Assembly: GCF_005377625.1 (NCBI RefSeq)
Contig: NZ_CP040098.1
Span: forward strand, 2,717,279-2,781,278
DNA from: Desulfoglaeba alkanexedens ALDC
Lineage (GTDB): Bacteria; Desulfobacterota; Syntrophobacteria; Syntrophobacterales; DSM-9756
DNA: 64,000 nt
Direction of reading: 5' to 3'
The notes under the pieces were generated by a model. That model worked only from the letters and a program-made list of their open reading frames with translations. It made no database searches and was not told the origin of the DNA. How positions within the stretch are numbered: position 1 is the stretch's first letter; every line of letters begins with the position of its first letter. A program made the position numbers and the translations under genes. This document shows, piece by piece, positions 1 to 64,000 of this stretch.

Positions 1-1
1 T

Positions 2-682
2 CACTCAAATTGGGATGAGTGGCCCATGACCAGTTCCGTCGAGATATTCGACACTGAAACCATGGAACATATTGGAACTCATAGTTTCGGTGAACGCTGG
101 GGCTCATTAACCTGGATTGACTGGTATGATGGATACTGGTGGGCAGTGTTTGCAAACTATAACCGTTTTAAAGATCGTCCGGACCCAGCAAATCCGGACG
201 GCTACGATGTCCTTCCCGGGAACGAGGATCAACGCATATCGGTTAAAGATGTCTATGGATACAAAAGACGAACCGCTTTAGTAAAAATGAACAGGGATTT
301 CGTCCGGTTGGAAGGCTGGGTTCTTCCCGACGAAATTCTTATTCCGGAGCGCACCGGAAGCATGAGTATTTCGGGAGGATCGTGGGGACCAGACGGGTAT
401 CTGTAGCTAACCGGTCATGATTCGCCTGAACTCTACAAATCCAAACTGCCAACATTCGGTGCTACCCCTGAATTGGTTGACGTCATTAATTTGCGGCATA
501 ATGATTCTCCTGTCACCATCGAAGATGTCATGATTCGCGGACAAGGAATCGCCTGGGACCGGACCGGAGATTGTCATACCATATATGGGATTATTCGCGC
601 CGAGGAATCGGAAGAAGATCAGGGAATAACCAATCAGGCAGTTGAAATGCGCGCTACCTTCGAAAGGATGAAGGACATGTAA
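2..682 (+). pseudogene. Broken beta-propeller-like hypothetical protein (5' partial, in-frame amber)
   Basis: The frame is open from the left edge of the window, so the gene begins outside it. It reads to a TAG at 404-406 and continues in the same frame to a TAA at 680-682. The sequence across the TAG looks continuous: GGSWGPDGYL before the stop and LTGHDSPELY after it. A Tyr codon (TAT/TAC) mutated to TAG would restore the pattern. The protein is rich in Trp, Tyr and Gly, with VEIFDTETME-type strands like those of secreted beta-propeller proteins. No function is assigned. It is a nonsense-mutated gene unless amber is read through. Confidence 0.5.
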
Positions 683-728
683 AAAGCAGCGAGTGATTAT
701 TAGTTAGAAAATTAGTGTGGGGATAAAA

Positions 729-742
729 TAGTCGAAAAGTAA
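729..742 (+). promoter_or_regulatory. Leader motif TAGTCGAAAAGTAA shared by the two phosphatase genes
   Basis: The 14 bases TAGTCGAAAAGTAA lie just upstream of the Shine-Dalgarno of the 5'-nucleotidase gene. The same 14 bases occur at 3960-3973, upstream of the purple acid phosphatase gene. In both places an AAGGAG-type ribosome site follows within about 10 bases. The match is seen directly. Whether it is a regulatory site or a relic of shared ancestry is unknown. Confidence 0.45.
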
Positions 743-758
743 TGTAAGGAGACGATAA

Positions 759-2702
759 ATGAATATATTTAAAAAATGTCTGTGTTTTTTTCCGGCTGTT
801 GCGCTGACTGTTTTATTTTCTGTCAATACGGAATCAGCGGATTATTTTTCGTGGGTCCCGGCAACGTGCGACGACAGTCAGCATCAGCCCGCAGGCGCTC
901 CATGCCCACACTCCTTCCACTCGAAACTGCAGATCCTTCACAGTTCGGACAACGAATCCTCGTTCCAGGATCCGAACACCCTCGAGAAAAAGATTCTAAA
1001 CTATGCAACCCTCGAGGATGGCCTCAGAAAGCTCGCAAGGCGTGAGTGCATACCCTCGATACACATAACGGCCGGGGACCACACCATACCCGGACCGTTC
1101 TACCAGTGCGCATCCGAGGTCTCCTGGCTCGGCGCCCCCGGTCTTGGCGACATAGCGCTCTACAACGCCATGGGACTTGATGCCAACGGCATGGGCAACC
1201 ACGAATTCGACGGCGGTATAAACGATTTTGCGAGGATGCTTGATAGGGCCCATTACCCCTTCATCGCCGTGAACCTGGATTTCAGCGCAGTGGAACTGGA
1301 GGACGGCACTCCCCAGATCCGGATCGGGCGTGACGGCATGGCCTGCTCCCTCAGCCGCGGAAAGGTCGTAAAAAGCTGCTGGCTGAATGTGGGGGGCGAA
1401 AAGGTGGGGCTGATCGGACGGGCTCCCGCCGATTTCTTCAACGTCATAAAGGATCCGACCAATACCCTGCCGGGCCTTGACTTCGTGGGAGGCAGGGACC
1501 CGGTTACCAACCAGCCCCTCGTGTCGGCGGTCGGCCAGGTCCTCGAACAGGTTGATCTGCTGGAAGGAAAGGGGGTCAAGCGCATCATCCTTATTGATCA
1601 TGCGCAGGACTTCACCGGGGATCCGCTGTCCGCTAGCACCCTTCGTGGGATCGACGTGATCGTAGCGGCCGGGAGCACCGGCTTCATGGCGAAGGCAGAA
1701 GCGGACGGCCCGTTCAATCTTCTCAGGGAGGGAGACGTCCCCGGGGCGGACTACCCGACGGTCCGCACCGACAGCGTTGGCAACCAGGTTCTCGTCGTGA
1801 ACAGTGATCAGCAGTACCGCTACATCGGTAACCTCATCGTCGAGTTCGATAGGGAGGGACGCATCGTTTCCGTGGATGACCGCAGCGGACCGGTTGCCAC
1901 AACCGCCGAGGCCGTGGATGCCCTCGGTGATCTTCTCGGCCGCCCCATAAGGACACCCGCCAGAGTCGAAAAAATCTTTTCCGCGCTCGAGGAAACCCCG
2001 ACCATACAGGATGCTTTCGCGGTCATCGGTACCACCACCTCGCCGCTGAACGGGAACAGGGCGGATGTGAGGAGCAGGGAAACCAACCTCGGACGCCTCG
2101 CCGCCGACTCCACCCTTTGGTTTACCAGAGAGCAGTTCCCGCTTACCGGCGTGGATGTGGCGCTCAAGAACGGTGGAGGAATCCGCGACAGCATCCTCGG
2201 CCCGAGCATCATTCGTCTCACCGTCGAGGCGGCCCTCGCCTTCGACAACAAGCTCGCGGTTCTCGAACTCACCGGGGACCAGATGGTCGCCATGATGGAA
2301 AACGCCGTGAGCCGTGTCCCTTCCCTTGACGGACGGTTTCCCCAAATAGCCGGGATGTTCCTCGAATACGACGCGAGCCGCCCGGGGATCGAGGGGCAGG
2401 CGAGTCTCACAACGCCATCCAGGATTAAAACGCTCATTATCACGCATCATGATGGGACGACAGACACGCTCGTGAATAATTTCGCCCTCCAGGGGGACCC
2501 GGCCAGGACATTCATTCTCGCCACAAACGACTTCCTTTCCACGGGCGGTGACGGTTACGCATCCATCGCCGCTGCGACCAAGATCGAGACCACCGCCATC
2601 GGCGAGCAGGAGATTCTCGAGGTCTACATCAAAGAGCGCCTCGGTGGAGCGGTGGACCTGCCTGAGCCCCTCGCCTCCCCACGTGTCGTCCGCCTGAACT
2701 GA
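759..2702 (+). CDS. Exported 5'-nucleotidase / UDP-sugar hydrolase family (UshA-like)
   Basis: The 647-residue protein hydrolyses nucleotides or sugar nucleotides outside the cytoplasm, by family. A signal peptide (residues 1-26) precedes a metallophosphatase domain: SSDNESS near 62, GDH at 106 and GNHEFDGG at 146-153. The C-terminal 5'-nucleotidase domain has ETNLGRLAAD, NGGGIR near 471 and TNDFLSTGGDGY near 590. The first metal motif is DNE rather than the usual DxH. The expected GHxH is replaced by GSTG near 306, so metal binding may be altered. The start follows TAAGGAG at 744-750. GC is higher than in the flanking DNA. Phosphate scavenging is a reasonable role because a second exported phosphatase lies downstream. 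Confidence 0.85.
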   Translation: MNIFKKCLCFFPAVALTVLFSVNTESADYFSWVPATCDDSQHQPAGAPCPHSFHSKLQILHSSDNESSFQDPNTLEKKILNYATLEDGLRKLARRECIPSIHITAGDHTIPGPFYQCASEVSWLGAPGLGDIALYNAMGLDANGMGNHEFDGGINDFARMLDRAHYPFIAVNLDFSAVELEDGTPQIRIGRDGMACSLSRGKVVKSCWLNVGGEKVGLIGRAPADFFNVIKDPTNTLPGLDFVGGRDPVTNQPLVSAVGQVLEQVDLLEGKGVKRIILIDHAQDFTGDPLSASTLRGIDVIVAAGSTGFMAKAEADGPFNLLREGDVPGADYPTVRTDSVGNQVLVVNSDQQYRYIGNLIVEFDREGRIVSVDDRSGPVATTAEAVDALGDLLGRPIRTPARVEKIFSALEETPTIQDAFAVIGTTTSPLNGNRADVRSRETNLGRLAADSTLWFTREQFPLTGVDVALKNGGGIRDSILGPSIIRLTVEAALAFDNKLAVLELTGDQMVAMMENAVSRVPSLDGRFPQIAGMFLEYDASRPGIEGQASLTTPSRIKTLIITHHDGTTDTLVNNFALQGDPARTFILATNDFLSTGGDGYASIAAATKIETTAIGEQEILEVYIKERLGGAVDLPEPLASPRVVRLN

Positions 2703-2724
2703 TCCAAATCCGGAATACGGCAAA

Positions 2725-2763
2725 AAGAAGCGCCCTTGCGGAATGTCCGCAAGCCCGCTTCTT
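2725..2763. terminator. Hairpin downstream of the 5'-nucleotidase gene
   Basis: AAGAAGCG and CCTTGCGGA pair with TCCGCAAG and CGCTTCTT across a 3-base loop, giving a stem of about 16 bp. The five A residues at the left edge make a T-run for minus-strand transcription. The plus-strand side is followed by only a short pyrimidine tract. It probably terminates transcription in both directions between the phosphatase gene and the transposase relic. Confidence 0.5.
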
Positions 2764-2827
2764 CCGTGTCGGGCATCAGTAGTATCCCAGTGCTGATGGA
2801 TCAATACAGCATACCAGGCTTTAACTC

Positions 2828-3291
2828 TTAGAAGGCCCGATCACACCAGGAAAGGACGTCCGCCTTGCGCTGATTCCATTGGATGATGAAGCTCACTTTG
2901 AGGTGTCGGCGAAGCTCCACAAGCGTTTCCAGAGCATCGTGAGCCGAGTCCGTCCGCACCAAGAGGCGCTTGCGGGTGATCTTCTGGGCATATACCAACA
3001 CCTTGCGCAAAAAGTCCACAAATCCGTTCTGGGAATGCTGAGACCCTGGGGGAAGCTCAATGCCCAGACACCATCCATCCTGGCCGAGGTAGGTCCCGAT
3101 GGGCGCGTATCGGTGACACCCCTTCTTTCTTTGTGTCGGAATTCAGAAAACATACAGGTCCAAAGGCACATGCCCCGTGGGAAGAGCCGTTACGGGAACC
3201 TGTGTCCTCTTGAGCAGTTCGATGCTACCGGCTTCCGCAAGCCGTTCGAAAGCTTTCGCTTGCCTGTCGAAGCGCTGTCGCAAGGTTTCCT
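2828..3291 (-). pseudogene. IS1380-family transposase remnant
   Basis: Reading the minus strand gives LPTGHVPLDLYVF, then a stop, then RYAPIGTYLGQDGWCLGIEL and PPGSQHSQNGFVDFLRKV, and finally TRKRLLVRTDSAHDALE. This is the order of the conserved core of IS1380-family DDE transposases, including the D in LVRTDSAHDA. A stop and at least one frameshift break it, and both ends of the transposase are missing. It is an inactive fragment. Confidence 0.7.
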
Positions 3292-3314
3292 GCTATTGTT
3301 AAATTTGGATTCTC

Positions 3315-3438
3315 TTCATGAGTGTACCTGCCCGGTGAATATTTGACAGGAGACCCTATAGCATAAAAGCGGATGAGATTCACCATGATATCTGCGATAT
3401 GACAGTTTTATGTATAGACGCGATCTCGCGGATTAAGG
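3315..3438 (+). repeat. Dispersed ~120-bp repeat, copy 1 (inverted copy at 25868-25990)
   Basis: The stretch beginning TCTTCATGAGTG and running through GACAGGAGACCCTATAGCA to ACGCGATCTCGCGGATTAAG matches the reverse complement of 25868-25990 at roughly 80-85 percent by eye. It starts right after the IS1380 relic. No coding potential is seen in either copy. Confidence 0.6.
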
Positions 3439-3794
3439 TTGTAATATAAATGACATAGACCCATCACAAAAACGTCAAAATATTTTGCTCAAAGATAGTT
3501 GATCTTAGAACAGATTACGTAACGTAGGAACGGAAAGGTACAGAGGTCCTATTACGAGCCTGTCCTAGAATTCAAAATCAACCCTTTCAGACAATGGAAT
3601 CTCGCATAGTTAGCGTATCCAGAACCGCGAAAATCGCCACTCTCGGACAAGCTCTTAAATAGTCGTTTGATGGTCAGCATGTGTTTAACCGGCTTCTCTT
3701 TGATTCTTTCACGAGAAAAGGCATCTGGAAAGCCGGAGAAATGGACTATCTAATAGGGTCCTCGGAAAGGGGGTGATAAAGTATAAACTTTTAG
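3439..3794. other. AT-rich spacer without recognised genes
   Basis: Stops occur in all frames. No RNA gene, terminator or promoter could be supported. The motif ACAAGCTCTTAAA near 3651 recurs near 12703, which suggests old repeat debris. Confidence 0.4.
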
Positions 3795-3962
3795 CGGAGG
3801 AGAGTTTTGGGCGGATGGATATTATGTAGCGAGTGTGGGGAGAGAGCTGACGGCAAAGCGGTAGAGAATTACATAGAGAGACAGGGTGAACCTATAGAAG
3901 AATTGAGGCAACTGAATTTGTTTGATGGATACCCTGCGGCTTGCCGCAGGTTTGTCCGCTAG
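3795..3962 (+). pseudogene. C-terminal relic of an IS200-type (Y1) TnpA transposase
   Basis: Two frames together give GGEFWADGYYVASVGRELTAK and then AVENYIERQGEPIEELRQL followed by NLFDG. This matches the conserved C-terminus of IS200/IS605 TnpA (FWxDGYYVATVG then VExYIxxQG). A one-base frameshift separates the parts. The stop TAG is at 3960-3962. A perfect hairpin (CCTGCGG, loop CTTG, CCGCAGG; 3933-3950) sits near the end, as is usual for the right end of such elements. The catalytic Tyr helix is in the preserved part, but the HUH region is gone. Confidence 0.65.
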
Positions 3963-3973
3963 TCGAAAAGTAA
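3960..3973 (+). promoter_or_regulatory. Second copy of leader motif TAGTCGAAAAGTAA
   Basis: It is identical to 729-742 and is followed by CGACGTAAGGAGG, the ribosome site of the purple acid phosphatase gene. It overlaps the stop codon of the IS200 relic. Confidence 0.45.
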
Positions 3974-3994
3974 CGACGTAAGGAGGTATTTGGT

Positions 3995-5992
3995 ATGGCT
4001 GGTCTATGCTCAAAAAACAGAATGAGGCTGTGTAGTGTTCTTCTCACCGTGTGTGTGGCCTTGTCTCTGGTTGTGGCGGGGTCAGCGGTGGCAGACTCTG
4101 AGTTGCCAGTGGTTGTTCCTGGATATCCACTCATACCTAGTGGGGTCCGCAACCCTCTCACCTTTGAGCAAATTCATAACATTATCGGCCCGGATCCTGA
4201 TGGACAGGGGCTTATGTTGGATTTAGGAGATACATCTTATTCGGGCGTGATCTACACCGGGCCATATCCCTTTGAGGCCAACGAATCCGATTATGATTAC
4301 GCTCGTTATCGTTTGAAAAGTGATTTAGTTGATGGGGTGGGAACCTTACCTATTTCTCCTTTGTTTCGAGACAAGTACAATGCCAACGATTGGCCTGCAG
4401 CTGACATGTCTCTGGGATACAGGTTGGATCTTTTCCGTATGGGAGAAGATGGTATCCCGACGCATTTAGGATTCTATGATAGCGTGGTCAGCTTTCTCAA
4501 ACAGGGCGATGTGTTCGAAAGAAATCTCACCATTACGGAAGGCCCCTTTGTATGTCTGGTGAGAAGCGACGACCCCACATCGTTGGCAATCGCATGGGAG
4601 ACAGATCAAGAATGCACAGGTTATGTGTACGCCAGGTATGTATACGACCCGCCTAGAAAACGGACTGCGACCGAATGGAAGCTTGTTGCAGTGTCTGAAA
4701 ACACCCAGCGACATGAAGCGCTGGTGACCGGCCTGCAACCATCCAGTGACTATGAATATTACGTGCTGTGCAGCAATGAAGCAGGGCAAAAGACTGAGTC
4801 TCGCGTATATGCATTTCGTACCGCGCCTGGTCGTACCACCCCTGGTTTTGGAAAGAAAATCAGGTTTGCGTTTGTCAGTGACAGTCGAGAAGGTGTGGGA
4901 GGCGGTGAACAAACCTATATGGGCCATAATTTCGCCATCTTAAGCAAAATCGCCCTGGATGCTCACCGGCGGGGAGCTGATTTCTTCCTGTTCGGAGGAG
5001 ATCTTGTCAATGGATACACCACTGAACCGGAGGACTTTCGTCTTCAGCTCCGGGGGTGGAAACAGTCGCTGGCTGGATTCTGGCGCACCAAACCGGTGTA
5101 TCCCGCAATGGGAAATCACGAGACACTGCTCAATTGTTATGGTGATGGGTCTGAGGACGGAATATGCTTGGATAAATGGCCCTATCAGACCCAGAGCGCC
5201 GAGGCGATCTTTGCACATGAGTTCTATAACCCCACAAATGGCCCGGAAGCTTCAGATCCTCGTCGGCCTACCTACAAAGAAAATGTCTACCATTTCCGGT
5301 ATGGCCCGGTGCTCCTGATCGCGTTCAATAACAATTACTGGTGGACTACCAATGACAAAGTCCAAAATTACGGGGGGAGCCCTGAGGGTTATATGATGGG
5401 AGATCAGCTTGAATGGGTTGAGAATGTGTTAAATCAAGCCGAGAAAGACAGGGATATTCGGTATATTATCCTTTTTGCGCAAGAACCTGTATTCCCCTGC
5501 GGGGGCCATGTTAAAGATGCCATGTGGTACAATGGGAACAACAATATCAGGGCAGCCACCTCATATGATGGAGAGACAGTGGTTCCGGAAAGACAGGGCA
5601 TGATTGAAGCGCGTAACCGTTTCTGGGAAGCCATTGCCAAATCCAGTAAAGTGGCCGCGGTGCTGGCAGGTGATGAACATGAATACCATCGGCTTTTGGT
5701 CGACAAAACCACCCCGGTTGGCGTCTACCCAGAAGATGATACCAACAATGATGGGGTGTTGGATACATTTTCTTCTAATCCCGAGTTCGACCATCCGACA
5801 TGGCAAATCACAGCCGGTACCGGAGGAGCTCCTTATTACTCACGTGAGGAAACACCCTGGCAACCAGTGTATCTGTCTTCACAAGCCGGTTACTGTATGT
5901 TTGAAGCTGATGCAAAGAAGATATCAATGACCTACTACTCCATTACAGGTCAGGTAGTGGACTATGTGGAAAATCTCATGGAGGTCAAATAA
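3995..5992 (+). CDS. Exported purple acid phosphatase-like metallophosphoesterase
   Basis: The protein has 665 residues. Residues 1-34 form a signal peptide ending in AVA-DS. About 182-275 is a fibronectin-III-like purple acid phosphatase N-domain, with AWETDQECTG and GLQPSSDYEYYV. From about 290 comes a calcineurin-like phosphoesterase: SDSRE, GGDLVNG near 334, GNHE near 373 and AGDEHEYHR near 560. These residues bind the dinuclear metal centre in this family. The first motif is DSR rather than the usual DxG/DxH. The start follows TAAGGAGG. Base composition is more AT-rich than the core genes, suggesting transfer. The substrate is probably phosphomonoesters outside the cytoplasm. Confidence 0.85.
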   Translation: MAGLCSKNRMRLCSVLLTVCVALSLVVAGSAVADSELPVVVPGYPLIPSGVRNPLTFEQIHNIIGPDPDGQGLMLDLGDTSYSGVIYTGPYPFEANESDYDYARYRLKSDLVDGVGTLPISPLFRDKYNANDWPAADMSLGYRLDLFRMGEDGIPTHLGFYDSVVSFLKQGDVFERNLTITEGPFVCLVRSDDPTSLAIAWETDQECTGYVYARYVYDPPRKRTATEWKLVAVSENTQRHEALVTGLQPSSDYEYYVLCSNEAGQKTESRVYAFRTAPGRTTPGFGKKIRFAFVSDSREGVGGGEQTYMGHNFAILSKIALDAHRRGADFFLFGGDLVNGYTTEPEDFRLQLRGWKQSLAGFWRTKPVYPAMGNHETLLNCYGDGSEDGICLDKWPYQTQSAEAIFAHEFYNPTNGPEASDPRRPTYKENVYHFRYGPVLLIAFNNNYWWTTNDKVQNYGGSPEGYMMGDQLEWVENVLNQAEKDRDIRYIILFAQEPVFPCGGHVKDAMWYNGNNNIRAATSYDGETVVPERQGMIEARNRFWEAIAKSSKVAAVLAGDEHEYHRLLVDKTTPVGVYPEDDTNNDGVLDTFSSNPEFDHPTWQITAGTGGAPYYSREETPWQPVYLSSQAGYCMFEADAKKISMTYYSITGQVVDYVENLMEVK

Positions 5993-6405
5993 CCGCAATT
6001 CCCGGAGTTGCTGTAAAGCCTTGAAAACCGGGCATTGAAGGGTTTGGTTTTCGCAAACCCGGAGGGTCATCTCTGACTCCGAAGGTGGGTTCGGGGGTGA
6101 ACTTTTCCGACCATACCAAACGGGACCTCTTGGAGAGAATCCGGGCTATGTTCTGGGACTTCCGGCTGGAGTCCGTGCGGATGCTCCACGAGGTCCTCCT
6201 TTATTGAAGCGGACGGCAAGGACGAGATGATGCGGGAGATGGTGCAACGGTACCGAGACGCCGTCCTGCGTGCTACATGGTTCGGCCGGCGTTCGCCGCT
6301 AGCTGCGTTCTGCGGCGGTATACGGATGGAGTGGAAAAGAGCCCCTGGTGCGCCGACGCACCGCAACCCGGTGAGCTCCGCGAAGAATCCGCCAACTGAC
6401 CTTTC
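5993..6405. other. Degenerate spacer
   Basis: A hairpin GGGTTTG-GTTTTCG-CAAACCC lies at 6040-6060 after the phosphatase gene, without a T-run. A short open stretch (FSDHTKRDLLERIRAMFWDF) ends at a TGA near 6205 and is not recognised. Nothing else can be supported. Confidence 0.35.
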
Positions 6406-6621
6406 TTCGAAGTGTCGGTGGACAGGCACCGCATCCCGCGGCCGCCATGGGCCTACCATACGATTCGGACCTACTATCGGGTAAGGGGGCATGCGTTGAC
6501 TGAAAAGGCGGTATCCCAAGCCATTACCCCGTCGATCGAAAAGTACTGCTCAGTGGCGACCACTATCGCTGTGGTGGGCCGGATCGAGGCCGAATCTGAG
6601 ATTTTTACCGATGAGGGTTGA
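6406..6621 (+). pseudogene. OsmC-family protein, C-terminal relic
   Basis: The frame reads FEVSVDRHRIPRPPWAYHTI, then RTYYRVRGHALTEKAVSQAI and EKYCSV. This matches the C-terminal half of OsmC/YhfA-like proteins, where YxVRGxxLxEEAVxRAIxLSxEKYCSV carries the redox Cys. The N-terminal half with the first Cys is missing. No start or ribosome site fits, so this is a fragment. Confidence 0.55.
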
Positions 6622-6806
6622 GTGATCCGGGGCAAACGACTCCATTTGGCTGACATGAGTATATTCTAAAGAGTTCTGCGTTTCGACCGTCTTTTCCTGA
6701 AAGTTTGACCGTGCGCTCGGTACCGCCCAGGAGGGATCCGGCCGGGGTTCAAGCCGTGTGGCGAAGGGAGCTTCCACTGGAAGGGAATGAGCGTGCGGCA
6801 GCTATT

Positions 6807-8168
6807 CTAAGCTTGTTTGAAACGCCGCCCGCGGCCGTCCACGGAGGGCGACGGGATCTTCAAGGCGCGGATCTTGCGGTAGAGCGTGCTGGGGTCGATC
6901 CCCAGCTCGGCGGCGGCCTGCTGCCGGTGGCCGGCGTGGCGGCGCAGGGCTTCGGTGATCATGAGTCGCTCCATGGCCTGAAGGGTCATGGGGCCGGCGT
7001 GGCCGACCTCGGCGGGACCGGCGGGCCGCAGTTCCGGCGGCAAGTGCCCGATGTCGATACGTCCCTGCTGGCAGAGCACGAAAGCGTGCTCAAGGATGTT
7101 TTTCAGCTCCCGCACGTTGCCCGGGTAATTGTGTTCCATCAGGCGCATGAGCACTGCGTTGGAAACGCCGGTCACATCCTTGCCTTGGAGCCGGTTCAGT
7201 CGGGCGATGAAATGGTCCACCAGCAGCGGGATGTCCTCGCGGCGCTCCCTCAGGGGCGGCAGGCGCAGCTCCACCACCCGGATCCGGTAATAAAGGTCCT
7301 CCCGAAAGCGGCCCTGGCGCACCAGGTCCGCCAGGTCCTTGTTGGTGGCCGCGACCAGGCGGACGTCCACCGGCGTGGGATGGACGGCACCCAGCGGCTC
7401 CACGGTGCGCTCCTGCACGGCGCGGAGCAGGCGAACCTGCATGGCGGCCGACACGTCGCCGATTTCGTCGAGAAACAGCGTGCCGCCCTGGGCCGCCACA
7501 AAGCGGCCGATCTTGTCCTTGCGGGCGTCGGTGAAGGCTCCCGCCTTGTAGCCGAACAACTCCGATTCCAGCAAAGTGTCGGGGAGGGCGCCGCAGTTGA
7601 GGGCTACAAAGGGGCCTTGGCGGCGGGGCGAAAGGTTGTGGACGGCCCTGGCCACCAACTCTTTGCCGGTCCCGGATTCCCCGGAGATCAGGACGGTGCT
7701 TTGGCTGGCCGCCACCCGTGGCAGAATTTCGAAGAGAGTCTGCATGGCCGGGCTGCGGCCGATGAGGTCCTCGAAGCTGTAGCGGGCTTCCAGCTCCTTT
7801 TGCAGTTGCTCGATGCGGCTGAGATCCTGGAATGTTTCAACGGCGCCGATGATCTGGCCGTCGGCCTCGCGCAATAGGGCGGTGGAGACGCGGATGGGCA
7901 CCTGCCGGCCGCCGGCGGCATAGATGCGTGCGGCGGCGTTGATCACCGGCTGGCCGGTTTCCAGGGTTCGTGCCACGGCACAGTCGGTTTCGCAGATGTC
8001 GGCGCGGAAGACCTCGAAGCAGCGGCGGCCCATCGCCTCGGCGCGGCGGACGCCGGTGATGCGTTCAGCGGCCCGGTTGAATCCGGTGATCCGCCGGTCG
8101 AGGTCGACGGTAAATACGCCTTCGTTGATGGCGTCTAGGATGGGATGGGGACTGAGTTCAGTCATCAT
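6807..8168 (-). CDS. PAS-domain sigma-54-dependent activator
   Basis: The 453-residue enhancer-binding protein has a PAS domain (about 5-120), an AAA+ domain (about 134-365) and a Fis-type helix-turn-helix (about 410-445). Walker A GESGTGKE is at 163-170, the sigma-54 contact loop GAFTDA at 210-215, and Walker B LFLDEIGD at 231-238. GAFTDA replaces the canonical GAFTGA. The PAS holds a CysX8CysX3Cys pattern (C50, C59, C63), seen in related regulators and possibly ligand- or metal-binding. It is divergent from the NifX-like operon, which has a good -24/-12 promoter, so it very likely activates that operon. Confidence 0.9.
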
Positions 8169-8341
8169 GGTGGATCCGGCACGGATGATGGTGAGCTGTG
8201 ATCGCTAATATTTTAAATTGCAACACAATCATAGACGCATAATTGCAATATGCACGATATCAATTTTGGGATTAGTTGTCAAAAATTTATATCTAATCGG
8301 AAACACACACAAAAATATTTTGTTGACAGGTTTGAAATGCC

Positions 8342-8356
8342 GGCATGTGGTTTGCT
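8342..8356 (+). promoter_or_regulatory. Sigma-54 (-24/-12) promoter of the NifX-like operon
   Basis: GGCAT, five bases, then TTGCT puts GG at 8342-8343 and GC at 8354-8355, exactly the 12-base phase of -24/-12 promoters. The predicted start of transcription is about 8367, only two bases before the most likely ATG at 8369. The AT-rich 8218-8335 stretch upstream, with two ATTGCAA-type half sites (8217-8223 and around 8243), could hold the activator sites. Confidence 0.7.
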
Positions 8357-8368
8357 ATGCTAATGGGT

Positions 8369-8737
8369 ATGAAGATCGCCATTCCGCATTGGCAAGAGTG
8401 GGTGTCGCCCGTGTTCGATGTCTGCGGCCGGCTCCTGGTAGTGGAGGCGGAAGAAGGTCGGGAGATCGGACGCAGCGATGTCGTTGTCACCGGACACGAT
8501 CCCCTGGACCGGGTGGCGCAGGTCAAGGCGTTGGGAATCGACGTACTGATCTGCGGGGCGATATCCAGAACCATGGAGGCGGCCTTGGCCGCGGCCGGAA
8601 TCCGCGTTTGGGCGGAGGTCTGCGGCCCGGTGGAGGCGGTGTTGGCGGGTTTTCTGGCCCGTGGGCGCACTGCTGCCTGCCACCGGATGCCCGGATGTCG
8701 CCGGCGCCACCGCCGGCATGGCCACGGCTGCCATTGA
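8369..8737 (+). CDS. NifX/NifB-type dinitrogenase cofactor-binding domain protein (ORP-like)
   Basis: A small PF02579-type protein. MKIAIPHWQEWVSPVFDVCG is the family's N-terminus, followed by VVTGHDPLDRVAQVKALGID and LICGAISRTMEAALAAAGI. Members bind Fe-Mo or Mo-Cu clusters. In Desulfovibrio the orange protein of this family sits in a sigma-54-controlled locus. The C-terminus is unusual, ending in CRRRHRRHGHGCH, a His/Cys tail that could bind metal. Upstream in-frame ATGs exist from 8345, but they overlap the promoter, so 8369 is chosen. No Shine-Dalgarno is visible, and the mRNA may be leaderless. Confidence 0.8.
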   Translation: MKIAIPHWQEWVSPVFDVCGRLLVVEAEEGREIGRSDVVVTGHDPLDRVAQVKALGIDVLICGAISRTMEAALAAAGIRVWAEVCGPVEAVLAGFLARGRTAACHRMPGCRRRHRRHGHGCH

Positions 8738-8773
8738 AACCAATTGTTCAATCAGAAGCTAAGGAGGTTTACC

Positions 8774-9124
8774 ATGCCGGGTGGAGACAGAACAGGCCCG
8801 CTGGGCCAAGGACCCCGTACGGGACGCGGATTGGGATACTGCACCGGAAACGCCGCTCCCGGTTTCACGGTTGGTTACGGCGGCTGGGGACGGGGTTGGG
8901 GCGGCCGTTTCGGCGGCGGTTTCCGGGGGCGTCGTTTTTGGGGGTATGGACGCGGTTGGGGCGCGTGGGCACCGGCCGTTTATCCGTATCCTTACGTCGG
9001 CCCTCTGGATCCCGAAGTCGAACGCCGCGACTTGCAGGACCAGGCATCTTTCCTGCAGCGGCAGATGGATGATATTCAGCAGCGTCTGGCATCCATGGAA
9101 AAGCCGGCAGGTCGGGAAGCCTAG
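8774..9124 (+). CDS. DUF5320-family protein
   Basis: The 116-residue protein starts MPGGDRTGPLGQGPRTGRG, the hallmark of DUF5320. A Gly/Arg/Trp-rich middle follows, then a C-terminal coiled coil (QDQASFLQRQMDDIQQRLAS). The start is set by AAGGAGG at 8761-8767. The function is not established. Such proteins recur beside NifX-like and ORP genes, so a role in the same metal-cofactor complex is inferred. Confidence 0.8.
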   Translation: MPGGDRTGPLGQGPRTGRGLGYCTGNAAPGFTVGYGGWGRGWGGRFGGGFRGRRFWGYGRGWGAWAPAVYPYPYVGPLDPEVERRDLQDQASFLQRQMDDIQQRLASMEKPAGREA

Positions 9125-9205
9125 GCATTCCGTCGATGGATCAACCCAATCATCCTTCGGGCGGCTGCACAAAATGCCGGCGCCCGAAGCGCGGAGGAAA
9201 GGATT

Positions 9206-9484
9206 ATGCCAACGTATACGTATCGTTGTCACGCCTGCGGGCAGATCTTTCAGCGTTTTCAGAGCATGGGCGACGCGTCGGTGGTCGTTTGTCCGGACTG
9301 CGGCGGGCCCGTTGAGCGGCTTATCGGAGGCGGTGGCGGTTTCATCATGAAGGGCTATGGGCAGGGGGGCGGTCGCGGCGGCAGGGGACGAGGCGCCGGC
9401 GGGTGCGCCTTTGAGCGCACCGGGCGGACCTGCTGCGGCCGCAGCGAACCGTGCGACCGGTCGAGATGGGGAGGTGGGCATTGA
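9206..9484 (+). CDS. FmdB-family zinc ribbon protein
   Basis: The 92-residue protein has MPTYTYRCHACGQIFQ and CPDCGGPVERL, the CxxC...CxxC ribbon of FmdB proteins, followed by a Gly/Arg-rich tail with extra Cys. It is often described as a putative regulator, without firm biochemistry. GCGGAGGAAAGG precedes the ATG. The TGA stop overlaps the TTG start of the radical SAM gene, showing translational coupling. Confidence 0.8.
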   Translation: MPTYTYRCHACGQIFQRFQSMGDASVVVCPDCGGPVERLIGGGGGFIMKGYGQGGGRGGRGRGAGGCAFERTGRTCCGRSEPCDRSRWGGGH

Positions 9485-10428
9485 GCCGCCTCCGCCGTTA
9501 TGTTTTCGGTCCAGTCCCCTCCCGACGGCTCGGGCGCAGCCTGGGCATTGATCTCGTCCCGTTTAAGACATGCAGCTACGACTGCATCTACTGCCAGTTG
9601 GGGCGAACCACCGACCTGACGGTCCAGCGCCGCGAGTACGTACCCCTGGAGGCGGTGCTGGCCGACCTACAGGCCGGTCTTGCCCGGCGCCCGGACTACG
9701 TTACCTTGAGCGGCTCCGGAGAGCCGACCCTCTATTCGAGGCTCGGCGAGCTGATCGCCGGCATCAAGCGCCTCACCGACACCCCGGTGGCAGTGCTGAC
9801 CAACGGTTCGCTGCTCTCAGATCCCCAGGTGCGCCGCGAACTGGCCGGGGCGGATCTGTTGATTCCGTCCCTGGACGCCGGCGACCCGCAGGTGTTCGCC
9901 GCTGTCAACCGTCCCCATCCATCCATCGATTTCGATACCATGGTAGCCGGTCTGGTCGCCATGCGCCGGGAGTTCAGCGGCCATTTCTGGCTCGAGGTGT
10001 TCATCCTGGAGGGGTTTACATCCGATCCGGTGCAACTGGAGAAATTGGTCCGGCACGTCAAGGCGGTCGCCCCGGAGCGGGTCCAGCTTAATACGGTGTG
10101 CCGTCCGCCGGCGGAGGACTTTGCCAACGGGGTCTCCCTGGAGCGCCTGGCCGAGCTGGCCCGGCGGTTTGAGCCCGAAGCCGAAGTGATAGCCGATTTT
10201 CGCGGCGTGCACCAGCTAGGCGAGTTCGCCGCCGGCCGCCAGGAGATGCTCGACTTGCTGCGCCGGCGCCCCTGCACGGCCGGCGGCATCGCCGACGGCC
10301 TGCAGATGCACCTGAACGCGGTAGCCAAGTACCTGGAAGAGCTTGTCACCCAGGGGTTGGTGGAATCCACCCGCAGCGGGGGGGTCGTATATTACCGCGC
10401 CCGCGCAGAGACGGACGTTTCCGCATAA
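9481..10428 (+). CDS. Radical SAM protein with C-terminal helix-turn-helix
   Basis: About 315 residues. CSYDCIYCQ (CX3CX2C) binds the 4Fe-4S cluster. LSGSGEPT is the SAM-binding GGE-like motif, and VRLNT-type strands follow. About 250-310 looks like a winged helix (LLRRRPCTAGGIADGL, LEELVTQGLVESTRSGG). The start is TTG at 9481, preceded by GGGGAGGT. The earlier GTG at 9451 lies inside the FmdB gene. It shares the operon with the NifX-like protein, so maturation of that cofactor is a plausible but unproven role. Confidence 0.85.
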   Translation: MSRLRRYVFGPVPSRRLGRSLGIDLVPFKTCSYDCIYCQLGRTTDLTVQRREYVPLEAVLADLQAGLARRPDYVTLSGSGEPTLYSRLGELIAGIKRLTDTPVAVLTNGSLLSDPQVRRELAGADLLIPSLDAGDPQVFAAVNRPHPSIDFDTMVAGLVAMRREFSGHFWLEVFILEGFTSDPVQLEKLVRHVKAVAPERVQLNTVCRPPAEDFANGVSLERLAELARRFEPEAEVIADFRGVHQLGEFAAGRQEMLDLLRRRPCTAGGIADGLQMHLNAVAKYLEELVTQGLVESTRSGGVVYYRARAETDVSA

Positions 10429-10469
10429 GCGCTAAGTTGTTTTTGCCCGGTATCGAGTGGGGAAAAATA

Positions 10470-10632
<163 letters not shown>

Positions 10633-10874
10633 TGGTGAATAGGAAAAGATGATGAAAGGCTGCTTGAGTATTCGGTGCGAATTATAAAGATCGTCGAACA
10701 GCTTCCAAATACCAGAACAGGCAACCATGTTGCGGGCCAATTGTTAAGATCGGGGACTTCACCTTATCCAAACCATGGTAAACCCCAGGCAGCCGAGTCC
10801 CCAAAGGACTTTATCCATAAGCTTCGTATCTCATTTCTTATTAAAGGAACCTAGGGAAACCCAAAGATGGTTAA

Positions 10875-11192
10875 GGGTGCGGATCTTTTAGAACTACATC
10901 CAGGGTGACCGTCTGAGGTAGATCCAGATGGCCTTAAAGCAGCAAGCGCATCAGCTCCGTTTCCCCTCGTTCCCAAGCTCCAGCTTGGGAACGCCCTGCC
11001 AGGGAAGCTCCAGCTTCCCTCCTGCTACAGCTGAAACGCGCTGTCTTTCTAGGGAGCTCGCCAGGATCTCGAAGTGATGTTTCCCTTCGTTCCCAAGCTC
11101 TGGCTTGGGAACGGGCTCACCGAAGCTGGAGCTTCTGCACAGTTGTGTTCCCAAGCTGGAGCTTGGGAACAAGAAGCAAAAGATCTGCACCC
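10875..11192. mobile_element. Non-autonomous inserted element A (MITE-like) with 9-bp target duplication
   Basis: The left end is GGGTGCGGATCTTTT (10875-10889). The right end AAAAGATCTGCACCC (11178-11192) is its inverted copy with one mismatch. The direct repeat GATGGTTAA flanks the element at 10866-10874 and 11193-11201. Inside are three palindromes of the GTTCCCAAGC...GCTTGGGAAC type (10969-10992, 11089-11112, 11147-11170) and related GAAGCTGGAGCTTC arms. No transposase is encoded. Mobilisation in trans is inferred. Confidence 0.8.
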
Positions 11193-11646
11193 GATGGTTA
11201 AAGCTTATTCAGCGTGTACCACGTTTTTTCATTCGATGTTGAACGTTCAATGTTCGATGTCCGATGTTCATCTTTAAAAACAACCCAATGGCATAAATGC
11301 AACCCGTGAATGTTTACAAAATAGCTTGGTAGCGTTCTAAAGTGGAAACCTTAAGCAAAAAGGTTAACGAAGGTCAAAAAATCCCCCCTCTCCCTTGATG
11401 GGAGAGGGTTGGGGTGAGGGTGAGAAAATCAACGTATGTCAATCAGTTACATTCCCCTCCCACAAGGGGAGGGGAAACAGAATTTGGCATCAAATATTAG
11501 GTCTATTATCTTCTATGCTACCAATAACTTAGCGCTTATGGGACGTTTCCGCCGAAAGCCAGTCCGGCACTTGTGTCACGGCAGGCATCGGCTGAAGCAT
11601 ACCCCGACGCTTGCCCGATCAGTGAGGCGAGGTCACAGACGAGATT
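11193..11646. other. Spacer with debris of other repeats
   Basis: Holds degenerate inverted heptamers (11234-11270). It also has one solitary copy (11375-11478) of the CCCTCTCCC/GGGAGAGGG plus GGGGAGGGG unit that occurs three times in tandem inside element B. No gene is seen. Confidence 0.6.
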
Positions 11647-12528
11647 TCAGGGCTTTGCATCGCCTGCCGGGAGAAGGTGCGGCTTCACCACCAGGCGACC
11701 GGTGGGCTGGCCTATGTCCCGGGCGATGAGGGGGCATTTGACCTTGAGCAGAAAGAAGATCTGTTTGCCGCGCGTTTCGCTCAGGGTTTCGAAATTGCCC
11801 TGACCCTTGGCAATGATCAGGTCCGCCGCGGCAAAACAGTCCCGGAACGCCGGCGAACAGGTTTCCAACAAGGTCCCCGGGGCATCGGAGCCGTTGTCCA
11901 TCACCCGGACCATCTCGGTAAGCCCCGCCGCCCGGGCATCTTCCAGGGTGGCGTCGTTGATCACCGGCATGCCGCGCACCACCGCAGTTATTTTGTCGCG
12001 GGGCAAAACTTCTATCAGCAGGCGGTCGAAGACAATCTCCCCCGCATTGTCGCAAAGATAGAGAATCCGGTCCGCTTCGGCCACCGCCTGGCGCAGTGCG
12101 GCGGCGGCATCCGGGTCCACCGGCGCCGCCAAGGCCGTTTCCATCGCTTCCAGAACATCGTCTTCCTGCAACCGGCCGTATCTTCCGTAGTCGATGCTGT
12201 TGGCCGCCAGCGCCAGCTTGAGCCGGGCGATGAAACCGTCTTCGGAAGCTTCGATTTTCTTCCTGAACTTTTCCGCCATGGCATGGGCGAGGCGATTGGA
12301 GTGTTGTTTCTCCGCCGCGTAGGGATCTCTTGTACCGGTGGCTTGCCGGATCAGGCGATAGAGGTTTCGCACCACCGCTGGAGGTGGGACGGCGAAATCG
12401 ACCCGAGCCAATTCCCCCAACACGGCGCGCATCGTTTCCTGAAAGGCCGCTTCGTCAAGCCCGCAGCGTTCCAGGGCGGAAACGGCCTGGGCCACGAAAC
12501 AAGGCAGGCAGTCGTGGAATGTTTTCAT
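11647..12528 (-). CDS. DUF89 (ARMT1-like) damage-control phosphatase family, subfamily I
   Basis: The 293-residue protein belongs to the metal-dependent DUF89 phosphatase family, proposed to remove damaged or overflow phosphometabolites. The N-terminal DCLPC gives the CxxC of prokaryotic subfamily I. The core motifs are YLCDNAGEIVFDRLL near 151, VVRGMPVINDAT and DLIIAKGQGNFETLSE, where the D, N and D residues bind metal and phosphate. It stands alone on the minus strand, facing repeats at both ends. The substrate is unknown. Confidence 0.85.
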   Translation of the reverse strand: MKTFHDCLPCFVAQAVSALERCGLDEAAFQETMRAVLGELARVDFAVPPPAVVRNLYRLIRQATGTRDPYAAEKQHSNRLAHAMAEKFRKKIEASEDGFIARLKLALAANSIDYGRYGRLQEDDVLEAMETALAAPVDPDAAAALRQAVAEADRILYLCDNAGEIVFDRLLIEVLPRDKITAVVRGMPVINDATLEDARAAGLTEMVRVMDNGSDAPGTLLETCSPAFRDCFAAADLIIAKGQGNFETLSETRGKQIFFLLKVKCPLIARDIGQPTGRLVVKPHLLPAGDAKP

Positions 12529-12911
12529 GCTTTTCAGTCTGCCTTACTTTTCAAACGTCTTAAAACGAGCCATGACAATGTACTCCATACGCTCATCGTG
12601 AATTAAAAATTGATTATCACAAGCATATGGACATGTCAAGTTGATCTCGCATTGCTACATGACGTGCAAATGTCATATATGGCGATTTTCGCACAAGCTC
12701 TTAAACGGGAGTGGCGCCGGTGAAGGACGTGGGTTGAGCGCTTCGATCGCGGGGCGTCTCGGAGCGCGTGCACGCAGGTGAGCCGCCTGTCCATGGACGA
12801 TGGCGCCTTAACATCGCCCGTGACCTGTGTTAGGTTCGGGCTGCGCTGTGAACGGGTCCGCCGTGGCGGTTCGGCGGCACCGCGCGGCTGCGGAAGGAAG
12901 CTTTGGGAAAG
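12529..12911. other. Spacer between divergent DUF89 and YkgJ genes
   Basis: The left 170 bases are AT-rich and could hold promoters, but none matches consensus well enough to call. The right part is GC-rich with no supported gene. The motif ACAAGCTCTTAAA near 12703 matches 3651. Confidence 0.35.
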
Positions 12912-13703
12912 ATGGTCAGAGGAAGGCAATCCATTCCATTGCCCGAGCTGCTCCGGGAGCCTCCCGAAGATCTGCAGGAAGGGGTTCGCGGTTATCAGCG
13001 GGCGATGGCGGAAGCCCTCGCGGAAAACGCCCGGCTGGTGGATGTAGGCAAGTGGCGGGAGGAACGGGTGCTCCCCGCCCAGTTCTTTCGGAACTATGAA
13101 AAGGCGTTGCAACTCTTCGACGAATCCACCCGCTTTATCCTTGGGCATTTGAGGCGTTCCGGCTACAATGTGGCCTGCGCGATGGGTTGTTCGCACTGCT
13201 GCCGCCAGATTCCGCTGGGCGTGGAAGGTGTCGAGATTCTCTACCTTTACTTCGGGCTCCAGCAGACAGGACTCCACGATCGTTTTTTCCGCAGGGCGCT
13301 GGAACGCGAGGAGCTCTGGGCGGAAGTCTGCCGGTGGCGGGATGTGGGCGAAGCTGCGCACGGCGGGCCGGGCGCGGAACAGGAAGCCTATCTTTTCCAC
13401 TACTGCCGGCATGGAGAGCCCTGTCCGTTCTTGGAAGGGGACCTGTGCCGGGTGTACCTTTACCGCCCGATCGCGTGCCGCATGCACTTCAGCCTTTCGG
13501 CGCCTTACCTTTGCGGACCTTCGATGCTGGAAAGCGAGGAGGCGCTTCAGATCAATCTGGAGCCGGGTGAACGGGTCTGGGACGCGTTGGAGACGTTGAG
13601 CGGGGTCTTGGGGCTGCAACTGTCCGACCGGCTGGTGTGCGGTTTTCTGGAATTCGTGGTGAACCACATGCGGTTTGCAAAGATTCAAGAAGCGGAGTCA
13701 TGA
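12912..13703 (+). CDS. YkgJ-type cysteine-cluster protein
   Basis: About 263 residues. CAMGCSHCC near 91-99, CPFLEGDLCRVYLYRPIACR and later Cys form the CxxxCC...C pattern of the YkgJ/zinc- or iron-chelating family, whose function is not settled. ATG at 12912 is preferred. An in-frame TTG at 12903 sits too close to the GGAAGGAAG ribosome site. Its stop overlaps the ATG of the next gene by ATGA, so the two are co-translated. Confidence 0.8.
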   Translation: MVRGRQSIPLPELLREPPEDLQEGVRGYQRAMAEALAENARLVDVGKWREERVLPAQFFRNYEKALQLFDESTRFILGHLRRSGYNVACAMGCSHCCRQIPLGVEGVEILYLYFGLQQTGLHDRFFRRALEREELWAEVCRWRDVGEAAHGGPGAEQEAYLFHYCRHGEPCPFLEGDLCRVYLYRPIACRMHFSLSAPYLCGPSMLESEEALQINLEPGERVWDALETLSGVLGLQLSDRLVCGFLEFVVNHMRFAKIQEAES

Positions 13704-15346
13704 AAAAAGACGGGATTCAGTGGGAGATCCCCCGGGAGGCTTCGAGGAGCAGGGGATTAAGGCCTCTGGTGGAAGCCCCGTTTCTGAGGCTCCCCAGGCC
13801 GAACTTGGACGACAACACCGCGGACCTGGACCGGCTGGAACGGGCGCTGGCTCAGCGAGGTATAACACCTTTGAGGTTCGATCCCCGGACCTTGGGCGAG
13901 ATGGCGGGAAAGGTTCGCGAAGGCGATTTCGAAGTCTGCCCGGTGGTGGGCCGAGAGGGGGACGGGTGGGCGCTGATCGATGTGGTTCCGGGGGCGTCGC
14001 CCGGAGACGTCTTGGGGTTCGCCCTGGATTGCGGCACCAGCCGCCTCGCGTTTTACCTGGTGGATCTCGCCTCAGGAAAGCGCCTGGCGGAACGCTCCGT
14101 CCCCAATCCGCAAATCCCCTTCGGGGAAGACATCCTCAGCCGGATTGTCAAAGCCCGCCGGCGGGACGGGCTGGAAGCCCTGCAGCGGTGCCTGATCAAT
14201 GCCTGCAATGAAACCACGGCGGCCCTGCTTTCCGAACAGGGCCGGTCGCCGTCCGACGTTTACGCCTTCACGGTGGCGGGAAACACGACCATGAGCCATT
14301 TCTTCCTAGGGCTCGACCCGGCGAACCTCTGCAGGGAGCCTTACATCCCGGTCGCCAACCATTTTCCCTTCTATCGCGCGGCGGATTTAGGTCTCGCCAT
14401 TCATCCCCGAGCCCTGGTCTACGTGTTTCCCAATGTGGGTGCCTATTTCGGCGGGGACTTGATCGCCGGGATCGTCGCCTGCGGATTGCATCACCGGGAA
14501 GATCTTTCCATGCTGGTGGATGTGGGGACCAACGCGGAAGTGGTTCTCGGGAACCGGGATTGGCTCATCGCCTGCGCCGGGGCGGCGGGCCCCGCGCTGG
14601 AAGGCGGCGTGGTGGAACGCGGCATGATGGCGGCGCCGGGAGCCATCGACTGGATCCGGATCGATCCCGGTTCGCTGGAGCCCACGTACCGGGTCATAGG
14701 CGGCGGAAAGCCGGTCGGGATCTGCGGGTCGGGCCTCATCGACCTGGTGGCCGAAATGTTCATGGCCGGGATCCTCACCATCCAGGGCAAGATCAACACG
14801 CAGCTCCGATCCCCCCGGATCGTGGAACTTCCCGACGGGCCGGCCTACATCGTGGCCTTCGCCGACGAGACCGCGGACGGGATGGATCTGGCGGTTTCCG
14901 AGGTGGACATCGGGATTCTGCTCAAGTCCAAGGCCGCCATGTACACGATCCTGAACGTGATCACCCGGAAGGTGGGGGTGAGCCTGCAGGACGTGAAGCA
15001 CATCTTCATCGCCGGGACTTTCGGCAACCACATCGATCCGGCCATGGCCATCCGGATCGGCATGCTGCCCGACCTCCCCCTCGATACCTACCAGGGGGTC
15101 GGAAACACCGCCGGAGAAGGTGCCGCGATGCTCCTGCTGGACCGGGAACTCCTGGAAGTCGTCGAAAAGCTCAGGACCCGGATCACGTACATTGAACTTA
15201 ACGTCAACATGGAACTCATGAACGAATTTCGGGGCGCGACGTTTCTGCCTCACACGGACCCGCGGCTGTTCCCTTCGGTGAAGATTCCTGAAAGAGCCCT
15301 GGGCCGTGGCGCTTTGAGGGAGGAGTGGCCGCGTGGGGGGCCGTGA
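13700..15346 (+). CDS. ASKHA-domain protein (RACo-like reductive activator, DUF4445) without ferredoxin domain
   Basis: 548 residues. DCGTSRLAFYLVDLASG, VAGNTTMSHFFLG, LVDVGTNAEVVLGN, CAGAAGPALEGG and FIAGTFGNHIDP are the ASKHA ATPase signatures of RACo-type proteins, which use ATP to reduce Co(II) corrinoid proteins. Canonical members carry an N-terminal 2Fe-2S ferredoxin domain. Here only a short 100-residue linker region precedes the ATPase, so the electron carrier must be separate. The start ATG overlaps the YkgJ stop. A longer in-frame reading begins inside ykgJ and is rejected. The neighbouring Cys-cluster protein could be the partner (inference). Confidence 0.85.
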   Translation: MKKDGIQWEIPREASRSRGLRPLVEAPFLRLPRPNLDDNTADLDRLERALAQRGITPLRFDPRTLGEMAGKVREGDFEVCPVVGREGDGWALIDVVPGASPGDVLGFALDCGTSRLAFYLVDLASGKRLAERSVPNPQIPFGEDILSRIVKARRRDGLEALQRCLINACNETTAALLSEQGRSPSDVYAFTVAGNTTMSHFFLGLDPANLCREPYIPVANHFPFYRAADLGLAIHPRALVYVFPNVGAYFGGDLIAGIVACGLHHREDLSMLVDVGTNAEVVLGNRDWLIACAGAAGPALEGGVVERGMMAAPGAIDWIRIDPGSLEPTYRVIGGGKPVGICGSGLIDLVAEMFMAGILTIQGKINTQLRSPRIVELPDGPAYIVAFADETADGMDLAVSEVDIGILLKSKAAMYTILNVITRKVGVSLQDVKHIFIAGTFGNHIDPAMAIRIGMLPDLPLDTYQGVGNTAGEGAAMLLLDRELLEVVEKLRTRITYIELNVNMELMNEFRGATFLPHTDPRLFPSVKIPERALGRGALREEWPRGGP

Positions 15347-15698
15347 CGGGATTTCGAAATCGGGGCGCCGGTATCCTTTTCCGGGCCTTCGAGGAATCCA
15401 GATCCTCGTGTGGCTCCTGGTGGCGGTGAACCTGGGGCTGGCGTATGCCATCGTGTTTTCCCCTTCGGGCATCCGGGGTTACCGGAACAAGCGAAGCCAA
15501 GTCGCTGAACTGGAAGCCCTCCACGCCGCCCTGGCCGGCGAAAACCGGCGACTCTTTCATAAGATCCAACGACTTCGAAACGATCCGGCCTTCCAGGAAA
15601 AGATGGTGCGGGAGGAACTGGGATGGGTCGCCGACGACGAACTGGTCTTTTTCTTTGTCGATGGCGCCGGAGAAGTCAGAAACCGGGAAAATCCTTGA
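15333..15698 (+). CDS. FtsB/DivIC-family septum formation protein
   Basis: The 121-residue bitopic membrane protein has a transmembrane segment near 23-43 (IQILVWLLVAVNLGLAYAIV). A coiled coil near 50-85 (AELEALHAALAGENRRLFHK) follows, then a short C-terminal domain with FQEKMVREELGWV. This is the FtsB plan. Its start is GTG at 15333 after GGGAGGAG. It overlaps the preceding gene by 14 bases. Confidence 0.8.
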   Translation: MGGRDGISKSGRRYPFPGLRGIQILVWLLVAVNLGLAYAIVFSPSGIRGYRNKRSQVAELEALHAALAGENRRLFHKIQRLRNDPAFQEKMVREELGWVADDELVFFFVDGAGEVRNRENP

Positions 15699-15803
15699 CC
15701 CTTTTCCCAAGACTGTGATAGCGATGGCGTTTCCAAAAATCATACTCCTTGCTCCAATCCCCATGTGGAAAGGGGCTGCAGACCCGAAAGGAGGACCTGC
15801 TGA

Positions 15804-16235
15804 ATGTTCAAGCGAAAGTACGAGTGTTTTTTTATCCTGGAACCGGAGCTTTCCGAAGAAAACATGGCCGGTGTCGGCGACAAGCTCAAGGGCGTCGTGG
15901 AAACCAACGGCGGGACGGTGGTGAGCTACGTCCCCTGGGGGAAGAAGAAGCTGGCCTATCCGGTCAAGAAGCGCCATTACGGCCATTACGTGCTCATGGA
16001 ATTCGCTTCCGATCCCGCGCTGGTCATGGAACTGGAACGGAACATGCGCCTCGACGAACGCGTGCTCAAGTTCATCACCGTGAAGGTGGACGAAAAATGG
16101 GATCCTGAAAAGGAAGTGAGCGCTCCGAAGAGCGCCCCGGCTCCGAGCGATGAAGAGGAAGAGGCTTCCCGGGAGGAATCCGAAGAAGGGGAGGCCTACG
16201 AGGGCGAGGAAGAAGAGGAAGAGGAAGAGGAGTGA
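15804..16235 (+). CDS. rpsF: Ribosomal protein bS6 with an encoded poly-glutamate tail
   Basis: MFKRKYECFFILEPELSEEN, then PWGKKKLAYPVKKRHYGHYV and FITVKV match bS6 of the 30S subunit. The 143 residues exceed the usual 95-135. The last 40 are almost all acidic and end in nine consecutive Glu. In E. coli RimK adds Glu to bS6 after translation; here a Glu tail is in the gene itself. AAAGGAGG precedes the ATG. Confidence 0.95.
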   Translation: MFKRKYECFFILEPELSEENMAGVGDKLKGVVETNGGTVVSYVPWGKKKLAYPVKKRHYGHYVLMEFASDPALVMELERNMRLDERVLKFITVKVDEKWDPEKEVSAPKSAPAPSDEEEEASREESEEGEAYEGEEEEEEEEE

Positions 16236-16320
16236 GCCTTTTTCTTCATGTGTTCACTTTTGGGGGGAGGCTCCAGCGCTGAGTCCGACCCCGTGTTTGA
16301 GCTGAGGGAGGAATCGTAGA

Positions 16321-16569
16321 ATGGCCGTGAAGCGTAGAAGACGACGAGTGTTCCGGCGCCGGCGGGTTTGCCGTTTCTGTGCCGACAGCAGTCTGAAGAT
16401 CGATTATAAGGACCCCCGGAGCCTCCGCTATTTCATGACCGAACGGGGGAAAATCATCCCCAGGCGGATTTCGGACAACTGCGCCAAGCACCAGCGCGAA
16501 CTGACGCTCGCCATCAAGCGGGCCCGCCAGATCGCCCTGCTGCCTTATACGGTGGGGCACCAGGTCTAG
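16321..16569 (+). CDS. rpsR: Ribosomal protein bS18
   Basis: 82 residues. [40 protein letters not shown] and [20 protein letters not shown] are the bS18 core. It partners bS6 on the 30S platform. It follows rpsF by 85 bases. A large insertion of repeats separates it from the DUF2232 and rplI genes that normally come next. Confidence 0.95.
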
Positions 16570-16653
16570 GAGCGTGCCCGACAATGAAACCATAGACATC
16601 AGACTTTAGACATCAGACATCAGAATTTACAGTCTAGGGTCAGGGTCTAGCGT

Positions 16654-17375
16654 GGGTGCAGATCTTTTGCTTCTTGTTCCCAAGCTCCAGCTTGGGAACA
16701 CAACTGTGCAGAAGCTCCAGCTTCGGTGAGGCAGTTCCCAAGCTGGAGCTTGGGAACGAGGGGAATTCTATTTCCCCTCCCCTTGTGGGAGGGGATTAAG
16801 GGGAGGGGAATGTAACTGATTGACAAACGTTAATTTTCTCACCCTCACCCCAACCCTCTCCCATCAAGGGAGAGGGGGATTTTTTGACCTTGTTCCTAAG
16901 CTGGAGCTTGGGAACGAGGGGAATTCTATTTCCCCTCCCCTTGTGGGAGGGGATTAAGGGGAGGGGAATGTAACTGATTGACATACGTTAATTTTCTCAC
17001 CCTCACCCCAACCCTCTCCCATCAAGGGAGAGGGGGATTTTTTGACCTTGTTCCCAAGCTGTATCTTCCACCTTGTTCCTAAGCTGGAGCTTGGGAACGA
17101 GGGGAATTCTATTTCCCCTCCCCTTGTGGGAGGGGATTAAGGGGAGGGGAATGTAACTGATTGACAAACGTTAATTTTCTCACCCTCACCCCAACCCTCT
17201 CCCATCAAGGGAGAGGGGGATTTTTTGACCTTGTTCCCAAGCTGTATCTTCCACCTTGCTCCCAAGCTGGAGCTTGGGAACGAGGGGAAACGGAGCTGAT
17301 GCGCTTGCTGCTTCAAGGCCATCTGGATCTACCTCAGAGGGTCACCCTGGATGTGGTTCTAAAAGATCCGCACCC
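16654..17375. mobile_element. Non-autonomous inserted element B (MITE-like), expanded, with 9-bp target duplication
   Basis: The ends are GGGTGCAGATCTTTT (16654-16668) and AAAAGATCCGCACCC (17361-17375). Flanks are GTCTAGCGT (16645-16653) and GTCTAGGGT (17376-17384), an 8/9 target duplication. Inside are five GTTCCCAAGC-type palindromes (16676, 16734, 16892, 17075, 17258). Between them lie three tandem units, each GGGGAATTCTATTTCCCC...GGGAGAGGGGGATTTTTTGACC, starting about 16761, 16919 and 17102. The right 118 bases (17258-17375) are a near-identical inverted copy of 10875-10992 in element A. No transposase gene. Confidence 0.8.
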
Positions 17376-17626
17376 GTCTAGGGTCTGAAATAGGAGCGGG
17401 CTTGCCAGCGACCCGTAAAACCGGCAATGCCCCGTTGGCCCCGGTCGCCGGTAAGTCGGCTCGTGCAAGCGACGGAAAACCGTTCCTCTTCGCAGGGTCA
17501 TGAACAGGATGCGTAGTGTTGCGCAGAGTGTTGAATGGCTGCGCTACGGTTGGGAAAGGTGATCGGCTCGTGGCTGGACAGCCTCATGGGAACCGGTTCG
17601 GGGCCGGGCGAGATTGATGAATCAGG
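17376..17626. other. Spacer with a REP-like repeat
   Basis: 17394-17455 (AGGAGCGGGCTTGCCAGCGA, then CGTAAAACCGGCAATGCCCC) is an inverted copy of part of the repeat block at 49750-49825. The rest up to the DUF2232 gene shows nothing. Confidence 0.5.
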
Positions 17627-18604
17627 ATGGATGTGACTACCGGGCAGGACGGAGGACGTGAATTCCGAAGCGCCATGACTCCCAGGGACCTTGCGGTCGG
17701 AGTGGGATCGACCCTTGCCCTTTATCTGAGCGGGTTTTGGATGCCCCTCATGGGCATTTTCCTGACGGTCATCACCCCGCTGCCGACGCTCGTGGGAGTC
17801 TACCGGTGGGGGCGCCCGGCCGGTTACCTGATTCCCGCCGCAGCGGCGCTCATCGGGTTCACCGTGCTCCTGGTCCTGGGTTTTCCCCGGGCGTGCGTGT
17901 ACCTGGGCGAACTGCTGCTGCTCGGAGTGTTTCTGGCCGGCGGCATGCAGCGGAAGCGGAACGTCGGGCGCATCGTGGGGGAAGCGAGCCTCAAGATCTT
18001 CGCGGTTGGCGCCGTGGTCTTCTGGCTCATGCACCTTCGCGGAGGCGCCTCGTTCGGGGATCTTTTGGAACAGAAGCTGATTCCGGCGATAAGGGAAATC
18101 TTGGAAGAACTGGATGCGGGCGCCGGGGTGAGCCGGGAAGAACTGGTGTCGGTGATTGCGACGCTGGTGGCCATGCTGCCGGGGACGGTCTTCGCCGCCA
18201 CGGTGATGATTTCGTGGTTCAACCTGCTCCTGGCCCGTCGGTTCTGCAGAACCCGCGGTGTGGCGCTTCCAGCGTGGAAGCCGTGGTCCCAGTGGAAATC
18301 GCCCGAGGTGCTGGTCTGGGCGGTGATCGGTTCGGGGTTCGCCCTGATGCTTCCTTCATCCACCGGAAGGATCTGGGCCGCGAACCTGCTGATCGCCTTG
18401 GGAGCGGTGTATCTGCTCCACGGCTTCGCCGTCGTGGTTTTTTATTGCGACCGATGGCGGGTGCCGGCCCTTTTAAGGGGCATCGTCTACGCCGTGGTGT
18501 TCCTGCAGCAGGTGGTGAGCCTGGCGGTGGTGCTGCTGGGTCTTTTCGATACGTGGTTTGATTTCAGACGTCTTTCGGGCCCCAAGGCTTCGGAGGGAGC
18601 GTGA
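17627..18604 (+). CDS. DUF2232 multi-pass membrane protein
   Basis: The 325-residue hydrophobic protein has about eight predicted membrane segments, for example LALYLSGFWMPLMGIFLTVI, AGYLIPAAAALIGFTVLLVL and LIALGAVYLLHGFAVVVFYC. It lies between rpsR and rplI, the conserved place of YybS/DUF2232 proteins in this phylum. The function is not known. AGGATGG is a weak ribosome site; a second ATG at codon 17 is possible. Confidence 0.75.
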   Translation: MDVTTGQDGGREFRSAMTPRDLAVGVGSTLALYLSGFWMPLMGIFLTVITPLPTLVGVYRWGRPAGYLIPAAAALIGFTVLLVLGFPRACVYLGELLLLGVFLAGGMQRKRNVGRIVGEASLKIFAVGAVVFWLMHLRGGASFGDLLEQKLIPAIREILEELDAGAGVSREELVSVIATLVAMLPGTVFAATVMISWFNLLLARRFCRTRGVALPAWKPWSQWKSPEVLVWAVIGSGFALMLPSSTGRIWAANLLIALGAVYLLHGFAVVVFYCDRWRVPALLRGIVYAVVFLQQVVSLAVVLLGLFDTWFDFRRLSGPKASEGA

Positions 18605-18733
18605 GGCCTGCCGAGTGGCGGGGTTGCGCCTGCGGCCTGCGGGCGGTTGAGAAATGCCGGGAGACCGCAGCTTCGGGCCCCTAGACGCTCCGGCCGGGAA
18701 GTAATGTAGTGAAGTGAATAAGGAGAACACGTC

Positions 18734-19180
18734 ATGCAGGTGATTCTTACAGAAAACATGCCGTCGCTCGGACGCATCGGCGACATCGTCAAGGTCAAAC
18801 CGGGCTATGCCAGGAACTACCTGTTCCCCAAGGGGCTGGCCCTGGAGGCTTCCGGAAGGAACGTCCGGGAACTGGAACACCACAAGCGGATCCTGGCTCA
18901 GAAGCGGGAAAAATACCTCCTGGAAATGCGCTCCGTCGCGGAGAAGCTGAACGGTGTCAAGCTGGTGTTTCACCGCAAGGTGGTGGAAGAAGACAAGCTT
19001 TACGGTTCCGTGAGCGCCGCGGACATTCTGAAGGCGCTGGAAGACAAGGGCTTCGACCTGGACCGGAAGGCGGTGACGCTGGATCAGCCTATCAAGAAAC
19101 TGGGCGAATTTCCCGTCGCCGTCCGGCTGGAGGTGGGGCTTTCCGCTACGGTGAAGGTGTGTGTCGAAGCCGAGGCGTAG
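18734..19180 (+). CDS. rplI: Ribosomal protein bL9
   Basis: 148 residues, the usual length. MQVILTENMPSLGRIGDIVK and VKPGYARNYLFPKGLA are the bL9 N-domain that binds 23S rRNA. The long helix and C-domain (LDQPIKKLGEFPVAVRL) follow. AAGGAGAAC precedes the ATG. dnaB starts 3 bases after the stop. Confidence 0.96.
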   Translation: MQVILTENMPSLGRIGDIVKVKPGYARNYLFPKGLALEASGRNVRELEHHKRILAQKREKYLLEMRSVAEKLNGVKLVFHRKVVEEDKLYGSVSAADILKALEDKGFDLDRKAVTLDQPIKKLGEFPVAVRLEVGLSATVKVCVEAEA

Positions 19181-19183
19181 CCT

Positions 19184-20527
19184 ATGAACGCCCTTCCCGA
19201 CGAACTCAGAAAGGTACCGCCCCATCAGAACGAAGCGGAGCAGTCGCTTCTCGGCGGCATCCTGCTAGACAACAGCGGGTTGGCCGCGGCCCTGGAGGTG
19301 CTCAAGGGTCATGAGTTCTACCGGGACGCCCATCGGACGATCTTTCGAGCCATACAGGATCTCTTTGAACGGAACGAACCGGTCGATTTGATCACGGTGA
19401 CCGGGCTTTTGAAGGAACGGGAGCAGCTGGAGGCGGTGGGGGGAGCGGCTTACCTGGCCGCTTTGATGGAGATCGTTCCTTCGGCGGCCAACGTTTCCAC
19501 CTATGCCAAGATCATCAGCGAAAAGGCGATCCTGCGGCGGCTGATCCAGGTGGCGGGGGAAATCATTTCCTGGTGCTACGGGAGCGGGCTGAGCGGTGAC
19601 GAGGTGCTGGACAAGGCCGAGGCCGCCATCTTCGCCATCACCGAGCAGCGGGTTCGAAGTAGTTATTTTCCCATCAAGGACGTGGTGAAGGAGACCATCC
19701 GGGTCATCGAATCCCTCCAGGGAACCCGGGAAATGGTGACCGGTGTTCCCACGCATTTTACGGACCTGGACAAGCTGACTTCGGGCTTCCAGCCGTCCGA
19801 TCTCGTCATCATCGCTGCTCGGCCCAGCATGGGAAAGACCGCCCTGGCGCTTAACATCGCCCGCAACGCGGCCCTCGAAAGCAGTGTTCCGGTGGCCGTC
19901 TTTTCCCTGGAAATGAGCAAGGAACAGCTCGCCATGCGGCTCCTTTGCGCCGAAGCCCGGGTGGATTCACAGAAAATCCGGAGCGGCTTTTTGAGCCAGC
20001 AGGAATGTGCCAAGCTCATCACTTCGGCGGGCCGTTTCATGAGCGCGCCCATATTCATCGACGACACCCCGGCCATCACGCCCCTGGAACTTCGGGCCAA
20101 GGCGCGGCGCCTCAAATCGGACCAGGGGCTGGGGCTCGTGATTGTGGATTACCTGCAGCTCATGAGGGTCCGAGACAACGCGGAACGGCGGGAACTGGAG
20201 ATTTCGGAAATCTCGCGGTCGCTCAAGGCCCTGGCCAAGGAACTCAACGTCCCGGTGGTGGCCCTTTCCCAGCTCAATCGAAAAGTGGAAGAACGCCACG
20301 ACAAGCGGCCGCTCCTTTCGGACCTCCGGGAATCGGGCGCCATCGAACAGGACGCGGATGTGATCGCCTTCATCTATCGCGACGAAGTGTACAACAAGGA
20401 TTCCAAGGACAAGGGAACCGCGGAGGTGCTGATTCGCAAGCAGCGAAACGGCCCGACGGGCGACGTTAGACTGGCGTACATCGACAGCTACACCAAGTTC
20501 GAAAACCTGGCACGGGCTGTCGCCTGA
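19184..20527 (+). CDS. dnaB: Replicative DNA helicase DnaB
   Basis: 447 residues. The N-terminal primase-interacting domain has PPHQNEAEQSLLGGILLDN. The RecA-like motor has Walker A ARPSMGKTALALNIA near 208 and Walker B LVIVDYLQLM near 320. SQLNRKVEERHDKRPLLSDL, RESGAIEQDADV and IRKQRNGPTG complete the family pattern. It unwinds DNA at the fork. It is coupled to rplI (3-base gap). No intein or truncation. Confidence 0.97.
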   Translation: MNALPDELRKVPPHQNEAEQSLLGGILLDNSGLAAALEVLKGHEFYRDAHRTIFRAIQDLFERNEPVDLITVTGLLKEREQLEAVGGAAYLAALMEIVPSAANVSTYAKIISEKAILRRLIQVAGEIISWCYGSGLSGDEVLDKAEAAIFAITEQRVRSSYFPIKDVVKETIRVIESLQGTREMVTGVPTHFTDLDKLTSGFQPSDLVIIAARPSMGKTALALNIARNAALESSVPVAVFSLEMSKEQLAMRLLCAEARVDSQKIRSGFLSQQECAKLITSAGRFMSAPIFIDDTPAITPLELRAKARRLKSDQGLGLVIVDYLQLMRVRDNAERRELEISEISRSLKALAKELNVPVVALSQLNRKVEERHDKRPLLSDLRESGAIEQDADVIAFIYRDEVYNKDSKDKGTAEVLIRKQRNGPTGDVRLAYIDSYTKFENLARAVA

Positions 20528-20541
20528 AAGGACAAGAAGCC

Positions 20542-21903
20542 TTGAAGCGGGTGAACCATCCGCAGGCGGGGGAACGGGCCGCTTCCCTGGTGGAAGCCTA
20601 CTTGGACCCCGGCGTGGAGCTCCTGGGGCGAAGCGATCTGGAAGCCCTGCAGCTGGAAAGACTCCGCCGTACGGTCCGGCGGGCGGCCCGATCCCCCTTC
20701 TATGGGGCAAGGGCGCGGCAATACGGGATTGATGGAGAGCGGATCAAAAGCTTGGAAGATATCCGGAAGCTGCCCTTCACGACCAAGCAGGACCTGCGCG
20801 ACGCCTATCCCTACGGGTTTCTTTGCGTGGAACGCCAACATCTGGTGCGGCTGCACATTTCTTCCGGGACCACCGGGCAGGCCACCGCCGTTTTTTATAC
20901 CCAGAGAGACATCGACCGCTGGGCGGACCTCATGGCTCGGTGCCTTTACATGACCGGTGCGCGCCCCGGGGACACCTTCCAAAACCTTTCCGGCTACGGC
21001 CTGTTTACCGGCGGCTTGGGCTTCCACTACGGCGCAGAACGGCTGGGGCTCCTCACCATCCCCGCCGGAGCCGGAAACAGCAAGCGCCAGATCCAGCTCA
21101 TGCGCGACTTCGCCACGACGGTCATTCACATCATTCCCAGCTTCGCGCTGCGCCTCATGGACGTGATGACGGAAATGGGTGTGGACCCCCGGCGGGACCT
21201 CCAGTTGAAAATCGCCTGCATGGGGGCGGAACCCTATTCGGAGGAGGTGCGGTGTCGGGTGGAGGCGTTTTTCGGGGTCGAGGTGTACAACAGCTACGGC
21301 CTTTCGGAAATGAACGGCCCGGGGGTGGCCTTTGAATGCCCCGCCCGGAACGGGCTCCACATCTGGGAAGACGCGTACCTGGTGGAAATCGTGGATCCGG
21401 CGACCCTGGAACCGGTTCCGGACGGCATGCTGGGCGAACTGGTTCTCACAACCCTGGACCGCGAAGGCATGCCGTTGCTGCGATACCGCACCAAGGACCT
21501 CACCCGCATCCTTCCCGGCGACTGCCCGTGCGGCCGGGTCCACCGGCGCCTGGACCGCATCCAGGGTCGTTCCGACGACATGTTCATCATCAAGGGCGTG
21601 AATATCTTTCCGGTCCAGGTGGAACAAGTGCTCATGAGTATCCCCGAAGTGGGGTCCAACTACCGGATCGTGCTGGATCGCGAAAACAACATCGACACCA
21701 TGACCGTCCAGGTGGAAGTGACCGACCGGATTTTCGTGGAAGACATGCGCCACTTGCAGCGGATCCAGAATAAAATCACCCGGGAATTGAAAAGCGAGCT
21801 TCTAGTAACGCCTCGGGTGGAACTGGTGGAACCCCAGTCGCTTCCTCGAAACGACGGCAAGGCCGTCCGCCTGGTGGATCATCGCAATCCCTACAACACG
21901 TGA
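20542..21903 (+). CDS. Phenylacetate-CoA ligase family (PaaK-like) adenylate-forming enzyme
   Basis: 453 residues. The P-loop-like SSGTTGQATAVFYT near 110, NSYGLSEMNGPGVAFEC, LLRYRTKDLTRI and the C-terminal GRSDDMFIIKGVNIFPVQVE are the PaaK signatures. The enzyme activates an aryl or aryl-acetic acid to its CoA thioester using ATP. Anaerobes carry several paralogues, and the true substrate cannot be read from the sequence. The start is TTG at 20542 after GAAAGGAC. It follows dnaB by 14 bases. Confidence 0.85.
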   Translation: MKRVNHPQAGERAASLVEAYLDPGVELLGRSDLEALQLERLRRTVRRAARSPFYGARARQYGIDGERIKSLEDIRKLPFTTKQDLRDAYPYGFLCVERQHLVRLHISSGTTGQATAVFYTQRDIDRWADLMARCLYMTGARPGDTFQNLSGYGLFTGGLGFHYGAERLGLLTIPAGAGNSKRQIQLMRDFATTVIHIIPSFALRLMDVMTEMGVDPRRDLQLKIACMGAEPYSEEVRCRVEAFFGVEVYNSYGLSEMNGPGVAFECPARNGLHIWEDAYLVEIVDPATLEPVPDGMLGELVLTTLDREGMPLLRYRTKDLTRILPGDCPCGRVHRRLDRIQGRSDDMFIIKGVNIFPVQVEQVLMSIPEVGSNYRIVLDRENNIDTMTVQVEVTDRIFVEDMRHLQRIQNKITRELKSELLVTPRVELVEPQSLPRNDGKAVRLVDHRNPYNT

Positions 21904-21979
21904 CCGATGTCCCTACTTTTTTCCATGGGTTTGATATAAAATAAAAAAAAGGGCGGAAGACCCGAAAAAGGGGGTCGCT

Positions 21980-23743
21980 TTGCCCGTGGACTTCAACACG
22001 ATAAGGAGGTTACAGCTTATCGGCAAGGTATACGGTCAGATCAACGGCATCAAGAGCCAGGTTAGGAAACGCATCGATAATCTCTATCGTCGCCGGATCG
22101 CTCCCGAAACTGTCGTCTCGCCGGAAGTGGCGAGAGACATGGCGCGTTTTTCATTTGAGGCGGGACGCCAGATCGGGCTGATGGTGGCCCGTGATGGGAC
22201 GGTGGAGATGGTCCTTGTGGGGGAGCCGAACTCGATTTACATCCCGGACCTTCCCAAGAGCCGCGGCGGGCGGGGCCGGTTGCGCGGCCTGCGCTTCGTC
22301 CACACCCACCTCAAGGAAGAACCCCTGAACCAGGACGACCTGATGGACCTCATCTTCCTGCGGCTGGACTGTATCGCGGCCGTTCGGGTGGATGAACGCG
22401 GCGGCGCCAAGGAAGTGGAAATCGCGCACATCTTTCCGGGGTGCCACGGGGAGCACTCCGGGTGGGAAATCCTGCCTCCGGAACCCTGCGCGGCCCCGCG
22501 GACCGATTTCCTGCAACTCATCGGTTCCCTGGAAGACGAACTGGAAAAGAACCGCCGGGCGGAGTCCGTGGAAACCCGCAAAGACCGGGCGATTCTGGTG
22601 AGCGTCGCCGGTTCCGAGCGCCGGGATGTCCGGGCGTCCGTGAAGGAGCTGGAAGAATTAGCGCAGGCCGCCGGCATCACGGTGGCGGAAACCATCATCC
22701 AGCGGCAACGGCAGGTCAACCCTAAGTACCTGATCGGCAAAGGGAAACTGGGCGAAATCATGGTGGCGGCGCTCCAGCACGGGGTGGACCTCCTTATCTT
22801 CGACCAGGAACTGAACCCATCCCAGGTGCGCGCCATCACCGATACGACGGAACTTCGCGTCATCGACCGCACTCAGCTCATTCTGGACATTTTTGCGCAG
22901 AGGGCTCAGAGCCGAGAAGGGAAGATCCAGGTGGAAATGGCGCAGCTCAAGTACCTGTTGCCGCGCCTCGGGGTGAAAGACGACGCCCTTTCGAGGCTCC
23001 GCGGCGGGATCGGGGTGCGGGGCCCCGGGGAAACGAAGCTCGAGATCAACCGGCGGCGCATCAAGGACCGGATCGCCCACCTGGACAGGGAATTGACCGC
23101 GGTCCGGAAAAACCGATCGCAGCGGCGTTCGAGGCGGCTCCGGAACGAGCTGCCCATCATTTCCATCGTGGGCTACACCAACGCCGGCAAATCGACGCTC
23201 CTGAACACGCTCACCCAAAGCCGGGTGTTTGTGGAGGATCAGCTTTTCGCTACGCTGGACCCCACCAGTCGGCGACTGCGGTTTCCGCGGGATCTGGAAG
23301 TGATCGTGACCGACACCGTCGGGTTCATCCGCGATCTCCCTTCGGATCTTCTGGAAGCCTTCGCCGCCACGCTGGAAGAACTCCACGACGCCGATCTGCT
23401 GCTCCACGTGGTGGATGTGAGCAGCCCTCAGTGCGAAGAGCACATCCGGTCCGTGGAAGACGTCTTGGAACAGCTGGGGCTTCAGCGGAAGCCCATCCTG
23501 CTCGCCCTCAACAAGATGGACCGGCTGAGCGACGAAGAAGTGACGCGGGCGGTCAGAAGATTCGGCGGTGTCCCTATCTCGGCGCTTTCCACCGAAACGT
23601 TGCGGCCCCTCATTTCGGCCTTGGAGGACCGGGTGGAGCGGCTGGTGATCGAGGAGGCTCCCGAGGCCGCAGCGGAGGATTCCGCGGAGGAAGGCGGGGC
23701 GGCGCCGGAAGATGTGGCAGCAGGCGAATCCTTAGTCCTGTAG
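21980..23743 (+). CDS. hflX: Ribosome-associated GTPase HflX with long N-terminal extension
   Basis: 587 residues against about 430 in E. coli. Residues 190-390 are the HflX domain (NPKYLIGKGKLGEI, RGPGETKLEINRRRI). The G domain follows with GYTNAGKS near 394, DTVGF and NKMD. HflX splits stalled ribosomes. Residues 1-185 are an extra domain containing FVHTHLKEEPLNQDDL at 106-121, which resembles the HxH...D metal motif of JAMM/RadC-type domains. An acidic Ala/Glu-rich tail ends the protein. The start is TTG at 21980, with GTG at 21986 as an alternative. An AT-rich TATAAAAT box lies at 21936-21943. Confidence 0.9.
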   Translation: MPVDFNTIRRLQLIGKVYGQINGIKSQVRKRIDNLYRRRIAPETVVSPEVARDMARFSFEAGRQIGLMVARDGTVEMVLVGEPNSIYIPDLPKSRGGRGRLRGLRFVHTHLKEEPLNQDDLMDLIFLRLDCIAAVRVDERGGAKEVEIAHIFPGCHGEHSGWEILPPEPCAAPRTDFLQLIGSLEDELEKNRRAESVETRKDRAILVSVAGSERRDVRASVKELEELAQAAGITVAETIIQRQRQVNPKYLIGKGKLGEIMVAALQHGVDLLIFDQELNPSQVRAITDTTELRVIDRTQLILDIFAQRAQSREGKIQVEMAQLKYLLPRLGVKDDALSRLRGGIGVRGPGETKLEINRRRIKDRIAHLDRELTAVRKNRSQRRSRRLRNELPIISIVGYTNAGKSTLLNTLTQSRVFVEDQLFATLDPTSRRLRFPRDLEVIVTDTVGFIRDLPSDLLEAFAATLEELHDADLLLHVVDVSSPQCEEHIRSVEDVLEQLGLQRKPILLALNKMDRLSDEEVTRAVRRFGGVPISALSTETLRPLISALEDRVERLVIEEAPEAAAEDSAEEGGAAPEDVAAGESLVL

Positions 23744-23784
23744 AGAGCGGCTGCCGGCTTTCAGGGGGCCTCCAAGAGGCTGAA

Positions 23785-23975
23785 TGCCTTCACCCTTCTG
23801 AGGATTGAGTGTCCGTTTTTTCGCGTAGGGGAGGGATCGCGAACGGCACTCAAGGAGCAACTCATGCCCTGTAGGAGCCGGCTTGCCGGCGGTCCGCGTC
23901 GCGGCCAAGGCCGCTCCTCCAGGAACAAGGAATCTCACGGCCCGACTTTCATGAGCTTGTTTTTGAACAAGCCCT
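23785..23975 (+). repeat. REP-type repeat module between hflX and ribF
   Basis: The stretch GGATTGAGTGTCCGTTTTTT...TTCGCGTAGGGG is followed by a long hairpin (CTGTAGGAGCCGGCTTGCCG ... GCGGCCAAGGCCGCTCCT) and a second stem-loop GAGCTTGTTTTTGAACAAGC. Similar modules lie at 38735-38852, 46180-46400 and 49847-49965. The right end of this copy overlaps the ribF stop codon. Confidence 0.7.
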
Positions 23976-24927
23976 AACCCGAAGCGGCCATCCTGACGTC
24001 TTTCCCGGACAGGATCTCGCGCGCTCTAGATATATCCTTCCGGATCTGCGCCATGAGCGGTTCCGGCCCCGTGAATTTCATCTCGTCGCGAAGCCGTTCG
24101 ATGAAGCGCACGGTGAGGGTGCTCCCGTACAGGTCGCCTGTGAAGTCAAGGATGTGGACCTCCAGGGAAGGTTCGGAATCTCCGAAGGTGGGGTTGTACC
24201 CGAAATTGGCGGCGCCTCCGAAGATCTGCCCTTCCAGTTCCACTTCCACCGCGTAGACGCCCGGTTTCGGCGGAACTTGGTCGACGATCTTGATGTTGGC
24301 GGTGGGAAAGCCGAGAAGCCGTCCGCCCCGTGCACGACCTTGCACCACGGTTCCGGTGATCTCGTAGGGGCGCCCCAGGAGGGTTCCCGCTTCGTGGATC
24401 CGGCCGTCCTGGATGAGGTTCCGGATGGCGGTGCTGCTCACCAGCCTGCCGCCCAGATGGATGGCGGACACCGTGTCCACACCGAAACCGTAGCGCGTTC
24501 CCAGCTCTTTCAGGAGTGCGATGTCGCCTTCACGGTTCCTGCCGAACCGGTAGTCATAGCCCACCACGATCATGCGGGTGCCGATGCGGTCCACTAACAA
24601 GTCCTTCACAAAACCGTGGGCCGAGATCCGGGCGAACTCCCTGCTGAACGGAATCACCACGGCAACGTCGATCCCGCTGGCGGCGATGAGTTCGAGTTTC
24701 CGCGGGGCCGTGGTGATGAAACGGGGGCTGTTCTGCGGTGACAGGACCTGCATGGGGTGAGGGTCGAAGGTGATCACTACTGACTGACCCCGAAGTTTTC
24801 GGGCCCATTCCCTGACGCGGGCGAAAAGGGCCTGGTGGCCCTGGTGGACGCCGTCGAAATTTCCGATGGTTACAGCTGGATTATTGAGTGATTTGGACAG
24901 GTTGGTTATATTCTTGATGAGTTCCAT
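23974..24927 (-). CDS. ribF: Bifunctional riboflavin kinase / FAD synthetase
   Basis: About 317 residues. The N-terminal nucleotidyltransferase has TIGNFDGVHQGHQALF, TFDPHPMQVL and VGYDYRFGRNREGD. The C-terminal riboflavin kinase has GRARGGRLLGFPTANI, PKPGVYAV and NFGYNPTFG. It makes FMN and FAD. ATG at 24927 follows AAGGCGGACC. An upstream in-frame ATG at 24975 lacks a ribosome site and falls near the divergent tRNA promoter. Its stop is supplied by the edge of the REP module. Confidence 0.95.
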   Translation of the reverse strand: MELIKNITNLSKSLNNPAVTIGNFDGVHQGHQALFARVREWARKLRGQSVVITFDPHPMQVLSPQNSPRFITTAPRKLELIAASGIDVAVVIPFSREFARISAHGFVKDLLVDRIGTRMIVVGYDYRFGRNREGDIALLKELGTRYGFGVDTVSAIHLGGRLVSSTAIRNLIQDGRIHEAGTLLGRPYEITGTVVQGRARGGRLLGFPTANIKIVDQVPPKPGVYAVEVELEGQIFGGAANFGYNPTFGDSEPSLEVHILDFTGDLYGSTLTVRFIERLRDEMKFTGPEPLMAQIRKDISRAREILSGKDVRMAASG

Positions 24928-24964
24928 GGTCCGCCTTGGCGCCTCCGTGCATCGAAAATTGAAC

Positions 24965-24993
24965 TTGACACCCAAAGATTCTTATCATAAAGT
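24965..24993 (+). promoter_or_regulatory. Sigma-70-type promoter for tRNA-Leu
   Basis: TTGACA at 24965-24970, a 17-base spacer, and TAAAGT at 24988-24993. The predicted start of transcription is about 25000, some 30 bases before the tRNA. Confidence 0.55.
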
Positions 24994-25029
24994 TCGACCG
25001 CTTTGAATGCAATGATTTTCCTTATCCGA

Positions 25030-25118
25030 GCCGAAGTGGCGGAATTTGGTAGACGCGCTAGATTCAGGATCTAGTGGGCAATATGCCTGTCGGGGTTCGA
25101 GTCCCCGCTTCGGCACCA
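25030..25118 (+). tRNA. tRNA-Leu (CAG)
   Basis: The acceptor stem GCCGAAG/CTTCGGC pairs fully. The anticodon stem CTAGA/TCTAG holds the loop TTCAGGA, with anticodon CAG. A long variable arm and the T-arm CGGGGTTCGAGTCCCCG follow, and CCA is encoded at 25116-25118. The long variable arm is typical of tRNA-Leu. Confidence 0.96.
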
Positions 25119-25126
25119 GGACAGTC

Positions 25127-25163
25127 AAGGGCCCAGGGGATCATCCCCTCGGGCCTTTTCTTC
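25127..25163 (+). terminator. Rho-independent terminator of tRNA-Leu
   Basis: AAGGGCC and AGGGGA pair with TCCCCT and GGGCCTT around a short loop, followed by TTTTCTTC. It lies nine bases after the tRNA CCA. Confidence 0.85.
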
Positions 25164-25278
25164 TTTACACTCGCTCAACCTGTCGTATGTTATCGATAAA
25201 TGTGTGGGCTTCCGGGTGGACCGTGTGTTCTTGCGTTTCACCCGAGGTGGTGGAACGAACGTCGACAAGGAGGAAAAA

Positions 25279-25515
25279 ATGGTGATGCGTTGTCTGATGG
25301 CCGTTTTGCTGGCTGTGGCTCTCGGTTTATCGGGTTGCAACAAGGACTTCTGGGGCGGCGGCGCAACTGGAGCCCTCGGAACGGGTGCCGCCTATGAGAT
25401 TCAGAGCAAGCGCCAGATGGACCAATTAGAAGAGGACTACAAGAGCGGAAAGATCACCAAGGAAGAATACGAAATACGGAAGGACCAGATCCGAAAGGGG
25501 TCCGTCATTTACTGA
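25279..25515 (+). CDS. Small lipoprotein with SHOCT-like C-terminus
   Basis: 78 residues. A lipoprotein signal (LLAVALGLSGC, Cys at 19) comes first, then a Gly/Ala-rich hydrophobic stretch GGGATGALGTGAA. The C-terminus QMDQLEEDYKSGKITKEEYE resembles a SHOCT helix pair. GACAAGGAGG sets the ATG at 25279; an earlier in-frame start lacks one. It is probably anchored in a membrane. The function is unknown. Confidence 0.7.
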   Translation: MVMRCLMAVLLAVALGLSGCNKDFWGGGATGALGTGAAYEIQSKRQMDQLEEDYKSGKITKEEYEIRKDQIRKGSVIY

Positions 25516-26018
25516 AAATGGAACCATTGAAGCCATGCAGGGCGGCGGTGACCTGCTAAGTACAGTTCCCCAGAATACAGTGTTCATTGTGAGATTTTCC
25601 GCTTGTTCCCAAGCTCCAGCTTGGGAACACAAGTGTGCAGAAGCTCCAGCTTCGGTTCCCATGAGGCCGCGACCCATGCGAACCCGCTACAAAATCCATG
25701 GCAGAGAACCCAAACACCCCCTACTTCGTCACATAATGGTCCTCCAGGTGGAAATCGGAGGCCGCTGACCATGGCAGCCGAAGGAGTAGTCCGGGGGGCA
25801 CACCCCCCGAACAAAAGAACGTCCGTCCCCCAAAGAAGCAATCGATAAGGGCCTCCAAGGACATGGGCCTTAATCTGTGAGATCGCGTGTATACATAGAA
25901 CTATCATACATCAGATATCCTAGTGAAGTTACTTCGCTTTTATGCTATAGGATCTCCTGTCAGATCTTCACCCGGCAGGTGCACTGATGAAGATAATCGA
26001 AATGGAACAATCTTCGAA
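25516..26018. repeat. Repeat-rich spacer
   Basis: One GTTCCCAAGC-type palindrome lies at 25605-25628 with its GAAGCTCCAGCTTC companion. 25868-25990 is the inverted partner of the dispersed repeat at 3315-3438. No gene is seen. Confidence 0.6.
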
Positions 26019-26245
26019 GTGTGCAGATCTTTTGCTTCTTGTTCCCAAGCTCCAGATTGGGAACACAACTGTGCAGAAGCTCCAGCTTCGGTGAGCCCGT
26101 TCCCAAGCCAGAGATTGGGAACGAAGGGAAAGATCACTTCGAGATCCTGGCGAGCTCCCTAGAAAGACAGCGCGTTTTAGCTGTAGCAGGAGGGAAGCTG
26201 GAGCTTCCCGGGCAGGGCGTTCCCAAGCTGGAGCTAGGGAACGAG
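26019..26245. mobile_element. Truncated element D related to elements A and B
   Basis: The left end GTGTGCAGATCTTTT is a variant of the family terminus. It is followed by palindromes at 26041-26064, 26099-26122 and 26219-26242. 26025-26245 is an inverted copy of 10964-11188 of element A, including AGAAAGACAGCGCGTTTTAG. No right terminus or target duplication is found, so the right end is probably lost. Confidence 0.65.
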
Positions 26246-26379
26246 AGGAACCGAACTTCAGGGGCAGATCCTCGGCGCATTTGTCTACAAGATAACCGGT
26301 GGGGTCTTACAAAAACTCTAAGAGCAACTCATTGATTTGACTCCTACTGTGCCACTTTGGAGGCTGAGAAGCCTGAAAC

Positions 26380-26525
26380 TCCTGTCAAACTATATGCACT
26401 CTTTTTACTTTCAGACCCAAGAAGAGGCCAGGCAATGGGCTGCCACGCAGCAAAACAGGTTTACCCTGCGGCGGGTGAACCTGGAGGATGCCTTTCTTGC
26501 CCTGACAGGGAAAAAGATCCAATGA
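26380..26525 (+). pseudogene. ABC exporter ATP-binding subunit, C-terminal relic
   Basis: FYFQTQEEARQWAATQQNRF then TLRRVNLEDAFLALTGKKI is the end of an ABC-2 type ATP-binding subunit (the NLEDAFLxLTG motif). The nucleotide-binding core is missing. The stop overlaps the ATG of the following permease relic (ATGA), keeping the original operon junction. Confidence 0.6.
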
Positions 26526-26994
26526 TACACGGTTGGTGGGCGGTGTATTTCCGGGAAATGGTGATCCTGCGACGGCGCCTGTCCAGGTTGATCGGCGCCT
26601 GGTCTGTGTCTCCGCTGCTCTATCTCATCACCTCGGCGTCGCTCTTTCTTACAACGGCTGTTTATGGCTGGCCTTCCTGTTGAAGAGCTTTATCTTCGCC
26701 TCCCTCGCGGTGGGCTTTGCCATGCTGGTCAAGTCCCACGCGGACCAGGCCATGGTCAACAGCTTTGTCATTACCCCGATGGCATTTCTCGGCGGCACGT
26801 TCTTCCCCATCGAACATCTTCCGCATTGGGCACAGAAGATGCTTTATCTGCTTCCCTTGACCCATGCCGCCGATGCGATTCGGGCATCATCGTTTGGAAA
26901 GGCGCCGGAGATTCGCGACTATCTTATTCTTGCCGGCATCGCTGTCTCAGCTTTCATCTTTGCGATCATGACTGTCAATAAAGCCAGGGATTAA
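26522..26994 (+). pseudogene. ABC-2 type permease, internally deleted
   Basis: One frame gives the N-terminus (WWAVYFREMVILRRRLSRLI, ending YGWPSC). Another gives only the C-terminal third: SFIFASLAVGFAMLVKSHAD, VITPMAFLGGTFFPIEHLPH and LPLTHAADAIRASSFG. The middle helices are gone and the frame changes near 26665. It is the partner of the ATPase relic upstream. Confidence 0.65.
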
Positions 26995-27009
26995 TTGTGA
27001 TCATCAGGA

Positions 27010-27611
27010 AATGGACTTTAGTGCCGATTTCGCCTCTAAAAGAAAGCCTAAGAGACCACAGGGCCCCGCGCAACATTGACAAGAAATGCACTTGGCTTCA
27101 TCCGCACAAGTTCCACCCACCCGATAAGCCCTTAGCGCTTTCAGTCTTTCAGCAATGGCCGCACCCAAATTTCCCAAACCGACAATCGCCGCCGGTTTAC
27201 CATAGGACGTTTTTCCAACCGGAATGCCTAGCCGTCTCTGTTCAATAGAGTTTGCCTGGCCTGGTTATCGCGGGCCAGAGCCAACATCAGCAGCAAAACC
27301 CATTCGGTTACCGACACTGTATTTCCGGTCTGCTCGCTGGGAACGTTGGCCACCTCGATCCCCATTGTCCACGCCGCCTCAAGGTCTATACCTTCAAGAC
27401 CAACGCCGAATTGCTGGATCAAACGCAACCGCTTTCCACGTTTGAGCAACGGCGCATCGAGTGTTGACATCAACGGAATGGCCACTTCCGCCTCAGCAAG
27501 ATGCTCGCCGATCTCTGATCTGGGACAACACCAAATACGGTCATGGGGCAGGTGCTTTCGCAGAAGTCTGCGCGCATGTTCAAAGCTCGTATCACAGAAT
27601 AAAATTCTCAT
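27010..27611 (-). pseudogene. D-2-hydroxyacid dehydrogenase, frameshifted and deleted
   Basis: MRILFCDTSFEHARRLL, IQQFGVGLEGIDLEAAWTMG and VSVTEWVLLLMLALARDN are the N-terminal domain. In another frame GKPAAIVGLGNLGAAIAERL gives the NAD site. A third piece has FLVNVARGPVV. A deletion removes most of the NAD domain and the catalytic Glu/His region. It is inactive. Confidence 0.7.
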
Positions 27612-27692
27612 TGCATTTGAGTTCCAGGTTGCGCACCAGACTGCTTTCATCGCCGTGCGCCTTCCCAGTGGAGGGGCACGGCTCAGCCCGCT

Positions 27693-28124
27693 TCACCCTG
27701 GAGGCATAACCAGGGCTTCCCCCTCGGCCACCAGTTCCTGTTTCTGATTGAACCAGGTCAGCTTGAGGCGAACCCACCTTTTCTTTGCCAGTTTTTCCGA
27801 AACCTCGGCGATAGCCGTCACTGTATCTCCGATATAAACAGGGGCCCTGAACCTGCAGAACAATTCCAACGCCACCGTGCCCAGCCCAGGTAGCTTGGTT
27901 CCCAAAACCGGCGCGATCAAGCTTTGCGTTAACGGTCCATGCGCGACACGGGCGCCAAACTGCGTCTGCCGAGCATAGGCTTCGTTGACATGCATCGGGT
28001 TGAAATCCCCGCTGATGCCGGCAAACAGATAAACATCGGTTTCTGAAATCGTTTTACTGAATGAGGCTTTCTCACCGATTGTCAGTTCTTCATACTTTTT
28101 ACCTCTCTCATACTGCACGTGCAA
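27693..28124 (-). CDS. MaoC-family enoyl-CoA hydratase (PhaJ-like)
   Basis: 143 residues. The hotdog fold motif AGISGDFNPMHVNEAYARQT holds the catalytic Asp and His, followed by FGARVAHGPLTQSLIAPVLG. By family it hydrates 2-enoyl-CoA to (R)-3-hydroxyacyl-CoA. It is the last gene of the minus-strand catabolic operon. A second MaoC gene (36568-37026) shares the operon, so the two probably differ in substrate. Confidence 0.8.
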   Translation of the reverse strand: MHVQYERGKKYEELTIGEKASFSKTISETDVYLFAGISGDFNPMHVNEAYARQTQFGARVAHGPLTQSLIAPVLGTKLPGLGTVALELFCRFRAPVYIGDTVTAIAEVSEKLAKKRWVRLKLTWFNQKQELVAEGEALVMPPG

Positions 28125-28152
28125 CCCTCCCTTAAACCGCCCAACGTATCGC

Positions 28153-28368
28153 TCATGCCAGGATGATCAGTGTCTGTTGATCGGCGACACGATCCTCCGC
28201 CGCCACCAGAATCTCCTTTACGGTTCCACTCACTTGCGCACTGATCTGGTTTTCCATTTTCATGGATTCCAGAATGACCACATCGTCACCCTCACGCACT
28301 GTGTCGCCGACATTTACCAGGACCTTCACTATGACGCCGGGCATGGGCGCCAGGATTTCCTTCCTCAT
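28153..28368 (-). CDS. Free-standing biotin carboxyl carrier protein
   Basis: The 71-residue biotinyl domain has the attachment site ESMKMEN near 34-40, the usual EAMKMEN with Ser. Symmetry-related Gly residues (APMPGVIVKVLVNVGD, AQVSGTVKEILV) flank it. It would carry carboxyl groups for the carboxyltransferase encoded upstream (30530-32152). No biotin carboxylase gene is found in the window. Confidence 0.88.
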   Translation of the reverse strand: MRKEILAPMPGVIVKVLVNVGDTVREGDDVVILESMKMENQISAQVSGTVKEILVAAEDRVADQQTLIILA

Positions 28369-28440
28369 TGGTTGTCTCTCCCGTCTGCTAAGATTGTTTT
28401 CAGATTGCGGTCTTCTCTCTCGGCATCGTACAGCCGAAAG

Positions 28441-29598
28441 CTATACCTTTTTTCCAGCCAAGATGGCGGGATCGATCGTAACGGTCTCGGGCCAGTCCGC
28501 GGGGTAGCGCTGTCCCGGCTCCTCGCCAAGCCTCACCTTTCTCTCCCTGAGTCCTTTGCGCTTGAACTCCTCTCGTGGCTGCTTGGGAATTCTACCATTC
28601 AGGATGGCCTCGGAGCGCAGCCGCCGTCCGATCGTCTTTTCCCATTTGACGCCCAGAGCCAACACACGGTCGATATCGATGCCGGTATCGATCCCCATCT
28701 CATCCACCATCACCAGCATGTCTTCAAGGCTGACCAGCCCCACGACGTTCGGATCCCGGTAGTAATACTCCCCGGTGCCGCGCACTGGAATCCCGTCGAT
28801 GAAGTTTGCAGGCTGCCCGCCTATACCGCCCATCACTCCTTCATGAATCTCGACCCCGGCCTGCAGCGCGGCGAGGACATTCGCCAGACCCCATCCCCTG
28901 GTTACGTGAAAGTGTGCCACGTGCAGGTCCTTGTTGGGAATGGCATCCATTATCATTGAAAAATAGCGATAGACCTGATTGGGCGGCGCAGATCCGTCAT
29001 GATCGGCGTGCTCGATGTCATCCGCACCGATACTGAGCCATCTTTTGGTAAATTCCAGGGCATCCTCCAAGCGCGTTGGTCCGGAAATGGGACTGCCCCA
29101 TATGGTGCTCACGGTCCCGAAAACGCGAATCCCCACCTCATGGCATTTCTCTATGCAGCGCTTTGCTTCCCGCCAGTACTCGGGCAGCGTGGTCCCGGAA
29201 TTGGCGAAATGATGCTCTTCATCGGTAGAGACCATCATGCCGATGCGGTCCGGACCCCATCCCTCTTTTCTGGCGGCCACAGCCCGGTCCACTCCGGTCT
29301 CCCGAATGGCGACGGCGGTAAGCTCGATATCGTCAAAATTAATCCCTGCTCGCGACAGCCGTTTACTGTCGCGAACCCGTTTGAATAGCTGTTCAATGTC
29401 CCTGAACTGCGGCAAGCTGGCCGGGTTGGCGAAGTTGGAAATCTCCAGTCGCTTGAAGCCCGCCATGATCGCCTCTTCGACGTAGTACACCTTTGCATCG
29501 GTAGGGATGAAGTGCTCTTCATGTTGCAATCCTTCCCGAACCGATACGTCTGCAACGCGAATCCGCTTGGGGTAGTTCAGCTCAAATTGCCCATCCAT
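28441..29598 (-). CDS. HMG-CoA lyase-like DRE-TIM metallolyase
   Basis: 385 residues. VADVSVREGLQHEEHF (D17, R21, E22) and HVAHFH (H229, H231) give the DRE-TIM metal and catalytic sites. FIPTDAK and NVLAALQAG fit HMG-CoA lyases, which split 3-hydroxy-3-methylglutaryl-CoA to acetyl-CoA and acetoacetate. The loop that should hold the catalytic Cys (GLGGCPY in the family) reads GGIGGQP, so Cys is Gln (Q262). An extra C-terminal extension of about 60 residues is present. Gene context supports the leucine pathway, but the exact reaction is uncertain. Confidence 0.75.
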   Translation of the reverse strand: MDGQFELNYPKRIRVADVSVREGLQHEEHFIPTDAKVYYVEEAIMAGFKRLEISNFANPASLPQFRDIEQLFKRVRDSKRLSRAGINFDDIELTAVAIRETGVDRAVAARKEGWGPDRIGMMVSTDEEHHFANSGTTLPEYWREAKRCIEKCHEVGIRVFGTVSTIWGSPISGPTRLEDALEFTKRWLSIGADDIEHADHDGSAPPNQVYRYFSMIMDAIPNKDLHVAHFHVTRGWGLANVLAALQAGVEIHEGVMGGIGGQPANFIDGIPVRGTGEYYYRDPNVVGLVSLEDMLVMVDEMGIDTGIDIDRVLALGVKWEKTIGRRLRSEAILNGRIPKQPREEFKRKGLRERKVRLGEEPGQRYPADWPETVTIDPAILAGKKV

Positions 29599-29650
29599 CT
29601 GCTGACTCCTTTCATTTCGTTGGCGGTTAAGCCCCTTTTGGCTAACCCGA

Positions 29651-30448
29651 CTACTCTCCCTTGAAAACCGGCTTGCGTTTTTCGGCGAACGCCTGCAACG
29701 CTTCTAACCGGTCTCGGGTTGGTATGGTTATTTCGTATGCTTTTGATTCCAGCGATAGCGCCACGTCCAGACTGCATTCGGTGCCTTTGTTCAGGGCAAA
29801 TTTCGCCTGTTGCACAGCGATCGGACCGTTGCAGGTGATTTCCTCGGCCAGAGCTAAAGCCGCATCCATCAGCCGCTCCGGTGCAACGACCTGATTCACC
29901 AGGCCGATGCGGAGCGCGCTTTCGGCATCGATCCTCCTGGCCGTGTAGATCAGCTCTTTTGCCTTTGCCAGTCCAACGATACGCGGCAGCCGCTGAGTGC
30001 CCCCGCCTCCGGGGATCACCGCCAGGCTGGTCTCGGTCAACCCCATCAGAACATTGGAAGAAGCAATCCTTATGTCACAGGCGAGGGCAAGCTCTGTCCC
30101 GCCGCCGAAGGCGTAGCCGTTGAGTACAGCTATTACTGGAACTTTTGCATTTTCCACGGCGATCAAGGTCTTGCGAACCGTGGCGATAAAGCTTCGTACC
30201 TGCTGCTCGGTGAAGCTTCTCCTTTCGATAAGATCGGCGCCGGCCGAAAAGGAGGGTTTTTTCCCATCCGGAGGAGGCGCACCGGTAATAAGGACTACCC
30301 GCACCGAGGGATCGAAATTGACCTCCTCCATGATTTGCCCCAGCGTTGTAATCAGCTCAAAATTCATGCAGTTCATTGCCGCAGGTCTGTTCAATGTCAG
30401 GATCAGCTTGCCGTCTGCCGTCTTTTCTTGCAGGATGGTATCGGACAT
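29651..30448 (-). CDS. Methylglutaconyl-CoA hydratase-type enoyl-CoA hydratase
   Basis: 265 residues. The crotonase fold has the oxyanion region SAGADLIER, GGGTELALACDIRIAS and GLTETSLAVIPGGGGTQRLP with both catalytic Glu. The C-terminus TIPTRDRLEALQAFAEKRKP then VFKGE closely follows human AUH, the 3-methylglutaconyl-CoA hydratase of leucine breakdown. ATG at 30448 is preceded by GGGGAGGA. An upstream ATG at 30478 is less likely. Confidence 0.85.
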   Translation of the reverse strand: MSDTILQEKTADGKLILTLNRPAAMNCMNFELITTLGQIMEEVNFDPSVRVVLITGAPPPDGKKPSFSAGADLIERRSFTEQQVRSFIATVRKTLIAVENAKVPVIAVLNGYAFGGGTELALACDIRIASSNVLMGLTETSLAVIPGGGGTQRLPRIVGLAKAKELIYTARRIDAESALRIGLVNQVVAPERLMDAALALAEEITCNGPIAVQQAKFALNKGTECSLDVALSLESKAYEITIPTRDRLEALQAFAEKRKPVFKGE

Positions 30449-30529
30449 CAATAAATCCTCCCCTCGAATCCTGTTCATCTATATGGGGCCAGTACCCCTT
30501 GATTCGCCGGTGTCCGGTTCATCCAGAGG

Positions 30530-32152
30530 CTAGAACTTGAAGTTGCCGAAAGACGACTCTCCAATCGGCTTCAACAGGGAAACCTCGAATGCCGTTGCAA
30601 GGGTATCGCGGCAGTCCCTCAAGGGTATGGTGCCGTCATGGTAAAGGCGTGCCTCCGTGTAAAATGGATGGGCCTCCCTGGAGTATTTTTCCACCATCAT
30701 TTTTTCAAACTCCCGCAGTTCCGATTCATTCATCTCCCTGCCTTGTTTTCGGGCGTTCGCTCTTTCCAGGGAGGTCAGAATGTAGCCTGCCGTTCGCCCC
30801 GACATCACCGACGTGCGACCCCGCATGGTGTTGAATATGAAATGCGGATCGTAAGCCCTGCCGCACATGCCATAATTCGCGGCGCCGTGATCGGGGCCGA
30901 TGACCCACTGGATCTTGGGCACAGCGGCGCATGCCGCCGCTCTGACCATATCGGAGCCATACTTTCCAATGCCCGCGTACTCCTCCTGAGTCCCCACCAT
31001 GTAGCCCGGCGAGGCCTGGATGTAGAGAATGGGAATCCGCTGGGAGCAGCACCGGATGACCCATTCGGTCGCTTTTCTGGCCGCATCCACGAAGATCACA
31101 CCGATCCCGTTGGCGGCCACGATTCCAACCGGGATACCCTTCAGGTGGATCTTGCCGCAGACAATGTTGTCTGCACGACCCGGATTATACTTTTCCTTGT
31201 ATTCACTGAATTCGGAATCGTCCGCGATGCAGGCGATGATCTCGCGGACTTTCACGCCACGATAGGGATCTTTCGGAAGGACCCTGTAAATATGGTCGGC
31301 GTCAACCTTGGGAGGCATGGTGGGGCGCCTGTCTATGAAAAGTTTCTGCGGCGGATCGTAGCTCAGCAGCTCCCGAAGCTTTTCGATGCCTTCGTCCTGA
31401 GTATGGACAAAATGGTCGGCCCCGCCGGATATGGAGGTATGCACCTTGGCGCCGCCGAGCTCTTCCATGGTCACATCTTCGCCGATGGCGGACTTGACCA
31501 TCGGGGGGCCTCCCAAAAAAGAGTAGGCCAGCTTGTCGATCATGATCGACTCATCAGCCAGGTAAACCGTGTAGGCGCCTCCGGCAGTGTTGCCTCCGGT
31601 GCTCAAGGTGTATTGCTTGAGGCCCTTGGCGGACATCCGGCACATGTTGAAAAAAAAGCGGCCAAACTGACCCTGCCCCGGGAACACGCGATCCTGCATG
31701 GGCAGGAACCCCCCGGCCGAGTCGCCGATGTATATACAGGGCAGGCCGCATTGCTCGGCGATATTCTGTGCGCGCAAATGTTTCTTACAGCTGATGGGAT
31801 AGTAGGCGCCAGCCTTAACCCGGCTGTCGTTGGCAATAACCATTACCCAATTGCCGTGAACTTTCCCGATGCCGGTAACCAGCCCCGCCGAGGGAACGTC
31901 CATGGCCGTTTCATAGTTGATGCCGAACCCCGCTCCTCTGCTCAACTCAAGGAATTCGCTGTCCGGGTCGATAAGCTGCTTTACCAGCTCCCTGACCGGC
32001 TTTTTCCCCTGCTTTGCAAGGCGCTCGATCTGTTTTTGCCCCCCGGGGTTGTATGCCCTTTCCCACAGAGCATAAATCTGCCTCTCTTCATTCAACCAAT
32101 GGTTCATGTTATCTTCCTGTTCCCGACTGAAGACTGTTCCAACCTCATTCAT
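30530..32152 (-). CDS. Methylcrotonyl-CoA carboxylase-type carboxyltransferase subunit
   Basis: 540 residues. Both crotonase-like halves are complete. IYIGDSAGGFLPMQDRVFPG, FGRFFFNMCRMSAKG, GNTAGGAYTVYLADES, FLGGPPMVKSAIGEDVTMEE and LGGAKVH match the beta subunit of 3-methylcrotonyl-CoA carboxylase more closely than propionyl-CoA carboxylase. It transfers carboxyl from biotin to the acyl-CoA. ATG at 32152 follows GGAGGTGAGG. Biotin carboxylase is absent nearby. Confidence 0.85.
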   Translation of the reverse strand: MNEVGTVFSREQEDNMNHWLNEERQIYALWERAYNPGGQKQIERLAKQGKKPVRELVKQLIDPDSEFLELSRGAGFGINYETAMDVPSAGLVTGIGKVHGNWVMVIANDSRVKAGAYYPISCKKHLRAQNIAEQCGLPCIYIGDSAGGFLPMQDRVFPGQGQFGRFFFNMCRMSAKGLKQYTLSTGGNTAGGAYTVYLADESIMIDKLAYSFLGGPPMVKSAIGEDVTMEELGGAKVHTSISGGADHFVHTQDEGIEKLRELLSYDPPQKLFIDRRPTMPPKVDADHIYRVLPKDPYRGVKVREIIACIADDSEFSEYKEKYNPGRADNIVCGKIHLKGIPVGIVAANGIGVIFVDAARKATEWVIRCCSQRIPILYIQASPGYMVGTQEEYAGIGKYGSDMVRAAACAAVPKIQWVIGPDHGAANYGMCGRAYDPHFIFNTMRGRTSVMSGRTAGYILTSLERANARKQGREMNESELREFEKMMVEKYSREAHPFYTEARLYHDGTIPLRDCRDTLATAFEVSLLKPIGESSFGNFKF

Positions 32153-32299
32153 CCTCACCTCCATGATTGGATGCCTTGTGCAATACATACTTTTCGATCT
32201 GCACTAGATCGGCCGGTGAAGCACCTACCTTCGCCTGTTTCTGCCTGGTACATAGCCTTTTGCAAGAGGCTCTTTATTATCAAGGATTTCTAGCCTGGT

Positions 32300-32776
32300 T
32301 CAGGGAATCGGCTTAAAATGCTTTATGTCAAAAATATTGCCTGGCTTCTGCGGATTCCACTCTGCTCTTACCCTGATGCCGTTGTGTACATGTTTTCTAA
32401 CATCTTCGATTTTTTCATACTCAAAACCTCCTATCAGGTGAACAAAACCGCAGTCAGCGCCATCCAACCGGATATTGCCGCATACAAAGGGCGGTTTCAC
32501 AGGCATTCCGAAATACTCGTAGTTGACGAAAATCCACCCCTCAACTGTTCCTTCCTGTGAAAGCTCGACCCACTCGTTCATTTCTTCAAAGCACCTTGGG
32601 CAGAAGGCCCTGGCAGGAACCAGGACCCTGCCGCAGGCAGGGCACCTCGTGCCGAAGATTTTTTGCATGCTCAGCCCCTCAAAGAAGCGGTTCCATGTGG
32701 GGCCGACAGCCAGACTGTATTCTATTATGACCTCGTCCTCTATGATAGGGTTGCCCTTTTTGTCTGTTGTAAGCAT
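32300..32776 (-). CDS. DUF35 zinc-ribbon/OB-fold thiolase partner, copy 1
   Basis: 158 residues. The rubredoxin-like zinc ribbon has CPACGRVLVPARAFCPRC near 46-63. An OB-fold (EGWIFVNYEYFGMPVKPPFV, GADCGFVHLIGG) follows. DUF35 proteins bind thiolase-like enzymes, as BbsA does with BbsB and as in archaeal thiolase/HMG-CoA synthase complexes. Its pair, copy 2, is the next gene upstream. Confidence 0.85.
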   Translation of the reverse strand: MLTTDKKGNPIIEDEVIIEYSLAVGPTWNRFFEGLSMQKIFGTRCPACGRVLVPARAFCPRCFEEMNEWVELSQEGTVEGWIFVNYEYFGMPVKPPFVCGNIRLDGADCGFVHLIGGFEYEKIEDVRKHVHNGIRVRAEWNPQKPGNIFDIKHFKPIP

Positions 32777-32800
32777 TACCTGTCTCCTTGTTTGATGGAC

Positions 32801-33271
32801 TCAATCCAATATTTCAAAGTAGTTGATATCCAGCAGGTGTCCCTGTCGTTCTTCCTTCCAAACAGCCTGCACTCTTTGTCCTTTGGAAACAGCCCCTGAA
32901 ACATCCTTCTCCATTTCTAGGTCAAGCCCTGGTTTGTGTACCAGGTGCAGGAACCTGCAGTCTGTTCCGTCAAGCTGGATCAGGGCTGCAAGGAAGGGCG
33001 GCCTGACCGGCTGACCGTAGAATTCCCGCCTGGCACGAGTCCAGGATTCTATATGCCCCTGCTGGGAAACTTCCATCCAGTCCTTTATGTCCGTATTGCA
33101 AACCGGGCAGAATGACCTGGGGGGAACCCACCTTTTTCCGCATTCCGGGCACACGTTTCCGAGTATTTTTTTCTCCCTGAGCCCTTCGTAGAATTTGTAG
33201 AATGTCTGGCCTACAGCATACCTGTGGGGAAGCCAAACAATGGAATCGATTGTCTTGAAATGCTTCTCCAT
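32801..33271 (-). CDS. DUF35 zinc-ribbon/OB-fold thiolase partner, copy 2
   Basis: 156 residues. CPECGKRWVPPRSFCPVC is the zinc ribbon, and ESWTRARREFYGQPVRPPFL with IQLDGTDCRFLHLV is the OB-fold. ATG at 33271 is set by GAAAGGAG, 14 bases after the thiolase stop. A longer in-frame reading overlaps the thiolase gene and is rejected. It is a homologue of copy 1, so two thiolase/DUF35 pairs are likely. Confidence 0.85.
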   Translation of the reverse strand: MEKHFKTIDSIVWLPHRYAVGQTFYKFYEGLREKKILGNVCPECGKRWVPPRSFCPVCNTDIKDWMEVSQQGHIESWTRARREFYGQPVRPPFLAALIQLDGTDCRFLHLVHKPGLDLEMEKDVSGAVSKGQRVQAVWKEERQGHLLDINYFEILD

Positions 33272-33285
33272 TTTCTGTACTCCTT

Positions 33286-34452
33286 TCAATCCTCGCTGCC
33301 AAGGATCATTACCCCGTTGAACTGATCCGTTCCTCCCATGGCATGGCTCAGGGCCAATTTCGCGCCTTCTATCTGGTGCGCCCCGGCCTGGCCGGTCACC
33401 TGCAGCGCGGCCTCTGCCGTGCGTATAAGACCCGTGGCCCCTATGGGATTGGTGCATAGGGTGCCTCCTGAGGGGTCGCAGGGAAGCTCGCCGTCCCTGG
33501 CAAAAGTGCCTTTCAGAGTATAGTCAGCCGCCTGGCCGGGTTCACAGAATCCGAAGCATTCGTAGTATATGAGCTCCTGGTAGGTGAACGGGTTATAGAT
33601 TTCCGCCACATCCAGTTCCTTAAGGGGGTTCTTTATGCCTGCCATATCATAGGCTTGCCTGGCAGCCTGTATGGCGCATTGCCATACAACCTTGTCGCTG
33701 TCCCCAAACCAGTATTCGTCTCCGCTGTATCCAACGCCCTTGACCCACGCGGTTTTCCGGTTGAGCTTCTTGGCCATTTTTTCGGATGCAAACAAAACCG
33801 CACAGGCCCCGTCGGAATTAGGGCATATATCCCAGAGCCGTGTCGGGTATACAACAATCCTGGCGTTTTTAATCTCCTCCATTGTCAGCCGCTTTTTCAC
33901 ATGGGCATACGGATTGTCAAGCGCGTCCTTATGATGATCCATGGAAATTTTGGCTGCAGCTTCCCTGGCCTTTTCCTCGGAAATTCCATATCTGTAGGCC
34001 CACTGTTGCCCCTGCAAGGAAAATATTCCCGCTGCGCCTGAAATGAAATAGCGCTGGTAAAAAGGCTCAGCCACCGTGCTCATTGTAGCCTGACTGTCTC
34101 CTTCGTGCATTTTTTCCGAACCGACTACGAGAATAAGATCAGCCATTCCAGAGGCTATCCAGTAGTAGCCTGTAAACGCAAGTGATATTCCTGTGGAGCC
34201 GCAGGTCTCGGTTTTTAGAATCGGCTTGTTCACGGCCCTCAGGGCATCTGCGAAATAAAGATGCGTCAGGGCCACGCCTTCCATCATGGAAGGCATGGTT
34301 CCGTATACAACCCCGTCTATATCGGCTGGGTCTATGCCGATGTTTTCAAATGCCGCGGAAACCGCCTCCCGAATTAGATCAGGATAGGAGATTTCAGACC
34401 TGTTGCCGTGCTTGGTCTGACCGGATCCAACAATACCTACCTTAGCGGACAT
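33286..34452 (-). CDS. Thiolase family protein with catalytic Cys
   Basis: 388 residues of the SCP2/archaeal-type thiolase group. KTETCGSTG puts the nucleophile at Cys84. GGTLCTNPIGATG has Asn where most thiolases have the GHP His. SHAMGG near the end supplies another His. It would cleave or form a 3-oxoacyl-CoA together with a DUF35 protein. The paralogue upstream lacks the Cys. Spacing to its neighbours is tight, indicating one operon. Confidence 0.85.
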   Translation of the reverse strand: MSAKVGIVGSGQTKHGNRSEISYPDLIREAVSAAFENIGIDPADIDGVVYGTMPSMMEGVALTHLYFADALRAVNKPILKTETCGSTGISLAFTGYYWIASGMADLILVVGSEKMHEGDSQATMSTVAEPFYQRYFISGAAGIFSLQGQQWAYRYGISEEKAREAAAKISMDHHKDALDNPYAHVKKRLTMEEIKNARIVVYPTRLWDICPNSDGACAVLFASEKMAKKLNRKTAWVKGVGYSGDEYWFGDSDKVVWQCAIQAARQAYDMAGIKNPLKELDVAEIYNPFTYQELIYYECFGFCEPGQAADYTLKGTFARDGELPCDPSGGTLCTNPIGATGLIRTAEAALQVTGQAGAHQIEGAKLALSHAMGGTDQFNGVMILGSED

Positions 34453-34463
34453 TGTTTACCTCC

Positions 34464-35606
34464 TTAATTTCCAAGAATGGCTACAGCATGGCACTGACCC
34501 GCAAAGCCGTGGGTACCGTGAGCCAGGCCGGTGTTGACTTTCTTGTCCAGCTGCCTTTCTCCTGCCGCCCCTTTTATCTGAAGGACTACCTCAGCTAACC
34601 GGTAGAGACCTCTTGATACATAAGGATTCATGGATAGGACACCTCCCGAAGGGTTGACCGGCAGAGGGCCGTTAAAGTCCGTATACCCGCTTTCCAGAAG
34701 CCTTGCACCTTCGCCTCTGCCGCACAATCCCAGGCCTTCATACCAGAGAAGCTCCTGGAATGCGTACGGCTCACAGAGTTCCACCACATCCAGATCTTTC
34801 CTGGGATCAGATATGCCAGCCATTTTGTAGGCCGCCTTGGCCGCCTTTTCCAGCGTACCGTTCAGAAGATCCCTGTCCCCCAGATAAAACGTGTCCATCG
34901 CAGATCCGTATCCTTTGAACCAGACCGGCTTGCTCGTGAGCTTCTTGGCTGTATCTTCTTCAGCCAGGAGCAGCGCTATCATGCCTTCCGACTTCGGCGC
35001 GCATTCCATCTCCTTTAGAGGGTCCATTACAGGATCTGAATTCATTACGTCCTCTACAGACACTTTTTTTCTGCGATGGGCATAGGGATTGCTCAGCCCG
35101 TTGTTGAGATTTTTGGCTGCAACTTTCGCGCACTGCTCCTCTGTCACACCGTGGGCATCCATGTAAGCCCTCATCTGCAGGGCTGCAGCGTAGGTTTCAT
35201 TAAGACCCAACTGCCTCTGGTAGAAAGGGTCGGTGAAAAAGTGAGTAATCGTGTCGTTTTCTGGGTTTTCAGAACCCTTGCATACCCCGAGGACAAGGGC
35301 GGTATTGTAATGCCCGGAAAGTATACGCATGACTCCATAGTGAAAGGCAAACAGGGACTCAGCGTCTTGTCTTGAGCCGTTCTTTAAAAATGCCGCCCCT
35401 GAATCCCAGTAATACGCATTTGCACAAGATATTCCCCCGTGGAACACATCCGAGGAGGCACTCACTACGGTACCCACCTGGTTCCTTTTTAATCCCGCCT
35501 TTTCTATGACCTCCCTGCAGACCGAGTAGACCTGGGTCAGGTAGTTCTCCGGGGATTCAGCGCCGCAAGTCATTGCCACCTCAACTATGGCTACCTTTTT
35601 GTTCAT
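34464..35606 (-). CDS. Thiolase-like protein lacking the catalytic Cys
   Basis: 380 residues, homologous along its length to the next gene (AAKNLNNGLSNPYAHRRKKV, LDVVELCEPYAFQELLWYE, NPSGGVLSMNP). Aligning FLKNGSRQDAES with ILKTETCGSTGI puts Arg79 at the place of Cys84, so it cannot act as a normal thiolase. It may be a structural or regulatory partner of the active paralogue, or bind another acyl-CoA. Confidence 0.8.
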   Translation of the reverse strand: MNKKVAIVEVAMTCGAESPENYLTQVYSVCREVIEKAGLKRNQVGTVVSASSDVFHGGISCANAYYWDSGAAFLKNGSRQDAESLFAFHYGVMRILSGHYNTALVLGVCKGSENPENDTITHFFTDPFYQRQLGLNETYAAALQMRAYMDAHGVTEEQCAKVAAKNLNNGLSNPYAHRRKKVSVEDVMNSDPVMDPLKEMECAPKSEGMIALLLAEEDTAKKLTSKPVWFKGYGSAMDTFYLGDRDLLNGTLEKAAKAAYKMAGISDPRKDLDVVELCEPYAFQELLWYEGLGLCGRGEGARLLESGYTDFNGPLPVNPSGGVLSMNPYVSRGLYRLAEVVLQIKGAAGERQLDKKVNTGLAHGTHGFAGQCHAVAILGN

Positions 35607-35627
35607 AAATATTTCTCCTTCTTTACT

Positions 35628-36557
35628 TTAGTAAGTTACCTTATCGATCCCTTTTAGGCCAAGTATCTGCCTGGCATCATCCGGAGTAGCGATATCAATG
35701 CTCAATTCCTTAGCAATGCGCACAATTTTCTCCACTTGGTCCGCATTGCTCTTCGCCATTACCCCCTTGCCGGCATACAGGCTGTCTTCCATGCCCACCC
35801 TCACATTGCCTCCCATGCTAAGTGCAACGGCGCACATAGGAAGCTGATGTCGCCCGGCGGCGCACACCGACCAAATAAAGTCGTTGCCGAAATTCTGCCT
35901 GGCTGTTTCATACAAGAATATTAGGTTTTTTGCAGAAGGCGGTATACCGCCCATTATCCCCATTACAAATTGCAAGTAAACCGGTTTCTTAATAAGTCCT
36001 TTACTTACCAGGTAGGCGGCATTGTTGATCATGGCTGAATCATATATTTCCATTTCGGGTTTGGTGCCATTTTCCTCAAATGTTCGAGCAAATTCTTCCA
36101 TCGTCTTGAATGTGTTAGCAAAAATGAAATCTCTGGTCGATTCCAGATACGGCTTTTCCCAGTCATATTTCCATTCCCGTATCCCCATCCTATCGGGTAT
36201 GTCGAAAAGGGCGAAGTTCACGGAGCCGGCATTGAATGACGCCAGTTCGGGCTTAAAAGTAGGTATCGCCCTTAACCTTTCCTCGGCGGTCATCCCCAGA
36301 CCGGCTCCGGTAGTAGTATTTACAACCACATTGCATCTGCTTTTTATCTTGCGTAATACCTCGCCTATAACATTTAAATCTTGACTGGGCCGACCGGTCT
36401 TTGGATCACGCACATGGATATGAACCATTGCAGCCCCGGCTTCATAAGCCCTGACCGCATCATCGGCAATTTGATCCGGAGTAATGGGAAGATAGGGGCT
36501 CATACTCGGTGTATGAATAGAACCGGTAATTGCTGCTGTTACTATTGTTTTTGCCAT
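35628..36557 (-). CDS. Beta-keto acid cleavage enzyme (BKACE, DUF849)
   Basis: 309 residues. ITGSIHTPSMSPYLPITPDQ, AAMVHIHVRDPKTGRPS (the Zn-binding HxH), TTTGAG and GNVRVGMEDSLYAGKG (catalytic Glu) are typical of BKACE, the Kce-type family. Members condense a beta-keto acid with acetyl-CoA to give acetoacetate and a new acyl-CoA, or the reverse. Because the leucine pathway releases acetoacetate, this enzyme could use it instead of a CoA-transferase, none of which is seen here (inference). Confidence 0.85.
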   Translation of the reverse strand: MAKTIVTAAITGSIHTPSMSPYLPITPDQIADDAVRAYEAGAAMVHIHVRDPKTGRPSQDLNVIGEVLRKIKSRCNVVVNTTTGAGLGMTAEERLRAIPTFKPELASFNAGSVNFALFDIPDRMGIREWKYDWEKPYLESTRDFIFANTFKTMEEFARTFEENGTKPEMEIYDSAMINNAAYLVSKGLIKKPVYLQFVMGIMGGIPPSAKNLIFLYETARQNFGNDFIWSVCAAGRHQLPMCAVALSMGGNVRVGMEDSLYAGKGVMAKSNADQVEKIVRIAKELSIDIATPDDARQILGLKGIDKVTY

Positions 36558-36567
36558 AAATCACTCC

Positions 36568-37026
36568 TCATTTTTGCTTTTTGAGCATCATGATTTCAAA
36601 GTTGCCATCCATAACTACAATATCCTTTTGATTTAAAACAGCTAGATAAAATTCAACAATGCCCCTGTCCGGTTTACTGGTTTGGATTTTCTTCGCGACT
36701 CGAGCATGGACATGTATGGTATCTCCGAGCATGATTGGAGCCTTAAAATGCCAGTCTTTAATGCCCATGAAAGCCACGATCGACCCCTCCAATAGATTCA
36801 ACCTGACAAAGAGCCCGGAAGCTATGGAAAGTCCGCACATACCATGGGCGATTCTCCCACCGAATGGCTGTTTTGCAGCAAATTCAGCGTCAGTATGCAA
36901 CGGGTTGAAGTCACCACTAAAACAACTGAAGTTGACAATATCAGCCTCAGTCACCGTTCTTCCAAGTGTGTGAAAGTCTTGGCCTTCTCTAAATTCTTCA
37001 AAATACTTCCCCAAGACAATGGACAT
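36568..37026 (-). CDS. MaoC-family hydratase, second copy
   Basis: 152 residues. SCFSGDFNPLHTDAEFAAKQ carries the hydratase Asp/His, with FGGRIAHGMCGLSIASGLF and FKAPIMLGDTIHV following. It is similar in plan to 27693-28124 but clearly diverged. It sits 10 bases from the BKACE gene in the catabolic operon. Confidence 0.8.
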   Translation of the reverse strand: MSIVLGKYFEEFREGQDFHTLGRTVTEADIVNFSCFSGDFNPLHTDAEFAAKQPFGGRIAHGMCGLSIASGLFVRLNLLEGSIVAFMGIKDWHFKAPIMLGDTIHVHARVAKKIQTSKPDRGIVEFYLAVLNQKDIVVMDGNFEIMMLKKQK

Positions 37027-37048
37027 ATCACGCCCCCTTTTTTATTTC

Positions 37049-37345
37049 TTAACAGCCTTCCGTTTCAGCCAGATAGTCAACCATAACCTCATCAGCTCCG
37101 GCGCCTGTGGGAAGTATGTGCAAATCCATATAATATTGTGTTATTGGAGATTCGGCTATATATCCAATCCCGCCGAACAGCTGCAAACAGGCATCAGGTA
37201 TCTCTCTGGCCAATCGACTTGCATATGGGTTCTCCATTGTAATCTCTCTGGTAGCATACAAGCCTTTGTTCAAGAGCCTGGCTATATGATAGGTGAGTTG
37301 CCTGAGGGCGTGTATTTGAGTATTCATCTCCAACAGCCGGCGCGT
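37049..37345 (-). pseudogene. Acyl-CoA dehydrogenase, C-terminal relic
   Basis: MNTQIHALRQLTYHIARLLN, ASRLAREIPDACLQLFGGIG and YIAESPITQYYMDLHILPTG are the C-terminal helical bundle of an acyl-CoA dehydrogenase. The N-terminal and middle domains are missing. The upstream reading (to 37468) shows no homology. It lies between isovaleryl-CoA dehydrogenase and the MaoC gene, so a duplicate dehydrogenase was probably lost here. Confidence 0.6.
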
Positions 37346-37499
37346 TAGAGGGTGTTTTCTGATAAGCGCCGAATCCGCTAATGATTGCGGCGCAGGCCGG
37401 TCTGGAAGCATTCGGGGCTGGCTTTGGGGCTTAGTGAGGCTCAGTTGATGCAATACAAAACTCCGCACGAGGATAAACGCGTTATGACTGCAAGAGTCG

Positions 37500-38666
37500 C
37501 TAGGCCTGGCTCAAAATTTCACGAGCAATGACGAGTCTTCGGATCTCCGAGGTGCCGGCGCCGATGGTCATCAGCTTGGCATCCCGCATCAGGCGCTGCA
37601 CGGGGTATTCCAACATATAGCCGTAGCCGCCATGGATTTGAACCGCCTCAGAGGCTACCCAGTTACACATTTCAGCGGTAAACAGCAGGGCAGAGGCCGC
37701 CCTTTTGTGGATCGTGGTTCCCTTACCGCCGCGCTCGGCAGATTGGGCCGCGCGTGCCACCTGATAGCAGTAAAGACGCGCTGCCTCGATCTGGGTGTAC
37801 ATATCGGCCAGTTTGGCCTGAATCAGCTGAAAGCTGGCAATGGGACGACCAAATTGAACGCGTTCCTTGGCGTATTTTACGGAATGCTCGAAGGCGGCCT
37901 GTGCAAGACCCAAGGCAAGTCCAGAGAAGAACGCTCGTTCCATATCAAGACCAGACATCATTACATCGATGCCCAGGTGTTCCTTGCCCAGAAGGTTTTC
38001 CGCCGGCACCCTGCAATCTTCGAAGAACAACTCTCCCGTTGGTGAGCCGCGCATGCCCATCTTTTCTAACTTTCGCGCTACGGCAAAACCGGGAAAATCT
38101 CTTTCAACAATGAATGCGCTGATCCCCTTCGCTCCGCCCTGGGGATCGGTTTTTGCGTAGACGATCAGAGTATTGGCGATTGGCCCGTTGGTAATGAAGG
38201 TTTTGGATCCGTTCAATATGTACTCGTTACCCTTTTTAACGGCACGGGTCCTGATAGAAACAGCGTCGGAGCCGGCATCCGGCTCGGTGAGTGCCAGCGC
38301 TCCAATGTGTTCACCGGTGCATAGGGAGGGGAGGTATTTGCTGCGCTGTTCAGCCGTTCCATTACGATACAGATTGTGTGCACAGAGGTTGCTGTGGGCC
38401 CCATATGACAGAGAAACGGCCGGACTGACCCGCGCCAGCTCTTCGCCTGCAATGACCCCCGCCAGCAAATCGAACCCCGCTCCTCCGAATTCCTCAGGTA
38501 TGGTGATGCCCAGGATTCCAAGCCGGCCCATCTTGGCGAACAGATCCTCAGGCATTTCATCAGCGCGATCGATTTCCTCGGCAAGGGGTGCAATTTCATT
38601 GTCGGCAAACTTTCGTACGGATTCTCGCAACAAGTAATGCTCTTCTTCCATGAAGTTCAAATCCAT
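37500..38666 (-). CDS. Isovaleryl-CoA dehydrogenase
   Basis: 388 residues. SLSYGAHSNLCAHNLYRNGT, LTEPDAGSDAVS, MGMRGSPTGELFFEDC and HGGYGYMLEYPVQR are acyl-CoA dehydrogenase motifs. The usual catalytic Glu position reads IGAGTSEIRR (Gly), and GLDMER carries the Glu instead. That relocation marks isovaleryl-CoA dehydrogenases. It oxidises isovaleryl-CoA to 3-methylcrotonyl-CoA, passing electrons to ETF. As the first gene of the operon it defines the pathway's entry. Confidence 0.9.
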   Translation of the reverse strand: MDLNFMEEEHYLLRESVRKFADNEIAPLAEEIDRADEMPEDLFAKMGRLGILGITIPEEFGGAGFDLLAGVIAGEELARVSPAVSLSYGAHSNLCAHNLYRNGTAEQRSKYLPSLCTGEHIGALALTEPDAGSDAVSIRTRAVKKGNEYILNGSKTFITNGPIANTLIVYAKTDPQGGAKGISAFIVERDFPGFAVARKLEKMGMRGSPTGELFFEDCRVPAENLLGKEHLGIDVMMSGLDMERAFFSGLALGLAQAAFEHSVKYAKERVQFGRPIASFQLIQAKLADMYTQIEAARLYCYQVARAAQSAERGGKGTTIHKRAASALLFTAEMCNWVASEAVQIHGGYGYMLEYPVQRLMRDAKLMTIGAGTSEIRRLVIAREILSQA

Positions 38667-38734
38667 GCCGCTTCCTCCTCGGGCGGTTTAAAGTTATCGT
38701 CTTGGAGCGTATTCTAGAGCCGGTTTCACGGCTC

Positions 38735-38852
38735 TTTTGTAGGAGCCGGCTTGCCGACGGATTCCGATCACGGCCAAGGCGCCTCCTACAGGAACAAAGA
38801 GCGTCAGTGCCCGACTTTCATGAGTTTGTTTTTGGAAAAGCTGCTAGCACGT
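38735..38852 (+). repeat. REP-type repeat module, second copy
   Basis: TGTAGGAGCCGGCTTGCCGA ... GGCCAAGGCGCCTCCTACAG forms a long hairpin. GCCCGACTTTCATGAGTTTG and TTTTTGGAAAAGC follow, matching 23866-23973. It lies between the dehydrogenase start and the end of the regulator gene. Confidence 0.7.
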
Positions 38853-39075
38853 GAAGTGTAGTTCTTTGGAGCAAATGCTATGCCAGCGCTTGGAGAGGTG
38901 CGATGGACGCTGATTTAGAGGTCTCCCGGTAAGGAGCGAGGGGGGTGATGTGTCATTTTGAAACGTTTTGCCAAGGGCACACGAGCACATCGCCTGGATT
39001 TGTCGTTTGCCAAAAAAAACCCAAGACGGGTGTACCATCTTGGGACATGTTCCTTTCTGAGATGGTCGGACTCGG

Positions 39076-40881
39076 CTAAGAGGGCCAGGAGCCTGCCTGG
39101 CTGATCCTCCCCTGGGTCTCATATTCTCGAAGTCTGCGATAGAGCGACGAACGTGAAATACCCAACAGGGAAGCGGCTTTGCGCTTGTTTCCGCTGCAGA
39201 GTTGGAGGGTCTCTTCGATAGCCCTTTTTTCAATGCGTCGTATGGAACAATCCGCCAGGTCAGCAACCCGCTGCGATCTACCGGTGGCCCAGGCCTGGAT
39301 TTTGTACGGGAGATCGATAACCGAGATGGTCTGGTTCTTACATAGGCAACACGCTGACTCCAGCGCGTTCCTCAGCTCCCTCACATTTCCCGGCCAGGGA
39401 TAGCTGCTCAGAATCTCCAGCACGTTTTCATCAAGCCGTATTCCAGGTTTGCCCAAAAGCGATGAAAATTCCTGTAAGAATGCGTTTGCTAACATAGGTA
39501 CATCGCCTTCCCGCTCGCGAAGAGCCGGAAGGCTTAGTGCAACAACATCCAGCCTATAGAAAAGATCCTCTCGGAAAAGTCCTTTCCGCACCAATTGTGC
39601 AAGATCTCTATTCGTCGCCGCAATGATGCGCACATCGGCAAACAGCGTTTCAACTCCCCCTACCCGTTGGTACTCTCCCTCCTGCAAAATGCGAAGCAGC
39701 TTCGACTGCATTCCGATGCTCATGTCCCCCACCTCATCTAACAGCAGGGTGCCTCGGTCAGCCAATTCGAATTTACCGGGCTTTCCTCCCTTGCGGGCAC
39801 CACTGAAAGCACCCTCCTCATAGCCGAACAATTCCGATTCCAGCAGAGTTTCCGGAATTCCCGCGCAATTCAGCCGCACAAAAGGCGATGCTGAGCGATC
39901 GCTGGCGGTGTGGATGGCATGGGCAAACAGCTCTTTGCCGGTACCACTTTCTCCCGTAATCAACACCCTGACCGAAGATGAAGCGGCCCTCCTGGCTTTT
40001 TCGATGACCCGCTCAAGAGCCGGAGATTGACCGATGATATCGGCAAAGGTGAATGGGGTGCGGCTTGAATCAACCGCCGAGCGGGCGGTTTTCGTTCCGC
40101 TCTTGATTCTAAGTATTGGGAACCTCTGAAGGAATACTTCGGCATGTGACATATCATTGAAGACGCTTTTGCAGACGGCCCCCGAGAGGCTCCCGTCCCG
40201 GTAAAGCGGCGTCACTTCCACGGGGATGCTCTCGGCTTTTCCTCTTCTCGGAACAGCGGCGAACTCGGAATGTCCGGTGCTCGCCACCTTGTTGAGCAGA
40301 CATCCCCTAAGGACACTGTCGACATCCTTTCCCTCCAGCTCCTCCCGGGGCAATCCAATCCGGTCTGCCGATTTCTTGTTTACGTAAACCAATCGGCCCT
40401 CGACATCTGCAACCCCAAGCTCTTCAAAGGTCGTATCCAGGATATTTTCCAGAAGGTTGATGCGGTCCATTGCCTTCTGCAATTTACTGCTTAGCTCCAT
40501 TATCTCAGTTGTTTCCAGCCAAATCTCCAACACGCCCGCCGTTCTGCCGTGCCGGTAGACGGGAAAACTGCTCACTCGGATGGTAGCCGTTCTTATTTCC
40601 AACAGCAGATCATAGCGCGGCGCCCCCTTATTTAAGACGGCGTCCACGTGATTTTTCGGCAGATAGGGCACAATGCTGCTGCCAACCAGTTGTTGAGGGT
40701 CCTTGCCCAGGATTCTGGCTGCCGGATGATTAACCAGCCGAAACTTTCCCTCACAGTCAATCAGCAATACTCCCAGAGGTAATTCCATGAGATCTATGCC
40801 AAAGCAGCGTTCCGCAGTGTGCTTGACATAGTCGCTTAGATCCGCAAATTGAAGCTCTTCAGTATTGACCCCAGAAATCAT
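39076..40881 (-). CDS. PAS-domain sigma-54-dependent activator
   Basis: 601 residues. Two PAS-like sensor domains (GVLLIDCEGKFRLVNHPAAR; GVADVEGRLVYVNKKSADRI) precede an AAA+ domain with [14 protein letters not shown] (Ser in the sigma-54 loop) and LLLDEVGD. A Fis helix-turn-helix (NKRKAASLLGISRSSLYRRL) ends it. ATG at 40881 follows AAGGAGG; the ATG at 40884 is too close. The frame stays open upstream into an IS3 relic. It lies upstream of, and in line with, the catabolic operon, which it probably controls. Confidence 0.88.
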   Translation of the reverse strand: MISGVNTEELQFADLSDYVKHTAERCFGIDLMELPLGVLLIDCEGKFRLVNHPAARILGKDPQQLVGSSIVPYLPKNHVDAVLNKGAPRYDLLLEIRTATIRVSSFPVYRHGRTAGVLEIWLETTEIMELSSKLQKAMDRINLLENILDTTFEELGVADVEGRLVYVNKKSADRIGLPREELEGKDVDSVLRGCLLNKVASTGHSEFAAVPRRGKAESIPVEVTPLYRDGSLSGAVCKSVFNDMSHAEVFLQRFPILRIKSGTKTARSAVDSSRTPFTFADIIGQSPALERVIEKARRAASSSVRVLITGESGTGKELFAHAIHTASDRSASPFVRLNCAGIPETLLESELFGYEEGAFSGARKGGKPGKFELADRGTLLLDEVGDMSIGMQSKLLRILQEGEYQRVGGVETLFADVRIIAATNRDLAQLVRKGLFREDLFYRLDVVALSLPALREREGDVPMLANAFLQEFSSLLGKPGIRLDENVLEILSSYPWPGNVRELRNALESACCLCKNQTISVIDLPYKIQAWATGRSQRVADLADCSIRRIEKRAIEETLQLCSGNKRKAASLLGISRSSLYRRLREYETQGRISQAGSWPS

Positions 40882-40889
40882 CATGCCTC

Positions 40890-41490
40890 CTTGAATCGTA
40901 AGGTTGGGGGGTTCAACCTTATAAGCCGGATCAAGCACGCTCTGGCGGGCTTCGATGACCTGCTCTGCCAGCCCGTAATGGACCACCTCGGGGGTCAGCA
41001 TGTCGATGCTGCCGTCGTATTCCCTTTGATCCAGCGGGATCCCCAGCATCTCTGAGAGTTTTTTTGAAACGCGATGATCGTCTCAGCCCTTTCCAACCGC
41101 CTTTTTAGACGTCTGTCTTCGGTCTCCAGCTCCCTGAGTTTCCTTGCAAGAGGATTGACCGGCTTGGCCTTCATACCGCGCCGCTTAGGCGCCAGGCCAT
41201 CCCGTTCAGCCTTTTCACGTCGCCTGCGCCAACTGGCAAGATGCGAGGCGCACAATCCCTCACGTCTCAACGAGGCCCCCACAGCGCCAGGTCTCTCCTT
41301 GCAAGCCTCCGCCTGCTCCACAGGATCTTCTTCTTGTACTGCGCTGAGAATACCCTTCGTTGCGTTTTCGCCGGAACGTCCGGATCAGGCCTAGAGACTG
41401 CCGCTAGCTGCACCCCCGTGGGGTCTCTCCGTTCCGAGTCGCTACGTTCCCCTCCACTCCGAGACCACACGGGCATCACCAACCCCCCTG
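40890..41490 (-). pseudogene. IS3-family transposase relic (OrfA joined to the end of OrfB)
   Basis: Fragments read AKTQRRVFSAQYKKKIL, then LRREGLCASHLASWRRRREK, PLARKLRELETEDRRLKRRL and IIAFQKK (OrfA, helix-turn-helix and leucine-zipper part). After a T7/A7 run at 41058-41064 comes LTPEVVHYGLAEQVIEARQS, the C-terminus of OrfB. The whole DDE core is missing. Frameshifts lie near 41325 and 41060. The last frame reads into the regulator gene. Confidence 0.75.
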
Positions 41491-41499
41491 CCCGTGATC

Positions 41500-42095
41500 A
41501 TCCAATGAGAGCTCCTGTAATCTTCATCCATCACCACTCACTTCCTTTCGCACCCTCCATACTATAAAATAATTTATCATAAAATGAGGATCCAATCATC
41601 ATGGGCGGACAGGTTTTTCAGGGTGTCGGCGTTGCCATGCCAGCCACCATCAGGGATCCCTAATCGCTAAAGCGATATCTGGTAGTGTCACGCTCTATTT
41701 GTGTACCCGTATCATGCTGTTATTGCAGGAAAAGTGTATCAAAAGATGAGTATTACTCTGTCCAGTTTCTGGGGACTATTATAATCCCAGTGAATGGGGC
41801 GACGCATGACGCAGACACAATTCGTCCCGTAAATGCCGGCCATTGGGTTGGATGGGAGCAGACAGAAATGGGTATTCGGCATCGGTATCGTGGAGAGGCA
41901 CATACCGCATAGTGCACTCCATCTTGGATAGACGGTTGACCAAAGTGCTACTTGGCAGGTAAAAATGAATTAATGTATCGCGCCGAAAGGAGGCCGTCTC
42001 CTTTTTTTGAGAGGAATGTCGTTGGCTCCTGCTCACGGTCGCGCGGTTCGGCGCGCACAAAAGAAGATGCTGGATCCTTTGTTGTGGAGGCACCT
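41500..42095. other. Regulatory-length spacer before the hybrid kinase
   Basis: Holds a short open stretch near 41785-41912 (THDADTIRPVNAGHWVGWEQ) that is not recognised and may be a relic. No clear -24/-12 or -35/-10 promoter could be fixed. Confidence 0.35.
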
Positions 42096-44465
42096 ATGGG
42101 ATCGAACGATTACGCCTTGATCGAGCGCAGAAAACACCTTCCCGATCTCTTGGCCATGCTCGGATTGGCCTTCGATCAACTGAACACCATGGCCTGGGTG
42201 ATCGACACGGAGGGAGAGATTGTCTATGCCAATCGAGAGGCGCTCAGGCAAGTCGGTACAACCCTCGATGAGATCCAGGGAGAGCTTTTCGAACGATCAC
42301 CGTGGAGGAGCGCCACGGAAGACGCAAAACAAACCACACGGGACATGATCGCCAGGGGGCTGCGTGGAGAATCATCGGTCGTCGAAGATTTCATACGGGG
42401 AGCTGAGGGGAATCCGGTGCCGGTGCTCTTCTCCATTTCTCCGCTCTACGACCCGTCAGGAAAGATTGTTGCGCTGATTCCTGAAGGGAAGATCATTTCC
42501 GACCTCAAGGGCATCGAGCTTGAGCTGAAGAAAGAGCGCCTCGAAACCCAGATGTGGATCGATTCCATGGCCGCCATGGTTATCAAGAGCGATCCGGATG
42601 GAAGGATCATCTCGTGTAACCGGGCTTTCCTGAAAGCCGCCAACTTGAACATGGACGAAGTCCGAGGCCGGTTTATCTGCGACATAAGCCATTTCGGAAA
42701 GCAACGAAAGGGAAGAAATCTGCTTCGCGATTCCATCAGGAACGCAAAGGACGGTCGTGGGTGCGGCATCGAGATCGACCTATCCTTCAGCCAGGAGGTT
42801 TCCGGGACCTACTTCGTCAACATTAACCCGATCAAGGATGATTCCGGCACCGTTGTATTGCTGGTAATGGAAATCATGGACATCTCTGAGCAGGTAAAAC
42901 TCAGGGAGCTGATGCTTGTCAGAGAGCAGGAATACTCAGCGCGACTCGAGCGAGAAGTCAACAGGATCAGGGAGCTTTTAAAGAGAACCGAGCAATTCAA
43001 CAAAAGTGTCATCGATTCAGTTCCGATGGGGATCATTTATCTTGATGCAGATAACAGGATACTTTTCGTGAATCCCAAGATGCAGTACTACCTAGAAGGT
43101 GCCGGAGTCGACAAGAAATGCGTTATCGGCAAGACCCTTATGGAGCTCGGCATGCACCCGGCAAATGCCTTGTGGGAAGACGCGTCTGCAGACTACCAGC
43201 GAGAAGCGGTCTTCGGCCAATCGAGAATGATTCTCCGCAATGACACCGGGAAGAAGTTCTTTTTCGAGGTACTGTCCGGTCCGCTCAAGTCGCCGGACAT
43301 GCACATCAAGGGGAGGGTTCTGACCTTCAATGATGTAACGGAAAAGGTGCGATTGGAGTCGGAGCTCCTGAGTACAAGGATACAGGCGGAAAAGATCAAC
43401 ACAATGAGTCTTCTTATTTCCGGCGTGGCTCATGAAATAAACAATCCGCTGACCAGCGTGCTCGGCTGTGCCGAGTATCTCACACAGGACGTGCAGCTCG
43501 ACGGCGACTTGCGGGAAATCTCTCACATCATTGTAGAAGAGGCCGGAAGAGCCCGCGATATCATACGTAACTTGCTGGAGGTAACCCAAAATTCCCCCAT
43601 AAGTGAGGACTGCTGTGATTTGAACAACATAATCAGAAGTATCGTGGGGCTTCGCATCAATGAGCTGAAAACCATGGGTGTTCGCGTCATCATCGAACTG
43701 GAGCCGGACATTCCGCAAATAAGTATCGGTGAAACACTGATGAAACAAGTCGTTGTGAACTTCATTCAGAATGCCGCGGATGCCATCGTTCAATCGGGGA
43801 CCGGAGACTGCATTTCGTTTCGAACCATGAGGGAAGATGAATGGGTGGTCATGGAAGTCAATGATAACGGACCCGGCATCAAAGAAGAGCATCAATCCAG
43901 AATATTCGATCCATTCTTTACAACCAAGCCGCCAGGCAAGGGAACCGGCCTTGGGCTGTCGATCACCTATGGAATTATACAAAGGCACGGTGGAAGCGTA
44001 TGGCTGGATACCGCAACAGTTGGGGGAGCTCGGTTCATCGCGCGGCTTCCGACGGCGCATTCAAGCAGTTTCCCGGATACATCTTGCCATGAGCTTGCAT
44101 GGATTCCATCAACAGTACTTGTGGTCGATGATGAACAGAATCTTTGCCGTATTCTCTCCAAATACCTCAAGAGTCTCGGATGCGAGGTGGACATCGCATC
44201 CAATGGCCGACAGGCGATGGAAAAGATCGAGAATAAAGCCTATGATGTAATGTTGGTCGATGTCAGAATGCCGTCCATGGACGGTATTGAGTTGTACCAA
44301 AGGATCAAGGCAAAATATCCTGAAATGCTTTCTCGTTTTGCATTCATGTCGGGCGTTTCGGAACTGGATATCACGGCCACCTCCACGGCTGCTACGGTGC
44401 CTGTTATTCGGAAGCCTTTCAGCCGCAAGGATATTTTGCGTTTCTTATCGACTCTGGGTCGGTAA
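42096..44465 (+). CDS. Hybrid histidine kinase, triple PAS, with C-terminal receiver
   Basis: 789 residues. Three PAS domains (about 17-140, 150-265, 305-420), HisKA with VAHEINNPLTSVLGCAEYL (His near 445), an HATPase with NDNGPGI near 590 and GKGTGLGLSITYGI near 613, then a receiver with MLVDVRMPSMDG near 720. No membrane segment is visible, so sensing is cytoplasmic. ATG at 42096 follows GTGGAGG. Upstream in-frame ATGs lack a site. It precedes an NtrC-type regulator by 37 bases, so the two form a phosphorelay pair. Confidence 0.9.
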   Translation: MGSNDYALIERRKHLPDLLAMLGLAFDQLNTMAWVIDTEGEIVYANREALRQVGTTLDEIQGELFERSPWRSATEDAKQTTRDMIARGLRGESSVVEDFIRGAEGNPVPVLFSISPLYDPSGKIVALIPEGKIISDLKGIELELKKERLETQMWIDSMAAMVIKSDPDGRIISCNRAFLKAANLNMDEVRGRFICDISHFGKQRKGRNLLRDSIRNAKDGRGCGIEIDLSFSQEVSGTYFVNINPIKDDSGTVVLLVMEIMDISEQVKLRELMLVREQEYSARLEREVNRIRELLKRTEQFNKSVIDSVPMGIIYLDADNRILFVNPKMQYYLEGAGVDKKCVIGKTLMELGMHPANALWEDASADYQREAVFGQSRMILRNDTGKKFFFEVLSGPLKSPDMHIKGRVLTFNDVTEKVRLESELLSTRIQAEKINTMSLLISGVAHEINNPLTSVLGCAEYLTQDVQLDGDLREISHIIVEEAGRARDIIRNLLEVTQNSPISEDCCDLNNIIRSIVGLRINELKTMGVRVIIELEPDIPQISIGETLMKQVVVNFIQNAADAIVQSGTGDCISFRTMREDEWVVMEVNDNGPGIKEEHQSRIFDPFFTTKPPGKGTGLGLSITYGIIQRHGGSVWLDTATVGGARFIARLPTAHSSSFPDTSCHELAWIPSTVLVVDDEQNLCRILSKYLKSLGCEVDIASNGRQAMEKIENKAYDVMLVDVRMPSMDGIELYQRIKAKYPEMLSRFAFMSGVSELDITATSTAATVPVIRKPFSRKDILRFLSTLGR

Positions 44466-44502
44466 TCGCTAAGCCTCTTCGAAGATTTATGGGTAAGCAG
44501 AG

Positions 44503-45897
44503 ATGAAGCTGAAGGTGCTTGTCATTGACGACGAAAGGACGATCCTGCAAACATTCAAATTGCGGCTCGCAAAATGGGGTTACGAGGTATTGCTTGCCGC
44601 CGAAGGATCAGTCGGATTGCAGATGCTGGCGCAACAAGACTGCCACGTAGTGATAACCGATCTGAGAATGCCCGGGCTCTCCGGCCAGGAGATTGTAGAA
44701 AAGATCTCCGCGGACTATCCGCACATCAAAGTAGTGGTTATCACGGGCTATGCCAGTGTACAGACTGCGATTGAAGCAATGAAAGCGGGCGCTCACGATT
44801 TCCTGGTCAAACCTCTCGATTTTGAACATGTCCGGCTGATACTGCACAGAATCAGCGAGCAGTTATCCCTGCGAGATGAGAATCGTTCCCTGCAGGAGCG
44901 TATAGTCTGCCTGTCGAAAGGGATCGAGAAAGGGTACCGTTTTGATGCGCTACTGGGTAAGAGCGCAGCAATGCAACACATTTTTAGGATGATAGAGACG
45001 GTTGCTCCCTTGGAATCCACCATTCTCCTGCACGGCGAAACCGGTACCGGCAAGGAGTTGGTGGCCAGAGCGATCCATGCAAGAAGCGCTCGTAATAGCA
45101 GGCCGTTGCTCACCATTGACTGTGGCCTGTTTTCTGAGACATTGCTTGAATCCGAGCTCTTCGGTCACGAAAAGGGGGCTTTTACTGGAGCGTATGCCGC
45201 CAAGAGGGGCTGCTTTGAACTGGCGGACGGGGGAACGGTTTTTCTCGATGAAATCACCAATGCGTCTCCATCGATGCAGAAAAAGCTGCTGCGGGCGATT
45301 CAGGAGAAGACCGTGCAGCGTCTGGGAGGGGAGGCCCCGATCGTGGTGGACGTGCGGATTATCGCAGCATGCAACGAGGGCCTGCTCACGCTGGTGAGTG
45401 AAGGCAGGTTTCGCCGGGATCTGTATTACCGTTTGAATGTAGTGCCCATTCACCTACCGCCGCTAAGGGAAAGAAGAGAAGACATCCCGTTACTCGTTCG
45501 TCACTATCTGGACTATTACGCAAACCAAATGCAACGCCCCCCCGTGGAAATCAGTTCTGAAGCAATGAGGCAGCTGTCCTCTCACGACTGGCCCGGTAAT
45601 GTAAGGGAGTTGGTCAACACCGTAGAGCGAACTCTCATCATGACTCCAGGCACCCTGATACAAAAGTTTCATATCGACCCTGTTCCTGAGAGTGAGAAAC
45701 CTCTCAGCTACCCTGAACTGTCTCTCAATCCTCCTCTCCCTGAGCAGGTTGCGGCACTGGAGCGGGATTACATCGATCGCGCACTGAAAACCTATCGTGG
45801 GAGAATAAGCGATGTTGTGAAGCATTCGGGTCTAAACCCAAGGACACTATACAGAAAAATGAGACTGTACGGCCTGGACAAGAAAGATTATCGTTAG
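44503..45897 (+). CDS. NtrC-family sigma-54 response regulator
   Basis: 464 residues. The receiver has phospho-acceptor D53 (ITDLRMPG) and K103. The AAA+ domain has GETGTGKE at 178-185 and canonical GAFTGA at 225-230. NVRELVNTVERTL and a C-terminal Fis-type helix-turn-helix (SDVVKHSGLNPRTLYRKMRL) follow. It is encoded directly after the hybrid kinase. Targets are probably the nearby acyl-CoA genes (inference). Confidence 0.92.
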   Translation: MKLKVLVIDDERTILQTFKLRLAKWGYEVLLAAEGSVGLQMLAQQDCHVVITDLRMPGLSGQEIVEKISADYPHIKVVVITGYASVQTAIEAMKAGAHDFLVKPLDFEHVRLILHRISEQLSLRDENRSLQERIVCLSKGIEKGYRFDALLGKSAAMQHIFRMIETVAPLESTILLHGETGTGKELVARAIHARSARNSRPLLTIDCGLFSETLLESELFGHEKGAFTGAYAAKRGCFELADGGTVFLDEITNASPSMQKKLLRAIQEKTVQRLGGEAPIVVDVRIIAACNEGLLTLVSEGRFRRDLYYRLNVVPIHLPPLRERREDIPLLVRHYLDYYANQMQRPPVEISSEAMRQLSSHDWPGNVRELVNTVERTLIMTPGTLIQKFHIDPVPESEKPLSYPELSLNPPLPEQVAALERDYIDRALKTYRGRISDVVKHSGLNPRTLYRKMRLYGLDKKDYR

Positions 45898-45966
45898 CAG
45901 GTCCTCTCCATTCTTATCAATCGGTCATAACGACCGATATTTTCGGCAACTTCTGCATTGTCGATA

Positions 45967-46084
45967 GGGCGCAGATCTTTGAGAACGACATCCAAGGTAC
46001 ATCCAGATGGCCTTGAAACAGCAGGCGCATCAGCTCGATTTCCTGCTGACTCCTTCACACTTTCGTTTCAAAAGATCTGCACCC
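45967..46084. mobile_element. Non-autonomous inserted element C, minimal copy with perfect 9-bp target duplication
   Basis: 118 bases from GGGCGCAGATCTTTG to AAAAGATCTGCACCC. The direct repeat TTGTCGATA flanks it exactly at 45958-45966 and 46085-46093. The interior (ACATCCAGATGGCCTTGAAA, GCGCATCAGCTC) matches the left arm of element A and the right arm of B but lacks the palindromes. Confidence 0.8.
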
Positions 46085-46093
46085 TTGTCGATA

Positions 46094-46604
46094 CGATGAT
46101 ATGCCCGGAAGCCCTCGGCTTTTCCCGTTCGGTCAAACCCGATCTTCGGCAAAATTCATATGACATATCAATAGGTTGTCTGAGAATACCCTTCACCGTT
46201 CTGGGGATTGGGTGTCCATTCTTTCGCGTAGGGGCGGGTTTGCGAACGGCACTTTAGGAGCGACTCATGCGCTGTAGGGGCGCAGCGGCACTGCGCCCCT
46301 ACTTGCCAGCGACCCCGATCACGGCCAAGGCCGCTCCTGCAGGAACAAAGAACCTCATCACGGTCCGACTTTCCCGAGGTTGTTTTCGGACAGGCCCTAA
46401 GGGTTTGACTATGTGCATCTCCTGTTTGGGGCTCCCTTTATCACCCACCAAGCACTTAACTCGTGCCCAAACTGCAGGACGGTAGAACTTACAGTCTTTC
46501 CTTTCATTGAAGAAGTCACTACGACTCACACTGGCATATTTTAGATACCTTCTTCAGAATAGGATCTTCATATGCCACTGTCATCTGTTCAACGTTCGCC
46601 GAGA
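46094..46604. other. Spacer with a long REP-type module (46180-46400)
   Basis: GGGGATTGGGTGTCCATTCT and TTCGCGTAGGGGCGGG through CTGTAGGGGCGCAGCGGCAC to GCCGCTCCTGCAGGAACAAA repeats the 23785-23975 module. The tail TTGTTTTCGGACAGGCCC follows. The remaining 200 bases show no gene. Confidence 0.6.
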
Positions 46605-47762
46605 TCAAGTCTGCCTGGCGTACTCTTTGAGCAGTCCCTTGGCGATAGTTAATTTCTCTGCTTCCTTAGTCCCTTCGTAGATCTCAAGTATCTTGGCATC
46701 TCGGTAAAACCGCTGTACATCATACTCGTCTATATAGCCATAGCCTCCGTGGAGCTGAACCGCCTTGTCGACAACCCAAACGGCCATTTCTCCTGAATAA
46801 TATTTCGCCATGGCGCTTAATTTCGGATCGATTTTGCCAAGGTCTACCTGCCATGCGGCTTTATAGGTGAGGTGCCTCGTCAGCTCAATGCGCGTGGCCA
46901 TCTCAGCCAACTGTGTCTGTACCGCCTGAAAGCCGGCAAGAGGTTGTCCAAACGCATGGCGCTCCTGAACATACTGAACTGCCTTGTCCAACGCTCCTTG
47001 CGCCAGCCCTACGCCCTGGGCCGCCACCATGGTGCGGGTGGTATTGAAAAAATCCATGAGCTGATAAAAGCCCCTGCCTTGTTTTCCAACAAGGTTTTCC
47101 ACCGGGACCCGCACATCCTCGAAGGCCAATTCCGCCGTGTCGCTCGCCCGTATTCCCATCTTACCCTTGATTTTGGTACGGGTTATACCAGGAGTACCGG
47201 CATCCACAATAAGCAGGCTGAATCGTTCGTGCCGAGGAGCGTCAGGATTGGTTACACAAAAAACAACCATATAGTCGCAGATGGTTCCATTGGTGATGAA
47301 CATTTTGCTGCCATTGAGCACAAAATGATCACCATCTAGCACCGCTCTGGTTTTGATGCCGGCCACATCGGTACCTGCATTGGGCTCCGTGTAAGCACCG
47401 GCGAATATAATTTCCCCATTCACCAAGCGTGGCAGATATGTTTGCTTTTGCTCTTCGGACCCATAAAGTAAAATATTCTCTGAGCCGAATGTAGCGGCCC
47501 CGATGCACAGAGCCAGACCCATATCGATCCGGCACATTTCCTCCGCAATGAGGGCATTGGCGAGGAAACCTCCTCCAGGGCCGCCATACGCTTCGGGAAT
47601 CCATGCTCCTACCAGGCCCTGTTCACAGGCCTTCTTCCATACTTCCCTGGGATAATGCTCTTCTCTGTCACATTCCTGGGCTATGGGGGCCATCTCTCGC
47701 AGCGCGAACTTACGCACTTCCTGTCTCAGAATACGCAATTCCTCGGGAAGCTCAAAATCCAT
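46605..47762 (-). CDS. Acyl-CoA dehydrogenase
   Basis: 385 residues. GAYTEPNAGTDVAGIKTRAV, GSKMFITNGTICDYM, MGIRASDTAELAFEDVRVPV, LHGGYGYIDEYDVQRFYRDA and IYEGTKEAEKL with the common catalytic Glu. It oxidises an acyl-CoA, delivering electrons to ETF; the chain preference is unknown. ATG at 47762 follows GGAGGAGA. A long in-frame upstream reading has no homology. It is separate from the main operon but beside its regulators. Confidence 0.88.
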   Translation of the reverse strand: MDFELPEELRILRQEVRKFALREMAPIAQECDREEHYPREVWKKACEQGLVGAWIPEAYGGPGGGFLANALIAEEMCRIDMGLALCIGAATFGSENILLYGSEEQKQTYLPRLVNGEIIFAGAYTEPNAGTDVAGIKTRAVLDGDHFVLNGSKMFITNGTICDYMVVFCVTNPDAPRHERFSLLIVDAGTPGITRTKIKGKMGIRASDTAELAFEDVRVPVENLVGKQGRGFYQLMDFFNTTRTMVAAQGVGLAQGALDKAVQYVQERHAFGQPLAGFQAVQTQLAEMATRIELTRHLTYKAAWQVDLGKIDPKLSAMAKYYSGEMAVWVVDKAVQLHGGYGYIDEYDVQRFYRDAKILEIYEGTKEAEKLTIAKGLLKEYARQT

Positions 47763-47962
47763 CTCAGTCTCCTCCACAATGTCGGCATGATCCAGGTGCT
47801 TCTGGATCAAATGGTCCAGAAAAACCCTCCCCGTTTTGATGTCGGTAACCATGTCAACGATTTCGGTGTTTGTCAACATGTAAGTGATTACAGGGCAGGG
47901 CAATCGTACAAGGAGCGGGTGTCCCGGCGGCATGGGTACGGAGGGGTAAGGGCGATGCGGGG

Positions 47963-48757
47963 TCAGAGGAGGTCCTTTCGGCGGTTTTGAAGCGACGGGA
48001 GTTTTTCGCGGACGGAGCGGACGCGTTCGGCCGAGATGCGGACGATGAGAACATCTTCGCCTTCGGTGGCGGAGGCCACAGGGATTCCGAAGGGGTCGAA
48101 GATGGTGGTCCGCCCGCAGAACGCACGCCCGATGAGGTTGCACCCCGCCACGTAGAAGGTGTTTTCGATGGCGCGGGCTCGAAGCAGCGTGAGCCAGTGG
48201 TCTTCCTTCATGGAGCCCTGGTGCCAGGCGGAGGGGACGAGGGCGAGTTCCGCGCCGCGGTCGGCGAGGCAGCGGAAGATTTCGGGAAAGCGCAGGTCGT
48301 AGCAGATGGCCACCCCCACGCGGAGGCCGTCGATGGACAGAACGGGAGGAAGATCGTCACCCGGGGCCATGGTGTCGGATTCGCGGAGGCTGAGGGCGTC
48401 GAAGAGGTGGAGCTTGCGGTACCGGGCGAGCACATCGCCCCGGGGGCTCAAGACGACGGCGGTATTGAAGACCCGACTTGGGTCCGGAGACGGTTCCCAG
48501 CCGCCGGCGGCGACGGCGATCTCCGCCGTTCGGGCGATGGCGGCCAGTTCGGCGAAGAAGTCTACCCGGGCGTTTCGGATGATATGGACGGGGGGACGGT
48601 CGGGGGCTGGAAGGCCCATGAACATTTCAGGAAAAACGAGGAGGCGGGCGCCGTTTCGGGCGGCGGTTTGAGCGTGGTTTCGGGCGGTTTCGAGGTTCCG
48701 GGCCGGGTCGCTGCTTCCTTCCACTTGGGCCAGGGCCACGGTCAAGGTTACGTCCAT
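47963..48757 (-). CDS. Nitrilase-superfamily amidohydrolase (omega-amidase/NIT2-like)
   Basis: 264 residues. The catalytic triad is Glu in VFPEMFMG, Lys in YRKLHLFD and Cys in AICYDLRFPEIFR. The LFDALSLRESDTMAPGD stretch is like NIT2 and YafV-type omega-amidases, which hydrolyse 2-oxo acid amides or clean deaminated metabolites. The ribosome site GAAAGGA is about 14 bases before the ATG, rather far, so the start is less certain. Confidence 0.82.
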   Translation of the reverse strand: MDVTLTVALAQVEGSSDPARNLETARNHAQTAARNGARLLVFPEMFMGLPAPDRPPVHIIRNARVDFFAELAAIARTAEIAVAAGGWEPSPDPSRVFNTAVVLSPRGDVLARYRKLHLFDALSLRESDTMAPGDDLPPVLSIDGLRVGVAICYDLRFPEIFRCLADRGAELALVPSAWHQGSMKEDHWLTLLRARAIENTFYVAGCNLIGRAFCGRTTIFDPFGIPVASATEGEDVLIVRISAERVRSVREKLPSLQNRRKDLL

Positions 48758-49084
48758 GTCGAACGTCGTATCCTTTCGGTGTGACGACTGAGGGATCGAT
48801 GCCCGTATATCTCGAATCTACTTCATTGGCTCCGCAACGTGCCTCCCAACTTGCTTCGCGATGAAGAGGCCTACGCGGTCCTCATGCGAAGGATCGTCAT
48901 CCTATTGGGATCGCCTACATTCTGGACAACCCGTTCATCAGCGAAACGGCGGAAAAGATCTACGATCCAGTGGTGCGGACCCAATTTCTGTCCTTTTCAC
49001 GTAGGACCAACAAGGAAATCCGGGAGACGCTGGTCGAACATCTGACCATCATGGAGGTGCTGAAAGTTCGGCGCGGCGCCGACA
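48758..49084 (+). other. Spacer with an unrecognised coding relic
   Basis: From about 48907 the frame reads GIAYILDNPFISETAEKIYD, then RTQFLSFSRRTNKEIRETLV and EHLTIMEVL, to a TGA at 49093-49095. It looks like a real helical C-terminus. The upstream part (RDEEAYAVLMRRIVI) is in another frame. This suggests a frameshifted, truncated gene of unknown family. Confidence 0.35.
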
Positions 49085-49540
49085 TCAGAACTTGATGGTT
49101 TTCACGATTTCTTCGTATTCTTTGATTTCTTCGGGGGTGAGTTCGCGCCGGAGCAGCCGCTGGTTGACCAGGATCGGGCATTTTTCGTGAAGTGCCAGGG
49201 CTACGGCGTCACTGGGACGACTGTCGAACACCACCTCCTCGCCGCCGATTTCGGCGATCACCCTGGCGTAATAGGTGTTTTCGATCATGTCGTGGATTTC
49301 GATCCGCTGGATGACTACGCCGGCGCGTTTCAACATCGACAGGTAGAGGTCGTGGGTGAGGGGCCGCTTGGGTTCGACCAGCCCTTTTTCCTTGGCGATG
49401 GCGGTGATCTCGCTTTCTCCCACGAACATGAGAAAATACCGGCTCGATTCTTCCGATTCCTTGAGAACCACCATGTTTCCCTGGGTTCGATCGCTCTTGA
49501 TATAAACTTCGTTCGCTTGCACAAATTCCGCGTATTCCAT
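49085..49540 (-). CDS. Bifunctional nuclease (BFN/DUF151) domain protein
   Basis: 151 residues. VVLKESEESSRYFLMFVGES, PLTHDLYLSMLKRAGVVIQR and EVVFDSRPSDAVALALHEKC are the BFN core (R-PSDA-ALA motif). A C-terminal UVR-like helix LTPEEIKEYEEIVK follows. Plant BFN proteins cleave DNA and RNA; bacterial roles are not settled. GGGAGGG precedes the ATG. Confidence 0.85.
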   Translation of the reverse strand: MEYAEFVQANEVYIKSDRTQGNMVVLKESEESSRYFLMFVGESEITAIAKEKGLVEPKRPLTHDLYLSMLKRAGVVIQRIEIHDMIENTYYARVIAEIGGEEVVFDSRPSDAVALALHEKCPILVNQRLLRRELTPEEIKEYEEIVKTIKF

Positions 49541-49599
49541 GAGCAGCCCTCCCGGGTCATCGGTTTTCCGCGCGCCGTCGGCGTGGTTTGCGTTTAGTG

Positions 49600-49965
49600 G
49601 TCATTATAGGTGGTTTCACCGCCGTTTTGCAAGGCGGGCGGGCCCGAGTTTGCATCGCGGGCAAGCCCGCTCCTACCGATAACGGAACACCGGGCAGGCG
49701 CCTTTATGAAAAACCGGGCCAATCCCCTGTAGGGGCGCAGCGCCGCTGCGCCCCTACTTGCCGGCGACCAGGGTCAATGGGGCATTACCGGTTTTACGGG
49801 TCGCGGGCAAGCCCGCTCCTACCGATAGCGGAAAACCGGACCGATCGCCTGTAGGAGCCGGCTTGCCGGCGATCCAAATCGCGGCGAGGGCGCCGCTCCT
49901 ACAGGAAAAGGAAACCTCATCAAGGCCCGATTTTTATGAGCTTGTTTTGGGGCAAGTTCTAAAGG
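49600..49965. repeat. Block of REP-type palindromes
   Basis: Hairpins of the GCGGGCAAGCCCGCTCCTAC and TGTAGGAGCCGGCTTGCCGG types are arrayed four or five deep. They include CTGTAGGGGCGCAGCGCCGC and CTACAGGAAAAGGAAACCTC with the tail ATGAGCTTGTTTTGGGGCAA. Parts match 17394-17455, 23785-23975 and 46180-46400. No gene. Confidence 0.75.
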
Positions 49966-49973
49966 CGGGAACC

Positions 49974-50004
49974 GGCCGGAGGGGGTCGCAAGCCCCTCCG
50001 GGCC
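49974..50004 (-). terminator. Hairpin after cysS
   Basis: GGCCCGGAGGGG pairs with CCCCTCCGGCC around a short loop, beginning four bases after the cysS stop. The T-tract is weak. Confidence 0.4.
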
Positions 50005-50007
50005 GCT

Positions 50008-51492
50008 TCAGTTCTTGACCTTCCAGCGGGTTCCGTACGGCGTGTCTTCCAGCTGCACGCCCTTTGCCGCCAGTTCCTCGCGGATGCGGTCCGATTCCTC
50101 GAAATGTTTTGCCTTTCTCGCTTCTTCGCGCCGGGCGATGAGGGATTCGATGATCGCTTCATCCAAGCCGGTGTGAACCACCTTGAGGCGGCGCTGTTCC
50201 AGGAAAAATTCCTGCGGGTCCCGCTGCAGGAGCCCCAGAATGCCGGCGTGTTCCTTCAATGTATCCGCGGCCTTGCCGGCCAGGACGATCGCGGGTCCTT
50301 TCAGCTTCTTCTTGCCGAAACCGTCCAGGAAGCGCTGTAGGTGCCGCTGGAGTTCGAAGAGGTGGCCGAGCGCCTGGGCGGTATTGAAGTCGTTGTCCAT
50401 GGCTTCTCTGAAGAGCGCGGGGACTTCCAGCGTTTTTTCGAAGAGATCCCGGTCCAGGCCTGAAAGCGTCTTGTCGTCGGCCTTGAGTCCCGCCGCCGGA
50501 GGCACCCGGTCCTTTACGGCTTCCAGAGTTCCGTAAAGCCTTTCCAGAGCGCGTTCCGCTTCCAGGATCGTCTCGTCGGAAAAGTCCACGGGGCTCCGGT
50601 AATGTTTGGCGATCACGAAGAGCCTCAGGGTTTCCGGGTGAACCTTCTTCAGGATGTCGCGGATCGTGAAGAAATTTCCCAACGATTTGGACATCTTCTC
50701 GTTGTTGATGTTCACGAACCCATTGTGGATCCAGTAGCGGACGAAAGGCACCCCGTGAGCGGCCTCGCTCTGGGCGATTTCATTTTCGTGGTGGGGGAAG
50801 ATAAGGTCCTTGCCTCCTCCGTGAATATCGAAGGTGGGGCCGAGGTAGCGGGAGCCCATGGCGGAACATTCGATGTGCCATCCCGGACGCCCCGGCCCCC
50901 AGGGGCTGTCCCATGAAGGTTCGCCGGGCTTGCTGGCTTTCCACAGCACGAAATCCAGGGGGTTCCGCTTGTGTTCGTCCACCTCCACGCGGGCTCCCGC
51001 CAGCATGTCTTCCAGGCTCCGGCCGGAGAGCTTCCCATATTCGGGAAACCGTTCCACCGAGAAGTAGACATCGGCTCCCGCCTTGTAGGCGAACCCCTTC
51101 GCCTCGAGCTTCCGGATGATGTCGATCATGTGGGGGATGTTGTCCGTGGCCAGGGGTTCGATGTCCGGCCGCAGCAGATCCAGGGCGTCCATGTCTTCGT
51201 GGAAGGCAGCGATGTAACGGTCGGCGATGGTTCGGTAATCTACGCCTTCCTGGCCGGCTCGGCGGATGATCTTGTCGTCGATGTCAGTGAAGTTGCGGAC
51301 GTAGGTGACCTGGTAGCCCAGATGTTTGAGATACCGGTAGATGACATCGAACACGATGGCCGACCGGGCGTGTCCGATATGGCAGAGGTCGTAGACGGTG
51401 ACGCCGCAGACGTAGAGTTTCACCGTGCCGGGTTCCAGGGGGGTGAAAGGTTCCTTGCGCCGCGTGAGCGTGTTGTAGACGAGAAGCGCCAT
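50008..51492 (-). CDS. cysS: Cysteine-tRNA ligase
   Basis: 494 residues. VCGVTVYDLCHIGHARS gives the HIGH motif and a zinc Cys, PGWHIECSAM and HHENEIAQSEA the other zinc ligands, and KMSKSLGN the second ATP loop. Full length for class I CysRS. It charges tRNA-Cys. It follows ispF by 18 bases in a common transcript. Confidence 0.96.
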   Translation of the reverse strand: MALLVYNTLTRRKEPFTPLEPGTVKLYVCGVTVYDLCHIGHARSAIVFDVIYRYLKHLGYQVTYVRNFTDIDDKIIRRAGQEGVDYRTIADRYIAAFHEDMDALDLLRPDIEPLATDNIPHMIDIIRKLEAKGFAYKAGADVYFSVERFPEYGKLSGRSLEDMLAGARVEVDEHKRNPLDFVLWKASKPGEPSWDSPWGPGRPGWHIECSAMGSRYLGPTFDIHGGGKDLIFPHHENEIAQSEAAHGVPFVRYWIHNGFVNINNEKMSKSLGNFFTIRDILKKVHPETLRLFVIAKHYRSPVDFSDETILEAERALERLYGTLEAVKDRVPPAAGLKADDKTLSGLDRDLFEKTLEVPALFREAMDNDFNTAQALGHLFELQRHLQRFLDGFGKKKLKGPAIVLAGKAADTLKEHAGILGLLQRDPQEFFLEQRRLKVVHTGLDEAIIESLIARREEARKAKHFEESDRIREELAAKGVQLEDTPYGTRWKVKN

Positions 51493-51510
51493 GGGGGGGT
51501 CTGTCTCCTT

Positions 51511-52008
51511 TCAATCGTTCTCAACGGAGGAAAGAGCCGCCTTGATAAGCAGAACCACGGCGTAGGCCGCAATGCCTTCTTCCCTGCCGGCAAAACCCAG
51601 TCTTTCCGTGCTGGTCGCCTTGATGTTGATCCGGCCCGGGTCGACATCCGATGCGGCGGCCAGGTTTTGGATCATTTGAGGGATATGGGGAGCGAGCCTG
51701 GGTCTTTCGCACACCACCGTGGCGTCCAGGTTTCCGATTTCGTAGTGCCGATCGCGAACCAACCGGGCGGTTTCCCTGAGGAGCGCCAGGCTTGAGATTC
51801 CCTGGTAGCGCGGGTCCGTATCCGGAAAGTGGCGTCCGATATCGCCCAGGGCCGCCGCTCCGAGAAGCGCGTCGCAGGCGGCGTGGACCAGGACGTCCGC
51901 GTCCGAATGGCCGAGGAGTCCGCGGGGCCACTCGATGGTGACTCCCCCAAGGATCAGTGGGCGCCCTTCGACAAGGGAGTGCACGTCGTAACCGAACCCG
52001 ATTCTCAT
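51511..52008 (-). CDS. ispF: 2-C-methyl-D-erythritol 2,4-cyclodiphosphate synthase
   Basis: 165 residues. [40 protein letters not shown] and [16 protein letters not shown] hold the zinc Asp/His sites, and [19 protein letters not shown] ends it. MEP pathway step 5. ATG at 52008 overlaps the ispD stop by ATGA. A longer reading runs through ispD and is rejected. Confidence 0.95.
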
Positions 52009-52688
52009 GCTATCGCCACCGGTTTCCGTGCCAGGTGGTTGCGGGCCCATTGCAGGTCTTCCGGCCGGGTGATCTTGATGTTGTGCGGGTCCCCGGGAAC
52101 CACGGCCACGGGGTGACCGAGCCGTTCCACCAAAGCTGCGTCGTCGGTGGCTTGGAATCCTTCCCGAACCGCCTTGCGGAAGGCGCGGACCAGCACGTCG
52201 CGCCGAAAGATCTGTGGGGTCTGGATCAGCCAGATTTCGTCCCGCGGAAGAGTCTCCCGGACCAACCCCGATGTTGCGCGCTTGACCGTATCGGTCGCGG
52301 GAATGCCGCAGACGGCCGCTCCGAAAGCTCTTGCCGCTTCCCAGACGCGGTACATGAGCGGGACCGTCGGAAAGGGCCGGACCCCGTCGTGGACCAGCAC
52401 CCATGTCACCTCTTCTGGGATTCTTTCCAGCGCGTTAAAAACACTTTCCTGGCGTTCGGCGCCCCCGGCCACCCACTCCATGGGAATCCGCGCGTTCATG
52501 AAGGCAAGCACATCGCGGTGGACCCGCCCTTGAAGTTCCGGGGGAACCACCACGAGAATCCGGGAAAGAAACCCGGCCTTCGCCAGGGCTTCCAAGGTGT
52601 GGACCAGCAGAGGCTTCCCGCCCAGGTCTGCGAACTGCTTCGGTCGATTCAGCCCCATCCTGACGCCGCGGCCCGCCGCCGGGACCAC
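52005..52688 (-). CDS. ispD: 2-C-methyl-D-erythritol 4-phosphate cytidylyltransferase
   Basis: About 227 residues. [20 protein letters not shown] is the CTP-binding loop, and [10 protein letters not shown] and [11 protein letters not shown] complete the site. MEP pathway step 3. The 5' end is uncertain. GTG at 52688 starts right at the motif with no ribosome site. In-frame codons continue upstream (CFEKASHSRDAW), where a CTG near 52739 follows AAGGAG with good spacing, so a non-standard start may add about 17 residues. Confidence 0.88.
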
Positions 52689-52871
52689 GGCCCAGGCATC
52701 GCGGGAGTGCGAAGCCTTTTCAAAGCAGGTGGAATCGTTCAGGGCCCGTACTCCTTGCCGGTGCGAACAGGATGTAGCGGCGAAAAACGAACCGCCCGCG
52801 CGACGCCGCTCGATGGGGCGGCCGAAACGCTGCAGGCCCAGGGCGTCTTCGGGCGTGGGAAAGGGGAATCT

Positions 52872-53282
52872 GGAGCAGTTGTAAGCCGGGTTCTGTTCCT
52901 CCGCCTGTGGCGGAGGCGATGGTCATTCCTCTAGGCCCGCCGTTTCCGGCGGGCTCAAGCGGCCGACCCGAGAGCTTCGAGCGGGCCACTCTCAAACGCT
53001 CTCCTACTTGGCCTTGCTCCGGGTGGGGTTTGCCTAGCTCCCGATGTCGCCATCGGGACTGGTGAGCTCTTACCTCACCGTTTCACCCTTACCGAGTCCT
53101 TTCCCGAACCCTGTCCGATGCGGGCGGCATCCAGAGCCCGGTTTAGCGCTCGGCGGTTTGCTTTCTGTGGCACTTTCCTGCTCGTCGCCGAGACTGGGCG
53201 TTACCCAGCACCCTGCCCTATGGAGCCCGGACTTTCCTCCCGCCCCGGACCAGCCGGGGCCGGCGACCATCTGCCCTGCTCC
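52872..53282 (-). ncRNA. rnpB: RNase P RNA, bacterial type A
   Basis: On the minus strand the conserved GAGGAAAGTCCGGGCTCC and ATAGGGCAGGGTGCTGGGTA, the GTGCCACAGAAA core, GGTAAGGGTGAAACGGTGAG and GTAAGAGCTCACCA, AAACCCCACCCGGAGCAAGG, and the 3' CAGAACCCGGCTTAC all appear in the expected order. The ends GGAGCAG and CTGCTCC pair as P1. It is the RNA subunit that matures tRNA 5' ends. Ends are set by P1 pairing and are approximate. Confidence 0.93.
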
Positions 53283-53390
53283 AAATCCCCCGCGAAGAAA
53301 ATAACAAAGCTTCGGAACCTTTGCAAGTTTTCCCCCACCTCGGCCTGCACGGGCTCCTTCGGCCTCACACGAATAGGGTTTCCCGGCGCC

Positions 53391-53792
53391 TCAGTTTTCA
53401 ATGGGCCGAATGTGTTCCTTCGCCCATTGGATCAGTTCCTTGTGAGTCGTCCCTTTCGGGAAAAACTCAACCACTCCCATGGCTTTGAGCCGCGGGATGT
53501 CGTCTTCTTCGAGGAAGCCGCCGGCGGTTACGGTGATCTGTTCCATGCCCTCGCGGCGGAGGAGGCGGAACATTTCTTCGAAATGTTCCAGCCGCGCTTC
53601 CGGAAGCGTGGTGATGCCGATGTGATCCACCGATTCCTGGATGGCGGCGCTCACGATGGCTTCGGGATCTTCCGATTCGGTGTAGATCACTTCAAAGCCC
53701 GCTTCGCTGAAAGCGCTCGCCAGGCGCATCAGTGCAGCTTCGTAGCCGTGCCCGAACCGACCCATCAGGATTCTCACTTTGCGCTCGGCCAT
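53391..53792 (-). CDS. B12-binding domain protein (methylmalonyl-CoA mutase small-domain type)
   Basis: 133 residues, a stand-alone Rossmann-like cobalamin domain. ILMGRFGHGYEAALMRLASA lies where mutases have GxDGHDRG, so the His (H15) is kept but the Asp two residues before is Phe. ITTLPEARLEHFEEMFRLLR, TVTAGGFLEEDDIPRLKAMG and VVEFFPKGT follow the family. The partner large subunit is not in the window. Cobalamin binding needs proof. Confidence 0.78.
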   Translation of the reverse strand: MAERKVRILMGRFGHGYEAALMRLASAFSEAGFEVIYTESEDPEAIVSAAIQESVDHIGITTLPEARLEHFEEMFRLLRREGMEQITVTAGGFLEEDDIPRLKAMGVVEFFPKGTTHKELIQWAKEHIRPIEN

Positions 53793-53923
53793 GCCTGTCT
53801 CCTCGTCACGCGCACCCGGGTCCCGGAACTTGTGCCGTGGTTTTCGCTCGTGAATGATGCGTGAATGAAGGGGAAGGGCGGCGGTCGATTGACTCCGTTT
53901 TCAGACCGACTCCTGCGCGGCCT

Positions 53924-54136
53924 CTACTCGCCCTGGTACTTGAAGGAGACGTTGACGCGGGCGCGGTAGGCCATCACCTTACCGTTTTCGATTTTCATGT
54001 CCAGCTTGGTGATTTCGGCGATCCGAAGGTCCCTCAGGGTCTTACCGGCCGTTTCGACGGCTTTCTTGGCTGCATCTTCCCACGACACTTCGCTTGTTCC
54101 CACCAGTTCGATGATCTTGTAGACGCTCTCTGCCAT
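53924..54136 (-). CDS. Dodecin flavin-storage protein
   Basis: 70 residues, normal length. MAESVYKIIELVGTSEVSWE and DAAKKAVETAGKTLRDLRIA then EITKLDMKIENGKVMAYRAR. Trp19 stacks on flavin in bacterial dodecins. Dodecamers bind FMN or FAD in the cytoplasm. It is monocistronic by spacing. Confidence 0.93.
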   Translation of the reverse strand: MAESVYKIIELVGTSEVSWEDAAKKAVETAGKTLRDLRIAEITKLDMKIENGKVMAYRARVNVSFKYQGE

Positions 54137-54295
54137 GGTGCCCCCCCTTGTCCCGATGGTTTGGAACCCGCCGCCCTTTCTCCCTCACATCCGCCTGCGG
54201 TGAGCGTGTGTTCCGTCGGTCTTTCTTATTTGTAGTGTATCTTCGGTCCGATGACCAGTCCGATTTGACGGACCGGGACGGGGGAGGGGGGCGGG

Positions 54296-55207
54296 CTAGA
54301 AACCGAACTCGGCGAGCATCGCGTCCACGTCGTTCTGCGAACGAAGGGCCGCTTCCCGGCTCTTGTGGGTGGGACCGTGGAGCTGCTCTTCCGGGATCTT
54401 CCGGGGCCGGTTGGGCCTGACTCCGAAACTGGTGATCAGATGCACCAGCTTGCTTTCCATCTCGCGCAGCAGGGTGATGATCTTCAGGATGATCTGACCG
54501 GTGATGTCTTGATAGTCCTGGGCCGTCAGCAGGGTGATGAGGTCATTCCGTGTCCGGGCGGCGGAAGCATCCATAGCCGCCAGCAGTTGCTCCATTTGCT
54601 CCAGCTTTTCACGGGCGGGATCGCCGAAGGCGTGCAAAGCCAGCACCTGCCGCCGGAGTTCGGCCAGTTTTTCCCGGAGCGTGTCGTTACGTTTCTGGAG
54701 GGTTTCCACATGGTCAAGGGTGGTGTTGGCGGCGTTTTCGGTGAGTTCGATGATGTGTTCCAGGCGGTGGCCTGAATCCGGGATGCGGTCTTCGACGATC
54801 TCCTTGAGGGTGGGGTCGAGGGTGGTCAGGAAGTTTCTGAGGGAATCGTGGAGTTCCCGGGCGAGGGTGCCGATTTCTTGGTAGAGGCCGCGTTTTTTGT
54901 CTTGGGAGAGGCTGAGGAGAATTTCCTGGGCGCGGCCCATTTCCCTGGCCGCCAGGGTCCGCATGAATTCCTTGATGGCACGAAGGACCTCTTCCGTTCC
55001 AGGCTCCAGTGCGTCGAACGGGCGCTCCAGAACGGCTTCGGGGTCTCCGAGCGAAAGAAGCCGTTTCAATTGCTGTCGGGTTTCCGGGTCTGCGGGGAAA
55101 CGAAGGCGTACCCACTCCGAGCCGTCCCGCCCCGAGCGGCGCTCCAGTTCACCGCCCAGCTTGCCCGCTGCGTGTTTCAGTGACAAAAGATCCTGATCCG
55201 GCGTCAC
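54296..55207 (-). CDS. cheZ: Chemotaxis phosphatase CheZ
   Basis: 303 residues. The long four-helix middle ends in DYQDITGQIILKIITLLREM (the CheZ active-site helix with Asp and Gln) and a C-terminal CheY-binding tail NDVDAMLAEFGF. It removes phosphate from CheY-P. GTG at 55207 follows GGGGGAG; a longer reading overlaps cheY and is rejected. The N-terminal 80 residues are an extra segment compared with E. coli CheZ (214 aa). Confidence 0.88.
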   Translation of the reverse strand: MTPDQDLLSLKHAAGKLGGELERRSGRDGSEWVRLRFPADPETRQQLKRLLSLGDPEAVLERPFDALEPGTEEVLRAIKEFMRTLAAREMGRAQEILLSLSQDKKRGLYQEIGTLARELHDSLRNFLTTLDPTLKEIVEDRIPDSGHRLEHIIELTENAANTTLDHVETLQKRNDTLREKLAELRRQVLALHAFGDPAREKLEQMEQLLAAMDASAARTRNDLITLLTAQDYQDITGQIILKIITLLREMESKLVHLITSFGVRPNRPRKIPEEQLHGPTHKSREAALRSQNDVDAMLAEFGF

Positions 55208-55278
55208 GTGGACTCCCCCTTTCTCACGACGGTTTCGAACGTCTGCCGCAAGGCTTCCCCTTGGAAACGGGCGTCCGA

Positions 55279-55662
55279 TCAGCCTTTCGGCAGGATCTTT
55301 TCTAGCTTTTCTGAAAGGACAGCGGCGGTGAAAGGCTTGACGATGTAATTGTTCACCCCGGCCTTGATAGCTTCCACGATGTTTTCCTTCTGCGCTTCGG
55401 CGGTGACCATGAGAAACGGGATGTCCCTGGCCTTTTCGTTGGCCCGGACCCATTTCAGCAGTTCGAGGCCGGTCATTTTCGGCATGTTCCAGTCGGAGAT
55501 GACCAGGTCTACTTTTTGAGACTCAAGGATCCTGACCGCTGCCGTCCCGTTTTCCGCTTCCACGATGTCCTTGAAGTCCAGTTCCCGGAGGATGTTTCGG
55601 ATTATGCGGCGCATTGTCGCAAAATCGTCCACTACGAGAACGGTCATGTCTTTGTGTTCCAC
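55279..55662 (-). CDS. cheY: Chemotaxis response regulator CheY
   Basis: 127 residues. VLVVDDFATMRRIIRNILRE, LVISDWNMPKMTGLELLKWV (phospho-Asp), MVTAEAQKENIVEAIKAGVN and NYIVKPFTA (Lys) are typical CheY. It carries the signal to the flagellar motor. GTG at 55662 follows GGAGGAG; the ATG at 55647 is an alternative without a site. Confidence 0.93.
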   Translation of the reverse strand: MEHKDMTVLVVDDFATMRRIIRNILRELDFKDIVEAENGTAAVRILESQKVDLVISDWNMPKMTGLELLKWVRANEKARDIPFLMVTAEAQKENIVEAIKAGVNNYIVKPFTAAVLSEKLEKILPKG

Positions 55663-55740
55663 CGCCTGACTCCTCCCGCCCCGGCAACGCGTCCATGGGC
55701 GGCCCCTCCGGGTTCCCGGAGGCGGGCCGCCTCTGAGCAA

Positions 55741-56826
<1,086 letters not shown>

Positions 56827-56869
56827 TTAAACGAACGTTTCCCCATGAATTTCCCCCTCTTGCGCCGGC

Positions 56870-57349
56870 TCACACGGCCTGCTGCAGAAGCTCCCTTTCG
56901 CCTTCGGTCAGCACTCGATCGATATCCAGAAGTATTTTCACGCCTCCGTCCACCTTGGCCATTCCCAGGATGTAATCGGTGTCCACGGAGGTGCCGAAGG
57001 ACGGCGGGTCCTCGATTTCGCCGCTTTTGATGTTAGCCACCTCGGAGACCGAGTCGACGATAATCCCCATCTGGATCTTCCCGGTCGACGTGCCCACCTC
57101 CACCACGATAATGCAGGTCCGCTCCGTATAGTCGGTTGTGGGCATGCGGAACCGCAGCCTCAGGTCGATGACCGGAATGACCCGTCCCCGCAGGTTGATC
57201 ACACCCTTGACGAACTCGGGCGTCTTCGGAACCGGCGTGATGGGCATCATGCCGATGATTTCCTTGACCTTGAGGATCCCGATCCCGTATTCTTCGCCGT
57301 TCATGGAAAAGGTCAAATACTTCCCTTCCCGAGCCCTGATTTCTTCCAT
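56870..57349 (-). CDS. cheW: Chemotaxis coupling protein CheW
   Basis: 159 residues. KYLTFSMNGEEYGIGILKVK, EIIGMMPITPVPKTPEFVKG and VINLRGRVIPVIDLRLRFRM are CheW hallmarks. It bridges receptors and CheA. ATG at 57349 follows GGGGAGGAAACC. First gene of the cheW-cheB-cheY-cheZ unit. Confidence 0.94.
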   Translation of the reverse strand: MEEIRAREGKYLTFSMNGEEYGIGILKVKEIIGMMPITPVPKTPEFVKGVINLRGRVIPVIDLRLRFRMPTTDYTERTCIIVVEVGTSTGKIQMGIIVDSVSEVANIKSGEIEDPPSFGTSVDTDYILGMAKVDGGVKILLDIDRVLTEGERELLQQAV

Positions 57350-57635
57350 GGTTTCCTCCCCGCGATGCAAAATGGATTTTCAAACCCGTGAGGTGAGTCT
57401 CTATGGCTTCCCGACCATTTTAGTCGGATGCCGGGGCGGTGAACATTAGCGGAAATTGGGGAAGCGGCCCTCCAAACGGCCATTGGCCAGTCGAAAAGCG
57501 GAAAGGTGTGGAGCGCCGGAAGACCATCGGGGTGGATGCAAGCCTGAAAAGAAGGAAAACCGGGAGGTGTCGGGAGGGGTGGGGCGGCCCCCGTGCGCCG
57601 GGGAGCCGCTTTGAAGCGATCGAGAACCTTCGAGA

Positions 57636-59435
57636 TCAGGTTTCGATGAAGCTCTTGAGTTCCTTCCGGCGGCTCGGATGCCGTAGTTTCCGGAGGGCCT
57701 TCGCTTCGATCTGGCGGATGCGTTCCCGGGTGACGGAAAAGTCCTGGCCCACTTCTTCGAGGGTGTGGTCGGCCTTTTCGCCGATCCCGAAGCGCATGCG
57801 GAGGACTTTTTCTTCGCGGGGTGTGAGTGTCGCCAGAACCTTTCGGGTCTGTTCGCTCAGATTCAGGTTGATCACCGCGTCCACCGGTGACGTGACCCGC
57901 TTGTCTTCGATGAAATCCCCCAGATGGCTGTCTTCTTCTTCGCCGATGGGGGTCTCCAAGCTGATGGGTTCCTTGGCGATCTTGAGAACCTTTCGGACCT
58001 TGTCCACCGGGAAGTCCATCCGTTCCGCGATCTCTTCAGGCGTGGGTTCCCTGCCCAGTTCCTGGACCAGGTAGCGGGAAGTGCGGACGAGCTTGTTGAT
58101 CGTCTCGATCATATGTACCGGGATGCGGATGGTGCGCGCCTGGTCGGCGATGGCCCGCGTGATGGCCTGGCGGATCCACCAAGTGGCGTAGGTGCTGAAT
58201 TTGTAGCCACGCTGGTATTCGAACTTGTCCACGGCTTTCATCAGGCCGATGTTGCCTTCCTGGATCAGATCCAGGAATTGCAGGCCCCGGTTGGTGTACT
58301 TCTTGGCGATACTCACCACCAGGCGGAGGTTGGCTTCGATCAGTTCGCTCTTGGCCAGCTTGGCCCGGAGCAGCCCGTCTTCCACGCGTCTGAGGATCTG
58401 GCGCAGTGTTCTGGAATCCATCTTGGCCTTCATTTCGAAGGCGGTGATGTGTTCCTTGGCGCGGATGGCCCGTCCGGTGAGTTCCTTGAAGCGCTGAGGT
58501 GTGAGTCCCAGGTCGGCCGCACAGCGTTTGAGATTGTCCTCACTTTCCTGAGCCAGGTCGTTGAGCCTCTGGAGTTCGTGGAAGGGCTTCTGGCATCCTA
58601 GGAGGCAGTCTTCCAGTTCCTTTTCGGCGTTTTCGATGGATTCCAGGTAGGAGCGGAGCTTGTCCACGATGTGGTCGATCTGGGTCTTTTCGAGCTGGAG
58701 GTTCTTCAGAAGGTTGACGATCTTTTCCTTGTTGTGTTGCACCTCGGTTCGCAGGCGCTGGTGTTCGTGTTCTTCGAGGTCGGAACCGAGAAGCGCCACT
58801 TGCATCGCGCGGTTGGCCTCATCCAGGCGCCGGACTTCATCCAGCATCCCGATCACCCGTTCCTTGAGCGCTTCTTCCTCTTCCGCCGTGATGTCTTCTT
58901 CGGTGGACCGAAGGATTTCGGAGATGCGAAGTTCCCCGCTTTCCAGGTCGGACCTGATCCGAAGAATCTCTTCGACCCCCAGAGACGACTCCATGATGGC
59001 ATTGAAGACTTCCCGCTCCCCGGCTTCAATCCTTTTGGCGATTTCCACCTCGCCCTCCCGGGTGAGGAGCGATACCTGCCCCATTTCCCGCAGGTACATC
59101 TTCACCGGGTCGGTCACCCGGCTCACCGGTTCGTCGTCGAAGGCGGCCTCGTCGTCTTCCTCGTCGCCTATTTCCTCCGATGCGGCGGCCGTCCGTTCCC
59201 GCACCAGCTGGACCTGCTGCTCGGAATCCACAATCTCGATGTCCATCTCATCGAAGATCATCATCATGTCGTCCAGCTTTTCGGGAGACACCAGGTCTTC
59301 GGGGAGTACCTGATTCAGTTCGTCGTAGGTAAGAAAGCCCTTTTCCTTGCCCACGGAGATGAGGCGCTTGAGGTCCTCCAGCTCGGGGCCCTTGGCGGCG
59401 GTTTCTTCCTGGTGGTTCTTTGCGTCTTTTGTCAT
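57636..59435 (-). CDS. rpoD: RNA polymerase primary sigma factor (sigma-70)
   Basis: 599 residues. Region 1.1 ([20 protein letters not shown]), 1.2 ([20 protein letters not shown]), a long non-conserved acidic region, 2.1-2.4 ([40 protein letters not shown]), region 3, and 4.2 ([20 protein letters not shown]) are complete. Adjacent to dnaG as in the macromolecular synthesis operon. Confidence 0.97.
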
Positions 59436-59456
59436 CGAATCCGTCCCCCGCGTAAA

Positions 59457-61259
59457 TCACCTGATGCCGGTTTGGGTCCTGCTTTCGACCTTATGAATGG
59501 ATTGCATTTCTCTCAGTAATTCTTGAAGGCGAGCGAAATCGCCGTTTTTCTCCGCTTCTTCAATGGCGGCCTGGAGGGCCGCCCGGCGCTGAACGGCGTC
59601 CCGCCTGCGAAGGCTTGCCATCCGCTCGTGGAGGACCAGCCGGCAGAACTCGAGGTCGTCCGTGTCGTCTTCCAGAAGCAGGCGGGAAAAGAGCGCGCGG
59701 GCTTCGTCGCCGGCCAGTCGCTCGTAGACGCTTCGCGGATCGAAGGCCTCCGGTCGATCCACCGCCTGAAACAACGCTTCCGCAATGGATCGAAGGCTTG
59801 AGGCGGCGAAGCGTTCGAGCACGCCCGCAGTCCGCACTTCATCGATGAGCACCGGATGGCGAACCATCAGCCGGACGAGGGTTTCTTCCGGCGATGCAAC
59901 CGCCTGCACCCCGGTGGACGGCGGCTGCATTCGTTCCGCCCAACGGGTTGATTCGGGCCTGCGGGGGCCGGAGGCTCCGGCCTTTCCGGAAGCCAGCTGG
60001 CGGTCCACCACGTCTTCCGAGAGAGCGAGCCGCTCCGCCACGCGGCGGACGTAGCCGGAGCGCAGGACGGGGTGGCTCACCCCGCCCAGGATAGGTTGCA
60101 ATTGCTGTATCACCCGGCCTTTACCCACCGAGGTCCCGTCCCAGGAGCTCAGCGCGTCGTCGATAGCCACGCTTCCCAAGTCCCTTCGGGTTTCCATCAG
60201 CTTCTCAAACGCGCCGATCCCTTCGCTTTTGAGGAAATCGTCGGGATCCATGCCGGAAGGAAGGTCGACCGTGGTTACCGCCAGTTCTTCATCCAAAAAG
60301 AGGGGCAGGGCACGGAACATGGCCTTCCGGCCGGCCGGGTCTGCGTCGTAGACCAGCACCACTTCGTCGGCGATCCGGTGCAACAACCGCACTTGGGTGG
60401 CCGTGAGCGCCGTGCCGAGGGTCGCCGCCACCCGGTAGAAATCCTGCGCGTGGAAGGCCAAAAGGTCCAGGTAGCCTTCCACCAGGACCACCTGCCGAAG
60501 TTCGCGGCAGGCTTCACGGGCCGCGGCGAACTGGTAGAGGGTCCTTCCTTTGTGGTAAACGGCCGTTTCCGGGCTGTTCAGGTACTTGGGCTCCGATCCG
60601 TCCAGGCTCCTCCCGCCGAAGGCCACCACCCGGCCGCGATCGTCCGCGATGGGAAACATCAGCCGGTTCCTGAACCGGTCGTAGAGGGATCCCTTGGCTG
60701 CTTCCACGAAGAGCCCCGCTTTGACCCCCAGACGGGGATCCAGCCCGCGATGCCTGAAGTGCCGAAGCAAGACATCCCAGGCGTTGGGAGCATAACCCAA
60801 CCGCTGGCGTTCCACGGTGTTTTCCGGGAGCGACCGTTTCTTGATGTACTCCCGTGCGGCCTTCCCGGACTCGCTGTGGTGCAGCTCGCGGTAAAAGAAG
60901 TCGCAGGCCTCATCCAGGACCGCAAACATCGCGTCCCGTTCTTTGCGGACCTGTTCGTTGTCTCTTCCCGTTTCAGGGAGCGTAAGGTTATAGCGGTCCG
61001 CAAGGTATCGGAGCGCTTCGGAGAAGGTCAGGTTCCAGTGCTTCATGGTAAACGTCAGCACGTCACCGCCCGCGCCGCACCCGAAGCAATAGAAAAACCC
61101 GTTTTCAGCGTCGACGCTGAAAGACGGGGTTTTTTCCTTGTGAAAGGGACACAAGCCGACGTGCCGGCGGCCGGCACGCCTGAGCGGCACCACCTGGCCG
61201 ATCAGGTCAACGATATCCACGGCTTGCTTAATGATCGCCGCACCGTCTGCGTTGGTCAC
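59457..61259 (-). CDS. dnaG: DNA primase
   Basis: 600 residues. The zinc site CPFHKEKTPSFSVDAENGFF then YCFGCG is near 38-63. The TOPRIM motifs are VLVEGYLDLLAFH and LVYDADPAGRKAMF. The C-terminal helicase-binding domain includes SLRSIAEALFQAVDRPEA. It makes primers at the fork with DnaB. Stop and rpoD start are 21 bases apart. Confidence 0.96.
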   Translation of the reverse strand: MTNADGAAIIKQAVDIVDLIGQVVPLRRAGRRHVGLCPFHKEKTPSFSVDAENGFFYCFGCGAGGDVLTFTMKHWNLTFSEALRYLADRYNLTLPETGRDNEQVRKERDAMFAVLDEACDFFYRELHHSESGKAAREYIKKRSLPENTVERQRLGYAPNAWDVLLRHFRHRGLDPRLGVKAGLFVEAAKGSLYDRFRNRLMFPIADDRGRVVAFGGRSLDGSEPKYLNSPETAVYHKGRTLYQFAAAREACRELRQVVLVEGYLDLLAFHAQDFYRVAATLGTALTATQVRLLHRIADEVVLVYDADPAGRKAMFRALPLFLDEELAVTTVDLPSGMDPDDFLKSEGIGAFEKLMETRRDLGSVAIDDALSSWDGTSVGKGRVIQQLQPILGGVSHPVLRSGYVRRVAERLALSEDVVDRQLASGKAGASGPRRPESTRWAERMQPPSTGVQAVASPEETLVRLMVRHPVLIDEVRTAGVLERFAASSLRSIAEALFQAVDRPEAFDPRSVYERLAGDEARALFSRLLLEDDTDDLEFCRLVLHERMASLRRRDAVQRRAALQAAIEEAEKNGDFARLQELLREMQSIHKVESRTQTGIR

Positions 61260-61373
61260 CCGAAACCGCCTGCTTCTGAGAACCGCCTTCCACTGTTTGA
61301 GGCATTAGCTTTCTCAAACCTTTTATATTTACCAAGAATGGTCTCGCGAATCAAGGGGCGGTCTTTCGGTTTT

Positions 61374-61820
61374 TCAGGACGTCAAGCGGCGCCGTACACA
61401 GTCGTTCACAGCTTTTCCTTCGGCGCGGCCGGCCACCTTGGGCATGATCGCCTGCATCACCTTGCCCATGTCCTTGGGCCCGGCGGCCCCCACTTCCCGG
61501 ATCACTTCATCCACCAGCGCCTCCAGGGCTTCCCGGCTCAGCGGTTCCGGCAGAAATTCCCGGAGGACCTCCGACTCCCTTTCTTCCACGGACGCCAAGT
61601 CTTCGCGTCCCCCTTTCCGATAGAGTTCGGCCGCTTCACGCCGCTGCTTCATGGCCGCCCCGATGAGCTGGCGGATTTCAGCGGTCTCCAGCTCTCGGCG
61701 CACTTCCTTTTCCTTGTTCTTCATGGCGGTGAGCAGCATCCGGAGGGCGTTTCGGCGGGTTTCGTCCCTGCTTCGGATGGCGTCCTTCAGAGCGCCTTCA
61801 ATCTGTTCTTTGAGTGTCAT
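61374..61820 (-). CDS. YqeY/GatB-domain protein
   Basis: 148 residues. MTLKEQIEGALKDAIRSRDE, RRNALRMLLTAMKNKEKE, LREFLPEPLSREALEALVDE and VMQAIMPKVAGRAEGKAVND match YqeY, related to the C-terminus of GatB. The exact role is unclear. ATG at 61820 follows GGGAGGGG. In relatives rpsU usually precedes it; here hisA does. Confidence 0.88.
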   Translation of the reverse strand: MTLKEQIEGALKDAIRSRDETRRNALRMLLTAMKNKEKEVRRELETAEIRQLIGAAMKQRREAAELYRKGGREDLASVEERESEVLREFLPEPLSREALEALVDEVIREVGAAGPKDMGKVMQAIMPKVAGRAEGKAVNDCVRRRLTS

Positions 61821-61907
61821 GATAGCCCCTCCCATGGGCGGCGGAAAGAGACCCCGGCTTCGAAGGCGACAGCCGCGGGCCGCTGACTGAAAGATCCGGC
61901 GGGACAA

Positions 61908-62636
61908 TCAGGCGTTTCGAACAAGTTCCAGGGCCTCGCGGAGGCTCAACGTGCCGGTGTAAAGGGCTCGCCCGGTGATCACGCCTTCGAGACCCAGAGG
62001 GATCAGCGGGAGCAGGGCGCGGATGTCTTCCAGCGTCGCCACGCCCCCGGAAGCGATGACCGGAAGGCCCGTGCTTTCGAGCAGCCGCCTGGTCTGTACG
62101 ATGTTGACGCCCGTTTGCATGCCGTCACGCTGAATGTCCGTGTAAATGACGGCAGCGAGCGCCAGGTGTTCGAACCGCCGGGCCAGTTCCACGGCCTCGG
62201 TCGCCGTCGTTTCCTTCCATCCTTCGATGGCGACCTTGCCGCCTCGTGCGTCGATCCCGAGCGCGATGCGCCGGGGAAAGCGATCGCAGGCGCTTTCCAG
62301 GAGCTGAGGCTGCCGGAGGGCCGCGGTGCCCAGGATCACCCGCGCAACGCCCGTTTCCAGGTACCATTCGACGGTCTCCAGGTTTCGAATGCCGCCGCCT
62401 ACCTGTACCGGAATGCGGACGGCCGCCACCATGCGCTGGATGGCGTCACGGTTTTGGGGCCTCCGGCTGAAAGCGCCGTCCAGGTCCACCACGTGGAGCC
62501 ACGCGGCGCCTTCCGATTCGAAGTGCTTGGCCATGGCCACAGGGTCTTTTCCGTAGACGGTCATCCGATCGGGGTCGCCTTGCATGAGGCGCACGCAGTG
62601 TCCGTCCTTGAGGTCGATGGCGGGAAAAACGATCAT
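61908..62636 (-). CDS. hisA: HisA, phosphoribosylformimino-AMP-carboxamide isomerase
   Basis: 242 residues. MIVFPAIDLKDGHCVRLMQG, VQVGGGIRNLETVEWYLETG, ALGIDARGGKVAIEGWKE, YTDIQRDGMQTG and VIASGGVATLEDI are the two phosphate sites and catalytic Asp of HisA. It performs the fourth step of histidine synthesis. It is separated from other his genes. Confidence 0.93.
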   Translation of the reverse strand: MIVFPAIDLKDGHCVRLMQGDPDRMTVYGKDPVAMAKHFESEGAAWLHVVDLDGAFSRRPQNRDAIQRMVAAVRIPVQVGGGIRNLETVEWYLETGVARVILGTAALRQPQLLESACDRFPRRIALGIDARGGKVAIEGWKETTATEAVELARRFEHLALAAVIYTDIQRDGMQTGVNIVQTRRLLESTGLPVIASGGVATLEDIRALLPLIPLGLEGVITGRALYTGTLSLREALELVRNA

Positions 62637-62710
62637 ATCTGGAAGCCTCGCAGAAAGAAACAGGGCCTGTGGGCGGGAAACCGAGCGCCGGTACGGGGGG
62701 TTTCGGCCGG

Positions 62711-63115
62711 TCAACAGCCGTTCGTGAAGCTCCGGAGGATGTCCCGGAGGAAGTCGGGGGGCTTGAGCACCTTTCGGTCGCCGTCCACGCACACGTGAAC
62801 GGTGTGGCCGTCGGCCAACGGTTCCTCGCCGCGCAGGATCACGTAATCGAAGCGCAGACGGGCGGGCCCGCTGAACTGGAACGCGGTCTGAACGGTCAGG
62901 ACATCGTCGTAAAAGGCCGGCTTCCGGTAGTTGCAGTGGGCTTCGATCACCGGAAGAAAGACGCCCCGTGCCTCCAGTTCCCGATAGACGGTACCGGAAC
63001 TCCGGAACCACTCGTTCCGGCCCGCTTCAAACCACCTCATGTAATTGCCGTAATAGGCCACACCCATGGCATCGGTGTCGCCGTAGAGCACCCGAATGAT
63101 GGCTTGAGCCGCCAC
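62711..63115 (-). CDS. YbgC-type acyl-CoA thioesterase
   Basis: 134 residues of hotdog fold. VLYGDTDAMGVAYYGNYMRW contains the catalytic Asp of the 4-hydroxybenzoyl-CoA thioesterase group, and ANCNYRKPAFYDD-type strands and GHTVHVCVDGDRK follow. It probably hydrolyses short acyl-CoA or acyl-ACP. No link to the catabolic operon is evident. Confidence 0.88.
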   Translation of the reverse strand: MAAQAIIRVLYGDTDAMGVAYYGNYMRWFEAGRNEWFRSSGTVYRELEARGVFLPVIEAHCNYRKPAFYDDVLTVQTAFQFSGPARLRFDYVILRGEEPLADGHTVHVCVDGDRKVLKPPDFLRDILRSFTNGC

Positions 63116-63131
63116 TGGGGGGGTTCCTCCT

Positions 63132-64000
63132 TTACCTGCCGATAAATTTCCTGAAGAGCGCTTCCCCGGAAGGCAGCTTGAGGCCTTCGGTTTCCGCCGT
63201 TTTCTCGCAGAAAGTCCGCCCGCTCGGGTTCGCTCCGGCCCGAAGGGGAAGGGAAGCCAGGAGAAAAATCGTGGGATCCGAAACGTGGGTGCGGACCGAA
63301 ACCGGGGTGAGGTGATCGGAAACCACCAGGATGCGCACGTCGGGAAATCTCGCGGCCCCTGCGATCAGAGGCCCGACCACTTTGGCGTCCAGGTCTTCGA
63401 TGGCCTGGATCTTCTTTTCCAGACTGCCTTCGTGGCCCGCTTCGTCGGGCGCTTCCACGTGCAGATAGACGAAATCCCCGGCTTCCAGGGCGCCCAGGGC
63501 CGCCTCCACTTTCCCCCGGTAGTTGGTGTCCAGGTAACCCGTGGCGCCGGGAACCGCGATGGGATCCAGACCCGCGTAGACGCCCAGTCCCTTGAGCAGA
63601 TCCACGGCGGAAATCATGGCACCTCGGAGCCCGTACAGGGTTTCCAGCGTGGGCAGGGAAGGGGCCTTCCCCTGCCCCCACAGCCAGACCCCGTTGGCCG
63701 GCCGCTTTCCCTCCGCTTGCCGCCTCCGGTTTACGGGGTGTTCGGCCAGTACTGCCGAGGCCCGCTCCACGAAGGCCTGAAGCGGCGGCTCCTCCCGGTA
63801 TACTCGGCGGTGAGGTTCCACGGGTTCCCCGGTGATGTCGTGAGGCGGCGTGGTCCGCAGGTCGTCCCGGCCCGCCCGCCAGACCAGCAGGTGCCGGTAG
63901 CTTACTCCGGCGTACAGCCGGAGCGGCTCTTCCACCGTGCGCTCCTGAAGTGTCGCGATCACTTCCCTGGCTTCTTCCGTGGAGATATGGCCGGCCGCAT
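63132..64000 (-). CDS. 2,3-bisphosphoglycerate-independent phosphoglycerate mutase, archaeal type (5' partial)
   Basis: The frame is open to the right edge, so the N-terminus lies outside. YAGVSYRHLLVWRAG, PPHDITGEPV, GKRPANGVWLWGQGKAPSLP, VHVEAPDEAGHEGSLEKKIQ and ILVVSDHLTPVSVRTHVSDP fit the ApgM family, which interconverts 3- and 2-phosphoglycerate with two metal ions. The DEAGHEG and SDHLTP motifs carry the metal ligands. Confidence 0.9.
   Translation of the reverse strand, partial: AAGHISTEEAREVIATLQERTVEEPLRLYAGVSYRHLLVWRAGRDDLRTTPPHDITGEPVEPHRRVYREEPPLQAFVERASAVLAEHPVNRRRQAEGKRPANGVWLWGQGKAPSLPTLETLYGLRGAMISAVDLLKGLGVYAGLDPIAVPGATGYLDTNYRGKVEAALGALEAGDFVYLHVEAPDEAGHEGSLEKKIQAIEDLDAKVVGPLIAGAARFPDVRILVVSDHLTPVSVRTHVSDPTIFLLASLPLRAGANPSGRTFCEKTAETEGLKLPSGEALFRKFIGR

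Follow-up and report, generated by a model that had tools for sequence, protein, structure and literature searches.

A sigma-54-type operon of mosaic origin in Desulfoglaeba alkanexedens that may join an aldolytic and a carboxylating branch of acyl-CoA breakdown

In steroid breakdown, side chains are already known to be removed by a dehydrogenase, a MaoC hydratase and a thiolase-fold aldolase bound to DUF35. The benzoylsuccinyl-CoA thiolase BbsAB is likewise a DUF35-bound thiolase, and the beta-keto acid cleavage enzyme (BKACE) is known to convert beta-keto acid and acetyl-CoA to acyl-CoA and acetoacetate. For the steroid side-chain aldolase Sal, PMC12329534 describes a Gly at the position of the thiolase Cys, a DUF35 partner and, within what was once the HDCF motif, the catalytic residue Tyr302. 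The same source places a Tyr first in the HDxF motif of both Sal and Ltp2; the second catalytic residue is Cys304 in Sal and Tyr344 in Ltp2.

We compared these systems with a row of genes at positions 27693-38666 of the window, the whole stretch of 64,000 nucleotides analyzed here, from the alkane-degrading sulfate reducer Desulfoglaeba alkanexedens ALDC. All genes of the row lie on the minus strand, to which every coordinate in the window given below refers. A Pfam scan, from which the dehydrogenase was left out, identified two MaoC proteins, BKACE, two SCP2-type thiolase-fold proteins (T1 and T2), two DUF35 proteins, a carboxyltransferase (CT), an enoyl-CoA hydratase (ECH) and an HMGL-like protein; among the NCBIfam families listed for the operon proteins, BKACE (NF053538) alone reached its cut-off. 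Every gene named in the original prediction was present, and a leucine/isovalerate-type set is indeed fused to a thiolase-fold/DUF35/BKACE set, but the proteins it had called thiolases lack the catalytic residues of thiolases. Intergenic gaps measure 2-31 bp over the stretch that begins with the dehydrogenase and closes with DUF35 b; those that follow are 147, 81, 52 and 319 bp. The G+C content is 43-53% from a dehydrogenase remnant through DUF35 b, 56-57% in CT-ECH-HMGL and 54.8% in the dehydrogenase, a value between those of the two halves. A motif search found a sigma-54 promoter-like site, TGGCATAGCATTTGCT (38870..38885), which is the sole sigma-54-type match in the 64 kb (100 shuffles gave a mean of 0.13 matches, and at least one match in 12 of 100). 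Upstream of the operon is a gene for a sigma-54-dependent activator with PAS, AAA+ and Fis-type HTH domains (39076..41049; PF00158 at 231 bits, PF02954 and PAS); like the promoter-like site, it falls outside the row as originally drawn. Between this gene and the promoter-like site lies a terminator-like hairpin (39020..39044; 10 pairs and a T run), whose stem is the longest among 30 terminator-like sites in 27000-41100, where shuffles lead one to expect 14.6. The row resembles one sigma-54-type unit, and its origin is mosaic.

Module A, which comprises MaoC, BKACE, T2, T1 and the DUF35 proteins and elsewhere often stands with an isovaleryl-CoA dehydrogenase (IVD)-type dehydrogenase, turns up repeatedly in anaerobes, syntrophs among them. 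Our census covered 57 loci with a T2 at least 55% identical to that of the window, and its neighbor counts are lower bounds, as many contigs end there. T1 lay within 3.5 kb of T2 in at least 55 of the 57 loci and DUF35 b within 6 kb in at least 54; MaoC A (within 6 kb) and a dehydrogenase sharing 50% or more identity with that of the window (within 4 kb) were each present in at least 26. A carboxyltransferase or HMGL-like gene (at least 40% identity) occurred within 10 kb of T2 in 0 of 57 loci. Module B (carboxyltransferase, hydratase, HMGL-like protein and dehydrogenase) was found apart from thiolase-fold genes in relatives and in the Desulfoglaeba genome itself, which holds a second, separate dehydrogenase-ECH-CT-HMGL set without thiolase-fold genes. 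The operon joins these two separately inherited modules, A and B.

The acyl-CoA dehydrogenase (37500..38666; SYGAHSNLC, GLDMER and GAGTSE motifs) was assigned to the IVD type from PDB and NCBIfam matches. Its top five PDB matches are all IVDs, and it has the Glu of GLDxER and a GAG replacing the Glu of other dehydrogenases, positions that we take to be the hallmark of isovaleryl-CoA dehydrogenase. No listed NCBIfam dehydrogenase model reached its cut-off, the best being acryloyl-CoA reductase at 434.7 of 640. The protein groups weakly (90/80) with the module B copy of its own genome (L157) and with L160, not with the module A set. Among module A dehydrogenases of the GLDxER kind, S-x-GAH-x-NLC is kept in 20 of 20 and GAGTSE in 18 of 20; the module A dehydrogenase in L099, L101, L053 and L089 is of another kind (GLNTER). 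Many module A rows hold both dehydrogenase kinds and a CoA-transferase, suggesting that the substrate may be larger. Inside the row is a remnant (37049..37468) of another acyl-CoA dehydrogenase, a C-terminal stretch that matches only positions 45-147 of 150 in PF00441. The MaoC-type hydratases A (36568..37026) and B (27693..28121) match PF01575 at 96.2 and 79.7 bits, and a D-2-hydroxyacid dehydrogenase gene fragment (27228..27650) is 38% identical to a counterpart adjoining module B in L144.

Pfam, structure-profile and row alignments placed T2 (34464..35606) among thiolase-fold proteins, with Cys absent from the nucleophile position in 14 of 14 rows and in 60 of 60 rows of a larger alignment; most rows read (C/T/S)EPY at HDxF. 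In ungapped profile alignments with a solved SCP2 thiolase, BbsB and acetyl-CoA acetyltransferase, T1 (33286..34452) has Gly85 at the canonical Cys position, with Cys84 adjoining, and Tyr286 at the HDxF His; it reads Tyr286-Asn-Pro-Phe there and Asn335 at GHP, so that both catalytic His positions are lost. Residues C84, G85, Y286, N287, P288, F289 and N335 are invariant (62 of 62 rows). The best solved match of T1, the uncharacterized 4yzo, has a one-residue shift at the Cys84/Gly85 site and no Cys. Assignment to the SCP2-type or BbsB-type thiolases was rejected for T1 on all three catalytic positions and for T2 on the missing Cys. T1 shares the Gly with Sal and the leading Tyr of HDxF with both Sal and Ltp2, and its Pro288 occupies the position of Sal Cys304, leaving Sal's second catalytic residue unmatched. 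T1 probably combines the shape of a thiolase with aldolase-type cleavage. Its predicted partners, and those of T2, are DUF35 a (32801..33283) and DUF35 b (32300..32776), Pfam matches of the ChsH2 type with an OB fold and, as in the partners of Ltp2 and Sal, a zinc ribbon (C-x2-C-x10-C-x2-C, read from the sequence).

By Pfam and chain matches, the carboxyltransferase (30530..32152) is closest to methylcrotonyl-CoA carboxylase (MCC) beta and related subunits: a chain named propionyl-CoA carboxylase beta scored 430 bits, MCC beta 426 and 418, and geranyl-CoA carboxylase (GCC) beta was ninth at 297. The GCC paper separates MCC from GCC by a Phe (Phe191) in the N-domain pocket, and a Phe is retained in the ungapped region used for this distinction, its equivalence to Phe191 being uncertain. 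The MCC alpha subunit, or biotin carboxylase, is absent from the operon; the whole genome has one Biotin_carb_C match (C1:280202-280522), in a 480-aa frame far from the operon, and shared use is possible. The enoyl-CoA hydratase family protein (29651..30448; Pfam and NCBIfam) is positioned as in Liu-type operons. Alignment and NCBIfam placed the HMGL-like protein (28441..29598) in a non-canonical family with an insertion. It scored 150.9 bits against the NCBIfam HMG-CoA lyase (cut-off 246), and Gln replaces the catalytic Cys (GGxGGCP) and Leu the Asn (GNxATED) in 6 of 6 rows aligned against 2 canonical rows, for which we rejected it as a canonical HMG-CoA lyase. A canonical-type lyase shares the gene cluster in 4 of 18 loci, and one is encoded elsewhere in the Desulfoglaeba genome. 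Downstream of the HMGL-like gene, 4 of 18 loci carry an acetoacetyl-CoA synthetase gene, which points to acetoacetate or a similar acid as the product there. The original description of the leucine route as clear goes too far: the set is of the leucine/isovalerate type, but its HMGL-like protein does not have the residues of HMG-CoA lyase and at some loci stands beside a canonical-type one.

Our favored though tentative reading, with somewhat less than an even chance of being right, is that a sigma-54-type catabolic operon joins two branches from one acyl-CoA, with aldolytic cleavage beside carboxylation. The starting substrate would most likely be isovaleryl-CoA or another 3-methyl acyl-CoA, which the IVD-type dehydrogenase, going by its family, would convert to a 2-enoyl-CoA (3-methylcrotonyl-CoA from isovaleryl-CoA). 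In branch A, the MaoC hydratase would yield a tertiary 3-hydroxyacyl-CoA, which is not oxidizable, and a T1/T2/DUF35 complex would make a retro-aldol cut, like Ltp2 and Sal, to a methyl ketone (acetone) and acetyl-CoA. Branch B would proceed as in the Liu pathway, the carboxyltransferase and the hydratase acting before a lyase that would release acetoacetate and acetyl-CoA. This last step would fall to the HMGL-like protein or to the canonical enzyme encoded elsewhere, and an acetoacetyl-CoA synthetase encoded elsewhere would activate the acetoacetate. BKACE would most likely work in its known direction on some beta-keto acid. We counted for this pathway the gene content, the mosaic origin with its difference in G+C, the promoter-like site, the lost thiolase and HMG-CoA lyase residues, the T1 residues in common with Sal, the IVD-type motifs kept among module A dehydrogenases, and the acetoacetyl-CoA synthetase and canonical lyase. 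Hydantoinase_B had no match in the genome, which would leave acetone without an acetone-carboxylase-type outlet and counts against the acetone step. Other points against the pathway are Cys84 of T1, which might still serve as a nucleophile, the change from Sal Cys304 to Pro288, the weak grouping of the dehydrogenase with module B copies and its intermediate G+C, its scores below the NCBIfam cut-offs, the GLNTER-kind dehydrogenases and the CoA-transferases of module A rows, the absence of a biotin carboxylase partner from the operon, and BKACE itself, which fits no clear place.

The original prediction was that isovaleryl-CoA is oxidized by the Liu route and that BKACE, for want of a CoA-transferase, swaps acetoacetate for acyl-CoA, releasing acetyl-CoA. 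Class I CoA-transferases (PF01144) are indeed absent (0 matches in the whole genome), but three PF13336-type transferases are encoded elsewhere. In G406, BKACE immediately precedes a contiguous IVD-CT-ECH-HMGL set, with no T1/T2 matches in the 19 kb around it, and the synthetase genes that follow HMGL-like genes also fit an exchange. Against it, the Desulfoglaeba genome encodes an acetoacetyl-CoA synthetase far over its cut-off (860.8 bits; cut-off 520.9), so BKACE is not the only candidate outlet and, given also the canonical lyase, would not be needed to dispose of acetoacetate. The synthetase is also present in G000, G426 and G406, three genomes whose module A or B loci contain a close relative of BKACE, and neither enzyme excludes the other. 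An exchange would moreover leave another free beta-keto acid, with nil net gain. BKACE (35628..36557; PF05853 at 364.8 bits, cut-off 24.8) barely reaches the 3,5-dioxohexanoate label of NF053538 (437.7; cut-off 430), and the scores of three relatives located next to module A or B (428.7, 423.9 and 414.3) do not reach it. We consider the exchange very improbable. BKACE would have a clear use in its known direction if the substrates were 3-methyl-branched acyl-CoAs of greater length, derived from isoprenoid-like or branched fatty acids. From these, branch B, ending in HMGL-like cleavage, would give R-CO-CH2-COO-, BKACE R-CO-CoA and acetoacetate, and branch A a methyl ketone. The non-canonical HMGL-like family with its canonical-type neighbors, the G406 arrangement and the paired dehydrogenase kinds agree with this, and the separate dehydrogenase-ECH-CT-HMGL set leaves that of the window free for another substrate. 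The carboxyltransferase, however, is far nearer to MCC beta than to GCC beta, it keeps the Phe (with the numbering caveat above), and the dehydrogenase has IVD-type motifs; we regard longer substrates as unlikely.

T1, T2 and DUF35 might instead form an unusual thiolase or condensing enzyme using Cys84, given the invariance of this residue and a fold common to BbsB and the archaeal acetoacetyl-CoA thiolase, both DUF35-bound. This account is unlikely, since both catalytic His residues are lost and the ungapped alignments assign the nucleophile position to Gly85 instead of Cys84. A decayed or chance junction of two acquired gene sets, serving no joint pathway, would explain the two dehydrogenase remnants and, where DUF35 b meets CT, the gap of 147 bp and the shift in G+C. 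Against this, the remaining frames are open along most of the length of their families, and the genes are colinear and preceded by a promoter-like site; we give this reading little credence. Finally, in syntrophs, alkane degraders and certain archaea, module A could be a carboxylation-free aldolytic route for isovalerate, in which isovaleryl-CoA would be converted to 3-hydroxyisovaleryl-CoA and a heteromeric T1/T2/DUF35 aldolase would split this into acetone and acetyl-CoA. In Desulfoglaeba, fused to the carboxylating branch, it could run backwards, taking acetone and acetyl-CoA through 3-hydroxyisovaleryl-CoA and 3-methylcrotonyl-CoA to carboxylation and cleavage into acetoacetate and acetyl-CoA. 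This is a doubtful extension; if true, it would amount to a cycle carboxylating acetone with acetyl-CoA as carrier.

If the aldolase reading within the two-branch pathway is true, branched acids could be cleaved with no need for biotin-dependent carboxylation, which would make acetone a metabolite worth seeking in such cultures. The HMGL-like family indicates that some 'HMG-CoA lyase' names in the host phylum may be wrong.

Like the Liu-type leucine/isovalerate pathway, the operon has an IVD-type dehydrogenase, an MCC-beta-like carboxyltransferase and a hydratase together; unlike it, the operon lacks MCC alpha, its HMGL-like protein lacks the catalytic Cys and Asn, and it is fused to MaoC/T2/T1/DUF35/BKACE. 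BbsAB and the archaeal thiolase/HMG-CoA synthase/DUF35 complex also pair a thiolase fold with DUF35, but T1 lacks the catalytic Cys and both His residues and T2 the Cys. BKACE resembles NF053538 (3,5-dioxohexanoate:acetyl-CoA acetone transferase) in passing its cut-off, whereas its three relatives fall just under. With Ltp2-ChsH2 and Sal-Shy, the locus shares a dehydrogenase, MaoC, DUF35 and a thiolase-fold protein; it differs in having two dissimilar thiolase-fold proteins and a DUF35 separate from MaoC, and its IVD-type dehydrogenase suggests a small substrate, unlike theirs. In the present case such parts, with two dissimilar thiolase-fold proteins, occur next to an IVD-type dehydrogenase in anaerobes that include syntrophs and alkane degraders.

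The gene set of the original prediction (dehydrogenase, carboxyltransferase, enoyl-CoA hydratase, HMG-CoA-lyase-like, BKACE, two DUF35, and two MaoC genes) was found at 27693-38666 on the minus strand. Transcription runs from an acyl-CoA dehydrogenase (37500-38666) through a remnant of a second acyl-CoA dehydrogenase (37049-37468), MaoC A (36568-37026), BKACE (35628-36557), the thiolase-fold proteins T2 (34464-35606) and T1 (33286-34452), DUF35 a (32801-33283), DUF35 b (32300-32776), the carboxyltransferase CT (30530-32152), the enoyl-CoA hydratase ECH (29651-30448), and the HMGL-like gene (28441-29598) to MaoC B (27693-28121), all on the minus strand. Spacing is 2-31 bp down to DUF35 b and 147, 81, 52, and 319 bp beyond it. 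Among the NCBIfam families listed for the operon proteins, only that of BKACE was matched at its cut-off.

A perfect sigma-54-type site (TGGCAY-N5-TTGCW) is present at 38870-38885(-), in the 409-bp gap 5' of the first gene. It is the sole such site in 64 kb, with a mean of 0.13 over 100 shuffles and at least one site in 12 of the 100. A terminator-like hairpin at 39044-39020(-) has the longest stem among the 30 found (14.6 expected), and a sigma-54 activator gene with PAS domains lies upstream (39076-41049, minus strand). Together, these features suggest that the row is probably one regulated unit. We also noted REP-like GCCGGCTCCTACA(A/G) sites at 38737-38750, 23869-23882, and 49849-49862 (three at ≤2 mismatches, 0.54 expected, three reached in 2 of 100 shuffles), the first of which falls within the leader, downstream of the sigma-54 site and ahead of the first start codon. 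Further downstream, the peptide PKLELGN is common to short frames on both strands at 25584-26335, which suggests a small repeated element.

The row joins two neighborhoods, module A (MaoC A, BKACE, T2, T1, and the DUF35 proteins) and module B (CT, ECH, HMGL-like, and dehydrogenase). A search of 395 genomes from the phylum recovered the HMGL-like family in 97 (E ≤ 1e-60), and we fetched 18 loci around it (L143-L160). The second copy in the D. alkanexedens genome (L157) and the family member L160 have the order dehydrogenase-ECH-CT-HMGL, with no match to T1, T2, or BKACE across 20 kb. Two other genomes (G284 and G217) have the order CT-ECH-HMGL-dehydrogenase, with CT, ECH, and HMGL 76-85% identical, and a third (G406) has BKACE-dehydrogenase-CT-ECH-HMGL at 62-80% identity. 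Conversely, neither CT nor HMGL-like (≥40%) occurred within 10 kb of T2 in any of 57 module A loci. Since the two neighborhoods are separate elsewhere, the window row is a fusion of both kinds. The G+C content agrees with this, at 43-53% from the remnant through DUF35 b and 56-57% in CT, ECH, and HMGL. The window dehydrogenase (54.8% G+C) could have originated in either half; in the tree it grouped weakly with the genome's own module B copy and L160 (90/80, under the tool's star) and fell outside a starred group (97/92) of 20 module A dehydrogenases carrying GLDxER plus the G406, G284, and G217 copies. Just after the operon, a D-2-hydroxyacid dehydrogenase gene fragment (27228-27650), 38% identical to a full gene beside module B in locus L144, hints at the origin of the module B half.

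In the same 395 genomes, T2 matched 43 (E ≤ 1e-70), and relatives at 61-73% identity form a close group in nine genomes besides our own. We also scanned named genome contigs using the T2 alignment, through two short peptide patterns and hence not exhaustively, and obtained 61 loci, including Syntrophaceae, Smithella sp. SCADC, Methanolliviera, Dehalococcoidia, and (at 48-49% identity) Jordarchaeia and Freyarchaeota. These are mostly metagenome bins, whose names can be wrong: L101, labeled Syntrophaceae, and L099, labeled Kiritimatiellae, share an identical dehydrogenase. Neighborhoods were counted in 57 loci, four of the 61 with T2 below 55% identity being left out, and positive counts are lower bounds because many contigs end close by. 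T1 lay within 3.5 kb of T2 in 55 loci. Within 6 kb, DUF35 b (≥40%) was present in 54 and MaoC A (≥35%) in 26; a dehydrogenase sharing at least 50% identity with that of the window stood within 4 kb in 26, and BKACE (≥50%) within 8 kb in 11. The search for the set in other syntrophs suggested with the original prediction recovered module A (Syntrophaceae and Smithella), but without nearby CT or HMGL-like genes. By clustering, a CoA-transferase group accompanies module A in 18 of the 61 loci; ten loci have a CoA-transferase >45% identical to the copy in locus L092, itself an acetyl-CoA hydrolase/transferase-type protein (PF13336). Within the class, matches at E ≤ 1e-40 were confined to 2 of 55 genomes, our own included, with none in the seven other genomes of the family, so module A was probably acquired.

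Archaea and syntrophs linked to alkane degradation by name or in the literature, mostly metagenome bins, also carry T2/T1/DUF35 or a more divergent version of it: L085 (Methanolliviera), L097 (Smithella SCADC), and L103-L105 (Jordarchaeia and Freyarchaeota). Other rows (L050, L055, and relatives) carry two differing T1/T2/DUF35 sets plus a more distant BKACE, and at L050 the two sets flank a class I CoA-transferase pair (PF01144). D. alkanexedens ALDC, whose genome is a single contig of 3,365,583 bases (CP040098), oxidizes n-alkanes of C6-C12, either with sulfate or syntrophically with methane production, and its genome paper describes a pair of alkylsuccinate synthase clusters, with assA1 and assA2 as named genes (PMC7180275). 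We observed three PFL-like glycyl radical enzyme frames (837 aa) in that genome, at 2930949-2932820, 2936398-2938266, and 1986194-1988065 (L178); two are tandem copies, both preceded by what looks by eye like an activase gene, and these two matched no NCBIfam model at cut-off.

The five best solved relatives of the window dehydrogenase are all isovaleryl-CoA dehydrogenases, and the substrate of the operon would be of the isovaleryl type. Among 44 dehydrogenase rows, 20 are module A copies of the GLDxER kind, all with S-x-G-A-H-x-N-L-C and with GAGTSE in 18, GGGTSE in one, and unreadable bases there in one. Another 16 are of the GLNTER or GLNSER kind (mostly GGGTSE or GGGTDE), which is the only dehydrogenase in the set at L099, L101, L053, and L089. 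Two Dehalococcoidia copies (L084 and L091) have VYGAHGLLC and GAGTTE and are oriented opposite to T2. Smithella-type propionate dismutation was considered and set aside as unlikely; the triad occurs in one Smithella locus (L097), but an isovaleryl-CoA-type dehydrogenase and a sulfate-reducing alkane oxidizer do not fit it.

For CT, the top-scoring solved chain bears the name propionyl-CoA carboxylase beta (430 bits); methylcrotonyl-CoA carboxylase (MCC) beta chains came next (426 and 418), and the geranyl-CoA carboxylase beta chain was ninth of 42 (297 bits). The geranyl-CoA carboxylase paper gives a Phe/Gly rule (PMC4673880); by a count made by eye, Phe163 of CT aligns with human-chain residue 191, and its equivalence to that paper's Phe191 is uncertain. 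The complete genome holds at least two MCC-type CT genes but a single biotin carboxylase C-domain match (Biotin_carb_C), far from both CT genes.

HMG-CoA lyase depends on a catalytic Cys and a catalytic Asn. The HMGL-like gene is present as predicted, but by its residues the product is not a plain HMG-CoA lyase; it scored 150.9 bits against an NCBIfam cut-off of 246, and all six family members aligned with two canonical lyases have Gln for the Cys, Leu for the Asn, and an insertion. A canonical lyase is encoded elsewhere in the genome (3312611-3313492, 318.2 bits). In a family annotated as HMG-CoA-lyase-like, the six aligned members lack these residues, and some members are clustered with a canonical-type enzyme: in four of 18 loci (L149, L150, L155, and L156), the same cluster encodes a second lyase that shares 40-100% identity with the canonical L149 copy, the one checked with NCBIfam (377.9 bits), and in L149 an opposite-strand gene separates the two. 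In four others (L151-L154), acetoacetyl-CoA synthetase, checked for the L151 copy (953.2 bits), directly follows HMGL-like, suggesting that HMGL-like may still yield acetoacetate or a like acid.

The original prediction held that the operon has no acetoacetate CoA-transferase and that acyl exchange by BKACE may replace acetoacetate activation by such an enzyme. The genome search agreed with the first point, finding no class I CoA-transferase and three PF13336-type transferases. The second was not supported, as an acetoacetyl-CoA synthetase is encoded at 1025652-1027586 (860.8 bits; 861.2 on the protein). The synthetase was found in five of ten module A genomes (E ≤ 1e-150), including all three in which a close BKACE was seen in a module A or B locus (our own, G426, and G406); in G406 it lies inside the module A row, separated from DUF35 by one gene. 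BKACE and synthetase thus co-occur and do not replace each other. The known direction of BKACE is acetoacetate formation, and the co-occurrence is consistent with BKACE producing acetoacetate, which would be its role in the operon. The window BKACE passes its NCBIfam label narrowly and three relatives miss the cut-off, so the label is at best a tentative guide to its substrate.

The "two thiolases" of the original prediction lack thiolase catalytic residues, making ordinary thiolase activity unlikely. T2 has no Cys at the nucleophile position in 14 of 14 rows of one alignment and 60 of 60 of another. Profile alignments of T1 with SCP2 thiolase (6hsj and 6hrv), BbsB (7pxp), and acetyl-CoA acetyltransferase (7yvy) were gap-free through the nucleophile region, and all four place Gly85 at the canonical Cys position and Cys84 one residue earlier. 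The His of HDxF is replaced by Tyr286 and that of GHP by Asn335. The best solved match, the uncharacterized protein 4yzo, aligned with a one-residue shift there and itself has no Cys. Cys84 is invariant, together with Gly85, Tyr286, Asn287, Pro288, Phe289, and Asn335, in all 62 rows aligned (window, scan loci, and L046-L048; ≥45% identity, 90% coverage); an enzyme working through Cys84 is a less likely alternative. We favor a reading in which an isovaleryl-type acyl-CoA would enter an aldolytic branch, giving acetone and acetyl-CoA, beside a carboxylating branch. Searches of the open-licence PMC literature found no description of this route (acetone, DUF35 with isovaleryl-CoA dehydrogenase, or syntrophic isovalerate).

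Some points count against acetone as the product: many module A rows also contain another dehydrogenase, and a search of our genome for one acetone route, Hydantoinase_B (ketone-carboxylase-type), found no gene. Hydantoinase_B was found in three of the ten module A genomes, none counted as a proven acetone carboxylase, and a ketone carboxylase was rejected as the acetone sink. In G426 and G372, its neighbors look molybdenum-hydroxylase-type, judging visually by how each frame begins. In G146 an acetoacetyl-CoA synthetase gene is encoded ~1 kb away on the opposite strand, an arrangement that would suit acetone carboxylation. Among the known systems closest to this one is Sal, a steroid side-chain retro-aldolase with a DUF35 partner, which has Gly at the Cys position and a catalytic Tyr302 in the former HDCF motif (PMC12329534). 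T1 differs from Sal in having Pro in place of Cys304, which also argues against acetone, and resembles it in the Gly at the Cys position and the Tyr in the HDxF motif. Both DUF35 a and DUF35 b carry a C-x2-C-x10-C-x2-C ribbon, read from the sequence. From neighborhood and family, T1, T2, and DUF35 would form one complex, and these ribbons, together with the two-point residue match to Sal, lead us to take it as a probable retro-aldolase.
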